Of a DNA stretch of 64,000 nt, positions 1 to 64,000 are shown one piece after another. The stretch is from the NCBI GenBank assembly GCA_013289615.1, contig JABCZO010000024.1, positions 1-64,000 of the forward strand. Direction: 5' to 3'. A program made the translations under genes and the position numbers. This stretch comes from Gammaproteobacteria bacterium. GTDB lineage: Bacteria; Pseudomonadota; Gammaproteobacteria; Steroidobacterales; Steroidobacteraceae. A model generated the notes under the pieces. That model did not search any database. It saw only the letters and a program-made list of their open reading frames with translations, and was not told the origin of the DNA. Each line of letters opens with the position of its first letter. Position 1 is the stretch's first letter.

Positions 1-492
1 GGCAATCAGCGCGTTCAGAATGCCCATCACGGTGCCAAACAGGCCGACGAACGGCGCCACCGAGCCGACCGTCGCGAGGAAGGTCAGGCCGCCGGAGATC
101 TGGCTGTTGACCGCGTCCACCGAGCGCTGCAGCGCCATCGTGATCCACTCGTGCAGATCGATGCGGTCGGTCAGGCGGCCTTCATGGTGCGAGGCTGCGC
201 GCAGGCCGCTCTCGGCGATGAAGCGGTATTCGTCACCCTTCTTCAGGCGCTCGACCCCATCCTTGAGCGACGGGGCGGTCCAGAACTGTTTCTCCACGAT
301 CTTGCCCGAGCGCTTCAGGGCGCGCTGGTCCCAGAGCTTGGTGAACATGATGAACCAGGATCCCAGGGACATGATCACCAGGACCGTCAGGGTTGCACGG
401 CTGACAATGTTGCCGTTTACCCAGAGCGGGATCAGACCATAGGGGCTGGCGGTGCTTGTTGCTGCAACTGCTGCGGTGGCTGCGGTATCCAT
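1..492 (-). CDS. exbB: ExbB/TolQ-type proton channel protein, 3' end cut by window
   Basis: Inner-membrane component of the TonB-ExbB-ExbD motor, which uses the proton gradient to energise outer-membrane receptors. Translating the minus strand from ATG at 492 gives 164 codons open to the window edge. They show a first membrane segment around residues 31-50, a charged cytoplasmic stretch, and then the MotA/TolQ/ExbB core (GGLTFLATVGSVAPFVGLFG) entering the second membrane segment. The start is set by GAGGAAAAAT directly before the ATG. It lies 100 bases downstream of tonB on the same strand, so the two are probably one operon continuing to exbD outside the window. Overlapping reading frames in this stretch are shadows. 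Confidence 0.9.
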   Translation of the reverse strand, partial: MDTAATAAVAATSTASPYGLIPLWVNGNIVSRATLTVLVIMSLGSWFIMFTKLWDQRALKRSGKIVEKQFWTAPSLKDGVERLKKGDEYRFIAESGLRAASHHEGRLTDRIDLHEWITMALQRSVDAVNSQISGGLTFLATVGSVAPFVGLFGTVMGILNALIA

Positions 493-592
493 ATTTTTCC
501 TCGTTTAAGTCCTTCCCGCCCGGCACGACACCGGCGGCCCAAATGCTAATCCTATCGAACCATTGATCAATCGCGCCGGCGGCTCACCGCCG

Positions 593-1213
593 TCACTCGC
601 CATGAAGTACAAACTTTACCGGCAACGTCGGGCAGCTCAGAACCGCTTTGCCCTCCGACGTGGCCGGTTTGAACTTCATCGCCTTGGCGACCTTGAGCGC
701 AGCCTCGTCCAGCAGCGGATGCCCGGTACCGGTCGCCACCTCAACCGAGTCGATTTTGCCGGCGGCATTGACGCACACCTTGACGACCGCCCGGCCTTCC
801 TCGCCGTTGCGGCGCGAGACTTCCGGATAGTAGTCCTGTACGTCGGGGGAGAAGGTGACCTTGACCGATGTCCCAGGCACGATCGCCCGCGGCGGCGGCG
901 GGGCCGGCTGCGTCGTCACATTCGTAATCGGCGGCGGCGGAGCCTCCACCGGTATCGTGATATTGATTTCGGGCGCGATCATCTGGACCGGTGGCCGCTC
1001 CTTGAGGTCCACGGGCGGCGGCGGCGGCGGCAGTTCCTTGGGTTTCTCGGTCTGGATGATGTTGGTCTCCAGGATGGTCTGCACGTAGCGCGCCCCCTGG
1101 TTGGCGAAGCCGCTGACGAACCCCCAGATCACGATGGCGTGCACGATGATGATCGCCACGAAGGCGACCAGACGCCGCGACAAATGGCCGGAATCGGTCG
1201 GGTAGTAGCTCAT
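593..1213 (-). CDS. tonB: TonB energy transducer
   Basis: Periplasm-spanning protein that carries energy from ExbB/ExbD to TonB-dependent receptors. The 206 residues show a short cytoplasmic start, one membrane anchor (about residues 14-35, VAFVAIIIVHAIVIWGFVSG), a proline-rich periplasmic spacer (PPPPPP near 63 and APPPP repeats up to about residue 107) and a C-terminal TonB domain with the family pattern YYPEVSRRNGEEGRAVVKV. Length and domain order are normal for the family. The operon partner is exbB, and a TonB-dependent receptor lies at 44804-47323 in the same window. A weak Fur-like sequence lies upstream (see the region 1214-1550). Confidence 0.93.
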   Translation of the reverse strand: MSYYPTDSGHLSRRLVAFVAIIIVHAIVIWGFVSGFANQGARYVQTILETNIIQTEKPKELPPPPPPVDLKERPPVQMIAPEINITIPVEAPPPPITNVTTQPAPPPPRAIVPGTSVKVTFSPDVQDYYPEVSRRNGEEGRAVVKVCVNAAGKIDSVEVATGTGHPLLDEAALKVAKAMKFKPATSEGKAVLSCPTLPVKFVLHGE

Positions 1214-1550
1214 AGTGTTATGACGCTTGCTGGTCGAGGAATCTCAGACGACCCAGACGCCGTCCACCGGAAGGCTGTGCGAACCGTACTTATTATCATA
1301 CTGATGCGGCGCTACCCCGAACAACAACGTCGAATGCGACCCCTGCGATCGAGCCCTGTAGCGGACTGTTCTGCAGCGGCGCTGCCCTCCCCGTGCGTTA
1401 CCCGGTCGATCACTCTACCCCGATCGCACAGATGCATTTTACAGATGCGTGTGCGGATCGACACAAGCGCAAGAACTTTAACTGCTCGTGACACCCGTTA
1501 CAACCCTTGCGCTGGCGGTTGAGTCGTTGCAGGCGAAAGCACGGATCGAA
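1214..1550. other. intergenic region upstream of tonB, possible weak Fur-like site
   Basis: About 340 bases separate the ilvD stop from the tonB start, both on the minus strand, so this must hold the tonB promoter. No convincing open frame was seen. Around 1285-1303 the minus strand reads AGTATGATAATAAGTAC, which I count as roughly 12 of 19 matches to the Fur consensus. That would fit iron control of tonB, but the match is weak and could be chance. Confidence 0.3.
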
Positions 1551-3284
1551 TCATGATTTTACATCGACCAGATCGGTCACCGCGCCCAGCGATGCGCTGC
1601 TGACCGCACGCGCATATTTACCCAGCACGCCGCGGGTCGCATACGGGCGCGGCGGCTTCCAGGCGGCGCGACGACGCTTGAATTCTGCGGCCGACAGATC
1701 GACCTCGATGCGCCGACGTTGTGCATCGATGCTGATTTGCTCCCCATTGCGAAGCAACGCCATCGGCCCGCCGAGCGCGGCTTCGGGGGCGACATGACCG
1801 ACGACGAAACCATGGCTGCCACCCGAAAATCGCCCATCGGTGATCAGGGCCACCTTGTCGCCAAGTCCACGACCGGTCAGGGCGCCGGTCGGACTGAGCA
1901 TTTCGCGCATTCCGGGGCCGCCTTTGGGGCCTTCATACCGAATCACGATCACGTCGCCCGCGCGCACTTTGTCGCCCAGAATAGCGGCGGTCGCCGCCTC
2001 TTCGCCGTCGTAGATGCGAGCTGGTCCGCGAAAATGCAGGCCTTCTTTGCCGGTGATCTTCGCGACCGCGCCTTCAGGAGCAACGTTTCCATAGAGAACA
2101 ACAAGATGGCTGTCTTTCTTTATCGGATTTGAAATGTCGCGCACGATGTCCTGCGTCGCCGGATAGTCCGCGACTCCTTGCAGGTTTTGGGCCGTCGTCC
2201 TCCCGGTCACGGTCAGGCAGTCGCCATGCAGCAGGCCGGCATCGAGCAGCCGTTTCATCAGCGGCAGGATGCCGCCGATCGCTATCAGTTCCGACATCAG
2301 GTAGCGCCCGCTGGGTCGCAGGTCCGAGAGCACCGGGACACGCCGACCGATACGCGTGAAGTCATCGAGCCTGAGCCGCACGCGCGCGGCCTGGGCAATC
2401 GCCAACAGGTGCAACACCGCGTTGGTGGAGCCGCCGAGCGCGATCACCACCGTGATCGCATTCTCGAACGCGCGCCGGGTCAGGATGTCGCTCGGCCGGA
2501 TGCCCTGCTGCAGCAGCGCCACCACGGCGGCTCCGGCGCGCCGGCAGTCCTCGCGCTTGGGCTGACCGACCGCCTCCTGCGCCGAGCTGCCCGGCAAACT
2601 CAGGCCCAGCGCCTCGATCGCCGAGGCCATGGTGTTGGCGGTGTACATGCCACCACAACTGCCCGGTCCCGGAATGGCAGTGCGCTCGACATCGAGCAGC
2701 TGCGCATCGCTGATCTTTCCAGCGGCGTTTCCGCCGACGGCCTCGAACACCGAGACGATATCGCGGCGCTGCAGTCCCGGACGTATCGTGCCACCGTAGA
2801 CGAACACCGCCGGGCGATTGAGCCGGGCCATCGCCATCGCACAGCCGGGCATGTTCTTGTCGCAGCCACCGATCGCGACCAGAGCATCGAAGCCCTCGGC
2901 GCCAGCCACAGTCTCGATCGAATCGGCGATGACCTCACGCGACACCAGCGAATAACGCATGCCCGGTGAACCCATCGAGATACCGTCCGAGACGGTGATG
3001 GTGTTGAACAACACGCTCTTGCCGCCGGCCGCATCGGCGCCCGCGGCCGCCTCGCGCGCCAGCACGTCGATATGCATGTTGCAGGGCGTAAGGTCGGCCC
3101 AGGTGGAGGCGATGCCGATCTGCGGCCTGGCAAAATCCTCGTCCCTGAATCCGACCGCCCGCAGCATCGCACGTGCGGGCGCCTGCTTGACCCCATCCAC
3201 CACCTGGCGCGAGTAGGCGCGCGGATCGGGCGGCCGCTTGCGCGCGGGCTTGCCCCGAGTGCGGTTTTTGTTACCGGTGATCAT
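1551..3284 (-). CDS. ilvD: dihydroxy-acid dehydratase
   Basis: Converts 2,3-dihydroxy-isovalerate or -methylvalerate to the 2-keto acid precursors of valine and isoleucine; an iron-sulfur enzyme of the cytoplasm. The 577-residue product has the IlvD/Edd landmarks in order: [21 protein letters not shown] and [14 protein letters not shown] (the three cluster cysteines), then the C-terminal [16 protein letters not shown]. The basic N-terminal tail of about 20 residues ([17 protein letters not shown]) is a little longer than usual, so the start could lie slightly downstream. It sits 31 bases after the aminopeptidase gene and diverges from the ilvC operon, supplying the step after IlvC. Confidence 0.95.
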
Positions 3285-3315
3285 TGGATTGCCTCGATCC
3301 GATCATACGTGTGCG

Positions 3316-4713
3316 CTAGCCGTAGCGGCGGCGGATCAGCTGGTAGAGCGCCCGCACGCACTGCGCCTCCGCACCCAGCGGCCGACCGGGGCGATCCTTG
3401 GGATTCCAGGCGTACAGGTCCAGGTGCAGCCAGGCCGGGGTCGCGGTGACGAAGCGCTTGAGGAACAGCGCCGCGATGAGCGCGCCGGCAAATGGGGAGG
3501 CCGATACATTATTAAGATCGGCGATACGGCTGCTGAGCTCATCGTCATATCCATGCCAGAGGGGCAGCGGCCAGACCGGGTCCGAGTGCTCGCGGCCAAG
3601 GTCGGTGAGCTGCCGCGACAGCGCGTCGTCAGGACTGAATACCGCCGGCAGATCGGGCCCGAGCGCAGTGCGCGCAGCGCCGGTCAGTGTCGCCAGGTCG
3701 ATCAGCAGATCGGGTATTTCCTCATCGGCGTCTGCCAGCGCGTCCGCGAGCACCAGGCGTCCCTCCGCGTCGGTGTTGCCAATCTCGACCGTGAGGCCCT
3801 TGCGCGATCGCCAGACATCGCCCGGGCGATAGGCATTGCCGCTGACGCTGTTTTCAACCGCGGCGATCAGCAGCCTCAGTTCGATCGGTGCGGCAAGTTC
3901 GAGCAGCAGCTGCGCCAGTGCGAGTGCGCAGGCGGCACCGCCCATGTCCTTTTTCATCAGCAACATCGCCGCCGAGGATTTCAGATCCAGCCCGCCGCTG
4001 TCGAAGCATACCCCCTTGCCTACCAGCGTCACGCGCGGCGCGCCAGCCCGGCGCCAGCGGCAGTCGATCAGCCGCGGCGCGCGGCTGCTGCCGGCCCCGA
4101 CCGCGGCGATCAGCGGGTAATGCTGCGTCAGCGACTCCCCAGCGTGCACCAGGCTCTGCCCGCCGTAGCGGGCGGCGAGCGCGACGCTGGTCGCAGCGAG
4201 TTCATCCGGCCCGAGCTGGTTCGCCGGGGCGTTGATCAGGTCGCGGGCAAAGCCCATGGCCTGCGCGCTCGCCTGTGCATAGGCGAGATCGGCGCCAGGC
4301 GGGGCGATGAGCGCATTGGCCGTCGCCGCCTTGGGAGGCGTGCCGCGGTAGCGGCTCAGGCGATAGCCGCCCAGCAGCCAGCCGAGCGCGAATTGCGTGG
4401 CTGCGGCCGGCGCCAACGCGTCGGCGAGACGGAAGTTGCCGGCCGGCAACCGTTCGGGAAGCGCCGCGGCGTCCCACAACGAGAGCTCATCGGCGCCGGC
4501 CAGCGCCCCCAGGCCCCAGAGCGCGCCCGCGATGCCGCCATCAGCGTCGGGCAGCAGCAGCAGGCGGTGGCGTTCACCGGCATACCCCTGCGCGCGCACC
4601 CAGGCGCCGTGCGACGGCGGCAGCGACTGCAGCAGCGCAGCAAAGCCGGCGTCGGTGACCAGCCGGAGCGGGATGGCGGCGACAGCGCTGTCGCTGGGCA
4701 ACAAGGTCTGCAT
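3316..4713 (-). CDS. M17-family leucyl aminopeptidase
   Basis: Cytoplasmic two-zinc exopeptidase that removes N-terminal residues from peptides. Of 465 residues, the C-terminal half carries the M17 signature: VGKGVCFDSGGLDLKSS, MKKDMGGAACALALAQ (metal Asp) and NTDAEGRLVLADAL (metal Asp/Glu, the family hallmark). The N-terminal half is the non-catalytic domain. It is shorter than E. coli PepA (about 500 residues) and closer to the PepB-like or unassigned M17 group, so I give no symbol. The gene diverges from the ilvC leader; its start at 4713 lies 19 bases from the predicted -35 of the ilv-leu operon. Co-location with branched-chain genes may be incidental. Confidence 0.88.
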   Translation of the reverse strand: MQTLLPSDSAVAAIPLRLVTDAGFAALLQSLPPSHGAWVRAQGYAGERHRLLLLPDADGGIAGALWGLGALAGADELSLWDAAALPERLPAGNFRLADALAPAAATQFALGWLLGGYRLSRYRGTPPKAATANALIAPPGADLAYAQASAQAMGFARDLINAPANQLGPDELAATSVALAARYGGQSLVHAGESLTQHYPLIAAVGAGSSRAPRLIDCRWRRAGAPRVTLVGKGVCFDSGGLDLKSSAAMLLMKKDMGGAACALALAQLLLELAAPIELRLLIAAVENSVSGNAYRPGDVWRSRKGLTVEIGNTDAEGRLVLADALADADEEIPDLLIDLATLTGAARTALGPDLPAVFSPDDALSRQLTDLGREHSDPVWPLPLWHGYDDELSSRIADLNNVSASPFAGALIAALFLKRFVTATPAWLHLDLYAWNPKDRPGRPLGAEAQCVRALYQLIRRRYG

Positions 4714-4731
4714 CGGGTCAGCTTAGCGAAA

Positions 4732-4761
4732 TTGACAACCGCTTGATCGTTGTGCTGATAT
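4732..4761 (+). promoter_or_regulatory. predicted sigma-70 promoter of the ilv-leu operon
   Basis: TTGACA at 4732-4737 is a perfect -35 box. It is followed 18 bases on by TGATAT at 4756-4761 as the -10 box. This would start transcription near 4768, about 30 bases ahead of the leader peptide. Prediction from sequence only. Confidence 0.55.
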
Positions 4762-4796
4762 CAGCCGCTGCACTTGAGGTATTTTTGCAACGAACA

Positions 4797-4880
4797 ATGC
4801 ACGCGCCCCGCATTATCCTACTGTCGCTAGACCTGCTGCTCGTCAAGAGCGGTCGGGGCGGGTATTGCCGACGTTTCTAA
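4797..4880 (+). CDS. branched-chain amino acid leader peptide (attenuation)
   Basis: A 27-residue open frame between the promoter and ilvC. Its centre reads IILLSLDLLLV: two Ile, six Leu and one Val codon among eleven, two of the Leu codons being CTA, which should be rare in this GC-rich genome. This is the classic form of a ribosome-mediated attenuation leader such as those of ilv and leu operons. The stop (TAA at 4878-4880) is 25 bases before an intrinsic terminator. The role is inferred from codon content and position; no ribosome binding site stands out strongly. The frame is too short for routine gene callers and is easily missed. Confidence 0.8.
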   Translation: MHAPRIILLSLDLLLVKSGRGGYCRRF

Positions 4881-4905
4881 TACCAGGAAACGAACATACA
4901 CCGAA

Positions 4906-4937
4906 ACCCCGCACCGGCCGCCGATGCGGGGTTTTTT
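4906..4937 (+). terminator. attenuator terminator of the ilv-leu operon
   Basis: ACCCCGCA (4906-4913) pairs with TGCGGGGT (4925-4932), followed directly by a run of T, ahead of ilvC and after the leader peptide. The left arm can instead pair with CGGTCGGGG at 4850-4858, inside the end of the leader frame, with one bulged base. That gives a plausible antiterminator when a ribosome stalls on the Ile/Leu codons. Seen in sequence; the switching is inferred. Confidence 0.8.
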
Positions 4938-4960
4938 GTTTATCCACCTTGGAGCTTTGA

Positions 4961-5956
4961 ATGATCCAGCTGTACTCAAAAAAGGAAGTCGACAAGAAGG
5001 CGCTCAAAGGCGCACGCATCGCCGTGCTCGGCTATGGCAGCCAGGGCCGAGCGCATGCGCTGAATCTGAAGGACAGCGGCTTCAATGTCGTGGTCGGCGT
5101 GCGCAAGGCCGGCAAGAGCTGGAAGCTGGCCAAGCGCGACGGGCTCGCAGTGGCCGAACCGGCCGCGGCGGTCGACGGCGCCGATCTGGTGGCGATGCTG
5201 GTGCCCGACATGGCGCAGGCAGCGCTTTACGCCGCCATCAAGGCATCGCTCAAGCCGGGCGCGACGCTGCTGTTTGCCCATGGATTCAACGTGCATTTCA
5301 AGCAGATCAAGCCGCGCAAGGACCTCGACGTGGTACTGATCGCCCCCAAGGGGCCCGGCAGCCTGGTGCGCCGGCAATACCAGCAGGGCCGCGGCGTACC
5401 CTGCCTGATCGCGGTCGCCCAGGATGCCACCGGCAAGGCGCACGCCAAGGCGCTCGCCTATGCCGATGGCATCGGCGGAACGCGCGGCGGCGTGGTCGCC
5501 ACCAGCTTTGCCGAGGAGACCGAGACCGATCTGTTCGGCGAGCAGGCGGTGCTGTGCGGCGGAGCTACCGAGCTGGTCGTTGCCGGTTACGAGACACTGG
5601 TCGAGGCCGGCTATCAGCCCGAAGTCGCCTACTACGAGTGCCTGCACGAGCTGAAGCTGATCGTCGACCTGCTGCACGAGGGCGGGCTGGCGAAGATGCA
5701 CCGCTACGTCAGCGATACCGCCAAGTACGGCGACCTGACGCGCGGGCCGCGCATCGTGAATGATCGCACCCGCAAGGAGATGCGCAAGATCCTGAAGGAG
5801 ATCCAGAGCGGCAAGTTCGCCCGCCAGTGGATCAGCGAACATCAGAGCGGCGCCGGAACCTATAAGCGTCTGCTCAAGCAGGACCTGCAGCATCCGATCG
5901 AGAAGGTAGGCGCGAGGCTGCGTGAGCGCATGCCGTGGCTGAAGGAAACGCGCTGA
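4961..5956 (+). CDS. ilvC: ketol-acid reductoisomerase, class I
   Basis: NADPH- and magnesium-dependent isomeroreductase acting on acetolactate and acetohydroxybutyrate, the second step to valine and isoleucine. The 331-residue length is the short class I form. The nucleotide-binding loop is [17 protein letters not shown] (about residues 25-41). The C-terminal knotted domain carries the metal-binding acidic motifs [10 protein letters not shown] and [12 protein letters not shown]. Start chosen at ATG 4961 behind TTGGAG. It is the first structural gene after the attenuator. Acetolactate synthase (ilvB/ilvN-type) is not in this operon and must be elsewhere. Confidence 0.96.
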
Positions 5957-5980
5957 ACTTGGGGAATAACGGAGAGCGCC

Positions 5981-7564
5981 ATGACACCGACTGCTGATCG
6001 CGTCCTGATCTTCGATACCACCCTGCGCGACGGCGAACAGGCGCCGGGCTGCAGCATGACGCAGCCGGAGAAGCTACGGGTCGCGCGCGCGCTGGCGGAG
6101 CTGGACGTGGACATCATCGAGGCCGGCTTTCCCGCCGCCTCGCGCGGCGACTGGGAGGCGGTCAACGCCGTGGCGCGTGAGGTGTCCGGCCCGGTGATCT
6201 GCGGCCTGGCACGCTGCTCGCGCGAGGACATCGAGCTGGCGGCGCGCGCGCTCACCGACGCGCCGCGTCATCGGCTGCATGTGTTTCTCGCTACCAGCGC
6301 GATTCATCGCCAGCACAAGCTGCACATGGCGCAGGAGGAGATCCTGAGGCTCGCGGTCGAGGGCGTGTCGATCGCGCGCGAGTACTGCGATGACGTCGAG
6401 TTTTCCCCCGAGGACGCCTCGCGTACCGAGCTCGACTTCCTGGCACAGGTGGTGGAAGCGGTGGTGGCGGCCGGCGCCACCACCATCAACATTCCCGACA
6501 CCGTGGGCTATACCGTGCCGGATGAATTCGGCGAACTGTTCCGCTACCTGCGCCAGCACGTGCGCGGCATCGACAAGGTCACGCTGTCGGTGCACTGCCA
6601 TGACGATCTGGGCATGGCGGTGGCGAACAGCCTGACGGCAGTGGTGGCCGGGGTACGCCAGATCGAGTGCACCATCAACGGCATCGGCGAACGCGCCGGC
6701 AACTGCTCGCTCGAAGAGGTGGTGATGGCGCTGGCGACGCGCGCCGCATTCTTCAACCTGAAGACCAACGTCAATACCTCGCGGCTGTATCCGACCAGCC
6801 GCCTGGTGTCGAGCATCACCGGCATGCCGATCCCGCGCAACAAGGCGGTGATCGGTGAGAATGCGTTCGCGCACGAGGCCGGCATCCATCAGCACGGCAT
6901 GCTGCAGCATCGCTCGACCTACGAAATTATGCGGCCCGAGGACGTCGGCCTGCCGCGCAGCAACCTGGTGCTCGGCAAGCACAGCGGCCGGCACGCGTTT
7001 CGCGAGCGCGTCAAGGAACTCGGATTCGAACTCGACGACCTGGAGCTCAACCGGGTGTTCGAGGAGTTCAAGGCCCTGGCCGATCGCAAGAAGGAACTGT
7101 TCGACGGCGACATCGAGGCGATCGTGCTGCGCGCCGGCAGCGCTGCGCACGGTCCATGGAACCTCGAGCACCTGGACGTCGAGGCGCACAGTGGCGCCGG
7201 GGCTAAGGCCACCGTGCGGCTCAAGCATACCGATGGCCGGGTGATCGAGCGCCAGGCCGCGGGCGACGGTCCGGTGGATGCGGCCTACAAGGCGATCGTG
7301 CTGGCGACCGGGGTGGCGGTCACGGTACGCAAGTTCGAAGTGCATGCCGTGACCATCGGCGAGGATGCCCAGGGCGAGGCGATCCTGTACGTGGACAACA
7401 ACGGCCGCAGCTACCGTGGCTCGAGCGTCAGCACCAACATCATCGAGGCCGCCGGCCGTGCGCTGCTGGAAGTGATCAATCGCATCGAGCTGTCGCAGAA
7501 GAGCGTGCGCCAGGGCGCCGGGCAGCGCGAGAAGACCACGCCGCTGGCACACAACGTCATCTAG
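5981..7564 (+). CDS. leuA: 2-isopropylmalate synthase
   Basis: Condenses acetyl-CoA with 2-ketoisovalerate, the committed step to leucine. The 527 residues show the catalytic TIM barrel with [16 protein letters not shown] at the N-terminus, the metal-binding [13 protein letters not shown] and [14 protein letters not shown], then the GKHSGRHAF motif. The C-terminal regulatory domain for leucine feedback ends near 500. It is 24 bases after ilvC with GGAG upstream of ATG 5981, hence the same operon. Confidence 0.96.
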
Positions 7565-7575
7565 GAGCAAGCACC

Positions 7576-8538
7576 ATGCCGATTCCTGCAACCCCCTACA
7601 TCTGGTTCAACGGCAAGCTGGTGGCCTGGGAAAAGGCCACGGTGCACGTGCTGGCGCACGCGCTGCACTACGGCTCCTCGGTATTCGAGGGCATACGCGC
7701 TTACGAGACGCCCAAGGGCGTCGCGATTTTTCGTCTGCTCGAGCACACCCGCCGGCTGTTCGATTCGGCGAAGATCTATCGTATACAGCTGCCGTTCTCC
7801 GCCGATCAGATCAACGACGCCTGCCGCCAGGTAGTCGCGGTAAACAGCCTGGCGCAGGGCGCCTACATCCGCCCGATCGCGTTTCGCGGCTACGGGGAGA
7901 TCGGCGTGGCGCCGAAGATCGACCCGCCGGTGGATGTGGCGATTGCCGCCTGGGAATGGGGCAAATATCTGGGCCATGAGAGCGAGGAAGCCGGCGTCGA
8001 TGTGTGCGTGTCGTCGTGGCAGCGCGTGGCGCCGAACACACTGCCGGCGCTCGCCAAGGCCGGCGGCAACTACCTGTCGAGCCAGCTGATCAGCCAGGAA
8101 GCCAAGCGCCTGGGCTTTGCCGAAGGCATCGGGCTGTCCCCCGACGGCCTGGTCAGCGAGGGCGCAGGCGAGAACCTGTTCATGGTGCGCGACGGGGTGC
8201 TGCTGACCCCGGGGCTGGCGCATTCGGCGCTCGCCGGTATCACTCGCGATACGGTGATCAAGCTGGCGCGCGAGGCCGGCATCGAGGTGCGCGAGACCTC
8301 GATTCCGCGCGAGCTGCTGTACCTGGCCGATGAGCTGTTTTTCACCGGCACCGCGGTCGAAGTCACCCCGATCCGCTCGGTGGATCGCATCCCGATCGGC
8401 GCCGGCCGGCGCGGCCCGGTCACCGAACGGCTGCAGCAGGCGTTCTTTGGCCTGTTTTCGGGTGCGACGGCGGACAAGTGGGGCTGGCTGAACTACGTGG
8501 ACATGCAGGCCAAGCCGCGCGTGGCCGCGGCGAGCTAG
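7576..8538 (+). CDS. ilvE: branched-chain amino acid aminotransferase
   Basis: PLP-dependent class IV aminotransferase making Val, Ile and Leu from their keto acids. The 320 residues contain [21 protein letters not shown] near the N-terminus, the lysine region [17 protein letters not shown] and the class IV motif [13 protein letters not shown], with ALAGITRDT and [12 protein letters not shown] toward the C-terminus. It starts 11 bases after leuA with AGGAGCAAGCACC before the ATG, so it is probably translationally linked. Confidence 0.95.
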
Positions 8539-8572
8539 ATCCATCGACACCGATACGTCATCAGGTGCAAAT

Positions 8573-8637
8573 GGGGCGATAGGCGTCATGAGTTTGTTTT
8601 TGATAATTAAAAACAAACTCATGACGCCTGTCACCCC
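8573..8637. repeat. long inverted repeat between ilvE and leuC
   Basis: Two 29-base arms (8573-8601 and 8609-8637) around a 7-base loop. The inner 21 base pairs are perfect and the outer eight contain two mismatches. The inner arms contain ATGAGTTTGTTTTT and its complement. The T-run lies on the loop side rather than after the stem, so this is not a standard terminator for ilvE. It could be an mRNA processing or stability hairpin that sets the ratio of ilvE to leuCDB, or a small inserted palindromic element. AT-rich arms contrast with the GC-rich flanks. Confidence 0.85.
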
Positions 8638-8712
8638 GCTTAGGCCGGTTGATGTATTGACGGCGCTGTCTCGAATGCGCTGCGGGCGCTCGCGGTCAGC
8701 GGGGTTGGCAAT

Positions 8713-10113
8713 TTGAAGACGATGTTTCAGAAGATCTGGGAGCAGCACGAGGTGGTGGCGGAGACGCCCGACACGCCGGCGGTGCTGTACGTCGACCGTC
8801 ACCTGATTCACGAAGTCACCTCGCCGCAGGCCTTCACGGTGCTGCGCGAGCGGGGCCTTGCGATGCGGCGTCCGGAGCGCACGCTCGCCACCATCGATCA
8901 CTCCAGTCCAACCCGCAGCGATCAGATCTTCGGCGGCGTGCCGATCGCGATCGAATCGGCCGCGCTGCAGATCGCGCAGCTGCAGAGGAACTGCGCCGAT
9001 TTCGGCGTCGAACTGCTGGATCTCAAGAGCGATCAGCGCGGCATCGTGCATATCATCGGACCGGAGTTCGGCTTCACCCAGCCCGGGCAGACCATCGTCT
9101 GCGGCGACAGCCATACCAGCACCCACGGCGCTTTCGGCGCCCTCGCCTTCGGTATCGGCACCACCGAGGTCGGCCATGTGCTGGCGACTCAGTGCCTGCT
9201 GCAGCGCCGGCCGCGTACCTTTGCCATCACGGTCGATGGGGCGCTGGCCGCGGGCGTTACTGCGAAGGACCTGATCCTGTCGATCATCGGCGAGATCGGG
9301 ATCGGCGGGGGCACCGGCTACGTGCTCGAGTACCGCGGCACGGTGATGCGCTCGCTCAGCATGGAAGAGCGCATGACGGTGTGCAACATGTCGATCGAGG
9401 CGGGGGCGCGTGCCGGCATGATTGCACCCGATGAAACCACCTACAGGTATCTGAAGTCCCGGCCGCGCTCACCGCAGGGAGCCGCCTGGGAGCGAGCGCT
9501 GAGCCGCTGGCGCTGCCTGCCGAGCGATACCGACGCCGCATTCGATCGCGAACTCAGGCTCGATGGCGGCAAGCTCGAACCGATGATCACCTACGGCACC
9601 AACCCGGGCATGGTGATTGCGGTGAGCGGCACTATCCCGGAACGGCGCAACGATCCCGTGTTCGACAAAGCGCTGGCCTACATGGGCCTTACGGCCGGTG
9701 CGCCGATCGGCGGCCAACCGGTCAACGTCGTGTTCATCGGCAGCTGTACCAATGGCCGGCTGTCGGATCTGCGCAGCGCCGCGCAGCTGCTGCGCGGCCA
9801 CAAGATCGCCCGCGGCGTGCGTGCCCTGGTGGTGCCCGGCTCGCAGCAGGTCAAGAAGGCCGCCGAGGCGGAAGGGCTGGACCGCATCTTCATCGACGCG
9901 GGTGCCGAATGGCGCGAGTCGGGCTGCTCGATGTGCATCGGCATGAATGGCGATACGGTCGGCAGCGGTCAGTATTCGATCAGCACCAGCAACCGCAACT
10001 TCGAGGGCCGCCAGGGCCCCGGCGCGCGCACGCTGCTCGCCAGTCCACTGACCGCCGCGGCCAGTGCGGTACGCGGCCGGGTCACCGATCCGCGCGACTT
10101 CCTCAACGGCTGA
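8713..10113 (+). CDS. leuC: 3-isopropylmalate dehydratase, large subunit
   Basis: Aconitase-family [4Fe-4S] subunit that isomerises 2- to 3-isopropylmalate together with LeuD. It has the conserved [17 protein letters not shown], the catalytic [20 protein letters not shown], and the cluster cysteines in [14 protein letters not shown] and [13 protein letters not shown] at 8713 gives [11 protein letters not shown], which lines up with the family N-terminus; ATG at 8722 is the alternative. About 466 residues, normal for the family. It lies after the long inverted repeat, 174 bases from ilvE. Confidence 0.95.
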
Positions 10114-10120
10114 CGGCACC

Positions 10121-10699
10121 ATGGAACCGATACGGGAAATTCATTCGCGCACGGTGGTATTACCGTTCACCAATATCGATACCGACCAGATCATCCCGGC
10201 ACGATTTCTGCGCACCACCGCCAGGGACGGGCTGGGCAGGCAGCTATTCGCCGACTGGCGCTACGGCGCCGATGGCTCGATCAAACCCGAGTTTGCGTTG
10301 AACCGCGCGGAGGCCGCCGGCTGCGCGGTGCTGGTCGCCGGCCGCAATTTCGGCTGCGGTTCCTCGCGCGAGCACGCCCCCTGGGCGCTGCTCGATTACG
10401 GCTTTCGCGCCGTGATCAGCACCGAAATCGCGGACATCTTCCGCAGCAACTCGCTCAAGAACGGGCTGCTGCCGATCGAAGTGGATGAACCCACGGGCCG
10501 CTGGCTGCTCGAGCATCCGGGCGCCGAGGTCGCGATCGACCTCGACACGACGACGTTGCGGCTGCCCGATGGCCGCGCGGTCAGATTCCCGATCGAAGGT
10601 TTCGCGCGCTATTGCCTGCTGAATGGCGTGGACGAACTCGGCTTCCTGCTTGCAAGGCAAGCCGAGATCGCCGCCTACGAACAAGGCGCTGCGCCGTGA
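10121..10699 (+). CDS. leuD: 3-isopropylmalate dehydratase, small subunit
   Basis: Swivelling small subunit of the LeuCD enzyme. From ATG 10121 the 192-residue product begins [20 protein letters not shown] and carries [13 protein letters not shown] and the loop [21 protein letters not shown] typical of LeuD. It starts seven bases after the leuC stop. An open frame extends further upstream, overlapping leuC, but the family N-terminus fits 10121. The last codons overlap leuB. Confidence 0.95.
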
Positions 10700-11757
10700 A
10701 GGCGAAAATCGCCGTGCTGGCGGGCGATGGCATCGGACCGGAAGTCATCGCCGAGGCCGTGCCGGTGCTGCAGGCAGTCGCCCGCCGCTTCGGGCACGAG
10801 TTCACGCTGTCGGCAGCGCCGTTCGGGGGCATCGCGATCGACCGGCACGGCGAGCCGCTGCCGGCCGCAACGCTCGAGCGCTGCCTTGCGTCCGATGCGA
10901 TTCTGCTCGGCGCCATAGGCGGTCCGAAATGGTCCTCGCCGCAGGCCAAGGTCCGGCCCGAGACCGGCCTGCTGCGGCTGCGCCGCGAACTGGGCGTGTA
11001 TGCCAATCTGCGCCCGGTCAGCGTGCATCCGGAACTGCGCCATGCCTCATCGCTCAAGCCCGAGATCATCGAAGGCGTCGACCTGATTTTCGTGCGCGAA
11101 CTGACCGGCGGCATCTACTTTGGCGCCAAGACCCGCGATGCGTTCCAGGCCACGGACCTGTGCACCTACACGGCGCCCGAGATCGAGCGCATCGTACGCG
11201 TGGCGGCGCAGATCGCCCGCACGCGCCGCCGGCGCCTGTTGTCGATCGACAAGTCCAACGTGCTGGAGACCTCGCGACTGTGGCGCGAAGTGTGCGAGCG
11301 CGTCATGCACAACGAATTCCCCGATGTGCAGCTCGAACACATGCTGGTGGATTCGGCCGCGATGCACCTGATCCGCCGGCCGCGCGATATCGATGTCGCG
11401 GTCACGGAGAACATGTTCGGCGACATCCTCACCGATGAGGCCTCGATGCTGTGCGGTTCCCTGGGTCTGCTGCCGTCCGCCTCGCTCGGCGACGGGACTC
11501 GCGGGCTGTACGAGCCGATCCACGGCTCGGCTCCGGATATCGCCGGCCAGGGCATCGCCAACCCCTATGGCGCGATCCTGAGCGTCGCGCTGCTGCTGCG
11601 GCATTCACTGCGGCTTGAGCAGGAGGCGCGTGCGGTGGAGCTCGCGGTGCACCGCGCGATCGGCGACGGCGTGCGCACCGCCGATATCGCCGCGTCCAAC
11701 CAGCGGCCGGCGACCACCCAGGAAGCCGGCGCCGCGGTGCTGGCCGCGCTGGCCTGA
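10696..11757 (+). CDS. leuB: 3-isopropylmalate dehydrogenase
   Basis: NAD-dependent oxidative decarboxylase that completes the leucine carbon skeleton. Start taken as GTG 10696, which overlaps the leuD stop (GTGA) and yields [20 protein letters not shown], the family N-terminus; the open frame runs 28 codons further up but those are inside leuD. Landmarks are [10 protein letters not shown], the metal-binding [20 protein letters not shown] and [19 protein letters not shown]. 353 residues. Last gene of the operon; its stop is four bases from the convergent tetR-type gene. Confidence 0.95.
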
Positions 11758-11761
11758 AAGC

Positions 11762-12379
11762 TCAGTCCCGGCGGCGCGCCGCCCGGCGCGGCGCCCGCGC
11801 GGCGTCGATCAGCTGATCGGCGACCCGGCCGATCGCGCGCGCCGGTCCGTCGCCGCGAAACAGCTGGCTGCTGGCGAACGCGCCCTCGAACAGCAGCGCC
11901 AGCCCGTCGCCCAGCAGGCGCGGCTGCCTGGCGCCCATCGCCGCCGCCATCTGCGTCAGGCGCCGACGCAGCTTGCGCTTATTGCTCACCGCCACGCGCC
12001 GCGCCGGATGCCCGGCCTCGGGGTACTCGATCGCCGCGTTGGTCAGCGCGCAGCCGCGGTAGCCGGGTAGGCGCATGCGCCGGCTCAGCCGCGACAGGAA
12101 CAGATGCAGCTGTGCGCGCGGATCATCCGGGTGCGCGGCCACCGCGGCCTCAAAGCGCTGCCAGAACGCCCGGTCCCAGTCGCGCAGGTAGGCCGCCGCC
12201 AGCTCATCCTTCGACGGAAAACTGCGGTACAGGCTCGGTTTGGTGGCGCCCGCCCGCTGGACGATCTCTTCCACGCCGACCGCACGGATACCTTCGCGGT
12301 AGAACAGCCGCTTTGCCGTCTCACGGATGCGATCGCCAGCCGTTGTACCGCCAATCGTCCTATTCGGCTTCAGGTTCAC
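11762..12379 (-). CDS. TetR/AcrR-family transcriptional regulator
   Basis: One-component repressor with an N-terminal helix-turn-helix (RIRETAKRLFYREGIRAVGVEE then ATKPSLYRSFPSKDELAAAYL) and a ligand domain to residue 205. GTG at 12379 is chosen because AAGGGGA lies seven bases before it; a longer frame to 12451 would run through the operator and the MFS start. Divergent from an MFS exporter, with a paired inverted repeat between them, so it probably represses that transporter and itself. Effector unknown. Confidence 0.85.
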   Translation of the reverse strand: MNLKPNRTIGGTTAGDRIRETAKRLFYREGIRAVGVEEIVQRAGATKPSLYRSFPSKDELAAAYLRDWDRAFWQRFEAAVAAHPDDPRAQLHLFLSRLSRRMRLPGYRGCALTNAAIEYPEAGHPARRVAVSNKRKLRRRLTQMAAAMGARQPRLLGDGLALLFEGAFASSQLFRGDGPARAIGRVADQLIDAARAPRRAARRRD

Positions 12380-12397
12380 CGCCGTCCCCTTGACTAT

Positions 12398-12449
12398 GTT
12401 ACCGATCGGTACGTAGCATGCACGCTCATGGTACGTACCGGTAAGTAAC
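12398..12449. promoter_or_regulatory. divergent TetR operator (paired inverted repeat)
   Basis: GTTACCGATCGGTACGTA at 12398-12415 and TACGTACCGGTAAGTAAC at 12432-12449 are inverted copies matching at 15 of 18 positions. They contain smaller perfect palindromes (TACCGATCGGTA, GGTACGTACC, TACCGGTA). The right arm touches the MFS start codon, so a bound repressor would cover its ribosome site. Binding by the adjacent TetR protein is inferred. Confidence 0.75.
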
Positions 12450-13724
12450 ATGATTTTATCACTACGCCAGCGCCTCGGCCATAACTACGTCTTCGTGGTG
12501 GTGGTGGTGGTATTTCTTGCATTGATGGTGAGCGCCGGACTGCGCGCCACGCCCGGCGTGCTGATCCTGCCGCTGGAGGCGGCGTTCGGCTGGGACCGGG
12601 CCTCGATCTCACTGGCCGCGGCGATCGGCATCTTTCTGTACGGCCTGATCGGGCCGTTCAGCGCCGCACTGATGCTGCGATTCGGCATCCGGCACACGGT
12701 GCTGGGTGCGCTGGCGGTCATGGCCGCGTCGAGCGCGGCCAGCGCGCTGATGACCAGGCGCTGGGAACTGGTGCTGTGCTGGGGCGTGCTGTCGGGATTG
12801 AGCACCGGCTGCGTGGCGGTGGTGCTCGGCGCCACCATCGTCAATCGCTGGTTCGTCAAGCAGCGCGGTGTCGTCATGGGAGCGATGACTGCCAGTGCCG
12901 CGACCGGCACCCTCATCTTCCTGCCGGCGCTCGCGGCCATCGCCCAGCAGCACGGCTGGCGGCCGGTGGTGCTGACAGTCGCGGCGTGCGTGCTGGCACT
13001 GTTTCCGCTGGTGTGGTGGCTGCTGCCCGAGCGCCCAGCCGACATCGGCCTGACGCGCTATGGTGCAGCCGGGGCCGAACCGGCGGCCGACAGCACCGGC
13101 AACCCGCTCGCGGCCGCCCTCGGGGCGCTCGCCACAGCGGTTCGGCGCCGCGACTTCTGGTACCTGTTCGCGACCTTCTTCATCTGCGGTTTCACCACCA
13201 ACGGCCTCGTCGGCACCCACCTGATCGCGCTCTGCGGTGATCATGGCATCGCCGAAGTACGCGCCGCGGGACTACTGGCGATGATGGGAGTGTTCGACCT
13301 GCTGGGCACCACCGCGTCGGGCTGGCTGACCGATCGCATCGATCCGCGAAAGCTGCTGTTCGTGTACTACAGCCTGCGCGGTGCCGCGCTGGTCTACCTG
13401 CCCTATTCCAACTTCTCGATCATCAGCCTGTCGATGTTCGCGGTGTTCTATGGGCTGGACTGGATCGCCACGGTGCCGCCGACCTTGCGTCTTACCACCG
13501 AGGCCTTCGGCGACACCGCCGCCGCGATGGTGTTCGGGTGGATCCTCGCCGGGCATCAGCTCGGCGCGGCCTGCGCGGCGTTCATTGCCGGGTATCTGCG
13601 CACCTTGCAGGGCGACTATGTCGATGCGTTTGTGTTTGCCGGCTCCGCCGGCGTCATTGCCGCGGCGATTGCGCTGCTGATCGGCCGTCAGGGCACAGTA
13701 AGCGCGCGTGCACTCCCGGCCTGA
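12450..13724 (+). CDS. MFS transporter, divergent from TetR gene
   Basis: 424-residue inner-membrane protein with about 12 predicted helices, starting with a very hydrophobic VFVVVVVVFLALMVSAG. The conserved loops RPADIGL in the middle and GWLTDRIDPRKLL resemble the monocarboxylate/oxalate-formate-like branch of the major facilitator superfamily. The substrate cannot be read from sequence. Control by the divergent TetR protein suggests export or uptake of the compound that protein senses. The last 37 bases overlap the 3' end of the convergent phosphoribosyltransferase-like gene. Confidence 0.85.
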   Translation: MILSLRQRLGHNYVFVVVVVVFLALMVSAGLRATPGVLILPLEAAFGWDRASISLAAAIGIFLYGLIGPFSAALMLRFGIRHTVLGALAVMAASSAASALMTRRWELVLCWGVLSGLSTGCVAVVLGATIVNRWFVKQRGVVMGAMTASAATGTLIFLPALAAIAQQHGWRPVVLTVAACVLALFPLVWWLLPERPADIGLTRYGAAGAEPAADSTGNPLAAALGALATAVRRRDFWYLFATFFICGFTTNGLVGTHLIALCGDHGIAEVRAAGLLAMMGVFDLLGTTASGWLTDRIDPRKLLFVYYSLRGAALVYLPYSNFSIISLSMFAVFYGLDWIATVPPTLRLTTEAFGDTAAAMVFGWILAGHQLGAACAAFIAGYLRTLQGDYVDAFVFAGSAGVIAAAIALLIGRQGTVSARALPA

Positions 13725-14389
13725 ATCGGCCCCGGCGCACGGCAGCGGCGTCGGGGCAGCATCCTTCGGGCCACAAACAGGCCGCTGATCGGAATATCCA
13801 CTAACGCCTCGCGCAGCCGGCGCTCGCAGCACTTGTAGTGCTTGCCGGTAGTCAGCACATCGTCGAACAGCACGATCCGTTCGCGCAGCGGTGCGCGTGC
13901 GAGCAGTGCGCGGTCGAGTCCGATCACGCGATACAGCGCCTCGGCGCTGATGCGCCGCGCACTGGCATGATCCGACGCGGTGGCTGTGCTCTGATACAGG
14001 ACCGTTCGCAGATCCAGCGCGTAGTCGCCGAACGCCGCCAGCAGAATGCGCTGCAGGCGGTCGTCGTAGTCCGCATCGCGCCGCGGCCGCGAGGTGGGTA
14101 TCGGAATCCATGTGGCGCACTCGACCGCCGATCGGCACAGGGCGGCACGCAGAGCGCGCGCGATCTGGCCGATGGCTTCGCGTTTGTAGTGCCTGCGGCG
14201 CGGGTCGATCGCCTCGATCGACGGCGGGCATTTGAGATTGACGATCAGCTGGTTGACCTCGTTGGCGCGATAGCCGCGTCCCGGCAGGTAGTCGGCCAGG
14301 CAGTGGCAGCGATCGGCCGCGCCCAGGAACCAGTGATCGGCGCGCAGCCGCTCATCGAGCGCGACCAGCCCCCCGAGCAGCCCCTTCAC
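13688..14389 (-). CDS. phosphoribosyltransferase-fold protein in conjugative-element remnant
   Basis: 233 residues. The recognisable part is the PRPP-binding loop RIVLFDDVLTTGKHY (about residues 171-185), typical of type I phosphoribosyltransferases and of ComF-like proteins. Before it comes a conserved-looking stretch with WIPIPTSRPRRDADYDDR and a flexible-loop-like segment. Start GTG 14389 overlaps the relaxase stop (GTGA), so it is translationally coupled to the relaxase. Substrate unknown; a role in nucleotide or nucleic-acid metabolism during transfer, or in defence, is only speculation. The C-terminus overlaps the convergent MFS gene by 37 bases. Confidence 0.6.
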   Translation of the reverse strand: MKGLLGGLVALDERLRADHWFLGAADRCHCLADYLPGRGYRANEVNQLIVNLKCPPSIEAIDPRRRHYKREAIGQIARALRAALCRSAVECATWIPIPTSRPRRDADYDDRLQRILLAAFGDYALDLRTVLYQSTATASDHASARRISAEALYRVIGLDRALLARAPLRERIVLFDDVLTTGKHYKCCERRLREALVDIPISGLFVARRMLPRRRCRAPGPIQAGSARALTVP

Positions 14390-15405
14390 AGCGCGAAGTC
14401 CCGGTCGGCGGCGTCGCGTTCGAGCGCGCTGGCCGCGCGCAGCCGCTCGGCCGTCGATTTGTGAGCGCGCGGGTGCGCCGCCTGATCCTGCGGTGTCGGG
14501 CTCGGAGTCGACGACGACGCCTCTCTATGGGGCCGGGGCTGAGCTGCCTCCGGCACCGCGGCCGCCTGCTCGCGCAGCTGCTGCCAGGCCTCACGGGCCT
14601 GGCGCCGCAGCGTCTCCAGATCAAGCCCCTGCGAGCGTGACTGCCGCGCTTGCACGCGAGCGCGGTAGCGCTCGCGAATGCGCTCGGCGATCTCACTGCG
14701 CAGGCCGCGGCGCTCCATCTGGAACGCCGCAAAAGGAATTTTCGGGACCGGTTCGCGGTCGATGCCCCGTGAGCGCAGACTGCCATGGTGAATCCGCAAC
14801 TCAACTCCGGCATCCGCCAGTGCCTCGTTGCTCAGCAACGCCCAGCGCTCGCGGATCGACTTCATTTCGGCAATGCCGGCGGGTAACCCACGGCGCCGTC
14901 GCTCGTCGCTCTGCATGTCCAGTCCGGCCTTGGGACCAAAACCGGTAGCGGTGAGCTCCCTTGAGGTCACCAGCAGATGCGCGTGATGATTGCGCGGATC
15001 CCCCGCCGCGCGCGGCGCGTGCACCGCCAGGTCGACCGCGACCTTATAGCGGTTCGCCAGCTCGCGCGCGAAGCAGCGCGCGAGCTGCACGCGTTGCCCT
15101 TCGTTCAATTCCGCCGGCAGCGCAACCTGGTACTCGCGCGCCAGCCGGGCGTTGCGTCTTGATTCCACCGCCTCGGCCGCGTTCCACAAGCGCTCACGAT
15201 CCATCGCCCAGGCAACGTCGGCGGTGTCCAGCCCCGATGGCAGCAGGATTTCCTTATGATGGACATCGGTGCGCCGTGAATAGTTGTGAAGCACGCCGGT
15301 GCGCTCATCGCGGATGCGCTCGCCGGCCCGATAGGCCGCGGCGGCCGTGGCACTGCGCCCGGCACCACGTGAGATCGACTTGATCTGCAGATGGAAGATT
15401 GCCAA
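14386..15405 (-). CDS. MobA/MobL-family relaxase
   Basis: DNA-nicking enzyme that starts conjugative mobilisation. The 339-residue product has the MobQ-type N-terminus MAIFHLQIKSISRGAGRS followed by AAAAYRAGERI (likely catalytic Tyr25), and the metal-binding histidine motif NHHAHLLVTSRE (about residues 138-149). The rest is an arginine-rich helical tail without a helicase or primase domain. It lies two bases after the VirB2-coupling-protein chimera and overlaps the downstream gene. The frame is intact, but the surrounding transfer genes are missing, so it may act only as a mobilisation relic. Confidence 0.85.
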   Translation of the reverse strand: MAIFHLQIKSISRGAGRSATAAAAYRAGERIRDERTGVLHNYSRRTDVHHKEILLPSGLDTADVAWAMDRERLWNAAEAVESRRNARLAREYQVALPAELNEGQRVQLARCFARELANRYKVAVDLAVHAPRAAGDPRNHHAHLLVTSRELTATGFGPKAGLDMQSDERRRRGLPAGIAEMKSIRERWALLSNEALADAGVELRIHHGSLRSRGIDREPVPKIPFAAFQMERRGLRSEIAERIRERYRARVQARQSRSQGLDLETLRRQAREAWQQLREQAAAVPEAAQPRPHREASSSTPSPTPQDQAAHPRAHKSTAERLRAASALERDAADRDFAL

Positions 15406-15407
15406 GG

Positions 15408-15950
15408 CTAGCGATCCGCAGGCAGCCGCAAACCGATGCGCACCCAGCCGCGTGCAGACGCGGTCTTGAGGTAGCCGCTCAGGTCCGGCAGCTGCTCGAG
15501 CTCGGAGGCCAGGACCGCGCTCTCGATCACCTGCTGCTCGCTGACCTGGGTCGAGCGGCGTGTGCCCTTCGATGGGAACAGCCCATCACGGTCGCGGCCG
15601 CGCGACCTCTGGCGCCGGATGACCTCGCGCTCGCCAATCAGGCGCGAGGCGAACTGCGAGGTACCGCCCTGCTCGCTACCCGAGCAGCGCAAGATCAGCG
15701 TGTTGCTGCAGTTCTCGACGAGACGATTCGCCATCGCCATCGCCCCGAGCGCCATCACCAGAATGACCGCGATCGGAGTCAGCCAGCCCAAGATGTTGTT
15801 CTGCAGCGCCGTAGCTCCAGTCAGAAACGGCGATCCCTGCGCGGCGGCGAGCGCCGGCAGCATCAATGCCGGTAGCAGCAGCGCCATGGTCACGCGGCAG
15901 CGACGTTGTCCGCCAACGTGATGATTTCTACTGGCTTCGTTCAACAACAT
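15408..15950 (-). pseudogene. in-frame chimera: VirB2-type pilin N-terminus joined to coupling-protein (TraD/VirD4) C-terminus
   Basis: From ATG 15950 (GAGAG upstream) residues 1-76 read as a type IV secretion pilin: signal-like LLLPALMLPALAAAQ, then GSPFLTGATALQNNILGWL and membrane segment PIAVILVMALGAMAMANR. From residue 77 on it reads as the C-terminal end of a TraD/VirD4-like coupling protein: NTLILRCSGSEQGGTSQFAS, RLIGEREVIRRQRSRGRDRD, STQVSEQQVIESAVL, LPDLSGYLKTASARGWVRI. The second pilin membrane segment and the coupling protein's ATPase are gone. The simplest reading is a deletion with ends near 15722 that removed the intervening secretion genes and happened to keep frame. Function unlikely. 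Confidence 0.75.
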
Positions 15951-16024
15951 GTCGCTCTCTTGCGGTGACGTGTGCGTAAAAGTAAGCGGCAACGGCGCGG
16001 CACAACTGCCTGCGCCGCCCGCCG

Positions 16025-16426
16025 TCAGGCAGCGCTGGAGACGGCCGCTCGGGGTGCTTCCCCGTCTCGGCGCAGCTCAAGCTCGTCGCGTTTGGCCTTC
16101 CCCGGTGCCCCGAAGCGAAACCCCTCGACCACAAATGAATAGTCGTACTGCTTCTCGCCCTGCTGATCGATCCAGTTGTTGGAACGAATCCTCGCGTCGA
16201 GAATCAGTTGATCTCCCTTGAGGGCGTTAGCTGCAATCGCCTCCCCGAGGCCGCCAAAGGCGACAAACCACACACTGGTGACGATCTCGCGCGCGGCGCC
16301 GTCCTCGTCCTTGCCGACGTAGTCATTGCCGATCAGGCAGAAACGCGTATAGCTGACGTCGCCCTTGGCGACCAGCTCCGGATTCTTGGCGAGATTTCCG
16401 ATCGCGGTGAGTTGGAAACTGTTCAT
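16025..16426 (-). CDS. ssb: single-stranded DNA-binding protein, element type
   Basis: 133 residues with the OB-fold pattern MNSFQLTAIGNLAKNPELV, VWFVAFGGLGEAIA, KGDQLILDARIRSNNW and YSFVVEGFRFG. It is shorter than chromosomal SSB and lacks the acidic DDDIPF-type tip that recruits partner proteins, as is common for plasmid or integrative-element SSBs. First gene of the remnant transfer cluster on this strand. Confidence 0.8.
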   Translation of the reverse strand: MNSFQLTAIGNLAKNPELVAKGDVSYTRFCLIGNDYVGKDEDGAAREIVTSVWFVAFGGLGEAIAANALKGDQLILDARIRSNNWIDQQGEKQYDYSFVVEGFRFGAPGKAKRDELELRRDGEAPRAAVSSAA

Positions 16427-16676
16427 TGATCATTCCCCTTGTCTGTCCGACATCGCCTGATTCACCAGGCGGGGACGAGTCTAGCGACTAGGGGCCAATC
16501 CGCCTGGGGCGCAAACCTGTGCATTCGTGCAGAAATTCCGCCACTCGGAGCAAATGCGCAGTCATGCGCAATTCGGCATATTCGTGTTAGAAATCGCGCT
16601 CGAACTTCTACGCCAATAGCTGTCCGCGGCGGCACATTGAGGTATCGTGCGCCTATTGAGCGATCGGAGAGCCGTC

Positions 16677-16913
16677 ATGCCGGATCACTTCGGAACTGCC
16701 ACCGCAGCCGCACTTGAGCAGTGCGTGGACGAGATCGACGATTTCATCGAGACACTGGGCCGCTATCCGGAGTCGGTGATTGCGATGGCGCTTCGAATTC
16801 ATCTCGGCGCGCTGCTGCGCGCAATGGTCGACGAACAACTGTGCAGCCGCGAGGAGGCACGCGAGCTTGTGGTTGCGCTCGAGCGGGAGGCAATAGGAGT
16901 CGAGAGCCCGTAA
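16677..16913 (+). CDS. small hypothetical protein beside ssb
   Basis: 78 residues from ATG 16677, preceded by CGGAGAG, which argues against the upstream GTG at 16647. Acidic and helical (VDEIDDFIETLGRYPESVIA, EEARELVVALERE), no signal or membrane segment. Divergent from ssb and on the edge of the conjugative remnant, so possibly an accessory gene of that element. Not recognised. Confidence 0.55.
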   Translation: MPDHFGTATAAALEQCVDEIDDFIETLGRYPESVIAMALRIHLGALLRAMVDEQLCSREEARELVVALEREAIGVESP

Positions 16914-17025
16914 AGGTAGCCGGCTGTCGGTACGAGCCTCTTGTTAAAGCAGCGCAACCCCTGAAAGTCCGAGCCGGATCGAAAGCTCGCTCCGAATACG
17001 CGATCGAGCGGAGCCGGCCGGGGTA

Positions 17026-18054
17026 TCAAACGGGCGACGGGTTGCGCTCGGCAAACTGCCGCTGATGCCAATACGGATAGGCTGGCGTCACTTCGCTGGC
17101 CACGTTCAGTCGCTGCATCTGATCTGTCGTCAGATTCCAACCGACGGCCCCCAAATTCTGCTTCAACTGCTCTTCGTTTCGGGCACCGATAATCACTGTA
17201 GATACCGTCGGACGTTGTAGCAGCCAGTTCAACGCGATTTGCGGCACGCTCTTTCCTGTCTCGGCGGCGATCTTGTCAATGGCGTCGACGACCCGATAGA
17301 GATAATCCTCGCCAACCGGCGGTCCGAATTCGGCTGTCTTTGGCAGGCGGCTGACCTGCGGTAAGGGCTGACCGCGGCGAATCTTGCCGGTCAGGCGCCC
17401 CCAGCCGAGCGGACTCCACACGACGGCCCCCACGCCCTGATCCAGGGCGAGCGGCATCAGCTCCCACTCATAGTCTCGGCCTACCAGGGAGTAAAATGTC
17501 TGATTGGCGACATAGCGCGGATAGCCATAGCGGGCGGCCGTCGCCAAGGACTTCATGAGGTGCCAGCCAGAAAAGTTGGAGACGCCCACGTAGCGGATCT
17601 TTCCCGCACGTACGAGAGTGTCCAGCGTTGAGAGCACTTCCTCCGTCGGCGTTCGCGCGTCGAATCCGTGCAACTGGAACAGGTCGATGTAGTCCGTTCC
17701 AAGTCGTAGCAGAGCCTTTTCTACCGCCTGTATCAGGTGATAGCGCGACGAGCCAACGTCATTAAGCCTGGAGCCGCTGCGGAAAGTAGCCTTGGTCGAG
17801 AGGATGAGGTCATCGCGTGGGCGACCCTTGATCGCACTGCCGAGCACCTCCTCCGAACCACCGGCGGAGTAGATGTCGGCTGTATCGAACATATTGATTC
17901 CGGCCTCAAGACAGATATCGACCAGATGACGCGCTTCGACCGCATCGCTGCCACCCCAAGCCTTGAAGAATTCCCCTCTTCCGCCAAATGTGCCGGCGCC
18001 GAAGCTGAGGACAGGGACATTGAAGCCGGATGCTCCGAGTCTGCGGAATTCCAC
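17026..18054 (-). CDS. aldo/keto reductase
   Basis: NADPH-dependent oxidoreductase of the AKR TIM-barrel superfamily, 342 residues. FDTADIYSAGGSEEVLG carries the catalytic Asp and Tyr; the Lys is in LILSTKATF and the His in DLFQLHGFDA. Cofactor-binding NVIIGAR-type sequence appears as STVIIGARNEEQLKQNL near the C-terminus. Monocistronic as far as seen. Substrate unknown. Confidence 0.9.
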   Translation of the reverse strand: MEFRRLGASGFNVPVLSFGAGTFGGRGEFFKAWGGSDAVEARHLVDICLEAGINMFDTADIYSAGGSEEVLGSAIKGRPRDDLILSTKATFRSGSRLNDVGSSRYHLIQAVEKALLRLGTDYIDLFQLHGFDARTPTEEVLSTLDTLVRAGKIRYVGVSNFSGWHLMKSLATAARYGYPRYVANQTFYSLVGRDYEWELMPLALDQGVGAVVWSPLGWGRLTGKIRRGQPLPQVSRLPKTAEFGPPVGEDYLYRVVDAIDKIAAETGKSVPQIALNWLLQRPTVSTVIIGARNEEQLKQNLGAVGWNLTTDQMQRLNVASEVTPAYPYWHQRQFAERNPSPV

Positions 18055-18114
18055 TTTATTGCTCCTTAAATTGGTGAATTGTACCGTTTGGTCGGTCCGT
18101 GATTGAGACGCTCA

Positions 18115-18453
18115 ATGATCAAACTCTACGGAACGCTGAGGCGAATGGCGATCATATGCACCGCTCCTCTAGTCGGAGTCCGCCTTATAGTGTTGACCAC
18201 GGGCGTGCCTTGGGCCAGCAATTTCACGGTCTTTCGCATTCGGCGGCACAGTTCCGACATCCATGCCGCTGCGAGCGGCATTCAGAAATATGTTTTCCAG
18301 GCCAAGACGTCCGCAAAAGACGGCCTGCATTACATCGATTTACCGCAGTCCACGGACGCCGAGCTCGTGCAGGCTGCGATCGTTCTGCGCGTCTCCAGCG
18401 TTACCTACCGTCACTGCAGCACATCCTCGCCGTGCTCTCGGACCGCCGACTGA
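18115..18453 (+). CDS. hypothetical protein, weakly supported
   Basis: 112-residue frame from ATG 18115 with a hydrophobic N-terminal region (ICTAPLVGVRLIVLTTG) and fairly GC-rich third codon positions. No family recognised. It overlaps the 3' end of the convergent 189-residue gene by 43 bases and lacks a clear ribosome site. It may be real or a fragment of an older gene. Confidence 0.35.
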   Translation: MIKLYGTLRRMAIICTAPLVGVRLIVLTTGVPWASNFTVFRIRRHSSDIHAAASGIQKYVFQAKTSAKDGLHYIDLPQSTDAELVQAAIVLRVSSVTYRHCSTSSPCSRTAD

Positions 18454-18980
18454 ATGATGCGCCCGAAGAGCTTCAGGGAGTGCACCAGCTGGGCCGCCAG
18501 CAGCCCCTTCTCGTAGGAGAGGTAATACTCGGCTAGGAATAGATCGGGCTCAATCGCCCGAAAGCGCGCCGCTATGAAGGCGTCGTTCGTGCGCGCGGCG
18601 AGCCTTCGCCGGGCATCGGCGTCAGCTCCCTGCTTATACCGCCAGGCAGCTGCCAGCCGGAGCATTCGCCGCACGAGGTCCACGGTGATCATCACATTCG
18701 GCGCATCATAGTCCTGCGCCCAAAGATCCCCGTCCTTGTCGTAGGTCACGCGCATGAACGCGCGCGAGAGGAGATCGCCGAGCGTCGCGCGATCAACATC
18801 CTCTTCGGCAATATATTCATTCCCCGCCAGCGCGAGCGTCGAGAGCAGGACCGCAGGGCGCTCCCGGGCAGGCTGCGCCACCGCCGCCGAGACGCTCGCT
18901 TCCACCCGCGCGCCCACCGCCGCAGCCTCAGGCGCCCGCTGGCGCCGAGGCCAAAGCATCCTCCAGTTGTGTTTGAACAT
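18411..18980 (-). CDS. hypothetical protein downstream of structured RNA
   Basis: 189 residues from ATG 18980, chosen because GGAG lies nine bases before it; frames that begin further up run through the hairpins. N-terminus is basic (MFKHNWRMLWPRRQR), then an Ala-rich linker and a helical, mostly soluble domain (LLSRAFMRVTYDKDGDLW, AEYYLSYEKGLLAAQLVHSL). No family recognised. The terminator at 18999-19032 lies directly upstream, so expression may depend on read-through. Confidence 0.6.
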   Translation of the reverse strand: MFKHNWRMLWPRRQRAPEAAAVGARVEASVSAAVAQPARERPAVLLSTLALAGNEYIAEEDVDRATLGDLLSRAFMRVTYDKDGDLWAQDYDAPNVMITVDLVRRMLRLAAAWRYKQGADADARRRLAARTNDAFIAARFRAIEPDLFLAEYYLSYEKGLLAAQLVHSLKLFGRIIQSAVREHGEDVLQ

Positions 18981-18998
18981 GTCAGCAATCTCCATGCG

Positions 18999-19032
18999 AA
19001 AAAAAACCCGATGGGCGAAGCCGACCGGGTTT
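18999..19032 (-). terminator. intrinsic terminator before the 189-residue gene
   Basis: Stem arms near 19020-19032 and 19004-19016 (AAACCCG.../...CGGGTTT) with two mismatches and a three-base loop, followed on the minus strand by eight T. It lies 19 bases before the ATG at 18980. Confidence 0.75.
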
Positions 19033-19228
19033 CTGTTCCATGCGGAAGGCTCCTCGCCCTCCGCCACTTGCGCGGAGGGCCCTATGGCAGAGCGACGCCC
19101 GCTCCGAGGAGCGGGCGCGCGGTATTGGTCTGCCCTGGGGTGCAGGCACGAGCGAATACCCGTGGCCCGGCGGCAAGCCGGCACGCTTCGTGAGCGTTCT
19201 GCAAGATATGGGTAGTCGGATTCATAGG
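18999..19228 (-). ncRNA. candidate structured small RNA or attenuated leader
   Basis: On the minus strand a good promoter (TTGACA at 19262-19257, 16 bases, TAAAGT at 19240-19235, GC-rich discriminator) should start an RNA near 19228. Reading down, it holds helix GGCAGA/TCTGCC enclosing hairpin GCCCGCTCCTCGGAGCGGGC, a second hairpin GCCCTCCGC/GCGGAGGGC, and then a 13-pair terminator stem with a GAA/TTC-type loop and eight U. No open frame of note lies inside. Compact hairpins plus terminator suggest a stable small RNA of about 230 bases, or a leader that attenuates the 189-residue gene just after it. I could not assign an Rfam family; phage-type C4 antisense RNA is one comparison to make. Confidence 0.5.
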
Positions 19229-19241
19229 GCGCGTACTTTAC

Positions 19242-19457
19242 TCAGTGATTTGCCGCTGTCAAGCACCCATCGGTCTCATCGCCCACGCAACGACGCCCGT
19301 AACCGAGTTCCGGCTCGCCTTGATCCAGGTCGCAGAGACCAATGGCGTGATAGCCGTTCGGATCGAACTTCGCGAACAGCCAGGTGGGGTTACCGTCGGA
19401 GGTAAAGAGCTTGACGACGGGTTCGACGTCGATGGCTCCGCTTCTACCAAATAGCAA
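19242..19457 (-). pseudogene. fragment of a DUF2958-type plasmid/ICE protein
   Basis: 71 codons whose middle reads VEPVVKLFTSDGNPTWLFAK and GLCDLDQGEPELGYG, the recognisable core of DUF2958 proteins, which are common on plasmids and integrative elements. Family members continue with a VSLSEL-type segment and about 50 more residues; here the match stops after ELGYG and runs into the promoter of the candidate RNA. The N-terminus is also short. Probably a remnant of the same element as the relaxase cluster. Confidence 0.5.
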
Positions 19458-19499
19458 TGCTGCAATTATCGGGCAGGTCGGACTTTTTGGTGAGCGCCC

Positions 19500-19937
19500 T
19501 TAGTGATACAGATCCCGCACTTTACTGAGAAACGAACGAGAGCGCATATGCTTCAAAGTTCTGGCCCACCTATCTTCTGCGAGAAGCTTTCTTTCGTAAT
19601 CAGCTTCCTCTTTTTTCATCAGTTCTAAGACTCTTGTGTCTTCGTCATCCCCCAACCAGTAGCCGTGTTGATTCTCGCAAAACTCCATTTCTAGATCGTA
19701 GAACCTGTACCTGAACCGCTTGAGAAAAGCGTCGCACTCAGGGCATTTAGCGGTGGTGGGTGTTGAACTGAAGACCAGGGTTCCCTTCGCGGCTTCGCCG
19801 AAGTCAAAAACCTCATCTTCCAGTTGCTCGAGCTCCTGATACTCCAGCCACATCCCCTTACAGGACTGACAGTAATTTACCTTGATCTTATGGCGAATTG
19901 TTGGCGTGAGGTCCGAATTGCATCTGGGACATTTCAA
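19500..19937 (-). CDS. double zinc-ribbon protein (zf-TFIIB type)
   Basis: 145 residues with two Cys-rich modules: CPRC...CQSCKGMWLE at residues 3-31 and CPEC...CENQHGYWLGDDE at about 64-97, the TFIIB-like zinc-ribbon pattern followed by the W-L/E signature. The C-terminus is basic and helical. Members are small cytosolic proteins of uncertain function, sometimes metal-binding regulators. Lower GC than the neighbouring genes suggests acquisition. Confidence 0.75.
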   Translation of the reverse strand: MKCPRCNSDLTPTIRHKIKVNYCQSCKGMWLEYQELEQLEDEVFDFGEAAKGTLVFSSTPTTAKCPECDAFLKRFRYRFYDLEMEFCENQHGYWLGDDEDTRVLELMKKEEADYERKLLAEDRWARTLKHMRSRSFLSKVRDLYH

Positions 19938-20059
19938 CTTTGCCTCCGCTTCATTCAGTTTCTAACTTCAGCACACCTGCCATGGTTGTGACAATTATTA
20001 CGACATCAAAACGTCTTCAAGTCAAAATGTTCCTTTAAGTCTCATCTAGAAGACTGGCG

Positions 20060-20281
20060 CTAGTTCGCCGCAGCGTATGCCTCGCGCAATACCATCCGGA
20101 CGTTCCGATAGGCGAGTACGGAGAGAAAGCCTCGCACCTTCGCATTCGATTCCAGGTGGGCCAATTCACGCTCATACAGTTCTCTTATGTGCCCAGGCTC
20201 ACTGCCAGTTTCCCGCGCGAGAGCTTCTATAGTGGATCCGTATTGCGCGGGTGCGGGAGCCTGTTGGTTGTGAGCTTGCAT
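20060..20281 (-). CDS. DUF3562-like small protein
   Basis: 73 residues from ATG 20281 (GAAGGA upstream); an in-frame ATG at 20323 with GAGGGTG before it is equally possible and adds 14 residues. The segment STIEALARETGSEPGHIREL followed by YERELAHLESNAKVRGFLSV matches the DUF3562 pattern of a helix-turn-helix-like fold in small proteobacterial proteins. Function unknown. Confidence 0.6.
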   Translation of the reverse strand: MQAHNQQAPAPAQYGSTIEALARETGSEPGHIRELYERELAHLESNAKVRGFLSVLAYRNVRMVLREAYAAAN

Positions 20282-20640
20282 ATCCGATATTCCTTCTGTG
20301 ATTACCCGGTCGTCCCATGACACCCTCGCTTCCGGATAGGGTTCGCGTCACATGCCTGCTTTGTATTCTACTACGGCCACGAAGCTTGGTATGTTGCGAT
20401 CCTTGCGCCGCTTGCGCTTGCATTGTGCTCGCTGGCTCTGCTGCAGGACAGTGAAAGCGTTTTAAATCGTCGCCTGTTGTGTGTTGATTGCAAGATAAAG
20501 CGAACAATTTGTAGAATTAACTATCTTTTGATCCTATACCGCACGCACTCGAGATGAGGTCCATACTCCGCTCGCTCAGCCGCATACGAGCTGAGTTGGC
20601 CAGTGAATTCTTGCTGACTATACGTCGAGGCCTAAATCTT
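20282..20640. other. intergenic region between DUF3562 and fasciclin genes
   Basis: About 360 AT-richer bases holding the divergent promoters. TTGATT near 20482 with AT-rich DNA after it could serve the fasciclin gene. An open frame continues upstream of the fasciclin ATG to 20554, but it is arginine-rich and unlike the family. Nothing else recognised. Confidence 0.4.
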
Positions 20641-21129
20641 ATGAATGAGTCAAAGAACGCGTCTGCCAGCCAACAGGGCGGCACCAGCCACACGGCACCG
20701 TCGAAGAACATCGTCGATACGGCGATCGCAGCGGGCAATTTCACAACGCTGCTCGCTGCCATCAAAACAGCAGGTCTGACCGATAAGCTGACCGGGAAAG
20801 GCCCGTTCACGGTCTTTGCGCCAACTGACGAAGCGTTTAGAAAGCTTCCGCCTGGCGCGCTTGATGCGCTGCTCAAAGACTCCTCGAAGCTCAATGCGGT
20901 TCTGAGCTATCACGTGGTCGCCGGCTATGTCTGGGCTAGGGACATGAAGTCAGGGGAAATGACGACCCTTCAGGGTAGTCCACTGACCGCATCGGTATCG
21001 ACCTCAGGCGTGCACGTCAATGGGACCCACGTCAAACAGAGCGATGTCGCTGCGACGAACGGCGTCCTCCATGCCATCGATGCAGTGATCATGCCCAAGA
21101 ACTGGCAATTGCTGGCGGCTGCTGCCTGA
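20641..21129 (+). CDS. fasciclin (FAS1) domain protein
   Basis: 162 residues, one complete FAS1 domain: NIVDTAIAAGNFTTLLAAIK, the H1 motif GPFTVFAPTDEAFRKLPPG, LSYHVVAGYVWARDM, and the H2-like VAATNGVLHAIDAVIMPKN. Starts at ATG 20641; the frame open back to 20554 has no family support. No clear signal peptide, unusual for a family that is normally exported, so either the start is further up or the protein is cytoplasmic. FAS1 domains mediate adhesion or, in some bacteria, bind polymers. Confidence 0.85.
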   Translation: MNESKNASASQQGGTSHTAPSKNIVDTAIAAGNFTTLLAAIKTAGLTDKLTGKGPFTVFAPTDEAFRKLPPGALDALLKDSSKLNAVLSYHVVAGYVWARDMKSGEMTTLQGSPLTASVSTSGVHVNGTHVKQSDVAATNGVLHAIDAVIMPKNWQLLAAAA

Positions 21130-21162
21130 CGATCGCCTGTCGCTGAGCGTTTCGGTGTGAAG

Positions 21163-21187
21163 AAAGGCCCTGCTCGCAGGGCCTTTC
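21163..21187 (+). terminator. hairpin after fasciclin gene
   Basis: AAAGGCCCTG / CAGGGCCTTT, ten perfect pairs with loop CTCG, 34 bases after the stop. The T-run is short on the plus strand (CCTTTC) and better on the other strand, so termination may be bidirectional. Confidence 0.6.
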
Positions 21188-21363
21188 ATCTGGTGCGCCT
21201 TGCGGCAAGCAACGCGACCGCCGAAAAAGCGCACTGGCTGTCAAGCAGCCGGCATGGCCGCGGCTCGGGCTCTGTCAGGTGCCGGCACGAGCAGTAACAA
21301 CCCGAAGTTGCGCGTCAGGCATTAGGCAGCCGCGACCACGCGGGCCACGCAGACCGCCACCGC

Positions 21364-21939
21364 CTAGAACACGAACGGGATCAGCGCCCAGCTCGAGCGC
21401 CGATAGCGCTCGTAGCGGTCCCCGAACTCTGCCGCCATCCAGTGCTCTTCGACGCGCAGCTTCCGAGCCAGGGCAAGCGCGATGAGGACGAAGGCGGCCA
21501 TGCCATAGACGCGCCCGGCCGCCAGTCCCGATCCGAATACCGCGAGCAAGATACCCGTGTAGATCGGATGTCGGATCCGCCGATACGGCCCAGTTTCCAC
21601 CAACTCGTGATCGACCTTGACGGTGACCGCGCCGCTCCAGTTACCCCCGAGCGTGTGTCGCGCCCACACACTGAACGACAATCCGGCGATCACCAGCGCC
21701 AGCGCGATCCCGTAGCGCGTCCAACCGCCGCCGATCCATCGAGCCTGGAGCCATTCCGGCCGACCATGCCCCGCCAGCAGGAGCATCGCGCCGATGAGCA
21801 TTGGCACGACAAAGGTAAGCCGGGAAGTGATCCCCTCGCGCTGTTGGACCGGCTTCACGGACCGGGCGACCAGCAGCCAGTACAGCGCCCACAGCAACCA
21901 CAGGGCGCCGATCAATCCAGCAGGCCAGCCGCGTGTCAT
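21364..21939 (-). CDS. isoprenylcysteine carboxylmethyltransferase-like membrane protein
   Basis: 191 residues with four to five membrane segments and the ICMT/PEMT C-terminal motif: ELVETGPYRRIRHPIYTG followed by EEHWMAAEFGDRYERYRR, which forms the S-adenosylmethionine site in this family. Bacterial members methylate membrane substrates that are mostly unknown. Starts with ATG 21939. No obvious operon partner. Confidence 0.8.
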   Translation of the reverse strand: MTRGWPAGLIGALWLLWALYWLLVARSVKPVQQREGITSRLTFVVPMLIGAMLLLAGHGRPEWLQARWIGGGWTRYGIALALVIAGLSFSVWARHTLGGNWSGAVTVKVDHELVETGPYRRIRHPIYTGILLAVFGSGLAAGRVYGMAAFVLIALALARKLRVEEHWMAAEFGDRYERYRRSSWALIPFVF

Positions 21940-22278
21940 GTCGCCCCTCCTCGTGCCGACTCGACGCCATCATCGGTCCGATGAGGTCCGGTCAAGCCCT
22001 GCGTGCTCGCGCTCATCATGCGACACTGCCGCGACAGCGCCCAACTTTCGCTGCGGGGAAAGATACGCGTCGTTCCGGCTCCGCGGCAAGTCCAAGGTAC
22101 ACGCTCTTTCTGGCGCGATCTGAGCAGCAGCATAAGCAGTCCGACGCGCGCCGGGGAGACCCGGTTGCGGCGGTTACTCTCACCAGGGTGAAACAGGGGT
22201 TACCTGCGCGACCCAGGTGCGAAGTCCCGTTCGATACGATGTTCCGAAACCCGACTTGTGACACGATTGAATGGAGAC
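21940..22278. other. intergenic region, nothing recognised
   Basis: About 340 bases between the divergent ICMT-like gene and the MFS gene. Short open frames on both strands have no family features. It should hold both promoters; no operator pattern stood out. Confidence 0.4.
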
Positions 22279-23556
22279 GTGACTTTAACTAACGCACTCC
22301 ACATCAAAGGCGCAATGTTGAATACCTGGCGTGTGCTGTTTGCCAGCATGATCGGCACGACAATTGAGTTCTTCGATTTCTACATCTACGCGACCGCAGC
22401 GGTGCTGGTGTTTCCACGACTGTTCTTTGCCGGCGGCGATTCGGCATCGGCCACCCTGCAATCGCTCGCGACCTTTGCCCTTGCGTTCTTCGCGCGACCG
22501 GTAGGCTCGGCTCTGTTCGGGCATTTCGGCGACCGTATAGGACGCAAGGCGACGTTGGTTGCAGCGCTGCTGACCATGGGGCTCTCGACCATACTGATCG
22601 GCCTGCTGCCGACCTACGCGTCGATCGGTGTCGCTGCGCCGGTGCTGCTTGCACTGTGTCGTTTTGGTCAGGGTCTGGGACTGGGTGGCGAGTGGGGTGG
22701 GGCGGTGCTGTTGGCCACCGAGAATGCGCCCCCCGGCAAGCGCGCCTGGTATGGCATGTTTCCACAGCTCGGCGCGCCGGTCGGTTTTCTGTGCTCGAGC
22801 GGGATCTTTCTGGTCTTAGCCGATCGGTTGAGCGACTCCGAATTCTTCGCCTACGGATGGCGCATTCCGTTTCTGGCCAGCGCACCGCTCGTATTCGTCG
22901 GACTGTACGTGCGGCTGCGCCTTAGTGAAACACCGGAGTTTCAGCGCGCCATCGAGAACAATCAACGGGTGCGCGTGCCAATGCTGACCCTGTGGGCGCG
23001 GCATGCGCGGGTCGTGCTGCTAGGCACTTTTGCCGCGGTGGCTACCTTTGTCTTGTTCTACCTGATGACGGTGTTCTCGCTCAGCTGGGCCACGTCGGCA
23101 CTCGGCTATACTCGTCGGGAGTTTCTGATCCTGCAGATGATCGGCGTGTTGTTCTTTGCATTGACCATTCCGATCTCAGCGGCGATCGCCGACCGGTGCG
23201 GGCGATACCTGATGCTGATCGCCGCCACGATGGGAATCATCGCGTACGGCTTAGCCTTCGCGCCGTTGTTCGTATCGGGCAGCACCCCGGCGGTGCTCGC
23301 CTTTCTTGCCGTGGGTCTCGCGCTGATGGGGCTTACCTACGGGCCGCTCGGCACCGCCCTTACGGAGCTCTATCCGACTGCGGTGCGCTACACGGGCGCG
23401 TCTCTGAGCTTCAACCTGGCGGGCATCGTCGGCGCGTCGCTCGCGCCCTACATCGCCACCTGGCTGGCGACTCACTACGGACTCGCCTACGTGGGCGACT
23501 ACCTGTCTGCGGCGGGGCTGCTGAGCTTGATCGCGCTAATACTGCTGCGCAAATAG
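22279..23556 (+). CDS. MFS transporter, metabolite:H+ symporter (MHS) type
   Basis: 425 residues, 12 predicted helices. WRVLFASMIGTTIEFFDFYI at the N-terminus is the MHS family hallmark (as in ProP, KgtP and ShiA), followed by RPVGSALFGHFGDRIGRK (loop 2-3 signature) and GLGLGGEWGGAVL. GTG 22279 is chosen for the TGGAG just before it; GTG 22258 and ATG 22315 are in frame too. Such proteins import organic acids, osmolytes or amino acids. Substrate not readable. Confidence 0.88.
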   Translation: MTLTNALHIKGAMLNTWRVLFASMIGTTIEFFDFYIYATAAVLVFPRLFFAGGDSASATLQSLATFALAFFARPVGSALFGHFGDRIGRKATLVAALLTMGLSTILIGLLPTYASIGVAAPVLLALCRFGQGLGLGGEWGGAVLLATENAPPGKRAWYGMFPQLGAPVGFLCSSGIFLVLADRLSDSEFFAYGWRIPFLASAPLVFVGLYVRLRLSETPEFQRAIENNQRVRVPMLTLWARHARVVLLGTFAAVATFVLFYLMTVFSLSWATSALGYTRREFLILQMIGVLFFALTIPISAAIADRCGRYLMLIAATMGIIAYGLAFAPLFVSGSTPAVLAFLAVGLALMGLTYGPLGTALTELYPTAVRYTGASLSFNLAGIVGASLAPYIATWLATHYGLAYVGDYLSAAGLLSLIALILLRK

Positions 23557-23681
23557 CTTTCGGAGATGTCTAATGGCGCCCCTCCCCTCCCTGACGGTAT
23601 GTCGTCGATTGTTGCAAACGGCAAGGATTGAAGCGGCAGCGACTGCGGATCAGAATGTACGCTCACCGGCCGGAGCCGCAT

Positions 23682-23972
23682 ATGGATGAATCCAACATTG
23701 TTCGGATCGGCGGAACGGCGCCGCAAATCATGTCGCTGTTGGCACTAGCGATTTGCACGCTGGGATGGGCCGGCATTGTGCGTGATCCGCCCGGCGACGA
23801 GGAGCCGTTGGCGCATATTCCTCAGCTGATCATGGTGGCACAGATTCCATTGATATTGATTTTCCTTGCCACCGCGGTCCGCCGTGGACTTCGTCAGAGA
23901 CTAGGCGTGCTCGGACTGCAAATTGCACTCTGGGTCACAGCGCTCGCTGCGGTGCCGTTACTTGGCCTGTAG
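23682..23972 (+). CDS. small two-helix membrane protein
   Basis: 96 residues from ATG 23682 (CCGGAG upstream). Two hydrophobic segments (IMSLLALAICTLGWAGIV; LIMVAQIPLILIFLATAV) and a third weak one at the C-terminus. Same strand, 126 bases after the MFS gene. No family recognised. Confidence 0.55.
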   Translation: MDESNIVRIGGTAPQIMSLLALAICTLGWAGIVRDPPGDEEPLAHIPQLIMVAQIPLILIFLATAVRRGLRQRLGVLGLQIALWVTALAAVPLLGL

Positions 23973-24100
23973 TACCAACGGCAGCTCGAACTCAGCAATA
24001 AGTGTGCGGCGCAACGTGCGTCGAGTTACCTTGACGATAGCGCGCCGCCCAAAGCGCCGGTCACAGGATTCATTGATTCCACATAGTTGGCGAGCTCGAC

Positions 24101-24862
24101 TCAGCCAGCTGGTGTCCAGCCGTCCGGCAACAGATCGAACGTGACCGTATCGCGATAGGCGAACTGATTGCCTTGCAGTGTCTCGATCGGCGACAGCATA
24201 TGCCAGACGCGGTCGTCGTCGAAGACATAGCACTCACCGGCCTCACGCATTGTAAAGCGAGCGCGCTCCTGCCTGTCGTTGTCGGTGATGACCACCTCTC
24301 CGCCACTGGCTCCGCAGCGTGCCAGCAGGTGAGTGGCAAGGTACTTTTCCCCGTCCTTATGCAAGCCTGGGGGGCTGGTGTCGCATGGTCGAGTAGGGCT
24401 CGCCGCGAATCGAATCACATGCATGTTGACCGAATAGCTGCTGCCGGTCTGCGATAGCGGCAGGTACATCAGGTGGTGAGAAATGAGCTTGCGAATGCCG
24501 GCAGCGGCGGCTGGTGCAATTACCAGCGGCACATAGTGGCGCGGCTGGTCTCCCAGTGCAGCATTGTATTTCTTTGACTGCACATATGGTGTGATGTCAT
24601 CGCATGGCAAGAACTCAACTCCGCCCTCGGCGATGCGCGCCCTGAGCCGATTCAATGTTCGAAACCTGGCGCCGCCCTCATAGTACTGATCCCTCGGCAG
24701 CGACCAGGCGGCATGCGCGAGTTCGCCGAGCGCGCGGGCGATATCGACATCGACAGGCAAATGCCGGCGAGTAAACCCGTGCTCACCGATCTCGTCCCGG
24801 GCACGGACGTTCACCACCGCCGGGACAAAACCATCATCGAGATCGGTGCGGTCGTCGGACAT
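24101..24862 (-). CDS. 2OG-Fe(II) dioxygenase of the PF10014 (amino acid hydroxylase-like) group
   Basis: 253 residues. The iron site is visible as GLHKDGEKY (His and Asp) and DDDRVWHMLSPI (second His), with ITDND and FRY-like TVTFDLL near the C-terminus. The arrangement matches the 2OG-Fe dioxygenase family that includes Bacillus L-isoleucine dioxygenase and related free-amino-acid hydroxylases. Substrate here is unknown, though an aliphatic amino acid is a reasonable guess. Monocistronic. Confidence 0.75.
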   Translation of the reverse strand: MSDDRTDLDDGFVPAVVNVRARDEIGEHGFTRRHLPVDVDIARALGELAHAAWSLPRDQYYEGGARFRTLNRLRARIAEGGVEFLPCDDITPYVQSKKYNAALGDQPRHYVPLVIAPAAAAGIRKLISHHLMYLPLSQTGSSYSVNMHVIRFAASPTRPCDTSPPGLHKDGEKYLATHLLARCGASGGEVVITDNDRQERARFTMREAGECYVFDDDRVWHMLSPIETLQGNQFAYRDTVTFDLLPDGWTPAG

Positions 24863-25385
24863 GCAGTTCCCCTTGCGGCAGCGGACGGGCTTTAGCGCCA
24901 GGGTTGATTATGCCTTGTCAGCCCGGCGGAGCTACCGTCTGCAGCGACGCCAGCGGCGCCAGGCAGCCGGCCCCGACGGGCATGGTGCCAGTCCCCTTTG
25001 CTTCTGGGTGATATCGGGACTTCTTTCGGCGCAGACAAGGCCCTTGAAACTCGACCTGCTGCCGATCTCGGCGGCTCAACAAATTCCTCGACCGTATACA
25101 GCTTGTTGGTAGACAGTAGGAACTCGCGCACGTCCGCTGCCGACTGGTCCGGCAGTTCCTCATGCGGAAAGTGGCCGTACCGCACGCCGTTGAATTGGAC
25201 CCCGACGAGTTTCAGAAGGTGACGCTCGTCAATACCTACGCGCCGTTGCGCGTGGCGGGAGCATTTCTGGAGCAGAAATAGCGCATCAGGTCACAATCCA
25301 TCCTGCCCTGCGGTCTTCATGCTGTCACCCTGGCGGCCTGCTGTGCGTTGTGTACAGCAGGGACAGTCATCAAAGGAGACGGACT
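24863..25385. other. 523-base stretch with degraded coding look
   Basis: On the minus strand 25280-24892 is open without an ATG near its head. It contains a protein-like run (LVGVQFNGVRYGHFPHEELP and STNKLYTVEEFVEPP) that then fades into Arg/Gly/Ala-rich sequence. This may be the remnant of a truncated gene. On the plus strand a 39-codon frame (25162-25281) overlaps it. I cannot assign either. Confidence 0.3.
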
Positions 25386-25526
25386 ATGAAGCGGCTGATT
25401 ATGTTAGTGGTTCCACTAGGCGTCTTCGTTCTGACAGGATGCGTCGTCGCTCCAGCCCGCGGCTATTATTACCATCCGCGCGCCGTCGTGGTGGCACCGG
25501 CGCCCGTTGTAGTCGTCCGCCCGTAG
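25386..25526 (+). CDS. small lipoprotein
   Basis: 46 residues from ATG 25386 behind a strong AAAGGAGACGGACT. N-terminus MKRLIMLVVPLGVFVLTGC is a signal peptide with lipobox LTGC, giving a mature peptide of only 28 residues rich in Val, Pro and Tyr (YYYHP, VVVAPAPVVVV). Similar tiny lipoproteins are common in proteobacterial envelopes; role unknown. Too short for most gene callers. Confidence 0.75.
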   Translation: MKRLIMLVVPLGVFVLTGCVVAPARGYYYHPRAVVVAPAPVVVVRP

Positions 25527-25568
25527 GGTTCGCCCGAAAGCCGGCGGGCTAATAGGACGTGCAACACG

Positions 25569-26708
25569 TTATGCGGTAAATGTGAAGCTGCTGCCCGTAC
25601 CGCAGAGCACCAGTTTCTCCGGTATCTCGCGCTTCGCCAGATCGATGAAATTCTGTCCGCTGCAGTGCATCGGCATGACATGGTCGAGCTCAAACTTCTT
25701 GAGCTCCGCCATCACCTGTGCCAGGTACTCATCCGGTGCTGGTGCCAGATGGAAACCGCCGACCAGCGCATAGATCCTGTCGACACCCGTGATCTCCTGA
25801 GCTCGTCTGAGGGTGTTGATGATGCCGGCGTGGCCACATGAGCTGATCACGACCAGGCCGCGATCACCCAGCCTGAAGCAGGTGGCATGCTCATGCCAAT
25901 GCTGGTCGGGCACCGGCTTCCCGGCGAGTTCCTCGGCGGTGAAATGATGGTTCAGATAGGCGTTGGCGTCGCAGCCGTGCCCGTCCCGGACACCGTATGC
26001 CACCCAGGTGTTCGGCAATACGTGCTCGATGCTGCTGCGAGGGACGGCGCCAGTCGTGAACGCATGGCCCTCGATGATGATCGGCACCTCGGATTGCAGC
26101 GTCCGTATGCCCAGCATCTGCAGCCTGTGTCGGTCAAGGGGGGTGCCGAAATTCGTGAAGCTGCCGTCGGCAGCACGGTTGAAGCGCTCGCAGAAATTAT
26201 CCTCGCCGCCCGAGTACAGCGATAAAGTTTTGCGCATGCGCGCGCGATTGGTCTCCAGGAATCCCATCAGGCCCCCGACATGGTCGAAATGGCCGTGGCT
26301 GATGATCAGCGCGTCCACCTGCGCGACATCGATCTTCAGAAGTTCCAGGTTGTTCGCGTAGACGTCCGGCGTGAATCCGAAGTCGAGCAGATAGCGGCGC
26401 GACTCCTTGTCCTTACGCGACTCGAGATACAACGCCAAGCCCCATTCGCTCTCCAGCGTCCTGCCCTGGGGCGCCTCAGGAAATCCCGTGCGCCGAACCA
26501 GCAACCCAGGCGCCTCCATGCCTCGTAGGAATATGTCGTGCGCGTTGTCGGTAATCTCCCGAACCGTCAGCTCGTCGATCACCGGCACATCGATCCGCAC
26601 GGCAGCGGCGTTGGCAGACCGATCAAGCGGAATGCTCCCGGTCAGTAGTGAACCGCCCACGAGCACCGAACGTTGCAGGAAACGACGGCGGTCAAGCTTG
26701 TTTGGCAT
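25569..26708 (-). CDS. MBL-fold metallo-hydrolase, Tat-exported
   Basis: 379 residues. N-terminus MPNKLDRRRFLQRSVLVGGS is a twin-arginine signal. The metallo-beta-lactamase core has SHGHFDHVGGLMGFLE (metal HxHxDH), CGHAGIINTLRRAQ and the later MPMHCSG. This resembles the group annotated as dihydropterin-ribofuranosylaminobenzene-phosphate synthase-like hydrolases. The physiological substrate in the periplasm is unknown. The gene ends 42 bases from the convergent lipoprotein gene. Confidence 0.82.
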   Translation of the reverse strand: MPNKLDRRRFLQRSVLVGGSLLTGSIPLDRSANAAAVRIDVPVIDELTVREITDNAHDIFLRGMEAPGLLVRRTGFPEAPQGRTLESEWGLALYLESRKDKESRRYLLDFGFTPDVYANNLELLKIDVAQVDALIISHGHFDHVGGLMGFLETNRARMRKTLSLYSGGEDNFCERFNRAADGSFTNFGTPLDRHRLQMLGIRTLQSEVPIIIEGHAFTTGAVPRSSIEHVLPNTWVAYGVRDGHGCDANAYLNHHFTAEELAGKPVPDQHWHEHATCFRLGDRGLVVISSCGHAGIINTLRRAQEITGVDRIYALVGGFHLAPAPDEYLAQVMAELKKFELDHVMPMHCSGQNFIDLAKREIPEKLVLCGTGSSFTFTA

Positions 26709-26847
26709 CAGCGCTCACCTTGCGTTGCCGCGCTGATCATAGGCTGCGGGGCCGCGGGGGCAGGTAGCTCGTCACGGCTGCGGTCTTACCAGTTGCAATG
26801 AAGTCCAATCGCCATTGATTTTTCCGTCTGGGTTGAAGTTGGGGCTT

Positions 26848-27153
26848 CTAGTTTCCTGCCCTTGTCGTTTTGGCGACGGCCCGTTTGCAGCCGTCCGACA
26901 CTTGATCCTTATGCTGCTTGAGGCAGGCAAGGATTCGTCCGCCACCTGGCTGCACACCGGTGCATAATTTTTGTATGTCTGTCCCGCAGGCCGCGCGCGC
27001 GTCCGCCATGGCCTGCTGCGAGGGCGCCTGCGCGGGCGGCGATTGCACTGATGGTTGCGGGGACGACGGAGGCACCGGAAGCTGGTCATCGGCAAGTGCA
27101 GCTTGCGCTGCGATGACGGCGCAGAGAGTGAACGCCAGCAATGGCCTTGTCAT
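26848..27153 (-). CDS. exported Cys-rich repeat (GLG1-type) protein
   Basis: 101 residues from ATG 27153 (AGGAG upstream). Signal peptide MTRPLLAFTLCAVIAAQAALA, a Pro/Ser/Gln-rich spacer, then one Cys-rich GLG1-like module: AACGTDIQKLCTGVQPGGGR, ILACLKQHKDQVSDGCKRAV with four conserved cysteines. Periplasmic, function unknown. Confidence 0.75.
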   Translation of the reverse strand: MTRPLLAFTLCAVIAAQAALADDQLPVPPSSPQPSVQSPPAQAPSQQAMADARAACGTDIQKLCTGVQPGGGRILACLKQHKDQVSDGCKRAVAKTTRAGN

Positions 27154-27437
27154 GATCGACTCCTGTGTGGACGGACCGAGTACACCGCCTGAGGTGCATA
27201 TTTTCCGGCCACAACGCAACCATTGATATACTCAGTAGCGGTCGGATTGGTATAAAAAGAATCGCTTTCTCCCCCCACGGGCAGCCGCAATTCCGGAGCG
27301 GCAGGCGAGAAGTGCCGGCGTTAGACACTCTCATCTGTGTGATGATATTCATTATAATCAGTGCGTTGGTCACAACATGTGCAGTAAATTCACTCGCGCT
27401 ACGCTCCGTCGTGAAGACAGGATGTTGGCGAACGGCG

Positions 27438-29285
27438 TCATTCGCCTGCGAGTTGCACGACCGGGAAGTACACCCCCAGTAAGCGCCGCTCCCACCATTG
27501 GCCCTTGGCCTTTTCTTCCGTGCCGGTGTAGGTGTAGTCGTAGAACAGTGCGCGCACAAACACCGGCGGCTTGTCAGGAAAGGGATTCCTTTCCATCAGC
27601 GCTGTCACTGCGGGTTCATTTTCCAGCAGCCTTTTGAGGAAGCCAGCAAACCACCTCAGACGACGCGGATCCTCGAGCGCGGCGAACCACATCTGCCAGT
27701 CCAGGCGCGGCTGATGCGGGATGTTCCAGCGCGGGCGGTGCTCTACGTCGCCGGGTTTATAGCGGAACTGGTATTGGCGCCAGTCGACGCCATCGTACGA
27801 GCCCTCGATGATGATTTCGTCGCGCTCCGTGGTCATGACCGCGAACAGGCCGTACCCGCTGACGATGTGCAGCGGTTCAACAACGCGGTCGACAGCCTGG
27901 GCGAGCGCGGGCGGCCTGCCGCCGAAACGCGCATCCATCTGCACGAGGCTGCAAAATACGATCAGCAGCGCCAACGCACCGGTGACGATGGTAATCGACC
28001 TTGGTGGCACATTCTGCTCCGCAGATAGCGGCAGCATCCCGATCAGCCGGTGCGGCAATATGCTTTGCAGAGCCGCGTCGTCGAACAGCAGCAAGCACAG
28101 CAGCATGGTCTGAAGATTGAACCAGTTGTAATTGCCGGTCACCAAAATGCAGCTTTGCAGCACCAGGATGCCGAAGGCGGCAAAGAAGCGCAGCCGGCGC
28201 GGGCAGAAGATCAGGAACGGCAGCACCAGCTCGACAAAGAATGTGCCGCCGGTGAGAACCTTCAGCACGTTGAGCGGCAGATGCGCGGCGTGCCAGGCCA
28301 CGGGCGTCGGCAGCGGCTGCGTGAGAAAATGATAGGACAGCGCCGACAGGTTCCACCAGCTGGGATCGCCACTCAGCAGCTTGACCATGCCCGACATGAA
28401 CATGAAGCGGAACAGCAGCCAGCGCAGCAACCAGACGCCCGGCGTGGTAGCGAAGCTCAGCAGCAGCGCGAGAAATCCGCCCTCCAGCAGGAACGTGTCC
28501 CACTGATAGGTCATGAAGTCCTGGCCACCATACAGCAGCGAAAGATAGAGCACATAGAGCAGAAGCAGGCTCAGGCGCGGCAGCAGATTGAGGACCACTA
28601 GCACCGACAGCCCGGCACCTGCCCAGCACACCGCCTGAATAAAGAAATCGCTGGCGTTCCACCAGAACACCATCGGCATCAGATAGAAACGCTCCGGGCC
28701 GACACGGGCGCCAATGACATCGATCAGATCGGCCAGTGGCACGATGCCATGGCTGCCGATCAGCCCCATCGCCTGCACGCCGAAGGAGATGAAGGCCGAG
28801 AGGTAGATCAGCCCAAACAGCCGAAGGAACAGGAATGAGACCAGATCATATCGGGGTGGTCCGTAGTCCCTACCCCACAGAAACAAGCTGATGCGAAAGA
28901 AGGCCGAGCGATGCGCGGCCATGAAGGCGTAGGCCAGCTCCGAGACGGTCGCGAAACCGGGGAGCCGTCGATAGAGCGCGAGCCAGATTCCCTTGCCGCG
29001 CGCATGGCTCAGGGTTAGGAAGCTGGCCTCGGCGGCACTTGCATGGTACCCATCGGGCGCGATGTATTGCACCGCGCGCTGAAAGTCGGCGAGTGGAATC
29101 GCTTTATATTCCCCAGCCACGTCCTGATACGGCCTGTAGGAGACGCGCTCGCCCGTGAGTCTGTTCCAATAGCGCGCCCAGTAGCCGCAGAACGCGCAAT
29201 CGCCGTCATACACCAGTAGCGGCCGTCGACTGGCAACAGACGTATCGATAGCACTGGCGGGCTGATTTCCGGATGTCTCTTCCAC
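27438..29285 (-). CDS. DUF393 (DCC) thiol-oxidoreductase domain fused to lipase maturation factor
   Basis: 615 residues. Residues 22-130 are a DCC/DUF393 domain beginning LLVYDGDCAFCGYW, with the CxxC active-site motif CAFC. Residues about 155-480 form a multi-helix membrane domain (FGLIYLSAFISFGVQ, TYQWDTFLLEGGFLA, LLRWLLFRFMFMSGMVKL) that matches lipase maturation factor (LMF1-like) proteins, followed by a C-terminal soluble part (SYDGVDWRQYQFRYKPGD, RLDWQMWFAALEDPRRLRW) of the same family. A thioredoxin-like domain in front of a folding factor suggests disulfide handling during maturation of exported enzymes. No lipase gene is adjacent. Confidence 0.82.
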   Translation of the reverse strand: MEETSGNQPASAIDTSVASRRPLLVYDGDCAFCGYWARYWNRLTGERVSYRPYQDVAGEYKAIPLADFQRAVQYIAPDGYHASAAEASFLTLSHARGKGIWLALYRRLPGFATVSELAYAFMAAHRSAFFRISLFLWGRDYGPPRYDLVSFLFLRLFGLIYLSAFISFGVQAMGLIGSHGIVPLADLIDVIGARVGPERFYLMPMVFWWNASDFFIQAVCWAGAGLSVLVVLNLLPRLSLLLLYVLYLSLLYGGQDFMTYQWDTFLLEGGFLALLLSFATTPGVWLLRWLLFRFMFMSGMVKLLSGDPSWWNLSALSYHFLTQPLPTPVAWHAAHLPLNVLKVLTGGTFFVELVLPFLIFCPRRLRFFAAFGILVLQSCILVTGNYNWFNLQTMLLCLLLFDDAALQSILPHRLIGMLPLSAEQNVPPRSITIVTGALALLIVFCSLVQMDARFGGRPPALAQAVDRVVEPLHIVSGYGLFAVMTTERDEIIIEGSYDGVDWRQYQFRYKPGDVEHRPRWNIPHQPRLDWQMWFAALEDPRRLRWFAGFLKRLLENEPAVTALMERNPFPDKPPVFVRALFYDYTYTGTEEKAKGQWWERRLLGVYFPVVQLAGE

Positions 29286-29328
29286 AGCATCAAATTAGAC
29301 TGGCTGCCCGGCTGATTGGTGAGGGAAA

Positions 29329-31422
29329 TCAGTTCGGCATGTTGAGCTTGCGTTCGATCTCCCGAAATCGCGGCTCGTGGCGTAGTGGGTCGAACAAATC
29401 ATCGACCTTGAGTCCAGTGAGTCCCGGATCCCGGAGCCGGTACGCCGTCTCGAGCCAGTCCAGCGCCTTGGGAACGTCTCCCCACTGCGCGTAGATCTCG
29501 GCATATTGATACGCCGATGCATCGCCCAGGTCCGCCTTCATGCTGGTTACTTGCGCCTCCGCGTCTGACCGACGATGGAGCTTGTCATAGGCGATCGCCA
29601 GACACAGCCGACTCTCCCAGTCCAGCGGCGGCGTATCGCAGGACTGTCGCGCTGCTTCGACATCACCCAACTGCAGCAGCGCAAGACCCCGAATAGCTGT
29701 CTGTCGCACATCGCTGGGACTCAGGCTCAACGCGCGGTTCGCCGCCTCGATGGCCTCGCGATACAGGTGCGCGTCACCCAGCACAATGGCAAGCGTCCTG
29801 TATGCGCGCGGGTTGAGTTGGTCCAGGGATACTCCGCGCCGAGCCATCGCTGCCCCGGCTTCAGAGCGGCCGATATCGGCGACGAACCAACCGGCACGCA
29901 ACAGCACACCCGGGTCGTTCGGTGACAGGGCCAGCGCTCGCTCATGTTCGGCAAGTGCTTGCTGGAAGTCGAAATATCCATGCGCCAGTACCAGCGCAAA
30001 GGCCGAGTGCGCCTCACCAAGTTCCGGTGCCAATACGAGAGCTCGCTCCGCTGCCGCGCGCGCGCGCTGGAAATGCTCCCGAATTTCGCTTCCCAGCCCG
30101 TAGTATTCGGCAAAGCCGTTTTCCGACAGCGCCTTGCTCGCGTACGCCTTCGCAAAGCTCGGGTCGAGCCGGATTGCCTCATCGAAAGCGGCGATACCGC
30201 TGAGTACGATGGCCCGGTCGGTCGAGTTATTGCTTGAATTCTTTCCGCGCAGATAGGCATCAAAAGCCTTCGGGTTCTGGGTTCCCCCCAGCTCGATCGT
30301 TGCCGCCGTGTCGGCCATCAGCGTTGCCTGCAAGGACGTGGTAACGGCGGTGGCAATCTCGGTCTGCAGTTTTAAAATGTCCTTGAGATCGCGGTCGTAG
30401 GTGTGTGACCAGAGGTGATATCCCGTCTCCGCGTTGATCAGCTGAGCCGTTATCCGGACGTGCTCACCGTCCTTACGCACGCTGCCCTCCAGTACCGCTC
30501 CCACATTGAGCTTATGGGCGACATCCGCCAGATCCACTTCCTTACCCTTGAAGAAGAACGAGGAAGTTCGCGCGGCTACGCGCAGATCGCGCACACTGGA
30601 AAGGGAATTCAGCAACTCCTCGGACAATCCGTCCGAAAAATAGTCCTGCTTGGGGTCACCGCTCATATTGACGAACGGCAATACCGCGATCGAGTGCGGC
30701 GGTGGAGCAAACGCTGTAGTCGCAGCGCCGGTACCGGCCGCGGCTGCGCCGGGTGCGGTCGGCGTTGACGGCGCGGGGACGGCCGTCGTGCCGTGCTTCA
30801 TTTGCCCGAGCTTATCGACGACCAGGTAGCCGAGCGCCGCAACAACGATAACGCCGAGCACAATCAGTGAACGGGTCAGCCACGAACGGCGGACTACACC
30901 CGCGGCAGGCTGCGCGGTAGCGGTTGAATGCGCAACGGGCGGGGCGACACCGATGTGGCTGCCGTCGCGGCCACGCACCGACTCGATCAGCGCCGGGAAC
31001 ACGGACTCGATCGTTCCGCTGGAGGCTTCCAACCAGTGATTCGCGCTGAGGAAATATTCCAGCTCGGGCGGTAAATTGGCGGCGTCCAGGCGGATCGAGA
31101 GGACCGAGCGCTTCTTGGAACTCGCTCGCTCGACCTCACGAAGCACGTGCGGGGAGTCGATCGCACTCTGCGTGAGCACCAGCACCAGCATGCGGCAGGA
31201 ATTGATTGCCTCAACGATCGCGGCGGCATAGGGTTCACCCGCCCGGACGTCGCGCGGTGCGATCCAGACCGGCAATCCCGCCGCTTCCAGAGCCGCGCAT
31301 ACCCTGTGCGCGACCACAACGTCCTGCGAGGCGTAACTGACAAACACCGGCCTCAGCGCATCCGCTGCCTCAGTGTTACGCTCCACACCGTCCTTACCTA
31401 CCGACGCATTCCGTTGGTCCAT
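29329..31422 (-). CDS. TIR domain - membrane segment - TolB-like - TPR protein
   Basis: 697 residues. The N-terminal TIR domain (about residues 26-150) begins PVFVSYASQDVVVAHRVCAA and contains GLPVWIAPRDVRAGEPYAAA and a catalytic-type Glu in VLREVERASS. One membrane helix (LIVLGVIVVAALGYLVVD, about 185-203) follows. Next comes the periplasmic TolB-like domain IAVLPFVNMSGDPKQDYFSD to about 365, and then six to eight TPR-like repeats to the end. Similar TIR/CadC-like sensors are known but their outputs are not. The TIR could be an NADase effector or a scaffold. Solitary, with no defence neighbours recognised. Confidence 0.85.
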   Translation of the reverse strand: MDQRNASVGKDGVERNTEAADALRPVFVSYASQDVVVAHRVCAALEAAGLPVWIAPRDVRAGEPYAAAIVEAINSCRMLVLVLTQSAIDSPHVLREVERASSKKRSVLSIRLDAANLPPELEYFLSANHWLEASSGTIESVFPALIESVRGRDGSHIGVAPPVAHSTATAQPAAGVVRRSWLTRSLIVLGVIVVAALGYLVVDKLGQMKHGTTAVPAPSTPTAPGAAAAGTGAATTAFAPPPHSIAVLPFVNMSGDPKQDYFSDGLSEELLNSLSSVRDLRVAARTSSFFFKGKEVDLADVAHKLNVGAVLEGSVRKDGEHVRITAQLINAETGYHLWSHTYDRDLKDILKLQTEIATAVTTSLQATLMADTAATIELGGTQNPKAFDAYLRGKNSSNNSTDRAIVLSGIAAFDEAIRLDPSFAKAYASKALSENGFAEYYGLGSEIREHFQRARAAAERALVLAPELGEAHSAFALVLAHGYFDFQQALAEHERALALSPNDPGVLLRAGWFVADIGRSEAGAAMARRGVSLDQLNPRAYRTLAIVLGDAHLYREAIEAANRALSLSPSDVRQTAIRGLALLQLGDVEAARQSCDTPPLDWESRLCLAIAYDKLHRRSDAEAQVTSMKADLGDASAYQYAEIYAQWGDVPKALDWLETAYRLRDPGLTGLKVDDLFDPLRHEPRFREIERKLNMPN

Positions 31423-31601
31423 GCGTCATACTTTACCCATATTGCGGCTGATGTTCCCGAATGCCGTATCCTTGACGACAAACCCTGTTGGCGGATCCTT
31501 CGTGGGGCGCCTTTATGGAGCTCCTAAGCCGCTGCTGGATAATGCGCCGACCCGGGCGGATGATCGGGCGTAGCTGGGGTTGGAGGGGCAATAGAGGTGC
31601 C

Positions 31602-32384
31602 ATGGTTCTAACGAAGCTGGTCACAGGCGTGCACATTGGAATGAGTTTTGCGCTGCTCTCTTGTTACGCTTTGGGTTCGCCAGCAATTCCTGAGATTCAG
31701 CCTCGAGTGCCCGCCTTTGGCTGTCCCGCCAACGATCAACCGGGGCCGGCAAGGCTGCAGACCGGTGAAACCATGCCCGCCCCCGTGGAGCCGCGCATGG
31801 CCGAGCAGATCGCCTACTACGGGGCCGAGCACAGTCCCGGCGTCTATGCACCCAAGGGTTGGTACTGCCGGGCGTGGGACGGTTCGAACGGAAGCGTGCT
31901 CGTCGTGACGCCAAAGCGTATCGAGCCACCCTACTTTCCCCTACCCATGATCACCGGGCCCGCCGTCATGATCGAATCCTCGGACGGAGGATCCTCCGGT
32001 CGTTTTCACGTGGCCATCGTCGCGGCGCGGCTGTTTCCACTGCTAGGCAGCGATTTCATCACACGCGTCAGGCAGGAGCACTTGGTCTCGGATTCATTGT
32101 TCGACGTCGAGCCCTATCCGAACGACCGACTGGAATACCTGAGTGACCGGTTCGTGGAATACACCACTCCTGCGAATAGCACCGGGCTCGGTACCGATGG
32201 CATGTTGGAGATGTCTGAATTGCCCGTAATGGGGCTGACCATTGTGAATCTGGCGGCCGACGTGAATACACTGATCGAAGTTCGCGTCAGACTTCCGGCC
32301 GGTCTGATGCCTGTAAAGCAGGCAATCGTGCAACTGGAAACCGTCTGTGTACAACTGCCGCGAGGCTGTCAGGGCCTTCACTGA
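31602..32384 (+). CDS. exported hypothetical protein
   Basis: 260 residues from ATG 31602 (AGAGGTG upstream), with signal peptide VHIGMSFALLSCYALGSPA. The mature part is a compact beta-rich protein with four Cys (AFGCPAN, WYCRAWDG, VCVQLPRGC) and no known family that I recognise. The frame is open 38 codons further upstream but without signal-peptide logic. Monocistronic. Confidence 0.6.
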   Translation: MVLTKLVTGVHIGMSFALLSCYALGSPAIPEIQPRVPAFGCPANDQPGPARLQTGETMPAPVEPRMAEQIAYYGAEHSPGVYAPKGWYCRAWDGSNGSVLVVTPKRIEPPYFPLPMITGPAVMIESSDGGSSGRFHVAIVAARLFPLLGSDFITRVRQEHLVSDSLFDVEPYPNDRLEYLSDRFVEYTTPANSTGLGTDGMLEMSELPVMGLTIVNLAADVNTLIEVRVRLPAGLMPVKQAIVQLETVCVQLPRGCQGLH

Positions 32385-32466
32385 CCGGCACCATGGTCCA
32401 GGCAAAGCTCGCAAGCAGCTCGCGAGATGAATAAAGGCGCAAGATCAGCCACTTGACGGGGGCGCC

Positions 32467-33195
32467 TTACGACGCGCTCTGCAACAGTATTTCCCTGCTC
32501 ACCGCATATTCGGTGGTTGGAACTGTACCGCTGTAGGCGATCGAGATCTCCTGCTTCACAGAGATCAGCGTGTTGACGTCCCGCCAGTTCGTGATTGTCT
32601 GCGTCCGAGTCGTGCCCGCAAGATCGGTCCACGTTAGCGTGCTTTCCAATTTGAGCGCGGAATACATGCCTGCAGGTACGATCACTGACTCCACATCGAC
32701 GACAGAACCTTTCTGAGTATATGACACCGGCGCTTGTGTCCCGCAGGCGAAGCTGAACTCAAGCGTCCACATTGCGCCTACCGACAAGGGGAAATCAGGA
32801 CCGGCGCCGTGTGGATCATAGGTGCAGGTCACGACGCTGCCATCCGCCGCCGTTTAGATATAGCTGCTCTCCTGACCGGAGTTGTTGAAGTCTTCAGCCT
32901 CCGTCACGATCGAATAATTTGTGCCGTTCACGATGACCGTCTCGTGGCCTGGATCTTCAGACAGCACCACATACGATCCGTCCGGATTGACGGTCGTCAC
33001 CGTATCGATAAAGCCTAGGGTAATGGCATTGTTGGAATTATCGACGATGGTTTCGCTGTAGGTTCTCGCGGAATTGAGCGGCGGCGTCACGAAACTATAG
33101 CTGGTGCCGGAGGGCGACGAATCCCCACTGCCACCACCGCAACCGGTAAGTGGCAGAATCAACAATACTGCCGTCGGCAGAGTTCGCCGTTTCAT
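32467..33195 (-). pseudogene. lipoprotein gene interrupted by a single in-frame TAA
   Basis: From ATG 33195 the frame gives lipoprotein signal MKRRTLPTAVLLILPLTGC and 113 residues ending NNSGQESSYI, where TAA (32856-32854) stops it. The same frame continues directly with TAADGSVVTCTYDPHGAGPD and stays open to 32467 for another 128 codons of similar beta-rich, Thr/Ser/Val-rich sequence. The two halves read as one 242-residue exported protein. Either a nonsense mutation, a sequencing error, or (unlikely) read-through. GTG 32832 could restart translation but would lack a signal. Confidence 0.7.
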
Positions 33196-33237
33196 TTCCC
33201 GTCCTGATTGCTTTTTTTATCGGACGGTGAGAGGTCG

Positions 33238-33897
33238 CTACCTCACACTGTAACCGCGCCCTTCGAGGCACGCCGTCTGGGCCCGCACGTAGTCCTCACG
33301 TTTCGCTGGCGATGCGGCCGTTACGGATGCTGAAGCAGCGGCGCCCGGCGGCGTCGAAGCCGCGGCGGCTACACCACCGGGCTGTGTCGGGTCGAACCCG
33401 GTCTGGTCCCTGGCCCAGCGATGGCACTCGAATCGATCCCGCGTCTGCTGCTCGGCACTCTGACCGTTCTTCGGATACACGAAGAGATTAGTAACGCTGG
33501 ACTGTTGCGCAGCGGCCGGGCTCTCCAAGCCAAGTGGCGGAGGCACGGTTTCATACTCACCGATGGCGGCGTTCCACCGATAGTAGTCGCCGGCCGCGTA
33601 ATAGTACGGAACGCCACCCCACCACAATGTCGAGTAGTAAAACGGCAATGCTGCGAAGAACAGGCCGTAGCCCAAGCCGCCCCAGCCCCATCCGCCATGG
33701 TAGCCGTAGCCGCGCCAGCCGCCGCGATATCCGTAGCCGCCGCGAAACCCGTACCCGCCGCCTCCGCGAAATGCGCCAGCGTGGACGCCACCGCCCCCAT
33801 AGCCAGGGCCAGCCGCGGTTGCAGGAAACGCAGCACATGCTGTGACCAGCACGACTGCGAGCACTCCAAGAACTCTGAGAGAACATCGTGTGTTCAT
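33238..33897 (-). CDS. exported Gly/Tyr-rich protein, DUF6515-like
   Basis: 219 residues. Signal peptide to about residue 28 (TACAAFPATAA), then a Gly/Tyr/Trp-rich segment (YGFRGGYGYRGGWRGYGYHG), a hydrophobic WWGGVPYYYAAGDYYRW stretch, and a C-terminal module YPKNGQSAEQQTRDRFECHR, which I recognise from DUF6515 envelope proteins. GAGGCAACC lies before the ATG. Role unknown, envelope-associated. Confidence 0.65.
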   Translation of the reverse strand: MNTRCSLRVLGVLAVVLVTACAAFPATAAGPGYGGGGVHAGAFRGGGGYGFRGGYGYRGGWRGYGYHGGWGWGGLGYGLFFAALPFYYSTLWWGGVPYYYAAGDYYRWNAAIGEYETVPPPLGLESPAAAQQSSVTNLFVYPKNGQSAEQQTRDRFECHRWARDQTGFDPTQPGGVAAAASTPPGAAASASVTAASPAKREDYVRAQTACLEGRGYSVR

Positions 33898-34162
33898 GTG
33901 GTTGCCTCGCGGCGATGACGGGAGTTTCCTAAACTCGATATTACCTGCGGCGAATTAAGCTGAGCTGAAAGCAATATTAAATCGATTCCCCACTGCGTTA
34001 TTTTGAACGCTGTGGCGCTTTTCGTCATCGGTCATTGTCCTCTGTGCCGACCCTTCCAACAGCAACGCTCTTCTATCGTCAGCTTCATTATTTTATTTAT
34101 AAATCATTTAGTTATAAGATATATCTCTACCCCTCAGGAGGTCGTTGCTCGGCAGCTTAAGT

Positions 34163-34906
34163 TCAACGGCCACCGGCGACGTCGAGGACCGCGCCCGTTG
34201 TATAGGATGCGGCATCGCTCAGTAGCCACACAATGGCCTCTGCCACCTCGTCTGCACGCCCCGCACGTCCGATCGGGGTCGCAGCTCCCACACGCTGTGC
34301 ACGATCAGGCTGTCCGCCAGTTGCATGAATGGCCGTCTCGATCACCCCCGGGCGTACGGCGTTGACCCGGACCCCCTGCGGTCCGAGCTCTTTGGCAAGT
34401 CCGATCGTCAAAGTATCCAGTGCCGCCTTCGATCCGGCATAGTCGACGTACTCAAAGGGCGAACCCAGCCGAGTCGCCGCGGAGGAGACCAGGACGATCG
34501 AACCACCGTTGCCGCCGCGATCCCGCGGCAGTCGGCGCGCGCTCTCACGGGCGCACAGATACGCACCAAACGTATTGACCTCGAACATGCGCTTCAGCCG
34601 CTCAGCGCCCATGTCAGCCAGCGCCAGTGAAGGGGCCACGATCCCGGCGTTGATCACCACCCCGTTGAGCCGCCCCAGCCGGCTTTCAGCCGTGTCGAAC
34701 ATTCCGACAGCATCCGCTTCGACGCTCACGTCGCCCCTGACAGTCAGCGCGCTGCCTCCGGCCCTCTGCACCGCCAGGGCGACCTGTTCGGCCGCCTGCT
34801 CGTCACGCACATAATTGATCGCCACAGACCAGCCTTTGACACCACAAAGAATCGCCGTCGCACGACCTATCCCGCGACTTGCTCCCGTTATCAGAATGAT
34901 TTTCAT
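34163..34906 (-). CDS. SDR-family oxidoreductase
   Basis: 247 residues, classical short-chain dehydrogenase: ITGASRGIGRATAI (cofactor loop), NAGIVAPSLA, catalytic Ser in IVLVSSAATRLG and Tyr/Lys in YVDYAGSKAALDTL, C-terminal GAVLDVAGG. FabG-like; substrate unknown. Its ATG overlaps the stop of the TlpA-like gene (ATGA), so the two are co-translated. Confidence 0.9.
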   Translation of the reverse strand: MKIILITGASRGIGRATAILCGVKGWSVAINYVRDEQAAEQVALAVQRAGGSALTVRGDVSVEADAVGMFDTAESRLGRLNGVVINAGIVAPSLALADMGAERLKRMFEVNTFGAYLCARESARRLPRDRGGNGGSIVLVSSAATRLGSPFEYVDYAGSKAALDTLTIGLAKELGPQGVRVNAVRPGVIETAIHATGGQPDRAQRVGAATPIGRAGRADEVAEAIVWLLSDAASYTTGAVLDVAGGR

Positions 34907-35466
34907 CGGTGCGGTGAGGCCCCGATTTGAATTCGAAACGTCTTCGAAATGAGCTGTAATGCTTCAGGTCGGTCCCAGGCTCGGGCGCCGTAGATCTTGT
35001 CGAGCACCTGACCATTGGCGTCTACGAGGACGGTCAGAGGCAGTCGCGATGCACCGAGCATATTCTCCATCAGCAGCTTGCTGTCGATGAATTGACTGAT
35101 TGTGGCATTGGCCTTTTTTAGCCAGGTCCTGGCTTGCTCCGGATAGTCATCGGTCGAGATGCCGATCACCGCGAATCTTCCCGATTCGTCCAACCAGGCG
35201 AGCCTTTCCAATGACGCCATCTCTTCCCTGCATGGAACGCACCAGCTCGCCCAGACATTGATGATCAGAGGTTTGCCACGAAACTCTGAAAGCCTTCTGG
35301 GTGGTCCATTCAGGCCCTGAATCGTCGCCTCGCGAAGGGTAGCGCCAATCGCGACCTCCCCGGGCGTGCCGGCGTAGCTTGCCGTGATCGGCAAACCGCC
35401 AATAACGGCGCAGACCGTCACCAGGAAAGCCGGCGCCAGAATTGCGGCTCCAATTTTGCTAATCAT
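34903..35466 (-). CDS. TlpA/ResA-type thioredoxin, exported
   Basis: 187 residues from ATG 35466, with an N-terminal signal or anchor (IGAAILAPAFLVTVCAVIGG). Thioredoxin fold with FRGKPLIINVWASWCVPCRE (active-site CVPC) and the cis-Pro region ASRLPLTVLVDANGQV. Periplasmic disulfide reductase of the AhpC/TSA-Redoxin group. Coupled to the SDR gene. A frame upstream of 35466 exists but would put 19 residues before the signal. Confidence 0.82.
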   Translation of the reverse strand: MISKIGAAILAPAFLVTVCAVIGGLPITASYAGTPGEVAIGATLREATIQGLNGPPRRLSEFRGKPLIINVWASWCVPCREEMASLERLAWLDESGRFAVIGISTDDYPEQARTWLKKANATISQFIDSKLLMENMLGASRLPLTVLVDANGQVLDKIYGARAWDRPEALQLISKTFRIQIGASPHR

Positions 35467-35585
35467 TTCACGGATCTTTCCACACCGGCGTCCGACGACA
35501 ACAGGTCGAGTCGCCGCCGGCACTATTTTGCACCCAGATCGCAGCAGGCGAACACGCCGGCGACAGCGATCCAGTTACGGCCGCT

Positions 35586-35618
35586 GCCTAGCCCCTATAT
35601 GCGGCCTAGCCCCTATAT
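35586..35618. repeat. tandem repeat upstream of exported protein gene
   Basis: GCCTAGCCCCTATAT occurs at 35586-35600 and 35604-35618, an 18-base period, about 100 bases before the gene at 35720 and on the other side of the divergent TlpA gene. Could be a duplicated regulator site or promoter duplication (CTATATATAG follows). Confidence 0.6.
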
Positions 35619-35719
35619 ATAGAGAGCGCGTTGAACATAAGCGTCCCGGGCAGCTGTTAACCCCGTTTCGCCTGATGCTGCGTTTAAGTAGTCACCATAC
35701 CTCTCATCATGGAGCTACC

Positions 35720-36562
35720 GTGAAACGCCTGTGCATTGCCGCCCTGCTCGCTGGAACCAGCCTGCACGCCCATGCCCTCGGTCGTCTGGCCGACGTATCC
35801 ATTATCGACCGGGAGACTGGCGCCGTGATCCCCACCCACTACTACAAAGGAGAATACTGGATCGCCGGAAGACCGGGCGCGCAATACGCTATTGCGATAC
35901 ACAATCGTTCGGGCGAGCGCGTGCTGGCGGTGACTGCCGTCGATGGCGTCAATGTCATTTCCGGAGACACGGCAAGTTGGGAGCAGACCGGCTACGTGTT
36001 CGAGCCTCGACAGGGCTACCAGATCGATGGCTGGCGCAAAAGCAATGCGGAGATCGCCGCGTTTGTATTCACCGAGGCGTCAGGCTCCTACGCGGCGCGC
36101 ACCGGTCGCGCCGCGAATGTCGGTGTGATCGGCATTGCATTATTCCGCGAGCGGCCGCCCCCGCCTACGGAAGCTCAGTCCCCGGCCGTGGAGCCTCCGC
36201 GGTCACGATGGAATGAATCCGATGCGGCCAATGCAACCAATCCGCTCAATGCACCCAATCCGCTCAATGCGCCCAATGCGTCCGGTTTGGCCGCGGCGCC
36301 AATGCTTCGGGCCGCGCGCCCGTCGGTGACCGAGAAGCTGGGCACCGGCCACGGTCAGCGCGAATCGTCCTACGTCACCCAGACCGATTTCGAGCGGCTT
36401 CAGGCCACACCGAACGAACTGATACGGCTTCGCTACGACAGTCTAGAGAACCTGCTCGCCATGGGAGTCATCCGTGCGGCGCCGGCGCCTTCGCCCGCAC
36501 CGGATCCATTCCCGGCGTCGCCGCTGGCGCGCTACGTGCCGGATCCACCCGAGCTCAGGTAA
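35720..36562 (+). CDS. exported protein upstream of ECF sigma gene
   Basis: 280 residues from GTG 35720 behind GGAGCTACC; an open frame further up is not supported. Signal peptide KRLCIAALLAGTSLHAHA, then a domain with VSIIDRETGAVIPTHYYKGE and GEYWIAGRPGAQYAIAI, a Pro-rich linker, a short tandem repeat (NPLNAPNPLNAPN near 174-186) and a helical tail. Not recognised. It ends 12 bases before the sigma factor, which suggests co-regulation. Confidence 0.65.
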   Translation: MKRLCIAALLAGTSLHAHALGRLADVSIIDRETGAVIPTHYYKGEYWIAGRPGAQYAIAIHNRSGERVLAVTAVDGVNVISGDTASWEQTGYVFEPRQGYQIDGWRKSNAEIAAFVFTEASGSYAARTGRAANVGVIGIALFRERPPPPTEAQSPAVEPPRSRWNESDAANATNPLNAPNPLNAPNASGLAAAPMLRAARPSVTEKLGTGHGQRESSYVTQTDFERLQATPNELIRLRYDSLENLLAMGVIRAAPAPSPAPDPFPASPLARYVPDPPELR

Positions 36563-36574
36563 AGATCTGCGACA

Positions 36575-37156
36575 ATGCTTCGCATGACCGAAGCGCTCGA
36601 CTCGGACGAAGCGCTGATGCTGCGTTACTCAGCGGGCGATGTGCGGGCATTTGAGGCACTGTACCTGCGCCATGAAGTGAAAGTGTGGCGCTACATCTAC
36701 CGAAGTGTGTGCAACCAGGCAACCGCCGATGAGTTGATGCAGGACGTGTGGTTCGCGGTGGCGCAGGCGGCGAGCCGCTACCAGCCAACGGCGCGCTTTA
36801 CGACCTGGCTGTTCACTCTGGCACGCCATCGCATGATTGATCGCCATCGCAGGGCGGAGCCTCATCACAGCCCCGAGCTGATCCATGAGCACGGCGAGCG
36901 CTGCATCGATCAGTTGCCTGCCGAGGCGAGCTGCGAGCCGTCGCAGCAGGTGCAGTCGATTCAACACACCAACGCCCTGATCACGGCCGTGGAACAGCTT
37001 CCGGCCGAGCAGCGCGAAGCGTTTCTGATGCAGGCCGAAGGCGAGCTGAGTATCGAGGAAATCTCGGTTGCGACCGGTGTCAGCTTCGAGACGGTCAAGA
37101 GCCGCCTGCGTTATGCGCGCGGAAAGCTGAAGCAGATCCTGCAGGAATACGTATGA
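36575..37156 (+). CDS. ECF-type RNA polymerase sigma factor
   Basis: 193 residues with sigma region 2 (YSAGDVRAFEALYLRHEVKV, ADELMQDVWFAVAQAA, FTTWLFTLARHRMIDRHRR) and region 4 (LPAEQREAFLMQAEGELSIE then TGVSFETVKSRLRYARGKLK). ATG 36584 is a second possible start. Followed by a translationally overlapping membrane protein that is its likely anti-sigma partner; the preceding exported protein may be a target. Stimulus unknown. Confidence 0.9.
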   Translation: MLRMTEALDSDEALMLRYSAGDVRAFEALYLRHEVKVWRYIYRSVCNQATADELMQDVWFAVAQAASRYQPTARFTTWLFTLARHRMIDRHRRAEPHHSPELIHEHGERCIDQLPAEASCEPSQQVQSIQHTNALITAVEQLPAEQREAFLMQAEGELSIEEISVATGVSFETVKSRLRYARGKLKQILQEYV

Positions 37157-38115
37157 GCCTACCGCCGTCCCAGGAGAATCTGCCCGATGAGCTGATTGAG
37201 GCCTATCGTCGCGCGAGTGCCGCTGACGGTCAGCGCCCGGCTCAGCACGTCCGCGAGACCATCCTGGCGCGGGCAAGGCACCTAGCTCACGCGGCAGGCT
37301 CAGCGACCGAACACGCCACAGCTTCCGCGACGCCGGCGGCCAATGATTCGCAATGGAAGTGGAAGGCGGCAGCGGGCCTTGCGGCGGTGGGCCTGACGGG
37401 ACTGCTTGCCGTGCAGACCTTTCGCACGGCGCCTCACGGGCCGACTTCGGCCGACGGCGCCTCCGTCACGGAGAATGCACAGCATGTCGCGCAGGCCACC
37501 TCCGGCACGTCTACCTCTGCGGCGGTCACGGCACCGGTGTCGGCACCGGCCCCGAATCGGCTGCCACGCGATCAATTCAGCCGCAGCTACAGCAATGCGG
37601 CCAGCCCTCACCCACATGAGGCCGCGACCGCCCCAACTGATGCGGCTGCCGCACCGCGCGAAGTCGCGCCGCCGGCACCGGCCGCTGCGGCGCCGTCGGT
37701 AGAGAACGCTGGCCACCAGGAGGCGTTTGCAGCGCGCGTCCAGTCATCGATCAGCGCGCTGGCCATGCGTGCCACTACACCGGCGCCCAACGCATCGCGC
37801 GACAAGGCCATCGCAGCCGTGCGTGCCAGCTTCCCGGAACTGTTCACCGAGTCAGCCATGACAGGTACGGTGCGCATCGCGATGGTGCTGAACAGCGACG
37901 GCACGGTTTATAGAACCGTCAGCGAAGAACCGGTGGCAGCCGGCCATATCGATGCCGCCTCGCAGCTCAGCCGGGCATTGGGCATCGGTCCTGATGAGCT
38001 CGACGGTCCGGCGGAATTGCTGACGCTGAATAGCACTGCGGACCAGCCGAATACCATCGTCGTGGCCTTTGGAATACGGCGACACAACCTGGGTACGAGC
38101 AGCGGGGCGCCTTGA
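37153..38115 (+). CDS. putative membrane anti-sigma factor with TonB-like C-terminus
   Basis: 320 residues overlapping the sigma gene by ATGA. A cytoplasmic N-terminal part (about 1-70), one membrane helix (WKAAAGLAAVGLTGLLAVQTF, about 73-94), a long Ala/Pro/Thr-rich periplasmic linker, and a C-terminal domain (TGTVRIAMVLNSDGTVYRTV) that looks like the TonB/TolA C-terminal fold. No zinc anti-sigma motif was found. The anti-sigma role rests on topology and gene coupling only. Confidence 0.6.
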   Translation: MSLPPSQENLPDELIEAYRRASAADGQRPAQHVRETILARARHLAHAAGSATEHATASATPAANDSQWKWKAAAGLAAVGLTGLLAVQTFRTAPHGPTSADGASVTENAQHVAQATSGTSTSAAVTAPVSAPAPNRLPRDQFSRSYSNAASPHPHEAATAPTDAAAAPREVAPPAPAAAAPSVENAGHQEAFAARVQSSISALAMRATTPAPNASRDKAIAAVRASFPELFTESAMTGTVRIAMVLNSDGTVYRTVSEEPVAAGHIDAASQLSRALGIGPDELDGPAELLTLNSTADQPNTIVVAFGIRRHNLGTSSGAP

Positions 38116-38257
38116 GAGCCATCACCTTGAGCCATAGCATGCTTCGTGGCCGGCTCGAATATCGGACCAGGGCGCGCTTCAACTGCGGCCGGTGTTTCGA
38201 ACCTGGCCCCGGCCTTTGACTTCCCGTCCGCCCGCCCCGCACACTCGGTACGTGACG

Positions 38258-39172
38258 ATGAGTACCAATCCCAGCATTGAGGCCGTCGTCGTGCCGCCGA
38301 CGCACGATCTTGGCGATGGTTTCCATGTGCGTCGTGCGCTGCCCAGCAGGGAGCGGCGCATGGTGGGGCCGTTCGTGTTCTTCGATCAGATGGGTCCTGC
38401 CGTGCTGCGGGCCGGCACCGGCCTCGATGTGCGCCCGCATCCGCATATCGGACTGGCGACGGTCACTTACCTGTTCGACGGCGAGATCATCCACCGCGAC
38501 AGCCTCGGCAGCAACCAGCCCATTCGGCCAGGCGAGGTCAACTGGATGATCGCCGGTCGCGGTATCGTGCATTCGGAGCGCACCGCCGCCGACAAGCGCG
38601 CAGCCGGGTCGTCGCTGTTCGGTATTCAGACCTGGATCGCACTGCCGAAGGCAGAGGAAGAGCGCGCTCCGAGCTTTCGTCATCACGCCGCCAGCGAGCT
38701 GCCGGTGATCGAGGGCGAAGGCAAATCGCTACGACTGATCGCCGGCTCGCTGTATGGGGCACGCGCGCCTGTAGCCACGCTGTCGGACATGTTCTATGCC
38801 GACGTCACCCTGGCAGCCGATGCGCGCCTGCCGGTTGCGACCGATCACGAACAGCGCGCGCTGTTCATCATCCGCGGCCGTGTCGACATCGACGGCAGCG
38901 GCTTCGATGCCGGCCAGCTGGTGGTGCTGCGTCCGCAGCAGGCCATTGCCGTACGCGCGCTGGCGCCCTCGCAGTTGTTGCTGCTTGGTGGGGCGCCGAT
39001 GGATGGTCCGCGGCACGTGTGGTGGAATTTTGTCTCCAGTTCCACCGAGCGCATCGAGCAGGCCAAGGCGGATTGGCGCGCGGGCCGCCTTGGCAGCGTG
39101 CCGGGTGATCCCGAATTTATTCCACTGCCCACCACCCCTGCGGTGCAGTCGCAGCCGGCTGAATACCCTTGA
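38258..39172 (+). CDS. pirin-family cupin protein
   Basis: 304 residues from ATG 38258. Bicupin with the pirin N-terminal signature [20 protein letters not shown], metal-binding [17 protein letters not shown] and HSERTA, and a C-terminal half ([20 protein letters not shown]). Bacterial pirins are iron-binding, sometimes quercetinase-like or regulatory. A neighbour of PadR/MFS but separated by about 190 bases. Confidence 0.9.
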
Positions 39173-39299
39173 CGCGACTCAAGGCCGCCTGAAGACCTCA
39201 GGCGGGTGGCGCACTGGCTAGCGGTCACGTGCCAACACATCCAAGTAACTGCTTTATATAGCTGAAGACAGGAGGCTAGAGCCGCCGTAGCAAAACTGT

Positions 39300-39325
39300 T
39301 GTCTTAAGACATATCTTAAGATATA
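39300..39325. promoter_or_regulatory. palindromic operator upstream of padR-like gene
   Basis: TGTCTTAAGACATATCTTAAGATATA contains two adjacent near-identical palindromes, TGTCTTAAGACA and ATATCTTAAGATAT, sharing the CTTAAG core. They lie about 35 bases before ATG 39359. Suits autoregulation by the PadR protein; inferred. Confidence 0.6.
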
Positions 39326-39358
39326 GTGGCCGATATTAATCACGATTGGTACATCCTA

Positions 39359-40012
39359 ATGAGACGACATCGCCACGAGGCTCCACATTTCGGTGACTAC
39401 AGCCGCCACGGCCACTTTGGCCGCAAGCGCGGCTTCCTGGGCGGCTTTTCAGAAGGCTTCGGCGGTCGCGGAATGCGAGCCGGGAAGATGCTGGCGTCCG
39501 GCGATCTGCAACTCATCATTCTCGCGCTGCTCAGTGAAAAACCCCGGCATGGCTACGAGATCATCAAAGCCATCGAAGAGCACTGCAGCGGCATCTACAC
39601 GCCAAGTCCGGGCGTGGTGTATCCCGCGCTCACGTATCTGGAAGAGACCGGCTTCACGGTCTCGGAAACCGAGGGCACCAAGAAGCTCTACCGCATTGCC
39701 GCTCCCGGCATCGAGCATCTGGCCAAGCACCGTGCCGATGCCGATGAAATGCTGGAACAGCTCGGACGCTTCGGCAAGAAGATGGCGCAGTTCCAGCGCC
39801 AGTTCGTCGAGGAGGAGGTAGCCGGCGAGGAGTGGGGCGGCAGCCCGCGCGATCAGGAAAAAACGGAATGGCGGCAGCTCAAAGCGGAATTCCACGAATT
39901 AAAGCATCAGTTCAAGGCCGCGCTGTTCGAGAAGCTGCACGCGTCGATGGAAGAGAAACAGCGCGTGCTCGAGATCCTGCGGCGCACCATCCACGACATC
40001 CGCGGTCGATGA
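39359..40012 (+). CDS. PadR-family transcriptional regulator
   Basis: 217 residues from ATG 39359; a GTG at 39326 is in frame but sits in the operator. After a His/Gly-rich N-terminus (MRRHRHEAPHFGDYSRHGHF) comes the winged helix: LQLIILALLSEKPRHGYEII, GVVYPALTYLEETGF. The C-terminal helices form the dimer region. The stop overlaps the MFS start (ATGA), so regulator and transporter are one operon. The His-rich head might bind metal. Confidence 0.88.
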   Translation: MRRHRHEAPHFGDYSRHGHFGRKRGFLGGFSEGFGGRGMRAGKMLASGDLQLIILALLSEKPRHGYEIIKAIEEHCSGIYTPSPGVVYPALTYLEETGFTVSETEGTKKLYRIAAPGIEHLAKHRADADEMLEQLGRFGKKMAQFQRQFVEEEVAGEEWGGSPRDQEKTEWRQLKAEFHELKHQFKAALFEKLHASMEEKQRVLEILRRTIHDIRGR

Positions 40013-41295
40013 GCTCCGCGGTGCCAGCACGCACAATGCCAGCCCTGACACCGGCAGCGTCTGCGTCGGCCGGCCTCTCCAGCTACCAGAAATGGGTAGT
40101 CGCCCTGCTCGCGTTCCTGCAGTTCACCGTCATCCTGGACTTCATGATCATCTCGCCACTGGGCGCTATCCTCATGCCGACGCTGAAGATCACTCCGGCG
40201 CAATTCGGCCTGGTGGTGTCGAGCTATGCCTTCAGCGCAGGAGCAGCCGGGCTGCTCACCGCCGGGTTTGCGGATCGGTTCGATCGCAAGAAGCTGTTGC
40301 TGTTCTTTTACGGCGGCTTCATCCTGGGCACGCTGCTGTGCGGCATTGCGCGCAGTTACCAGTTCCTGCTGATTGCCCGGATGATTACCGGTGTGTTCGC
40401 CGGAGTGATCGGCTCGATCGTATTTGCCATCACAACGGACCTGTTTGCCTATCAGCTGCGCGGCCGGGTCATGGGCGTCCTTCAGACCGCCTTTGCCGCC
40501 AGCAGCGTGGCAGGCATTCCGGCCGGGTTGTATCTGTCCAATCGATGGGGATGGAACGCGCCGTTTCTGCTGATCGTTGCGATCGGCGTACTGGTCGGAG
40601 CGGTGACCCTGCGCTACCTCCGACCGATCGATGCTCATCTGCGATTACATCCGGATCGCAGTCCGCTGCATCACCTGTTCCACACCCTGTCGACGCCGCG
40701 CTATCTGCAGGGCTTTGCCACCACCGGACTACTGTCGACCGGGGGATTCCTCCTCATGCCCTACATGAGCGCCTTCAGCGTTCACAATCTCGGAATCGCA
40801 TTCAGCCGCCTGCCGCTGGTGTACCTGGTCACCGGTGCGTCAGCCATGATCGCGGGGCCCCTGATCGGCCGCGCCAGCGATGCAGTCGGAAAATTTCTCG
40901 TGTTCTGCTTCGGCTGTGTTGCGACGGTTATCATGGTGATGATCTACACGCATCTTGGCGTGACGCCGCTCAGTGTCGTGATCCTGGTCAACTGCCTGCT
41001 GTTTGTCGGAGTTTCCTCGAGGATGATTTCCGCCTCGGCCCTGATCTCGGCGATTCCCCATCCGGCCGATCGCGGCTCCTACATGTCGATCAGCAGCTCT
41101 ATTCAGCAGATATCAGGCGGCATCGCGGCGGTCGTGGGTGGACTGATCGTGACCGAGAGCAGCACTGGCGCGCTGGAACACTTCGACACGGTCGGCTACG
41201 TGCTGGTCGGTTCCACCCTGATTACACTCGTCATGATGTATTTCATCAGCCGCCGGATCGCAGCGCCCGCCACACTGTCGTCGGCAGCTGCCTGA
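40009..41295 (+). CDS. MFS transporter co-transcribed with PadR
   Basis: 428 residues from ATG 40009, overlapping padR. About 12 helices. FTVILDFMIISPLGAILMPT and GFADRFDRKKLLLFFYGGF match the drug:H+ antiporter side of the family (EmrD/Bcr or AraJ-like). Pairing with a PadR repressor suggests efflux of a phenolic or drug-like compound, an inference from PadR biology. An open frame further upstream lies inside padR and is not used. Confidence 0.87.
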   Translation: MSSAVPARTMPALTPAASASAGLSSYQKWVVALLAFLQFTVILDFMIISPLGAILMPTLKITPAQFGLVVSSYAFSAGAAGLLTAGFADRFDRKKLLLFFYGGFILGTLLCGIARSYQFLLIARMITGVFAGVIGSIVFAITTDLFAYQLRGRVMGVLQTAFAASSVAGIPAGLYLSNRWGWNAPFLLIVAIGVLVGAVTLRYLRPIDAHLRLHPDRSPLHHLFHTLSTPRYLQGFATTGLLSTGGFLLMPYMSAFSVHNLGIAFSRLPLVYLVTGASAMIAGPLIGRASDAVGKFLVFCFGCVATVIMVMIYTHLGVTPLSVVILVNCLLFVGVSSRMISASALISAIPHPADRGSYMSISSSIQQISGGIAAVVGGLIVTESSTGALEHFDTVGYVLVGSTLITLVMMYFISRRIAAPATLSSAAA

Positions 41296-41318
41296 TCTTG
41301 CAGTCCGGCTCAGCGCTG

Positions 41319-42203
41319 CTAGGCCAGCGCAGTCTTGAACAAGGCGAGCATGCGGCCCCAGGCCTTCTCTGCCTGTGCCTGGTTGTACACGCTGGAGTCC
41401 AGTGAACACCAGCCGTGCATGGTTTCGGCGTACACCTCGATTTCCGCCTTCAGCCTGGCTTTGGCGAACGCATCGCGCAGCAGATTCTTGGCCTGCGGAT
41501 CCTTCTGATCGTCATTCGCGGCGATCGCGATCAAATACTGAGCCTTCATCTTCGACACCAGCAAGTGCGGACTATCGGCTTTATCGGTGGCAAGGTTGGC
41601 ACCATGGAAGGAAGCGCCGGCGCCAATGCGATCGGGGAACGTGGCCGCGGTGCGCATGGTCATCGGGCCGCCCATGCAGTAACCCGCGGTACCCATTTTG
41701 CGCTTGCCGTCCACTGCCGCCTGGCTGCTCAGGTACCCGACGTAGGCCTTCGCATCCGTGACCTGGACTTCGGGGGTCAACGTGCCCATCAGCGACATCA
41801 GCTTCTGGCGCGTGGCATCATCCGCCATGCTTGCCCCTTCCGGCACGATGGGTGCCTTGCCGGCGCGGTAGAACGGATTGGGTACCAACACGGAATATCC
41901 GGACGTGGCGAGTCGCTTGCCCATGGTCCTGAAGGCCGGCCGCAAGCCGTTGATGTCCGGCCACATCAGGACCCCAGGGTGCGCACCGCTGGAGGGGTGC
42001 ACGAAATAGGCGTCGGCGACACCGTCGGGCGTCTTGATTTCTACCTCGGTCTCGGTCACTTCAGCGGCGCCGGCAATTGCCGGCAGCATCATCGTAAGGC
42101 CGCCGGCCAGGGACAGCGCACCAAATCGCCGCCGCGTCAGCTCAGCGGAGCGGCGCGCATATTCAATCATGTCGTCAATGGAGTCCTTGTCACACATGGT
42201 CAT
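41319..42203 (-). CDS. dienelactone hydrolase family protein, Tat-exported
   Basis: 294 residues from ATG 42203 (GGAGAA upstream). Twin-arginine signal SAELTRRRFGALSLAGG, then an alpha/beta hydrolase with nucleophile Cys in AGYCMGGPMTM, acid in AANDDQKDP and His in AETMHGWCSL, the Cys-Asp-His triad of dienelactone hydrolases. Actual ester or lactone substrate unknown. Convergent with the MFS gene, 23 bases apart. Confidence 0.85.
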   Translation of the reverse strand: MTMCDKDSIDDMIEYARRSAELTRRRFGALSLAGGLTMMLPAIAGAAEVTETEVEIKTPDGVADAYFVHPSSGAHPGVLMWPDINGLRPAFRTMGKRLATSGYSVLVPNPFYRAGKAPIVPEGASMADDATRQKLMSLMGTLTPEVQVTDAKAYVGYLSSQAAVDGKRKMGTAGYCMGGPMTMRTAATFPDRIGAGASFHGANLATDKADSPHLLVSKMKAQYLIAIAANDDQKDPQAKNLLRDAFAKARLKAEIEVYAETMHGWCSLDSSVYNQAQAEKAWGRMLALFKTALA

Positions 42204-42484
42204 TTCTCCATCGGTGAGGTCACGCAGGAGTTCCGTGCACCATAGTAGCCGGTGACCCGGGGATCTGGCGACCGTCTGTTGCTTTCGTTCAGGTCGCTCT
42301 GATCTGCCGCGATGTCGTATTTCGACGCGCAGCTCGCGGAACCAGAGCGTGTAATTGCTGCATCGATCGCAATCTTGACCGAGCACTGGCGCTAACCTAT
42401 CGTCCTGCGAGCGCTCTGAAGGCTCGATGACGGATGCGGCGCTTAAGCCCGGCAGTTGCTCACCGAGCCGAAGGAAACGCCCTG

Positions 42485-43918
42485 ATGACTTCGAATTCGA
42501 TCTTGAATCGCCCGCCCGCCATGCAGATGGCGCGGCCGGATACCATCGGCGATCCTCCGGTGGCGATCGGCGATCTGTTCAAGATCGGCATCGGGCCCTC
42601 CTCGTCCCATACGATGGGGCCGATGAAAGCCGCCGCATTGTTCCTGCAGCATCTTGACGGCCGCTGGGACCAGGTTCATCGCCTGCTCGCCACGGTGTAC
42701 GGCTCGCTGGCCTGGACCGGCAAGGGACACGCCACCGACACGGCACTAATCCTCGGCCTGGCCGGTGAGCGGGCCGAGAGCATCGATCCGGACCTGGTGG
42801 AGCAAAAACTGCTGACGATGCTCGCCAGTCGTCGCCTGACGTTGCCCGATGGCAGATCAATCCAGTTCGACCCGAAGACCGACATCGTGTTCGATACCGT
42901 ACAGAGCTTCCCGCGCCATCCGAACGCCATGACCTTTGAGGCCTTCGATGCCGCGGACCGCAGTGTCGTGCGCGAACTGTGGTTTTCACTCGGTGGCGGA
43001 TTCGTAGAACAAGCCGATGCCGACCGGCACGACGCCGGACAGCCGGCTGCCCGGTTTCACTTCGAGAACGCGCAAACCCTGCTCGATCTGGGCCGCTCGA
43101 ACCGCCTGTCGATCGCCGCCATGGTGCTGGCCAACGAGACCGCACGCGGATCCGAAACTGACACCCGGGAGGCCATCGACAGGATCGCCAGCGCCATGCA
43201 TGCCTGCATCGATCGCGGGCTGTCGCGTGAAGGGCCGCTGCCGGGTGGATTGAAGATCAGGCGGCGTGCCAAGGGTCTTTATGACAAGGCGCTAGCCTCC
43301 CGCCACAGCAGCAATCGCTCGGGGCTGGACGCCATGAACTTCGTGTCGGCATTCGCTATCGCCGTCAACGAGGAGAACGCCTGCGGTGGCCGCGTGGTGA
43401 CAGCGCCCACCAACGGGGCCGCGGGTGTGGTGCCGGCGGTGCTGCGCTACTACCGCGACTTCTGCGCTGCCAGTGACCGCGAGGGGGTCGCCAATTACTT
43501 CCTGGCCGCGACTGCCATCGGCGGCATCATCAAGCGCAACGCGTCGATTTCCGGCGCCGAAATGGGCTGCCAGGGGGAAGTGGGCTCGGCAGCGGCGATG
43601 GCGGCCGCAGGCCTTGCCGCCGCGCTTGGCGGCAGCAACGAGCAGATCGAGAACGCAGCCGAGATCGCGCTGGAGCATCATTTGGGCATGACCTGCGATC
43701 CGATCGGCGGGCTGGTGCAGATACCCTGCATCGAACGCAACGCATTTGGCGCCGTCAAGGCGATCAACGCCGCCTCGATGGCGCTGCACGGCGACGGTAC
43801 CCACCGCGTATCGCTCGATCAGGCGATCGAAACGCTGCGGCAGACTGGCACCGACATGCAGTCGAAATACCGCGAAACCTCGCGCGGCGGTCTGGCCGTC
43901 AATGTCCCGGAATGCTGA
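42485..43918 (+). CDS. sdaA: L-serine dehydratase, single-chain iron-sulfur type
   Basis: Deaminates L-serine to pyruvate. 477 residues: N-terminal beta domain with [20 protein letters not shown]-terminal alpha domain with cluster cysteines in [29 protein letters not shown] and [26 protein letters not shown] lies before ATG 42485; MQMARPD at 42521 is an alternative start. Followed 33 bases on by a methyltransferase gene. Confidence 0.93.
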
Positions 43919-43951
43919 TAAACCCGCGTCCGCACACCAGCTGAGGCGCCA

Positions 43952-44722
43952 GTGACCGCGCCCTCCCCTGCGGTGCGCGGCGAGCGCGAACTACTGGAAG
44001 TCAATCGCCGCTTTTATAACCAGCTGTGGTCCGGCGCACGCCTGGTCGAACCGCAGCGCTTCAATACCTGGCCACTGGTGAACTCCGTGCTACCGCGCTC
44101 ACGGCGGCAATTGGAGGTCGCACCGGGTCTGCGGCCCCGGCTGCCGATCGAGAACACGCAATTTGTCGACATCAGCGCGCCGGCACTGGCGGTGCTGCGT
44201 GCACACGGGGCGAGCGTCATGCTCGGCCTGGTGTCCTCGCTGCCTTTCGCGGCCGCCTCGTTTGATCTGGTATGCACACTCGACATCGTCGAGCATGTGG
44301 ACGACGATGATGCGGCGTTGTCGGAGATCGCGCGCGTTGCCGCCCCGGGCGCGGTGCTGCTGCTGTCTGCGCCGCTGCATGCGTCGCGCTGGACGGCGTT
44401 CGATGATTTCGTGGGCCACCGCCGACGCTACGAACCGCAGGATCTGCTGGTGAAACTGGCGCGCCACGGCCTGTCGGTGGAACGCAGTGGCGTCTATGGG
44501 ATGCAGCCGCGCTCATCGAAGCTGCTCGATTTGGGCATGTGGTGGCTGATCCACCATCGTGAGCGGGCGATGTGGTGGTACAACCGGGCGCTGATGCCGC
44601 TCGGGGTTCGCTTCCAGAAAAAACTCGCGCTCGCAGCGGGCATGATCGACGCCACAGCGGTGGACGAGGTGCTGCTGGTATGCCGCAAGCAGGGCGTCGC
44701 CTCGACGGCGCCGGCCCGCTGA
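43952..44722 (+). CDS. class I SAM-dependent methyltransferase
   Basis: 256 residues from GTG 43952. Methyltransferase-11-type core: RRQLEVAPGLRPRLP (degenerate glycine-rich motif I), VDISAPALAVLRAHGASVML, FDLVCTLDIVEHVDDDDAAL (motif II) and RVAAPGAVLLLSAPLH. Motif I has lost the usual ExGxGxG, reading EVAPGLRPR. Substrate unknown; same strand as sdaA. Confidence 0.78.
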   Translation: MTAPSPAVRGERELLEVNRRFYNQLWSGARLVEPQRFNTWPLVNSVLPRSRRQLEVAPGLRPRLPIENTQFVDISAPALAVLRAHGASVMLGLVSSLPFAAASFDLVCTLDIVEHVDDDDAALSEIARVAAPGAVLLLSAPLHASRWTAFDDFVGHRRRYEPQDLLVKLARHGLSVERSGVYGMQPRSSKLLDLGMWWLIHHRERAMWWYNRALMPLGVRFQKKLALAAGMIDATAVDEVLLVCRKQGVASTAPAR

Positions 44723-44803
44723 TTGGCATCAGGCGCGGGGCGCCGCTGACGGCAGCGCTGCCACTGCAGCGCCGCCGCAACCATTCAACCCGCCGAATGC
44801 TGA

Positions 44804-47323
44804 CTATTCGTGGAACGTGGCCGTGATGCCGAAGGTGCGTGGCCTGAAGGTGTAGTTGTTGTACTGCGGGCCCGGCGGCGGATAGGTTGGATTATTGCTG
44901 TCGATGAAGGTTCGCTCGTAATTCGTCGTGGTGTGCGAATTCAGCAGGTTGTCGACGAAGAATGAGGTCTCCCACGGGCCAAACGTGGTGCCGGTGCGAA
45001 ACTGCAGGAAGTTGGTCGACGGCAGCGTGTACGACAGCGCGGTCGGGAACTGCGAGTACTGCGATGAACGCGGATCCTGAATCGCCGCGGACCACGGGTT
45101 GCGGCTGGCGAATTCATCGTCGAAGCGCGCAAAGCTCTTGTGGTCGGCAAGCACGAAATTGTACTGGGCTCCGACCGACAGGTTCCACGGCGGGTTAGTG
45201 CCGGGGCTGCCATTGATCGCGGCCTGCCCGGAGATGGCGTCGCCATCGAACGCCAGATCGTGCTTGGAATCGGCGATGTAGCGCGCGGAGGTGTAACCGA
45301 GCGCTACCTCGAGCGTGACCGGACCCAGTGCGGCGTCCGCCTGCAGGTCGAAGCCCTTGGCCGCAGCCGTGCCCAGATTATCCGTGAATTGCAGTCCGCA
45401 GGAGCCGGCCACATAGACGTTCTGCTGAATGTCATTCCAGCGGATGTAGTAGACGCTGCTGGCGAGCTTGAGGACGTTGTTGAAGTTGTCCTTGGCGCCG
45501 ATCTCGTAGCTTTGCGTCGTATCCGACTTGTAGGTCAGCGGCGCCTGGCCGCTGGTGTAGCCCTCGGCGATCAGGTCGGTCATGCAGTACGAGGGCAGCG
45601 GCGCATTCGCCCCGCCGACCCGAAAGCCCTTGGCGTAGGTTGCATAGAACAGGTGACTCTGATTGAGCTGATAGGCCACGCCGACCTTGGGCGTGAATGG
45701 GGTTTCCTTCTGGTAGCCGTAGTTCGGGCCGATCGGGCCGTAATTCTGCGGTCCATCGCTGTAGTTGTAGATATCGAACGACGTTCTGGCCACGCGCCCG
45801 CCAACGGTCAGTTTCCATTGTTCGGTGATGGCGTAACTGACTTCGCCGAAGCCGGCCAGTTGATGATCGTGGGAAACGTTGAGGTTGTAGTAGGAATCGC
45901 CATTCGGCAGCAGCGGGAAGCCCACGCCGCTGTTGTTGACGAAGATCTGCTCTACGTTCAGCCCGTACAGGGCCTCGAGCAGGGCATTGGCCATCGGATC
46001 ATTGATCTGCTCGAGGCTGAGCTCGCGGTTCGCCTGGAAGAACGCGCCGACGGTCCAGGTCCAGGGACTGCTGGCATCGTTGGACTGCAGGCGCAGCTCC
46101 TCGGCGAAGCTGCGCTGCTGGTTCTTCACCGTGGCCGGGGCGCGATAATTGGTCAGCCCCGGCGGCAGATGCACGCCGGCCGAGTCGATCAGCGGGTAGT
46201 ACGCCGGAGGCACCAGGATTGCCTCCGGAGAATTCGGCCAGCCGATCCCCTGGTAGTAGCTCAGGTTGTAGTCAGTGCCCTCATAGCCGGTCAGTTCATC
46301 GCGCACGTAGTACGAGGTATTCGACACCAGCCGTGTGTTGCCCAGGTCAGCCTCGATCTTCAGCGCCGGCAGGTAGAAGCGATCGGGCACGGCCGTTCGA
46401 TCGGGGTTGCCGTTTTTGAACACACCCGATGAGGGATTGGAAAGCGCCGGCCAGTAGGTCGATACATCGTGCTCCTGCTTGTCCTGATAGAAAATACTCG
46501 GTGTGACGGTGACGGCATCGAGCGGCTTCCAGATCCCCGCCAGGCGCAGCACCAGTGTCTGCTGGTGATTGGCGTTGCCGTCGACCACCGCACCGCTGGT
46601 TGGGTCCACGCGATCGATCCAGCCGCCGTCGCGCCGGAACCAGGCGCTGACGCGAAACCCGAGCGTGCCATCGACGATCGGGCCGCCGTGGGCCACGCCG
46701 GCCTCGTAGCTGGGCTCGCCGTACTGCGTATAGGAGACCTCGCTGCGCACGTAGGTACTGTCCTTGGTCAGGCTCGGCTGGGTGAGGATGTAGCGCACCG
46801 TGCCGCCCTCCGAGCCGGCGCCAAACAGCGTGCCCTGCGGTCCGCGCAGCACTTCGACCCGATCCAGATCGAAGGTCTTCGGCAGCGTGTCGTCCGGGTT
46901 GAAACCCAGCGAGCGCATCTGGATCGGCGTGTCGTCGATGTAGATACCGGTGGTGCCGGCGCCGCCCGAAGAGGAGATGCCGCGTATCGATATCGCATTG
47001 GTGCCGGTCTGATCGATCGACACACCGGGGGTGTAGCGCACGATGTCGGTGAAGTCCTTCATCCCCTTCTGATCCATATCCTCCTGGGTATAGGCGCTGA
47101 CGCTCACCGGCACCTTGCTCATCGATTCCTCGTGGCGGGTCGCCGTGACCACAATCTCCTTCAGCGCACCGGCAGTTTCCGCGGTGGCAGCATCCTCCGA
47201 GGCGGGTGCATTCTGGGCGCCGACGGCGCCGCAGGCACACAGCGCCAGCACACCCGCCAGCAGGACTCGCTCCGACCTGCGCGTCGCTGCGAAATTATTC
47301 GGTGTCATGACTGGCTCTCTCAT
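44804..47323 (-). CDS. TonB-dependent outer-membrane receptor
   Basis: 839 residues from ATG 47323 (GGGGGGAT upstream). Signal peptide LLAGVLALCACGAVGAQ; plug domain with KEIVVTATRHEESMSKVPVS, YTPGVSIDQTGTNAISIRGI and VEVLRGPQGTLFGAGSEGG; then a long beta-barrel ending FRPRTFGITATFHE, with terminal aromatic Phe near the end as expected. Belongs to the FecA/FepA-like or general small-molecule group. First gene on the minus strand facing the ABC ATPase gene 75 bases away, so probably the outer-membrane step of the uptake locus at 47-64 kb. Confidence 0.9.
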   Translation of the reverse strand: MREPVMTPNNFAATRRSERVLLAGVLALCACGAVGAQNAPASEDAATAETAGALKEIVVTATRHEESMSKVPVSVSAYTQEDMDQKGMKDFTDIVRYTPGVSIDQTGTNAISIRGISSSGGAGTTGIYIDDTPIQMRSLGFNPDDTLPKTFDLDRVEVLRGPQGTLFGAGSEGGTVRYILTQPSLTKDSTYVRSEVSYTQYGEPSYEAGVAHGGPIVDGTLGFRVSAWFRRDGGWIDRVDPTSGAVVDGNANHQQTLVLRLAGIWKPLDAVTVTPSIFYQDKQEHDVSTYWPALSNPSSGVFKNGNPDRTAVPDRFYLPALKIEADLGNTRLVSNTSYYVRDELTGYEGTDYNLSYYQGIGWPNSPEAILVPPAYYPLIDSAGVHLPPGLTNYRAPATVKNQQRSFAEELRLQSNDASSPWTWTVGAFFQANRELSLEQINDPMANALLEALYGLNVEQIFVNNSGVGFPLLPNGDSYYNLNVSHDHQLAGFGEVSYAITEQWKLTVGGRVARTSFDIYNYSDGPQNYGPIGPNYGYQKETPFTPKVGVAYQLNQSHLFYATYAKGFRVGGANAPLPSYCMTDLIAEGYTSGQAPLTYKSDTTQSYEIGAKDNFNNVLKLASSVYYIRWNDIQQNVYVAGSCGLQFTDNLGTAAAKGFDLQADAALGPVTLEVALGYTSARYIADSKHDLAFDGDAISGQAAINGSPGTNPPWNLSVGAQYNFVLADHKSFARFDDEFASRNPWSAAIQDPRSSQYSQFPTALSYTLPSTNFLQFRTGTTFGPWETSFFVDNLLNSHTTTNYERTFIDSNNPTYPPPGPQYNNYTFRPRTFGITATFHE

Positions 47324-47398
47324 AAAATCAATCCCCCCGTTTGCAACCCGGGCGCAGCACCCGGCCCCTGGCTCGCGATCCCCGCCGATCGAATTCAT

Positions 47399-48544
47399 TT
47401 ATGAATTCAGCAGCACCGCCGCATCGGCACCCCAGCTGACGTACACTTCATCGCTCCAATCGATCGACCATTCCGAGGTGCGCCGTTCGTTCTGGGAAAA
47501 TACTGTAACCACTTTTCCGCTCGCCGTCTTGATGCGGTAGGTCGAGCGATTACCGAGGTAGCCGAGCTCCCGCACCGTGCCGCGCAGCTGATTGACGCGC
47601 GCGGTGCCGACCGGCTGCTTGCTCAGGCGGATCTTCTCCGGCCGCAATGCCACCCACACCCGCTGGCCGATGCTGAATCGCCCGACGTCATCGACCAGCA
47701 GATCGCACCCGGTCTCGGCGCATTGCACGGTGATCAGGCCAGGCTCGGACGCGCTGACGGTGCCTTCGAAAAGATTGGTGGTGCCGACGAAATCCGCCAC
47801 GAAGCGGGTACTCGGGAATTCATAGATCTGCGACGGCGTGCCGACCTGCAGCACCTGTCCGCGCTCCATCACCGCGATGCGGGTGGCAAGCGCCATCGCC
47901 TCGTCCTGATCGTGCGTGACTACGATGAAGGTGATGCCCAGCTGATACTGCAGATCCATCAGTTCGAACTGGGTCTGTTCGCGCAGTTTCTTGTCGAGCG
48001 CCGACAGCGGCTCGTCCAGCAGCAGCAGCTTGGGCCGGCGGATCAGCGCACGAGCCAGGGCGACGCGCTGTCGCTGGCCGCCCGAGAGTTGGTGCGGTTT
48101 TCGCTGCGCCAGCGCGCCGAGCTGAACCATCTCGAGCGCTTCCTCGATGCGCCTGCGCCGGGTGGCACTATCGATCGCCAGGCGCCTGACCCCGTAGCCG
48201 ACATTGGCCTCCACACTCATGTGCGGAAACAGCGCGTAGGACTGGAACATCATATTGACCGGCCGCTCGTGCGGCGGCACGTCGCTCATCTCCACACCGT
48301 CGATCGAGATTCTGCCGCTGCTCTGGCGGGCGAAGCCTGCCAGCATCCGCAGCAGGGTAGTCTTGCCGCAGCCGGAGGCGCCGACCAGCGCGAACATCTC
48401 CCCTTTGTAGATCGTCAGATGCACATTATCCACGGCGGTGTATGCGCCGTAGGTCTTGCTGACACCTTCGATGACGATCTGCGGCGTGGCGTTGGGATCC
48501 AGCCAGGGACGATCGACCAGCGCTTTGAGTTGGTTGGCGATCAT
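47399..48544 (-). CDS. ABC transporter ATP-binding protein, polyamine/betaine type (PotA-like)
   Basis: 381 residues from ATG 48544. Walker A GASGCGKTTLLRMLAG, Q-loop FQSYALFPHMSVEANVGYG, signature LSGGQRQRVALARALIRRPK, Walker B LLLLDEPLSALDKKL, H-loop VTHDQDEAM, then a TOBE domain to the end. Matches the PotA/FbpC subfamily. Partner permeases are at 57465-59191 and the binding protein at 60950-62059, so this one transporter is split across the locus. Confidence 0.92.
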   Translation of the reverse strand: MIANQLKALVDRPWLDPNATPQIVIEGVSKTYGAYTAVDNVHLTIYKGEMFALVGASGCGKTTLLRMLAGFARQSSGRISIDGVEMSDVPPHERPVNMMFQSYALFPHMSVEANVGYGVRRLAIDSATRRRRIEEALEMVQLGALAQRKPHQLSGGQRQRVALARALIRRPKLLLLDEPLSALDKKLREQTQFELMDLQYQLGITFIVVTHDQDEAMALATRIAVMERGQVLQVGTPSQIYEFPSTRFVADFVGTTNLFEGTVSASEPGLITVQCAETGCDLLVDDVGRFSIGQRVWVALRPEKIRLSKQPVGTARVNQLRGTVRELGYLGNRSTYRIKTASGKVVTVFSQNERRTSEWSIDWSDEVYVSWGADAAVLLNS

Positions 48545-48557
48545 GCCGGGCGCGTGC

Positions 48558-49775
48558 TCAGTAATCCGCCGGCGGCGAGGCGCGGCGCCGTTCCGGTGCA
48601 AAGAACGGCCGCTCCACCACCTGTGCGCGCGCCATGCGCCGCTCCCACACCAGTTCGCGATTGAGATAGATCTCGGCCCAGACAGTGCTACCGGTCCGCA
48701 TGTGCGGCGCATCGACCATCGCCAGCGCGATATTGCGCTTGCAGGTGGGAGACCAGGTGGCGGAAGTGACGCTGCCGACCTGGTGCTTGCCGGCCTTGTC
48801 CGCATACAGCAACGCATTGTGCGCCGGCTTGTTGCCTTCGATGTCGAGCCCCACCAGCCGGCGGCGCGGCGCGCGCCGCTGCTCGTCGAACAGCGCACGC
48901 CGTCCGGTAAAGTGGCCCTTGTTGAAGTCGACCAGCCATCCCAGCCCGAGCTCAATCGGCGTGCGCTCGGTGCCGAACCTCAAGCTGCGCTCGCTGGAGA
49001 CGAAATCGACGTTGGGCAGCACGAACCCCGCCTCGATCCTTGCCATGTTCAAGGCACGCGAACCGATCGGGCGAATGGCGCACTCGCGCCCCGCGTCCAT
49101 CAGCGCATCCCATACGCTCTCGGCATCCTCCGGTCGCATCCATAACTCGTAGCCCAGATCCCCGGTAAAGCCGGTGCGCGACACCATGATCTGGCTACCG
49201 GCACCCAGCGCCGGCGGCAGCGCGAACCAGGCCAGCTCGAAGGGCTTGAGCTGCGCGATCCCGGACAGGCCAAAGGCCGTGAGCACGGCGCACGAGGTCG
49301 GACCCTGCACGGCCAGGGCTGCGGTCTCGTCGGTCACTTCGGTTATCTGCACGTCGAAGCCTAGACCGGAGTCGAGCAGCCAGTCGAGCTGTCTTTCACC
49401 GCTACACAGCCGGAACTCGGTGTCGCTCAGGCGAAACACCGTGCCGTCGTCGATCAGGTGGCCGTCGTCGTTGCACCACACGCTGTAGGCCACCCGGCTA
49501 TGCTTGAGCTTGCCGATATCGCGCGTCATCAGGCGATTCAGATAGGGCAGTGCGTCGTGCCCGGCAATCCGGTATTTCACCATCGGTGTCAGATCGTAGA
49601 GCGTGGTGGCGTTTCGGATCGCAAAGTACTCCTGCTCCACGAACGTGAACACGTCCACCGTGGTGTAGCCCGCCCAGGCGATGAAACTGTCCACCTGGCT
49701 GAGTGCGCGTGCACGTTCGTGAAACGGCGTCTTCAGCAGCGGCTGACGATAGTGCGGTTCGCTCTCGCTGAGCAT
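48558..49775 (-). CDS. GcvT-family (aminomethyltransferase-like) protein
   Basis: 405 residues from ATG 49775, two bases after the upstream gene's stop, with GAGGCGGCC before it. Folate-binding GcvT fold: DLTPMVKYRIAGHDALPYLN, LAVQGPTSCAVLTAFG, VSRTGFTGDLGYELWM, a C-terminal GcvT_C part (RRRLVGLDIEGNKPAHNALL). Relatives are glycine-cleavage T protein, dimethylglycine and DMSP demethylases, which pass one-carbon units to tetrahydrofolate. Fits demethylation of a methylated amine in this locus; the precise substrate is not readable. Confidence 0.88.
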   Translation of the reverse strand: MLSESEPHYRQPLLKTPFHERARALSQVDSFIAWAGYTTVDVFTFVEQEYFAIRNATTLYDLTPMVKYRIAGHDALPYLNRLMTRDIGKLKHSRVAYSVWCNDDGHLIDDGTVFRLSDTEFRLCSGERQLDWLLDSGLGFDVQITEVTDETAALAVQGPTSCAVLTAFGLSGIAQLKPFELAWFALPPALGAGSQIMVSRTGFTGDLGYELWMRPEDAESVWDALMDAGRECAIRPIGSRALNMARIEAGFVLPNVDFVSSERSLRFGTERTPIELGLGWLVDFNKGHFTGRRALFDEQRRAPRRRLVGLDIEGNKPAHNALLYADKAGKHQVGSVTSATWSPTCKRNIALAMVDAPHMRTGSTVWAEIYLNRELVWERRMARAQVVERPFFAPERRRASPPADY

Positions 49776-49777
49776 CG

Positions 49778-51358
49778 TCAGGCCGCCTCGCGAATGAGAG
49801 CGCGCGCGGCATTGCGGCCCGCGATGCCCATGACGCCGCCGCCGGGGTGACAACCGGCCCCGCACAGGTACAGCCCGCCTAGTGGCGTGCGATACTGGGA
49901 CGCACCTGGCACCGGTCGCACGATGAAGAACTGATCGAGCGCCAGCTCGGCGTGATGCCAGTGTCCGCCGCTGATGCGAAACTGCCGCTCGATGTCGGGC
50001 GGAGTCAGCAGCTCCGCGGATTCGACGCTGGCGCGCAACCCGGGTGCACAGCGCTCGAGCGCATCGATGATCAGATCCGCGAAGCGCGCGCGCTCGTGCT
50101 GCCAGCCGGCGGCAAGCTCATAAGGCGCGTACTGCACCACCGCCGAGAGCACATGCCCGCCGGCCGGCGCCAGGCTCGCGTCGCTGGCGGTCGGCACGGT
50201 AATTTCGATGATTGGCTGCGAGGAGAACTCCCGATACTTGGCGTGATTGAAGGCACGCTCGATGTAATCCAGCGACGGCGCCAACAGCAACCGCCCGATC
50301 AGGGCGCTGTGCGGCAAACCGGTGAACTGCGGCAGCCGATTCAATGCCAGATGCAGCTTGGCAGTCACGCCGTGCGCGCGCAGATGCGCGATGCGGCGGA
50401 CGAAGCCGGTGTCGAGGTACTCCACACCCAGCAGCTGCAGAAAAGTCGTCTTCGGGTCGGCGTTCGAGATGACATTGGCGGCACTGATCTGCTCGCCGGA
50501 CTCGAGCACGACGCCAGCAGCGCGATCGTTTTGCACCAGGATTCGCCGCACCACGGTAGCGGTGCGGATCGCGCCCCCGGCCGCCAGCACGGCTCTGGCC
50601 AAGGCATCAGACAACGCCCCGAGGCCGCCCACCGGTTGCGCCAGCGCGCTGCCGCCCTGCACTTCGGCGGCCATCCGGTACAGCAGCGGAAACACGCTTC
50701 CCGGGGATCGGGGACCGGCGCGGGTACCCAGCACCGCATCGAATCCGAGCGCGCCCTTGAGCAGCGGCGTCTCGAAGTGTTCGTCCAGCAGATCCTGGAC
50801 GCACATGCCGCCGATGCGCAGCAGTTCGCGCATGTCGCGGCGTCCGAGCCGGCGTATGCGCCAACCGATGCGCAGCCATGACAGTCGGGCCTGCCAGGAG
50901 TCGGTCCCCAGTCGCGGCGGCACGCGGTCGAGCACCGGATGCAGCGCTTCGGCCAACCGCCGCAACCGCGCGTGATAGGCCGGAAACGCCGCGGCGTCGG
51001 CGCCCGATCGCCCCGCGAGCACCGCCGGGTTATCCGGGTTGATCGGTAGTGGCGACTGGTCGGGTGCGATCGCAGTGGTCGGCATGCCGGTCGCGGCCAT
51101 CTGCAGTCCGCGGCTGTCGAGCCCGAGGTCCCTGATCATGGATCCGGGCATCAGATGCAACAGGTGCGCACAGGCGGAAACCTTGAAGCCCGGTGCGAAT
51201 TCGCGCGTGACCGCGGCGCCGCCGACCTGGTTCGCCGCCTCCAGCACCAGCACGGAACGCCCGCTGCGCGCCAGATAGGCGGCACACACCAGCCCATTGT
51301 GACCCCCGCCGATGACGATGCAATCGTAGTCCGGAGCCCCGACTGCAGCGCCCGCCAT
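49778..51358 (-). CDS. phytoene-dehydrogenase-like FAD oxidoreductase (copy 1)
   Basis: 526 residues from ATG 51358. FAD-binding Rossmann motif YDCIVIGGGHNGLVCAAYLA and VLVLEAANQVGGAAVTREFA at the N-terminus, second nucleotide motif GGLGALSDALARAVLAAGGA, C-terminal YLCGAGCHPGGGVMGIAGRN. Same superfamily as carotenoid desaturases and amine oxidases, but no carotenoid genes are near. A paralogue follows immediately upstream, three bases away. Confidence 0.88.
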   Translation of the reverse strand: MAGAAVGAPDYDCIVIGGGHNGLVCAAYLARSGRSVLVLEAANQVGGAAVTREFAPGFKVSACAHLLHLMPGSMIRDLGLDSRGLQMAATGMPTTAIAPDQSPLPINPDNPAVLAGRSGADAAAFPAYHARLRRLAEALHPVLDRVPPRLGTDSWQARLSWLRIGWRIRRLGRRDMRELLRIGGMCVQDLLDEHFETPLLKGALGFDAVLGTRAGPRSPGSVFPLLYRMAAEVQGGSALAQPVGGLGALSDALARAVLAAGGAIRTATVVRRILVQNDRAAGVVLESGEQISAANVISNADPKTTFLQLLGVEYLDTGFVRRIAHLRAHGVTAKLHLALNRLPQFTGLPHSALIGRLLLAPSLDYIERAFNHAKYREFSSQPIIEITVPTASDASLAPAGGHVLSAVVQYAPYELAAGWQHERARFADLIIDALERCAPGLRASVESAELLTPPDIERQFRISGGHWHHAELALDQFFIVRPVPGASQYRTPLGGLYLCGAGCHPGGGVMGIAGRNAARALIREAA

Positions 51359-51360
51359 GA

Positions 51361-52965
51361 TCAATGCGTCCGGCCGAGGTCGCGCAGAATGGCGCCGGCG
51401 GCGTTGGCGCCGGGCGCGCCCATCACGCCGCCGCCCGGATGAGTGCTCGAGCCGCACATGTACATGCCGCGCACCGGCGCGCGGTACTGGGCGTAACCCG
51501 GAATCGGCCGATTGAACAGCAGTTGATCGAAGGTCAGCTCACCCTGGAAGATATTGCCCTCCGTCAGCCCGACCTCTTTCTCCAGATCCCAGGGCGTGCG
51601 GATCTCAGCATGCAGGATCAGGTCCTTGAAGTCCGGGCTGTGCTCGGCGATGGTGTCGATGACGGTGCGGCCAAAGGCCGCTCGTTTGGCCGCATCCCAC
51701 TCGCCGTCGGCCAGTTTGTAGGGACAGTACTGCACGAACACCGACATGTAGTGCTTGCCGCTTGGCGCCAGGGTCGGATCGATCTGCGAGGGCATCAGCA
51801 TATCGATGTACGGCGCGCGCGACCAGCGGCCTTCCTTCCAGTCATCGTAGGCGCGCTCGAGCATCTCGATGCTGTCGGTCACGTGCAGGTCACCGCGGAT
51901 GCTGGGCGAGCCGTGCGGGATGGCGGGAAAGTGCGGTAGTGCGTCGAGCGCGATATTGAGTTTACCCGACGAGCCGCGGATCTTGAAGTTACGCACCTGC
52001 GACACGAACTCGTCGGGCAGGTCGCCGGCGTCCATGATGTCGAGAAAAGTGCGGCGCACGTCGAGATTGGACACCACGATGCCGGCCTGAATCTCCTCGC
52101 CATCGGCCAGCACCACACCGCCTGCCCGCCCAGCCCGCACCAGGATCTGATCGACCGGCGCGCTGCTGCGGATCTTGCCGCCACTGGCCTGGAACGAGGC
52201 GGCGAGCGCCTGCGTGACGGCGCCCATGCCGCCGCGGGCGAATCCCCAGGCGCCGACCGCGCCGTCGATATTGCCCATGTAGTGATGCAGCAGTACATAG
52301 GCCGTTCCCGGTGAGCGCGGACCGAGCGCGGTGCCGATGATCGAGCTGCCTGCCAGGTGCGCCTTGATGATCTCGCTGTCGAAATATTCGTCCAGGAAGT
52401 CGGCGCAGCTCATGGTCCAGAAGCGCACCGTCTCGTACATGCGCTGCTCGCCGAGGCGGTGAAAATGCTTGCCAAGGTACAGCAGTTCCATGATGTCACG
52501 CGGCTTGAACGAGGTCGGATCGGGCGGCTCGCGCAGCAGCAACGGCTTGATGAAGCGGCATTGGCGCAGCATGTCGCGCAGGTAGCGCTCGTAACTCTCG
52601 GCATCGCGCCTGGAGTGCCGGGCGATCTCGCGGCGCAGGGCATCGTGGTTGTCGTACAGTGCCAGGTGCCCACCATCGCGCATCATGGTACAGCCGCCCT
52701 CGTACGGAATGATCTGCAGGCCATAACCGGGCAGGTTCAGCTCGCGAATGATCTCGGTGCGCAGCAGGCTGCACACGTACGAGCAGTTGGAGTAGGTAAA
52801 GCCGTCGTACAGGCTGCGGCTGACCGCCGCGCCGCCGACGTACGGGTTACGCTCGAGCACCAGCACGTCCAGTCCGGCGCGCGCCAGATAGCAGGCCGCG
52901 ACCAGGCCGTTGTGGCCGGCACCGACGATGATCGCATCATGGCGCGCGCTGCCGCCGCTGCCCAT
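51361..52965 (-). CDS. phytoene-dehydrogenase-like FAD oxidoreductase (copy 2)
   Basis: 534 residues from ATG 52965 (AGGGG upstream). HDAIIVGAGHNGLVAACYLA and VLVLERNPYVGGAAVSRSLY at the N-terminus, GGMGAVTQALAASFQASGGK in the middle, YMCGSSTHPGGGVMGAPGAN near the end, matching the neighbouring copy motif for motif. The pair may form a heterodimer or catalyse successive oxidations. Same strand and tight spacing with GcvT-like and aminotransferase genes. Confidence 0.88.
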   Translation of the reverse strand: MGSGGSARHDAIIVGAGHNGLVAACYLARAGLDVLVLERNPYVGGAAVSRSLYDGFTYSNCSYVCSLLRTEIIRELNLPGYGLQIIPYEGGCTMMRDGGHLALYDNHDALRREIARHSRRDAESYERYLRDMLRQCRFIKPLLLREPPDPTSFKPRDIMELLYLGKHFHRLGEQRMYETVRFWTMSCADFLDEYFDSEIIKAHLAGSSIIGTALGPRSPGTAYVLLHHYMGNIDGAVGAWGFARGGMGAVTQALAASFQASGGKIRSSAPVDQILVRAGRAGGVVLADGEEIQAGIVVSNLDVRRTFLDIMDAGDLPDEFVSQVRNFKIRGSSGKLNIALDALPHFPAIPHGSPSIRGDLHVTDSIEMLERAYDDWKEGRWSRAPYIDMLMPSQIDPTLAPSGKHYMSVFVQYCPYKLADGEWDAAKRAAFGRTVIDTIAEHSPDFKDLILHAEIRTPWDLEKEVGLTEGNIFQGELTFDQLLFNRPIPGYAQYRAPVRGMYMCGSSTHPGGGVMGAPGANAAGAILRDLGRTH

Positions 52966-53022
52966 TCCCCTACCCCTCATTCAATGGCGACTATTCAATG
53001 GCGACCGATCAGTGCCGCTCAA

Positions 53023-54351
53023 TCAGGCCGGCATCCTGCGCGACTTTCCCAGCGCGTCGAGCGTCGTGTCCATCGCCACCTCGAACGCCGCCAGCGTGTC
53101 ACGCAGGCACGAGTCATCGTGCGCCGCCGAAACGAACCACGGCTCGCGCGAATCCGGTTCGCACAGGATACGTTCATCGTGCAGCACCCTGGCGGCCGCA
53201 TCGTAGAACGTATAGTCGCTGCCCTTCCAGTCGCGGTAGGTACGCGGCGGCTCGTGCGCAAAGTACAGCCCGCTCATCGACGCATGGCCAACAAAGCTGT
53301 GCGCGATGCCGCGCGCCTTGAGTATCGTGCTCATTCCGGTGCGCAGCCGGGTGCCATAGGCAGCAATGCGCTCCAGCGCATCGGTTTCGTCCAGAATCTG
53401 CAGCGTCTTCTCCGCCGCGGCCAGCGATACCGGGTGAGCCGTGTAGGTGCCCCCGTGCGCGACGCCGCGACCGATCTTGCGCATGATGTCCTCGCGCCCG
53501 GCCAGCACCGAGATCGGGTAGCCATTGGCGATCGCCTTGGCGAAGGTGCACAGGTCGGCCTGCACCCCGTACAGCTCCTGCACCCCGCCACGGGCGACGC
53601 GAAAGCCGGTCTTCACCTCGTCGATGATCAGCACCACGCCGTGCCGGTCGCACAACTCGCGCGCCGCGCGGATGTAGGCCGGATCGGCCGCGATCCCCAG
53701 GCAGTTGCCCATGATCGGCTCGATCAGCAGGCAGGCAATCGAGCCGGCATGGCGCTTGAGCACGTCCTCGAGCTGATTGGCGTCGTTGGCCTGGACAAAA
53801 TGGGCGAAATTGCGCGAACTGAGCGGCACTCCCTCGCTGTAGGGAACCACGTCGGGCTCTCCGACCTGGGCCCATTTGTCCATCGGCGTGTACCACATGG
53901 CGGCATCGAACAGCCCGTGATAGCTGCCCTCCAGAATGACGTAGTCGTCCTTGCCGGTATAGGCACGCGCCAGCCGCAGTGCCGCCATGACCGCCTCGGT
54001 GCCGGAGTTGGAGAAACGCACCAGCTGCGCGGCCGGCACCATCTTCGCAATACGTTCCGCGACGCGGTATTCGCATTCGGTGGACAGCGCGAATACACCG
54101 CCGATCTGCATGCCCTCGCGCGCCGCCTGATCGACGCGCGCATCGGCGTAGCCCAGGATGGCCGGGCCATAGCCCATGCGGTAGTCGACGTAGACGTTGT
54201 CGTCGAGGTCGGTCACCCGGGCGCCGCGACCGGATTTCACGTAGATCGTGCGCTCCTCGCCCCAGTAGCGGAAATTGGAGGCGACGCCCAGCGGCATGCG
54301 CTTGACGGCGCGCTGGAAATGTTCGTGGTTTTTGGTCAGGGTTCGGGGCAT
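53023..54351 (-). CDS. class III aminotransferase (glutamate-1-semialdehyde aminomutase-like)
   Basis: 442 residues, PLP-dependent. N-terminal HFQRAVKRMPLGVASNFRYW, PLP-phosphate region SNSGTEAVMAALRLARAYTG and EGSYHGLFDAAMW, cofactor Asp in VVLIIDEVKTGFRVARGG, Schiff-base Lys in TFAKAIANGYPISVLAGRED, GGTYTAHPVSLAAA. Resembles HemL and omega-amino acid transaminases; in this context an omega-transaminase on a diamine or amino acid is likelier than heme synthesis. First gene of the minus-strand run, divergent from the Rieske gene. Confidence 0.87.
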   Translation of the reverse strand: MPRTLTKNHEHFQRAVKRMPLGVASNFRYWGEERTIYVKSGRGARVTDLDDNVYVDYRMGYGPAILGYADARVDQAAREGMQIGGVFALSTECEYRVAERIAKMVPAAQLVRFSNSGTEAVMAALRLARAYTGKDDYVILEGSYHGLFDAAMWYTPMDKWAQVGEPDVVPYSEGVPLSSRNFAHFVQANDANQLEDVLKRHAGSIACLLIEPIMGNCLGIAADPAYIRAARELCDRHGVVLIIDEVKTGFRVARGGVQELYGVQADLCTFAKAIANGYPISVLAGREDIMRKIGRGVAHGGTYTAHPVSLAAAEKTLQILDETDALERIAAYGTRLRTGMSTILKARGIAHSFVGHASMSGLYFAHEPPRTYRDWKGSDYTFYDAAARVLHDERILCEPDSREPWFVSAAHDDSCLRDTLAAFEVAMDTTLDALGKSRRMPA

Positions 54352-54418
54352 GGCTGCGCTCCGCTCTACAGGGGGTGCCTGTACGGCACGGTAGCACTAC
54401 TTGCGCAACGCGTCTATA

Positions 54419-54460
54419 TGAACGTATAAATTTAGTGTAGAATTGAACAGTCGTATAAAT
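54419..54460. promoter_or_regulatory. divergent control region with direct repeats
   Basis: Between aminotransferase and Rieske genes. CGTATAAAT occurs at 54423-54431 and 54452-54460, each preceded by TGAAC (54419 and 54444). Both repeats contain TATAAA, so they may be -10 boxes, operators or both. CTAAATTTAT (minus strand, 54435-54426) resembles CTAAGTTTAT at 57415-57424 beside the regulator gene. Confidence 0.5.
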
Positions 54461-54488
54461 CGTCCCCGGACTCGCCGGAGGTCTTTCG

Positions 54489-55655
54489 ATGAATAGCTCA
54501 GCCGCCCCGTCGGCCCCGCCCTCCGTCGCTGCACTGCCGCGGGCGCTGCCGGCGTGGGCCTACAGCCACCCGGAAATGACCCGCCTGGAATACGAGCGCA
54601 TCCTGAAGCCGAGCTGGCAGATCGTGTGTCACATCAGCTCGATCCCCAAGCCGGGCGACTACATGACGCTCGATCTGGGCGCCGACAGCGTGGTGGCCGT
54701 GCGTGGCGCCGACGGGTCGATCCAGACGTTCCATAACGTCTGCCGCCATCGCGGCTCGCGGCTGCTCGAGGGCGCGGGCAACTGCCGCGCCCATATCACC
54801 TGTCTGTATCACGGCTGGTCGTACCGGCTGTCGGGCGAACTGGTAGGGGTGCCCGCGCGCGATACCTTCCCGGGCCTCGATCGCACCCAGTTCAGCCTCA
54901 AGCCGGTGCGCTCGCAGGTGCTGCTGGGCTTCGTGTTCGTCTGCGTGGCCGGCAATCCGCCGCCGCTGGAGCAGACCTGGGGCAGTTTCCTGGCTGAATT
55001 TGCCCCGCATCGATTCGAGGACATGGTGCCGCTCGGCTCGTTCTACATCGAGCACTGGGATTGCGACTGGAAAATCGCGATGGACAACTACCTCGAGTCC
55101 TACCACGTTCCGATCGGACATCCCGGACTGAACCGGATGTTCACGCCCGACTACGACGATCAGGTCAATCTGCCGACCGGCGTAGCCCGCGGCATCAGCT
55201 GGATGCGCGAGCGCGAGTCGTCGCAGTGGAGCGAGCGCATGTACCAGCGCCTGGTCGCAGGGGTCAGCCAGGACCTGCCGGAAGCCCATCGTAAGCGCTG
55301 GAGCTTCTACAGCATGCTGCCGAACCTGGGCATCGACGTGTTTCCCGACCAGATGGATTTCTTCCAGGTGCTGCCGCGCGGTCCGGGCAAATGCACCATC
55401 CGCGGCAGCTCGTTTGCGCTGCCGGATGAGCGGCGGGAGATGCGTCTGGTGCGTTACCTGAGCGCACGCATCAACCGCCAGGTGCAGCGTGAGGACGAGT
55501 TTCTGTGCCGCCGAGTACAGCTCGGCCTGGCATCGGGCAGCTATGAGCCGGGGCCTTTGTCGCGGCTGGAGAACTGCATGTTCGAGTTTCACCAGCTGCT
55601 GCGCGAGCGCATTCCGGAAGTGCGCCTGGCCAGCGCGCCGGCGCGCTTCGCCTGA
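54489..55655 (+). CDS. Rieske non-heme iron oxygenase, alpha subunit
   Basis: 388 residues. Rieske centre in NVCRHRGSRLLEGAG and HITCLYHGWSYRL (Cys85, His87, Cys105, His108); mononuclear iron site in MDNYLESYHVPIGHPGLNR (His206, His211). Belongs to the group of single-component-type terminal oxygenases that includes glycine betaine, carnitine and stachydrine N-oxygenases. No ferredoxin reductase is in the window, so the electron donor must be elsewhere. Preceded by GCCGGAGG before ATG 54489. Tail-to-tail with the regulator that contains a related domain. Confidence 0.92.
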   Translation: MNSSAAPSAPPSVAALPRALPAWAYSHPEMTRLEYERILKPSWQIVCHISSIPKPGDYMTLDLGADSVVAVRGADGSIQTFHNVCRHRGSRLLEGAGNCRAHITCLYHGWSYRLSGELVGVPARDTFPGLDRTQFSLKPVRSQVLLGFVFVCVAGNPPPLEQTWGSFLAEFAPHRFEDMVPLGSFYIEHWDCDWKIAMDNYLESYHVPIGHPGLNRMFTPDYDDQVNLPTGVARGISWMRERESSQWSERMYQRLVAGVSQDLPEAHRKRWSFYSMLPNLGIDVFPDQMDFFQVLPRGPGKCTIRGSSFALPDERREMRLVRYLSARINRQVQREDEFLCRRVQLGLASGSYEPGPLSRLENCMFEFHQLLRERIPEVRLASAPARFA

Positions 55656-55664
55656 ATCGGCCCT

Positions 55665-57410
55665 CTAGACGACCCGCTCCGGCAGCGTCGGGATGGCGGG
55701 CAATAACGCCGTGATCGACTGGCGAAACTGCGCCAGCGGCCCGGTGCCCGGTGCGCCGTCGTCGAACTCATCGGCTGCACCGGCCAGCCCGGTCTGGGTG
55801 GACTCGGCCAGCGCGATTTCCTGTTGCAGCCAGGCGTTGAGCAGGCGCTGCCAGCCCACGAGCGCGGTGCGCGCTTGCGCGCCGCGGCTGTTTGGTGCGC
55901 GCGCACGCTGCGCGGCTGCGGCCAGCAGGTAGTCGAAGCGCTGGATGCGGCAACGCCCGGGTGCCACCGGGATGACCTGAAGAATCAGTGCCGCGTCACG
56001 CCGCAGCTCGAGCAACTGATTCGGCGGCAGGAACTGGCGCTGCGGCGCGGGCGCTTCCAGCCAGCGCTCGACGATCAGCTTCCAGTCGGCCGCCACCTCG
56101 ATCTGCTGCGCGCCGGCGGGCAACATGCGATCGAAGGCGCTCCAGTCGAATTCGGGGTCCGCCCCGTACCCCAGCGCCGCAGCCGCGCCGGCCGCGCGCA
56201 CCAGAATCAGCCGTCCGAATTGCTTCAGCTCGAGCGAACTCAGGTCGCCGGGGGTGTCGCCATCGACCAGCCGTCCGTCGAGCCGGTAAGTAAGACTGTG
56301 GGAGGCGCAGTGAATGGCGCCCTCGAAATGACCGCTGCGCGCGATGACCAGCGCGTGTGGCCGCCGGCGACAGGCATTGCGAAATGCGCGTAGCCGGCCG
56401 CGCTCATCGCGCACCACCAGCACCCGCTCGCCGGCCAGATCCCCGCTGAGAAAGTCCCCCGCCGCGGGGACTTCCGCATCGTGTCCGATGAACTGCCAGG
56501 CCGGTCGCAGCAGCCGATCGCGTTCGGCTGCCAGCAGCGCGGCGTGCGCGTAGGCCCACGCCGGCAGACGTGCGCTCGGCGCGGCCGCTTGATCCGCGGC
56601 GGCCGCGAGTGTGGTGGTGGGCCGCGGCGTCGGCAACGCAAGCGCTTCGCCGTTCGTCCGATCGGGCGGCGCGGCGGTGCGCGGCGCCGGAGCCGCCGGC
56701 TCGAACTGGCCTGGGAACACCGAGCGCAGGTAGGCCAGCGAGCGGCGCCTTGCGGCCGCGCGGTCGATGCTCGATTCGCTTTGGAAGGCGAATGTCTGCC
56801 ACAGGATTTCCAGCACGCCGATCAGCCCGAGAGCGATGCCGTCGCAATCCAGGTGCGCAGCGCCGCTCTGGGCGATCAACCGCTCGATCAGTTCGCGCAC
56901 CAGTGCGGCAAAATCCTCGTCTTTCTTGCCGCAGATGTCGTAGTACTCCTGGCGCGAGCTGGCCTCGCCCCAGAACGAATACCACACCGATACCTTGCGC
57001 GGACTGGCGATCTGCGGATCAAGATACAGCTCCACCAGCAACTCCAGCGCCTGCACCGGCGCGTGCCTGAGCTGGGACACCGGCAGCAGCACCCGCTGCT
57101 CGAATTCGGCTGCCAGGTACTCCAGTGATGCCACCAGCATCGCCGCCTTGGAGTCGAAGTAGAAGCGCACGATGCCGGGTGACAGGTCGGCGATCGCGAC
57201 CACCTTCGCCACCGTGGTGCGCGATGGCCCGTGAATGTGCAGCGCCGAAATACAGGCGTCGATCAGGCGCTGGCGCTGGCGGCTGCGTCCGGTCCGGCCG
57301 GGTGTCGCCTCGGCGCTGGCACGCTCGGCAGCGGCTGGCGGATTGGTTGGTCTGGCGCGTGACACGATCGTACCGGGGCTCACCGGTGCGAGCCGGCGAA
57401 AGTTGTACAC
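55665..57410 (-). CDS. BetI-like TetR regulator fused to a catalytically dead Rieske-oxygenase domain
   Basis: 581 residues if started at GTG 57410; GTG 57383 and 57365 are alternatives and no strong ribosome site decides. Residues 44-90 are a TetR helix-turn-helix (RSRQRQRLIDACISALHIHG, KVVAIADLSPGIVRFYFDSK), and 91-235 the BetI-type ligand domain (VWYSFWGEASSRQEYYDICG). After an Ala/Pro/Thr linker (236-280), residues 282-545 parallel the Rieske enzyme at 54489: LPAWAYAHA, RPAWQFIGHDAEVPAAGDFL, FRNACRRRPHALV, CASHSLTYRLDGRLV, DWKLIVERWLEAPAPQ, PVAPGRCRIQRF. One Rieske His is Arg349 (Cys347, Cys368 and His371 remain), and both mononuclear-iron His are replaced (NYLESYHVPIGH aligns with RWLEAPAPQRQF). 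So it probably cannot bind iron but could bind substrate. Divergent from the permease genes. Confidence 0.85.
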   Translation of the reverse strand: MYNFRRLAPVSPGTIVSRARPTNPPAAAERASAEATPGRTGRSRQRQRLIDACISALHIHGPSRTTVAKVVAIADLSPGIVRFYFDSKAAMLVASLEYLAAEFEQRVLLPVSQLRHAPVQALELLVELYLDPQIASPRKVSVWYSFWGEASSRQEYYDICGKKDEDFAALVRELIERLIAQSGAAHLDCDGIALGLIGVLEILWQTFAFQSESSIDRAAARRRSLAYLRSVFPGQFEPAAPAPRTAAPPDRTNGEALALPTPRPTTTLAAAADQAAAPSARLPAWAYAHAALLAAERDRLLRPAWQFIGHDAEVPAAGDFLSGDLAGERVLVVRDERGRLRAFRNACRRRPHALVIARSGHFEGAIHCASHSLTYRLDGRLVDGDTPGDLSSLELKQFGRLILVRAAGAAAALGYGADPEFDWSAFDRMLPAGAQQIEVAADWKLIVERWLEAPAPQRQFLPPNQLLELRRDAALILQVIPVAPGRCRIQRFDYLLAAAAQRARAPNSRGAQARTALVGWQRLLNAWLQQEIALAESTQTGLAGAADEFDDGAPGTGPLAQFRQSITALLPAIPTLPERVV

Positions 57411-57464
57411 CGGGCTAAGTTTATCGCGCACAATAGCGCCGAGGGGCTTATTCCTGCGCGACTG
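57411..57464. promoter_or_regulatory. short divergent promoter region, regulator versus permease
   Basis: Only 54 bases separate the regulator's likely start from the permease ATG. It contains CTAAGTTTAT (57415-57424), similar to a site in the aminotransferase/Rieske divergent region, and is a candidate operator for the TetR-Rieske fusion. Confidence 0.35.
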
Positions 57465-58355
57465 ATGAAACCGATCGAGCGTCCGGGCCGCTGGCTCATC
57501 ATTCTGCCGCCGTTGCTGTTCCTGCTGATTTTCTTTCTCATTCCGTTCGTCTTCGCCTTCAAGATCAGCTTCGCCGACACCGCCGCGCGCGTGCCGCCGT
57601 TCACCGACATTCTGTCGACCACCCCCGATCATCACCTGCAATTCAGCCTGAGCCTGGGAAACTATCAGTACCTGTTTACCGACGAAGTCTACGGCGTAGC
57701 GTATCTGTACTCGCTCAAGACGGCATTCTTCTCGACATTGATCTGCCTGGTGCTTGGCTACCCGATGGCCTATGCGATCGCCCGGGCATCCAAGTCGACC
57801 CAGAACATCCTGCTGCTGATCATCATTCTGCCATTCTGGACCTCCTTTCTGCTGCGCGTTTATGCGCTCGAGGGCATCATCCGCGACAACGGCATACTCA
57901 ACACCGTCTTGCTGCACCTCGGACTCATTCACGAACCGCTCCGGATCATGCGCACCACGCTGGCGGTCTACCTCGGCATCATCTACTCCTATCTGCCATT
58001 CATGGTATTGCCGCTGTTCGCCACGCTGGAAAAGCTCGACCGCTCGTTGCTCGAGGCAGCCTCCGACCTTGGCAGCCCGCCGTGGCGGGTGTTTCTGGAC
58101 GTCACTCTGCCATTGTCGATCCCGGGTATCATCGCCGGCTCGCTGCTGGTGTTCATCCCCGCGGTCGGCGAGTTTGTCATACCGTCGCTGCTGGGCGGGC
58201 CAGACAGTCTGATGATCGGCCGCGTGCTATGGGATGAATTCTTCGGCAATCACGACTGGCCGGTGGCCTCGGCGGTCGCCATCGCGTTTCTGTTTCTGCT
58301 CGCCGGCCCGATCGCGATCTATCAGTACTACAACGTCAAGCAGCTCGAGGCCTGA
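57465..58355 (+). CDS. ABC transporter permease, PotB-like
   Basis: 296 residues, about six membrane helices starting WLIILPPLLFLLIFFLIPFV. The ABC permease EAA loop is EAASDLGSPPWRVFLDVTLP. A long periplasmic loop after the first helix (about 38-75) fits the PotB/FutB subfamily. Followed five bases on by the second permease. Confidence 0.92.
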   Translation: MKPIERPGRWLIILPPLLFLLIFFLIPFVFAFKISFADTAARVPPFTDILSTTPDHHLQFSLSLGNYQYLFTDEVYGVAYLYSLKTAFFSTLICLVLGYPMAYAIARASKSTQNILLLIIILPFWTSFLLRVYALEGIIRDNGILNTVLLHLGLIHEPLRIMRTTLAVYLGIIYSYLPFMVLPLFATLEKLDRSLLEAASDLGSPPWRVFLDVTLPLSIPGIIAGSLLVFIPAVGEFVIPSLLGGPDSLMIGRVLWDEFFGNHDWPVASAVAIAFLFLLAGPIAIYQYYNVKQLEA

Positions 58356-58360
58356 GCGGA

Positions 58361-59191
58361 ATGGAAAGGCGCTTTTCCCCGACACTACTCACCATCCTTT
58401 GCCTGGGCATCACGGTACTCTATCTGCCGATCCTGGTGCTGATCGCGTTCTCATTCAACGCCTCCCCACTGGTCAATGTGTGGGGCGGGTTCTCGACCGC
58501 CTGGTATTTTCAGCTGCTGCACAACCGCCAGCTGCTGCAGGCGGCGCTGCTGTCGCTGGAGGTCGCCGTCACCGCCTCGACCGCCGCGGTAGTGCTGGGG
58601 ACCATGGCGGCGATTGCGCTGGTGCGCTTTGCCCGGTTTCGCGGCAGGTTGCTGTTGACCGGCATGGTGAACGCGCCGTTGGTGATGCCGGAGATCATCA
58701 CCGGCATCACGCAGCTACTACTGTTCGTGTCGATGTTGCAGATGTTTGGCTGGCCGCACCGCGGCTTCACCACCATCGTGCTCTCGCACGTGGCCTTTTG
58801 CTCCGCGTATGTGACCATCACCGTGCAATCGCGCCTGCAAACGGCCGATCGCTCGCTGGAGGAGGCGGCGATGGATCTTGGCTCCGGCCCGGCGCGCGCC
58901 TTCCTGGAAATCACACTGCCGATTCTGATGCCGGCTATCCTCTCGAGCTGGTTGCTGAGCTTCACCCTGTCGCTCGACGATCTGGTGATCTCGAGCTTCG
59001 TTTCAGGGCCGGGGGCCAGCACGCTGCCGATGGTGATCTATTCCAAGGTCAAGCTAGGCGTCAGCCCCGATGTCAATGCGCTCGCCAGCCTGATCATCTG
59101 CGCCGTCGGCGCCTGTGTGATCAGCGCCGGCTACTTCATGCGTCGCGCCGATCAGCGACGGGCGCTGGAGATGCAGATGGCCGAGCGCTGA
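58361..59191 (+). CDS. ABC transporter permease, PotC-like
   Basis: 276 residues, six helices, with EAAMDLGSGPARAFLEITLP as the EAA loop and LSLDDLVISSFVSGPGA typical of PotC. Partner of the preceding gene. It ends four bases from the convergent HD-domain gene. Confidence 0.92.
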   Translation: MERRFSPTLLTILCLGITVLYLPILVLIAFSFNASPLVNVWGGFSTAWYFQLLHNRQLLQAALLSLEVAVTASTAAVVLGTMAAIALVRFARFRGRLLLTGMVNAPLVMPEIITGITQLLLFVSMLQMFGWPHRGFTTIVLSHVAFCSAYVTITVQSRLQTADRSLEEAAMDLGSGPARAFLEITLPILMPAILSSWLLSFTLSLDDLVISSFVSGPGASTLPMVIYSKVKLGVSPDVNALASLIICAVGACVISAGYFMRRADQRRALEMQMAER

Positions 59192-59194
59192 CGC

Positions 59195-59776
59195 TCAGGC
59201 CATCGGGCCGGATAGGTAGCGCGGATCGTGAGGCGTCCGACCGAGGATCTTGCGTACCAGCGGCTCGAACGCCTCCAGTGGCCGTACCGGATAGTCCGGA
59301 TCGAATGACGCCTGATCCCAGCGCTCGCAGAACGCCGCGCAGGCCGCATACCACTGATGGCCCTTGAAGCGATCCCGGCCGTTGCGATTGCCACCCAGAT
59401 GGTGCACGTAATAGTAATTCTGGAATAGTCCGTGCTGCTCGACGATCCAGCTAACCTCGGCTCGCACGTAGGGCCTGATGATGGCCGCCGCGAATTCCGC
59501 ATGATTGTACGGTGCCAATTCATCGCCGATATCGTGGATGAGTGCCGCGAGAATCAGCTCGTCGTCGGCGCCATCGGCCAGTGCGCGCGTCGCCACCTGC
59601 AGCGAATGTCCCAGCCGGCTGACCGGATAGCCCGCGAGCGAATGATCGAGCCGGCGCAAGGCCTCAAGCACGCGATCGGGCAGGCCGACGGCGTAGTCGC
59701 GCTCCGATTGGTCGAGCAGCAGGTAATCCGCGCGGGTTCCGTCCTGCATCCTGCGAAAACTGACCCTCTGGCTCAT
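59195..59776 (-). CDS. HD-domain protein related to PhnZ/TmpB di-iron oxygenases
   Basis: 193 residues. HD-type metal ligands in order: His57 (LGHSLQ), His81-Asp82 (LIHDIGDELAPYNH), His92, His115 (VEQHGLFQ) and Asp154 (CERWDQASFD). The ERWDQA stretch resembles the RRWDDA of PhnZ. The gene overlaps the 2OG oxygenase gene by four bases. That pair recalls TmpA/TmpB, in which a 2OG enzyme hydroxylates a trimethylammonio-ethylphosphonate and the HD enzyme cleaves it to glycine betaine and phosphate. Assignment by analogy; a plain HD hydrolase is the alternative. Confidence 0.65.
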   Translation of the reverse strand: MSQRVSFRRMQDGTRADYLLLDQSERDYAVGLPDRVLEALRRLDHSLAGYPVSRLGHSLQVATRALADGADDELILAALIHDIGDELAPYNHAEFAAAIIRPYVRAEVSWIVEQHGLFQNYYYVHHLGGNRNGRDRFKGHQWYAACAAFCERWDQASFDPDYPVRPLEAFEPLVRKILGRTPHDPRYLSGPMA

Positions 59777-60945
59777 CGCACGGTCTCCTTCACGCCCGCC
59801 TGCCGCCGTCGCAGTACCCGATACAGGCTGCGCGGCCCGTCGATGTCGATGTAGCAGCCCTGGAGGTGCCGCAACCCTTGAGCCGGATCGAAACCGGTGC
59901 GCCCGTGCAGCAGCCGCCGATTATCCATCATCACGAGCTCGCCGGCATCCAGCAGGAAGCGGATCTCGAACTCCGGTGAGCGCAGCAGATGATCGAATGC
60001 GCGCCGCGCACGATAGTACTGCGCCAGCTCCGCCGGCGGCTGCAGCGGCACGAAATCCAGCCGCGGACTGAAGTGCACCGCCTGCACCCGGCCGGTCACG
60101 TCGAGCTCGATCGGCGGTGCGCTCGCCACGAGGTCGGTCGCGGCGTCCCGATAGCGAAAACGCACCGCAGTCTGCGACAGCAGCCGGAACGCCTCGCCGT
60201 CGCGCGCCCGCAGCGCCTCGGCGGCCGCAAAGCCATCCACCAGTGTCGACAAGCCGCCCGACGTCTGGTTGACGAGGCAGTGCAGCAGTTGCACGCCGGG
60301 CACCGGCCAGCGGTACGGATTATCGGTGTGTGGATCCAGCGGCACGGCGGTGTATGCCAGGTCGCTGGCCTCGGGTGTCGAGCGCACGTCGAACAGCGCA
60401 CCAAAATTCGTCTCGCGGATAAATCCGAACAACGCTGCGACGCGAAGTATGTCGCCGGGCTGCGTCGGCACGCCCGCGAAGATGATAAACCCAAGTTCCA
60501 GGAACTGCGCCAGCCAGTCGGCGCGCTCGGCATCACCTGGCTCGCCGTTCCAGCGGCAGCGCGCGCCGAACTGGAGCGAGGAATTCCACAGCCTGGGCGC
60601 GGGCAGGTCGTGGTCGCCAGGGCGCAGCGCCGCCTCGGCCAGGATGTCGCGCTCCAGCAAATCGGCCTGATGCCCGTCGCTGAACAGCAGGCGAAACTTC
60701 CCGGGCTCCAGTTGTGTCACCGCACGCAGTGCCAGCCGCGGATCCAGGTCCGATGGGTCCTGCAGCCGCTGTCCGGTGCGCAGGTCGAGCGTACTCGCGT
60801 CCTGGCAGCGCTCGCGCAGCCACAGCGGGTGGATCGAATAGCGCTGTCCATCCGCCTGCTCAATCGTCAGTTCATTGCCGGCGCTCGCGCGCACGCGCGC
60901 GGTCGGCTCAGCGGCGGCAGCAGGGCTTGGGGTTGGCGAGGGCAT
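59773..60945 (-). CDS. gamma-butyrobetaine/trimethyllysine dioxygenase-like 2OG oxygenase
   Basis: 390 residues from ATG 60945, four bases after the binding-protein stop. N-terminal DUF971-like domain (LTIEQADGQRYSIHPLWLRE, RTGQRLQDPSDLDP) and a TauD-type catalytic domain with VPLDPHTDNPYRWPVPGVQL (His, Asp) and MMDNRRLLHGRTGFDP (His), 2OG-binding Arg in GLRHLQGCYIDIDGPRS. The N-terminal domain keeps only one Cys (RERCQDAS) where human BBOX1 has a zinc site, so zinc is probably not bound. Substrates of the family carry trimethylammonium groups. Confidence 0.83.
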   Translation of the reverse strand: MPSPTPSPAAAAEPTARVRASAGNELTIEQADGQRYSIHPLWLRERCQDASTLDLRTGQRLQDPSDLDPRLALRAVTQLEPGKFRLLFSDGHQADLLERDILAEAALRPGDHDLPAPRLWNSSLQFGARCRWNGEPGDAERADWLAQFLELGFIIFAGVPTQPGDILRVAALFGFIRETNFGALFDVRSTPEASDLAYTAVPLDPHTDNPYRWPVPGVQLLHCLVNQTSGGLSTLVDGFAAAEALRARDGEAFRLLSQTAVRFRYRDAATDLVASAPPIELDVTGRVQAVHFSPRLDFVPLQPPAELAQYYRARRAFDHLLRSPEFEIRFLLDAGELVMMDNRRLLHGRTGFDPAQGLRHLQGCYIDIDGPRSLYRVLRRRQAGVKETVR

Positions 60946-60949
60946 CGGA

Positions 60950-62059
60950 TCAGCGCGCCGTCTTGATCCGGGTCCAGGTACGGGTGCGGATGCGCTCCAG
61001 TGCCGGGTTGACTTCGGCGGATTCATACAGCCGCGCTGCCGTTTCCGCCGTCGGGTAGATCGCCGGATCATTCAGGATCTTCGGATCAACGTACGGGGTC
61101 GACGCCAGATTGTCGTTGCCGTAGTGAATCTCGTTGGTGATCTCGGCGATCACGGTCGGCTCCAGTATGAAATCAAGGAACCGGTGCGCAGCGTCCGGAT
61201 GCGGCGCGTCGATCGGAATCAGCAGCGCGTCGAACGAGGCATTGGCGCCCTCCTTGGGAACGGTAAAGGCCAGGTTGACGTCGACGCCGGCGGCCTTGGC
61301 GCGCGCCCGGGCCGCCGCATAGTCGCCGGACCAGGACATCGAGATGCAGAACTCCTTGTTGCCCAGGCCGTTCATATACTCGCTCGAGTCGAAGGCGCGA
61401 ATATAGGGACGCACCGCGAGCAGCAACTTCTCGGCGCGCTTGTAGTCATCGGGATCAGTGGTATTCGGATCAAGGTGCAGGTAGTTCAGCGCAAGTTGCA
61501 GCACGTCCTCTGCCTGATCCAGAAACGACACGCCGCAATCGGCGAAACGCGCGATGATCTGCGGCTTGAAGATCATGTCGAGGCTGTCGAGCGGTGCATC
61601 GGGCATGCGGGCCTTGATCATGTCGACATTGTAGGCAAAGCCGTTGACGTGGCGCAGGTACGGCATCGCGTACTGGTTGCCCGGATCAGCCCCGGCTTCG
61701 ATCTTGAGCACCTGCGGATCAAGGTTCTTCCAGTTCGGCAGTTTGCTGCGATCCAGCTTCTGGTAGATGCCGGCCTTGATCTGCCGGCTGAAGAAATCGG
61801 TCGAGGTACTCACGACATCGTAGCCCGAGTCGCCCGCCATCATCTTGGCTTCCAGGGTTTCGTCGGCGTCGTAGGTGTCGTAGACGACCTTGATGCCGGT
61901 GCGGTTTTCAAACTTGGTCAGCGTGTTCTTGCCGATGTAGTCGGACCAGTTATAGATGTTCACCACCTTGGCCTCGCCACCCCCGTGACCGGAACCGCAA
62001 CCGCTCAGCGCCGCGCCGATCAGCAGCAGCGCCGCGGGCAAGCCAGGGCGTGCAGCCAC
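60950..62059 (-). CDS. polyamine/betaine-type ABC substrate-binding lipoprotein (PotD/PotF-like)
   Basis: 369 residues starting with GTG 62059; lipobox LSGC (signal AALLLIGAALSGC). VVNIYNWSDYIGKNTLTKFE is the PotD hallmark, with TGIKVVYDTYDADETLEAKM and YDVVSTSTDFFSRQ. Aromatic and acidic pocket residues such as WSD and DSSEY fit a cationic ligand. Partner of the permeases at 57465-59191 and the ATPase at 47399. Same operon as the aldehyde dehydrogenase and the 2OG oxygenase. Confidence 0.9.
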   Translation of the reverse strand: MAARPGLPAALLLIGAALSGCGSGHGGGEAKVVNIYNWSDYIGKNTLTKFENRTGIKVVYDTYDADETLEAKMMAGDSGYDVVSTSTDFFSRQIKAGIYQKLDRSKLPNWKNLDPQVLKIEAGADPGNQYAMPYLRHVNGFAYNVDMIKARMPDAPLDSLDMIFKPQIIARFADCGVSFLDQAEDVLQLALNYLHLDPNTTDPDDYKRAEKLLLAVRPYIRAFDSSEYMNGLGNKEFCISMSWSGDYAAARARAKAAGVDVNLAFTVPKEGANASFDALLIPIDAPHPDAAHRFLDFILEPTVIAEITNEIHYGNDNLASTPYVDPKILNDPAIYPTAETAARLYESAEVNPALERIRTRTWTRIKTAR

Positions 62060-62062
62060 GCT

Positions 62063-63487
62063 CTATAACCTCACCATCACATGCCGCGGCACGCTGTAGT
62101 CCTCGAGTGCATACACCGACAGGTCCTTGCCATAGCCCGAACGCTTGAAGCCACCGTGCGGCATCTCGCTGACGCCCGCAAAGTGGGTATTGATCCAGGT
62201 GCAGCCGTACTGCAGCCGGGCAGCCACCTGCATGCCGCGGGCGATGTCGCCGGTCCACACCGACGAGGCCAGTCCGTACTCGGAGTCGTTCGCCCAGCGC
62301 ACCGCATCGTCCGCTTCGGTGAATCGGGTGATCGACACCACCGGCCCGAACACTTCGCGCTGCACGATCTCGTCGGTCTGCAGCGCGCCGGCGACAATCG
62401 TCGGCTCGTAGAAAAACCCCGCGCCGGCGCGCGCCTTGCCGCCGGTGGTGATCTGCATGTGCGGTTCGGCGGCCGCGCGCGTTACGAACGCGGCCACGCG
62501 CTCGCGTTGCGCGTGCGAGACCAGCGGCCCCATTTCGACGCCGGGCTCCTGCTGCCGACCGACCTTGATGGTGCGCACCGCCTGCGTCAGGTCGGCAACG
62601 AGACGGTCGTAGACGCGCTCGCCGACATACATGCGACAGGCGGCGGTGCAGTCCTGGCCGGCGTTGTAGAAGCCAAAGCCGCGGATGCCCGAGATCACCT
62701 CGGCAATATCGGCGTCATCGAATACGATCACCGGCGCCTTGCCGCCCAGCTCCAGATGGGTGCGCTTGAGGTTGCCGGCAGCCGCCGCCAGCACCTTCTG
62801 GCCGGTCGCGACGGACCCGGTCAGCGACACCATGCGCACCCGCGGGTGCGCCACCATGGTCGTGCCGACCGGATCGCCGAGCCCGCAGACCACATTGACC
62901 ACGCCGGCCGGCAGCAGCTCGGCGAACAGCCCCGCCAGCATCAACGCGGTCAGCGGCGTCTGCTCGGAGGGCTTGAGCACCATCGTGTTGCCGGCAGCGA
63001 TCGCAGGCGCAATCTTCCAGGCCGCCATCATCAGCGGATAATTCCAGGGCGCGATCGAGGCCACGACGCCGATCGGGTCGCGCCGCACGAAGCTGGTGTG
63101 GCCCGGCAGGTACTCGCCCGCGAGCGGACCGTGCTGGGTGCGCGCCGCGCCGGCAAAAAACCGGAACACGTCGGCGATCGCCGGCATTTCATCGTTCAGC
63201 GCCGCGTTCAGCGGCTTGCCGGTGTTGTGCGACTCCAGCGCCGCATAAGCCTGCGCCTCGGCCTCGAGGCGATCGGCGATTTTCAACAGCAGCGCGGCGC
63301 GATCCTTAGGCGAGGTTTGCGCCCAGCCCTCGAACGCCTGCTCCGCCGCCGCCACTGCGGCATTGACCTGCGCGGTACTGGCCGAGGCGACCGCCGCGAT
63401 CGCGGCCCCGCTGGCCGCATCCAGCACCTGCTCGACCGGCCCCTCGCCGGCAACCAGCCGGCCGCCGATCAACATCTGTGTCTGCAT
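62063..63487 (-). CDS. aldehyde dehydrogenase, gamma-aminobutyraldehyde/betaine-aldehyde type
   Basis: 474 residues from ATG 63487, behind GGAGGACACTAC. NAD-binding and catalytic motifs: [44 protein letters not shown] (Glu), [15 protein letters not shown] (Cys). Resembles PatD/Prr and TMABA dehydrogenases, which act on aminated aldehydes. Upstream gene of the binding-protein operon, hence likely oxidises an aldehyde made in this pathway. Confidence 0.9.
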
Positions 63488-63650
63488 GTAGTGTCCTCCG
63501 AGCCGCCCGGTGTGGCGTCGTGCGCACCGCCATGCGCGCCCGCGCCGCACCGCACGACTTGCCGCAGTGTCGCTCATTATTATATTATCGACTGCATAAT
63601 ATTTACCAGCCGCGGGCTTGCACGCCCGTGAAACCCAATCGAGGGCCGTC

Positions 63651-64000
63651 ATGAACCAGGACGTCTTCATCACCTGCGCCATTACCGGCGACGACACCAA
63701 CGTCACCAAGAGCCCGCACTGCCCCATCACCCCGGAACAGATCGCGGCCGCGGCGGTGGATGCGGCCACCGCCGGTGCGGCCATCGTGCACATTCATGTG
63801 CGTGAGCCAGAGACCGGCGCCTTCAGCATGGAGACCCGCCACTACCGCGAGGTGGTGAAGCGGATTCGCGACAGCAAGGTCGACGTGATCGTCAACCTGA
63901 CCTGCGGCATGGGTGGCTATATCGTCGTTGGCGATCGCGGACTGGAAAACACGCCGGCGCCGGGCAGCGACTTCTGCAGCCAGGAACAGCGCATGCGCCA
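63651..64000 (+). CDS. beta-keto acid cleavage enzyme (BKACE), 3' end cut by window
   Basis: ATG 63651 with GAGG before it; 116 codons to the window end. [52 protein letters not shown] (zinc His-x-His), and [13 protein letters not shown] match the DUF849/BKACE family, which condenses a beta-keto acid with acetyl-CoA. Members include 3-keto-5-aminohexanoate and dehydrocarnitine cleavage enzymes. Divergent from the aldehyde dehydrogenase. Fits breakdown of a betaine-like compound. Confidence 0.88.

Follow-up and report, generated by a model that had tools for sequence, protein, structure and literature searches.

BetI is a choline-binding repressor of the TetR family, and PutA is a trigger enzyme in which a ribbon-helix-helix domain is combined with proline dehydrogenase. 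In BzdR, a helix-turn-helix domain is joined to a shikimate-kinase-like domain, an enzyme-derived effector domain (PMC3602430). In the tetralin system, a Rieske ferredoxin, ThnA3, reduces the regulator ThnY, preventing induction in vain (PMC4814904).

In this study, a TetR-Rieske fusion gene was analysed in a stretch of 64,000 nucleotides from a gammaproteobacterium of the family Steroidobacteraceae (the window). Fusions of the window's kind are called type A, and a second set is called type B. The window protein resembles BetI in its TetR_C_6 domain and its methylated-amine gene setting, but it scores 67.2 bits against the curated BetI equivalog cut-off of 201.3 and carries an additional tail. 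This kind of fusion is already known, because BzdR also joins a DNA-binding domain, through a linker, to an enzyme-derived domain without catalysis (PMC3602430). Compared with BzdR, the folds differ, the DNA-binding half of the fusion has a ligand domain of its own, the enzyme pocket is deleted and a set of residues resembling a metal site is kept. Since the pocket segment is deleted, BzdR-like effector binding by the tail is unlikely. The likeness to ThnA3 and ThnY would be that a Rieske-type redox protein informs a catabolic regulator (PMC4814904); those are separate proteins, whereas the fusion has the Rieske part built into one chain. Type B recalls PutA in that a repressor and an active-looking enzyme appear to share one chain and that a palindrome lies upstream of the gene encoding them, but TetR and a Rieske oxygenase take the place of ribbon-helix-helix and proline dehydrogenase. 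CntA and stachydrine demethylase are the best structural matches of the modelled tail, which differs from them in having neither iron site nor pocket segment; 46/53 type A proteins also lack the canonical Rieske His. No TetR-Rieske fusion was found in the open-access literature searched; as far as that literature extends, the novelty lies in the pairing, in a precursor that looks active and in the shift of metal-site residues.

The fusion gene, its neighbourhood and its relatives

The fusion is encoded by a single open frame without internal stops, in which the TetR half runs into an oxygenase-like tail (Table 1), and conservation of the protein begins at about residue 38. TetR_C_6 scores 48.3 bits against a cut-off of 27, which places the protein among the TetR regulators. 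The TetR_N score of 22.1 bits is just below the cut-off of 24, as is that of the relative at L039 (21.5); L045 (27.6) and L048 (24.2) exceed it. In the tail, Pfam also matched Ring_hydroxyl_A at residues 461-564 (E 1.1e-6).

The initial annotation had described one uninterrupted frame of TetR plus Rieske tail, and both the open frame and the Pfam domains bear this out. Comparison with the neighbouring oxygenase confirmed the landmarks that it had listed (LPAWAY, CASH/CLYH and PGRCRIQ/PGKCTIR). It also confirmed that Arg349 occupies the position of the first Rieske His and that HVPIGH is lost. A sequencing or assembly join of two genes is ruled out, because many independent assemblies carry this same fusion. 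The proteome search that had been suggested for this architecture also spoke for a genuine, conserved fusion, with 55 of the 69 fetched TetR orthologues fused. Support was thus found for a genuine fusion that has lost catalytic residues and lies beside a gene it probably controls. Three features had been overlooked: a near-invariant His three residues past Arg349, an older-looking class of fusions whose active site is intact, and an operator-like palindrome.

Table 1. Positions in the window of the fusion gene, its parts and the neighbouring genes
Feature	Position	Strand	Evidence or remark
PotA-type ABC ATPase	47399..48550	-	family search
GcvT/TMAO-demethylase-like protein	48558..49775	-	family search
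CrtO-like FAD oxidoreductase 1	49778..51367	-	family search, neighbourhood
CrtO-like FAD oxidoreductase 2	51361..52980	-	family search, neighbourhood
Class-III aminotransferase, first gene of divergent set; likely target	53023..54351	-	family search, neighbourhood
Predicted operator TATATGAACGTATA, one mismatch	54415..54428		between divergent oxygenase and aminotransferase genes
Intact Rieske oxygenase alpha subunit, 388 aa, GbcA/CntA/stachydrine-demethylase-like; likely target	54489..55655	+	convergent with fusion gene
TetR-Rieske fusion gene	55665..57410	-	581 aa from GTG (putative start); conserved from ~57299
Shortened oxygenase catalytic domain, residues 404-575, iron ligands lost here	55686..56201	-	alignment
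Rieske-like domain, residues 284-400	56211..56561	-	Pfam Rieske 305-391, E 3.9e-11; pLDDT mostly >90
His371, kept in 53/53 type A	56298..56300	-	alignment; Asp in two type A tails outside family
Cys368, kept in 52/53 type A	56307..56309	-	alignment
His352 (Cys+5), kept in 52/53 type A	56355..56357	-	alignment
Cys347, kept in 52/53 type A	56370..56372	-	alignment
Linker, residues 241-281, unconserved, mostly disordered in model	56568..56690	-	identity 0.168 over 241-276; pLDDT
TetR_C_6, BetI-type ligand/dimer domain, residues 118-232	56715..57059	-	Pfam E 1.3e-12
TetR_N helix-turn-helix, residues 50-94	57129..57263	-	Pfam E 1.3e-4, 22.1 bits
PotB/PotC-type permeases, divergent from fusion gene	57465..59191	+	PotB by family search; PotC label by eye
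TmpB-like HD protein and TmpA-like 2OG dioxygenase	59195..61071	-	2-trimethylaminoethylphosphonate type, both below equivalog cut-offs
PotF/PotD-like substrate-binding protein and aminobutyraldehyde/betaine-aldehyde-type dehydrogenase	60950..63793	-	family search

The cluster, whose transporter genes are of the PotABCD type, probably acts on a quaternary or methylated amine. The placement of the permease genes next to the TetR gene is conserved across the compared loci, and in most loci the fetched stretch also contains a partner oxygenase gene. A TmpA-like gene was found in 6 and a TmpB-like gene in 32 of 78 compared stretches, many of which are short. A search for a partner reductase in the window's assembly, which is 83% complete, returned one FAD_binding_6 match, on another contig. 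Elsewhere in the window, one protein combines a TIR domain with TPR repeats (29329-31422, minus strand), and another combines a lipase maturation factor with an N-terminal DCC1-like thiol-disulfide domain (27438-29285, minus strand).

Relatives were sought among 60 related genomes, 217 genomes of the host's family and 84,980 species genomes (best 80 of 150 matches kept). The first search yielded a full-length fusion in G004 with 75% identity to the window protein, along with numerous others. In the largest collection, type A proteins among the best 80 of 150 matches came from metagenome-assembled genomes (MAGs) titled Gammaproteobacteria, Proteobacteria or Steroidobacteraceae, and from one Acetobacteraceae and one Elstera. 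In a sample of 396 genomes of the order, the matches listed contained no additional type A fusion from beyond the family. The 69 loci fetched were those with a TetR half clearly orthologous to that of the window. Besides the fused proteins, 8 were tail-less and 6 were truncated, frameshifted or stopped. Across the 53 fusion proteins of the type A alignment, mean pairwise identity was 0.867 in the helix-turn-helix (residues 44-92) and 0.67 in the TetR ligand domain (93-240); in the tail it was 0.41 for the Rieske part, 0.23 for the next stretch and 0.36 for the remainder.

The tail-less proteins formed two separate clades among the fused ones (SH-aLRT 100 and 96) in a quick tree, several intervening branches of which are weak. 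One row of this tree, G184, is the unfused TetR of that genome, and the type A counts are unaffected. Because of these two clades, the tail was probably lost at least twice. The oxygenase gene was still adjacent in 7/8 tail-less loci, and in the eighth the contig ends there. Two truncated fusions of one genus (L046 8920-9912 and L128 52-1077, both minus strand) retain 93-100 residues after the TetR half. These remnants had no Rieske match by BLAST or, for L046, by Pfam, a Rieske-like remnant being discernible by eye in L046; both tails are apparently in the process of loss. In two other loci (L221 5788-7104 and L222 5935-7026, both plus strand), the same TetR, about 65% identical, continues at the same junction into a different C-terminal stretch of about 135-155 residues without a Pfam match. 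To the eye this stretch is presumably nuclease-like, and the pair apparently represents a domain swap at the tail junction.

The predicted operator

The palindrome TATATGnnCATATA occurred within two mismatches, often twice, in 45/47 oxygenase-aminotransferase promoters including that of the window, a count that is partly circular because the pattern was derived from those same promoters. G158 and G163, both fused, had no such match. In G120, which was not used for the derivation, the oxygenase lies on another contig, with two one-mismatch sites at the 5' end. The window site precedes the oxygenase ATG by 60 nt and the aminotransferase start by 63 nt, and is one of only two sites with at most one mismatch in the 3.76 Mb assembly. 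Across the 968 kb of fetched loci, 72/76 matches fell in the oxygenase-aminotransferase region; of the other four, two were upstream of oxygenases with the aminotransferase beyond the stretch, one preceded a type B gene and one was elsewhere. From this distribution we infer that the fusion protein binds the palindrome, which is its predicted operator and makes binding and induction testable. Autorepression by type A was rejected, the palindrome being found in none of the 61 TetR-potB regions.

Perfect sites were kept in the tail-less relatives (7/7 readable). The tail appears not to be needed for DNA recognition or repression, because the tail-less clades retain both the palindrome and the oxygenase; on this comparison it is accessory.

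A wider regulon was not supported. In 14 genomes, 36 sites with at most one mismatch were counted (1-4 per genome), 18 at the oxygenase gene and 18 elsewhere, and the latter barely exceed the 12 of a reversed control. At this stringency, 13/14 genomes had a site at the oxygenase gene and G134 did not. In G150, two one-mismatch sites (L238 3949-3983) precede, by 28-62 nt, the first ATG of a frame of the MTTB trimethylamine-methyltransferase type, a pair that is suggestive of a methylated-amine regulon.

A related palindrome (core ATGnnCAT, at most two mismatches) occurred 67-146 nt before the conserved TetR start in 12/14 type B genes, against 0.25 expected, although the pattern itself was taken from these very genes. 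These genes may possibly be self-repressing oxygenases.

Lost catalysis and a candidate metal site in the tail

The AlphaFold2 model of the fusion had a mean pLDDT of 89 and a pTM of 0.61, with a confident tail and a linker whose pLDDT was below 50 at residues 242-246 and 248-271 (model residues 205-209 and 211-234). The TetR half matched TetR structures (best Z 19.8). The tail best matched stachydrine demethylase (Z 27.3, 294 residues, 3.1 A) and CntA (Z 27.2, 282 residues, 2.6 A), scores that place it in the fold of Rieske oxygenase alpha subunits.

The 2-His-1-carboxylate iron site is not retained in type A. By comparison with 69 intact oxygenases, His206 was found in 1/53, His211 in 0/53 and Asp336 in 10/53 type A proteins; two other residues conserved in oxygenases, Trp110 and Cys99, were each found in 0/53. 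In Rieske oxygenases, the two His and the Asp bind iron, and the Cys and His of C-x-H and C-x2-H are the cluster ligands. The stretch from Glu203 to Pro278, which holds the HxxxxH motif, measures 71-75 residues in oxygenases (those longer than 350 aa compared) and 10-65 (median 37) in type A, where it is hypervariable and a few rows are cut by contig ends. It is only 10 residues long in the window protein and in 16 other type A proteins.

The tail had been called dead, a description that did not hold, since type A proteins almost always keep two Cys and two His that could form a metal site. Only 9 of the 258 well-filled tail columns were conserved in at least 52/53 proteins, and Cys347, His352, Cys368 and His371 are among those nine. 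Of the Rieske cluster-ligand set (C-x-H ... C-x2-H), the first His is absent in 46/53 proteins, including the window's, where it is Arg349, and retained in only 7/53; the other three are kept. The position of His352 (Cys+5) was Ala in 38, Thr in 12 and Ser in 4 of the 54 readable unfused partner oxygenases, one partner cut short being left out, and never His. The two-Cys, two-His set (C-x4-H, C-x2-H) is a possible new metal-site arrangement in a Rieske fold, to judge from the alignment. His at Cys+5 is also present in 11/14 type B tails and in CntA, and His352 may be structural because it stands there beside the canonical His. The Asp that replaces His371 in two type A tails outside the family speaks against a strict two-Cys, two-His rule. 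G098 is the sole type A protein without the first motif, owing to a local deletion.

The tail is under purifying selection, weaker than that on the TetR half in most pairs, and it evolves faster. Between the window and G004, dN/dS was 0.17 in TetR, 0.11 in the Rieske part, 0.29 in the remaining tail and 0.45 in the linker (dS 0.5-0.7, linker 1.3). In the two closest pairs, the corresponding values were 0.09, 0.21, 0.42 and 0.33 (G079/G082) and 0.09, 0.29, 0.40 and 1.03 (G020/G138). Over the 25 closest pairs listed, values of 0.11-0.93 were obtained for the Rieske part and of 0.26-1.02 for the remaining tail; saturation is likely. Complete decay of the tail is disfavoured by these ratios and by the invariant columns.

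Origin and possible roles of the tail

Type B proteins are 32-38% identical to the window protein (best segment, where measured). They were found in the host's family (G001, G022, G184, G185 and G187), in another family of the order (G286), in three further families of the class (G560, G780 and G653), in MAGs titled Gammaproteobacteria (L229 and L233) or Pseudomonadota (L225), and in Alphaproteobacteria (two Inquilinus limosus strains and one Hyphomicrobiales MAG). All of C-x-H, C-x2-H, HxxxxH and the Asp were kept in 15/15 aligned type B proteins, and one type B model matched CntA with Z 36.7 over 339 residues at 2.3 A. By these sequence and model features, type B proteins look like a repressor and an active quaternary-amine oxygenase in one chain.

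In a tree of the oxygenase parts, type A formed one clade (100/99) inside a clade with 11/14 type B rows (99/97), apart from the partner oxygenases. The tail had been taken for a copy of the pathway's own oxygenase. A duplicate of the neighbouring gene is disfavoured by this grouping with TetR-fused oxygenases; forcing type A together with the unfused partners costs 17 log units, a weak rejection (AU p 0.074). In the TetR tree, type A plus type B as one clade was neither supported nor rejected (AU p 0.337). More than one TetR-oxygenase fusion event is possible, because three of the 14 type B rows (L229, L233 and G653), which are without His at Cys+5, branch apart in the oxygenase tree.

Starting from the observed fusion, its conservation, the loss of catalytic residues, the palindrome pattern and purifying selection, we propose, with a probability of roughly 0.45, that the window protein represses a quaternary-amine cluster in the manner of BetI and takes a redox or iron input through a remodelled metal site (Fe-S or other) in its tail. 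Binder, ligand, metal and second input are inferred steps of this scheme. The TetR half would sit on the palindrome in the divergent oxygenase/aminotransferase promoter, and a methylated-amine ligand binding in the TetR_C_6 pocket would release it. A whole quaternary-ammonium-type Rieske oxygenase would have been fused earlier, giving a chain that was probably repressor plus enzyme, as in type B. The lineage of the window would have lost both iron site and substrate pocket but kept two Cys and two His, one His shifted by three residues. This site is proposed to be metal-bearing, with a Rieske-like [2Fe-2S] cluster or a different metal as the likeliest occupant, and the tail may serve as a second, dispensable input that reports iron supply, oxygen or redox state, or electrons from the reductase of the real oxygenase. 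The more specific picture, a self-repressing oxygenase that lost its catalytic function but was retained to sense metal or redox state through a re-registered Rieske-like centre (C-x4-H, C-x2-H), is put forward tentatively. If the two-input reading is true, the operon answers both a methylated-amine inducer and the supply of iron, oxygen or electrons.

The tail could also be a waning remnant of an older chain of repressor and enzyme, either tolerated or of slight structural use and without a signalling role; this would agree with the 8 tail-less and 6 truncated or broken proteins among the 69, with the nesting of two tail-less clades among fused proteins, and with tail identities of 0.41, 0.23 and 0.36 against 0.67-0.87 in TetR. 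Such a relic is nevertheless doubtful, as the four potential ligands are near-invariant while the remainder drifts, the fold is confidently predicted, and dN/dS of the Rieske part is low in the two closest pairs and lower in the window pair. Oxygenase alpha subunits form trimers, and the tail might instead dock on the real oxygenase or its reductase and signal by direct contact, not through a metal of its own, how much enzyme is present or how electrons flow. The nearby partner gene in most loci and a fold kept without its pocket fit this idea, but docking alone leaves the invariant Cys and His unexplained and is unlikely. The same conservation could reflect a disulfide between the two Cys or structural zinc held by the four residues, acting as a thiol switch or fold clamp; the structure of a zinc-bound Rieske protein has been solved (PMC10492824). 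A disulfide would not need strictly conserved His, and we consider this explanation quite improbable.

The initial annotation had proposed that the dead copy of the enzyme recognises the pathway substrate, by way of its pocket, so that the regulator senses what its target oxidizes. The homology of the tail to quaternary-amine oxygenases and the precedent of BzdR, in which an enzyme domain became an effector domain (PMC3602430), are in its favour. The basis for such a sensor is removed because the pocket segment is largely deleted, to 10 residues here and to hypervariable lengths in type A against 71-75 in oxygenases. Pocket conservation is absent, an outcome that the initial annotation had itself named as refuting the sensor idea. 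The TetR half also has an intact, far more conserved BetI-type ligand domain of its own, and the tail is dispensable; sensing of the substrate through the tail is hardly credible. A remodelled metal site as second input is the reading we prefer.

How an enzyme becomes part of a regulator has so far mostly been argued from single cases. Here, a present-day series runs from overlapping genes through fused, active-looking and fused, stripped proteins to loss of the tail. In G001 (L054 9052-10949, minus strand), the TetR stop codon overlaps the likely ATG of the next oxygenase (ATGA) and the open frames overlap by 28 bp, an arrangement that is plausibly a pre-fusion state. Two further loci (L235 6636-10061, plus strand; L236 7114-10316, minus strand) carry a type B fusion and, as the very next gene, a second oxygenase that is unfused, a tandem of repressor-enzyme and enzyme.
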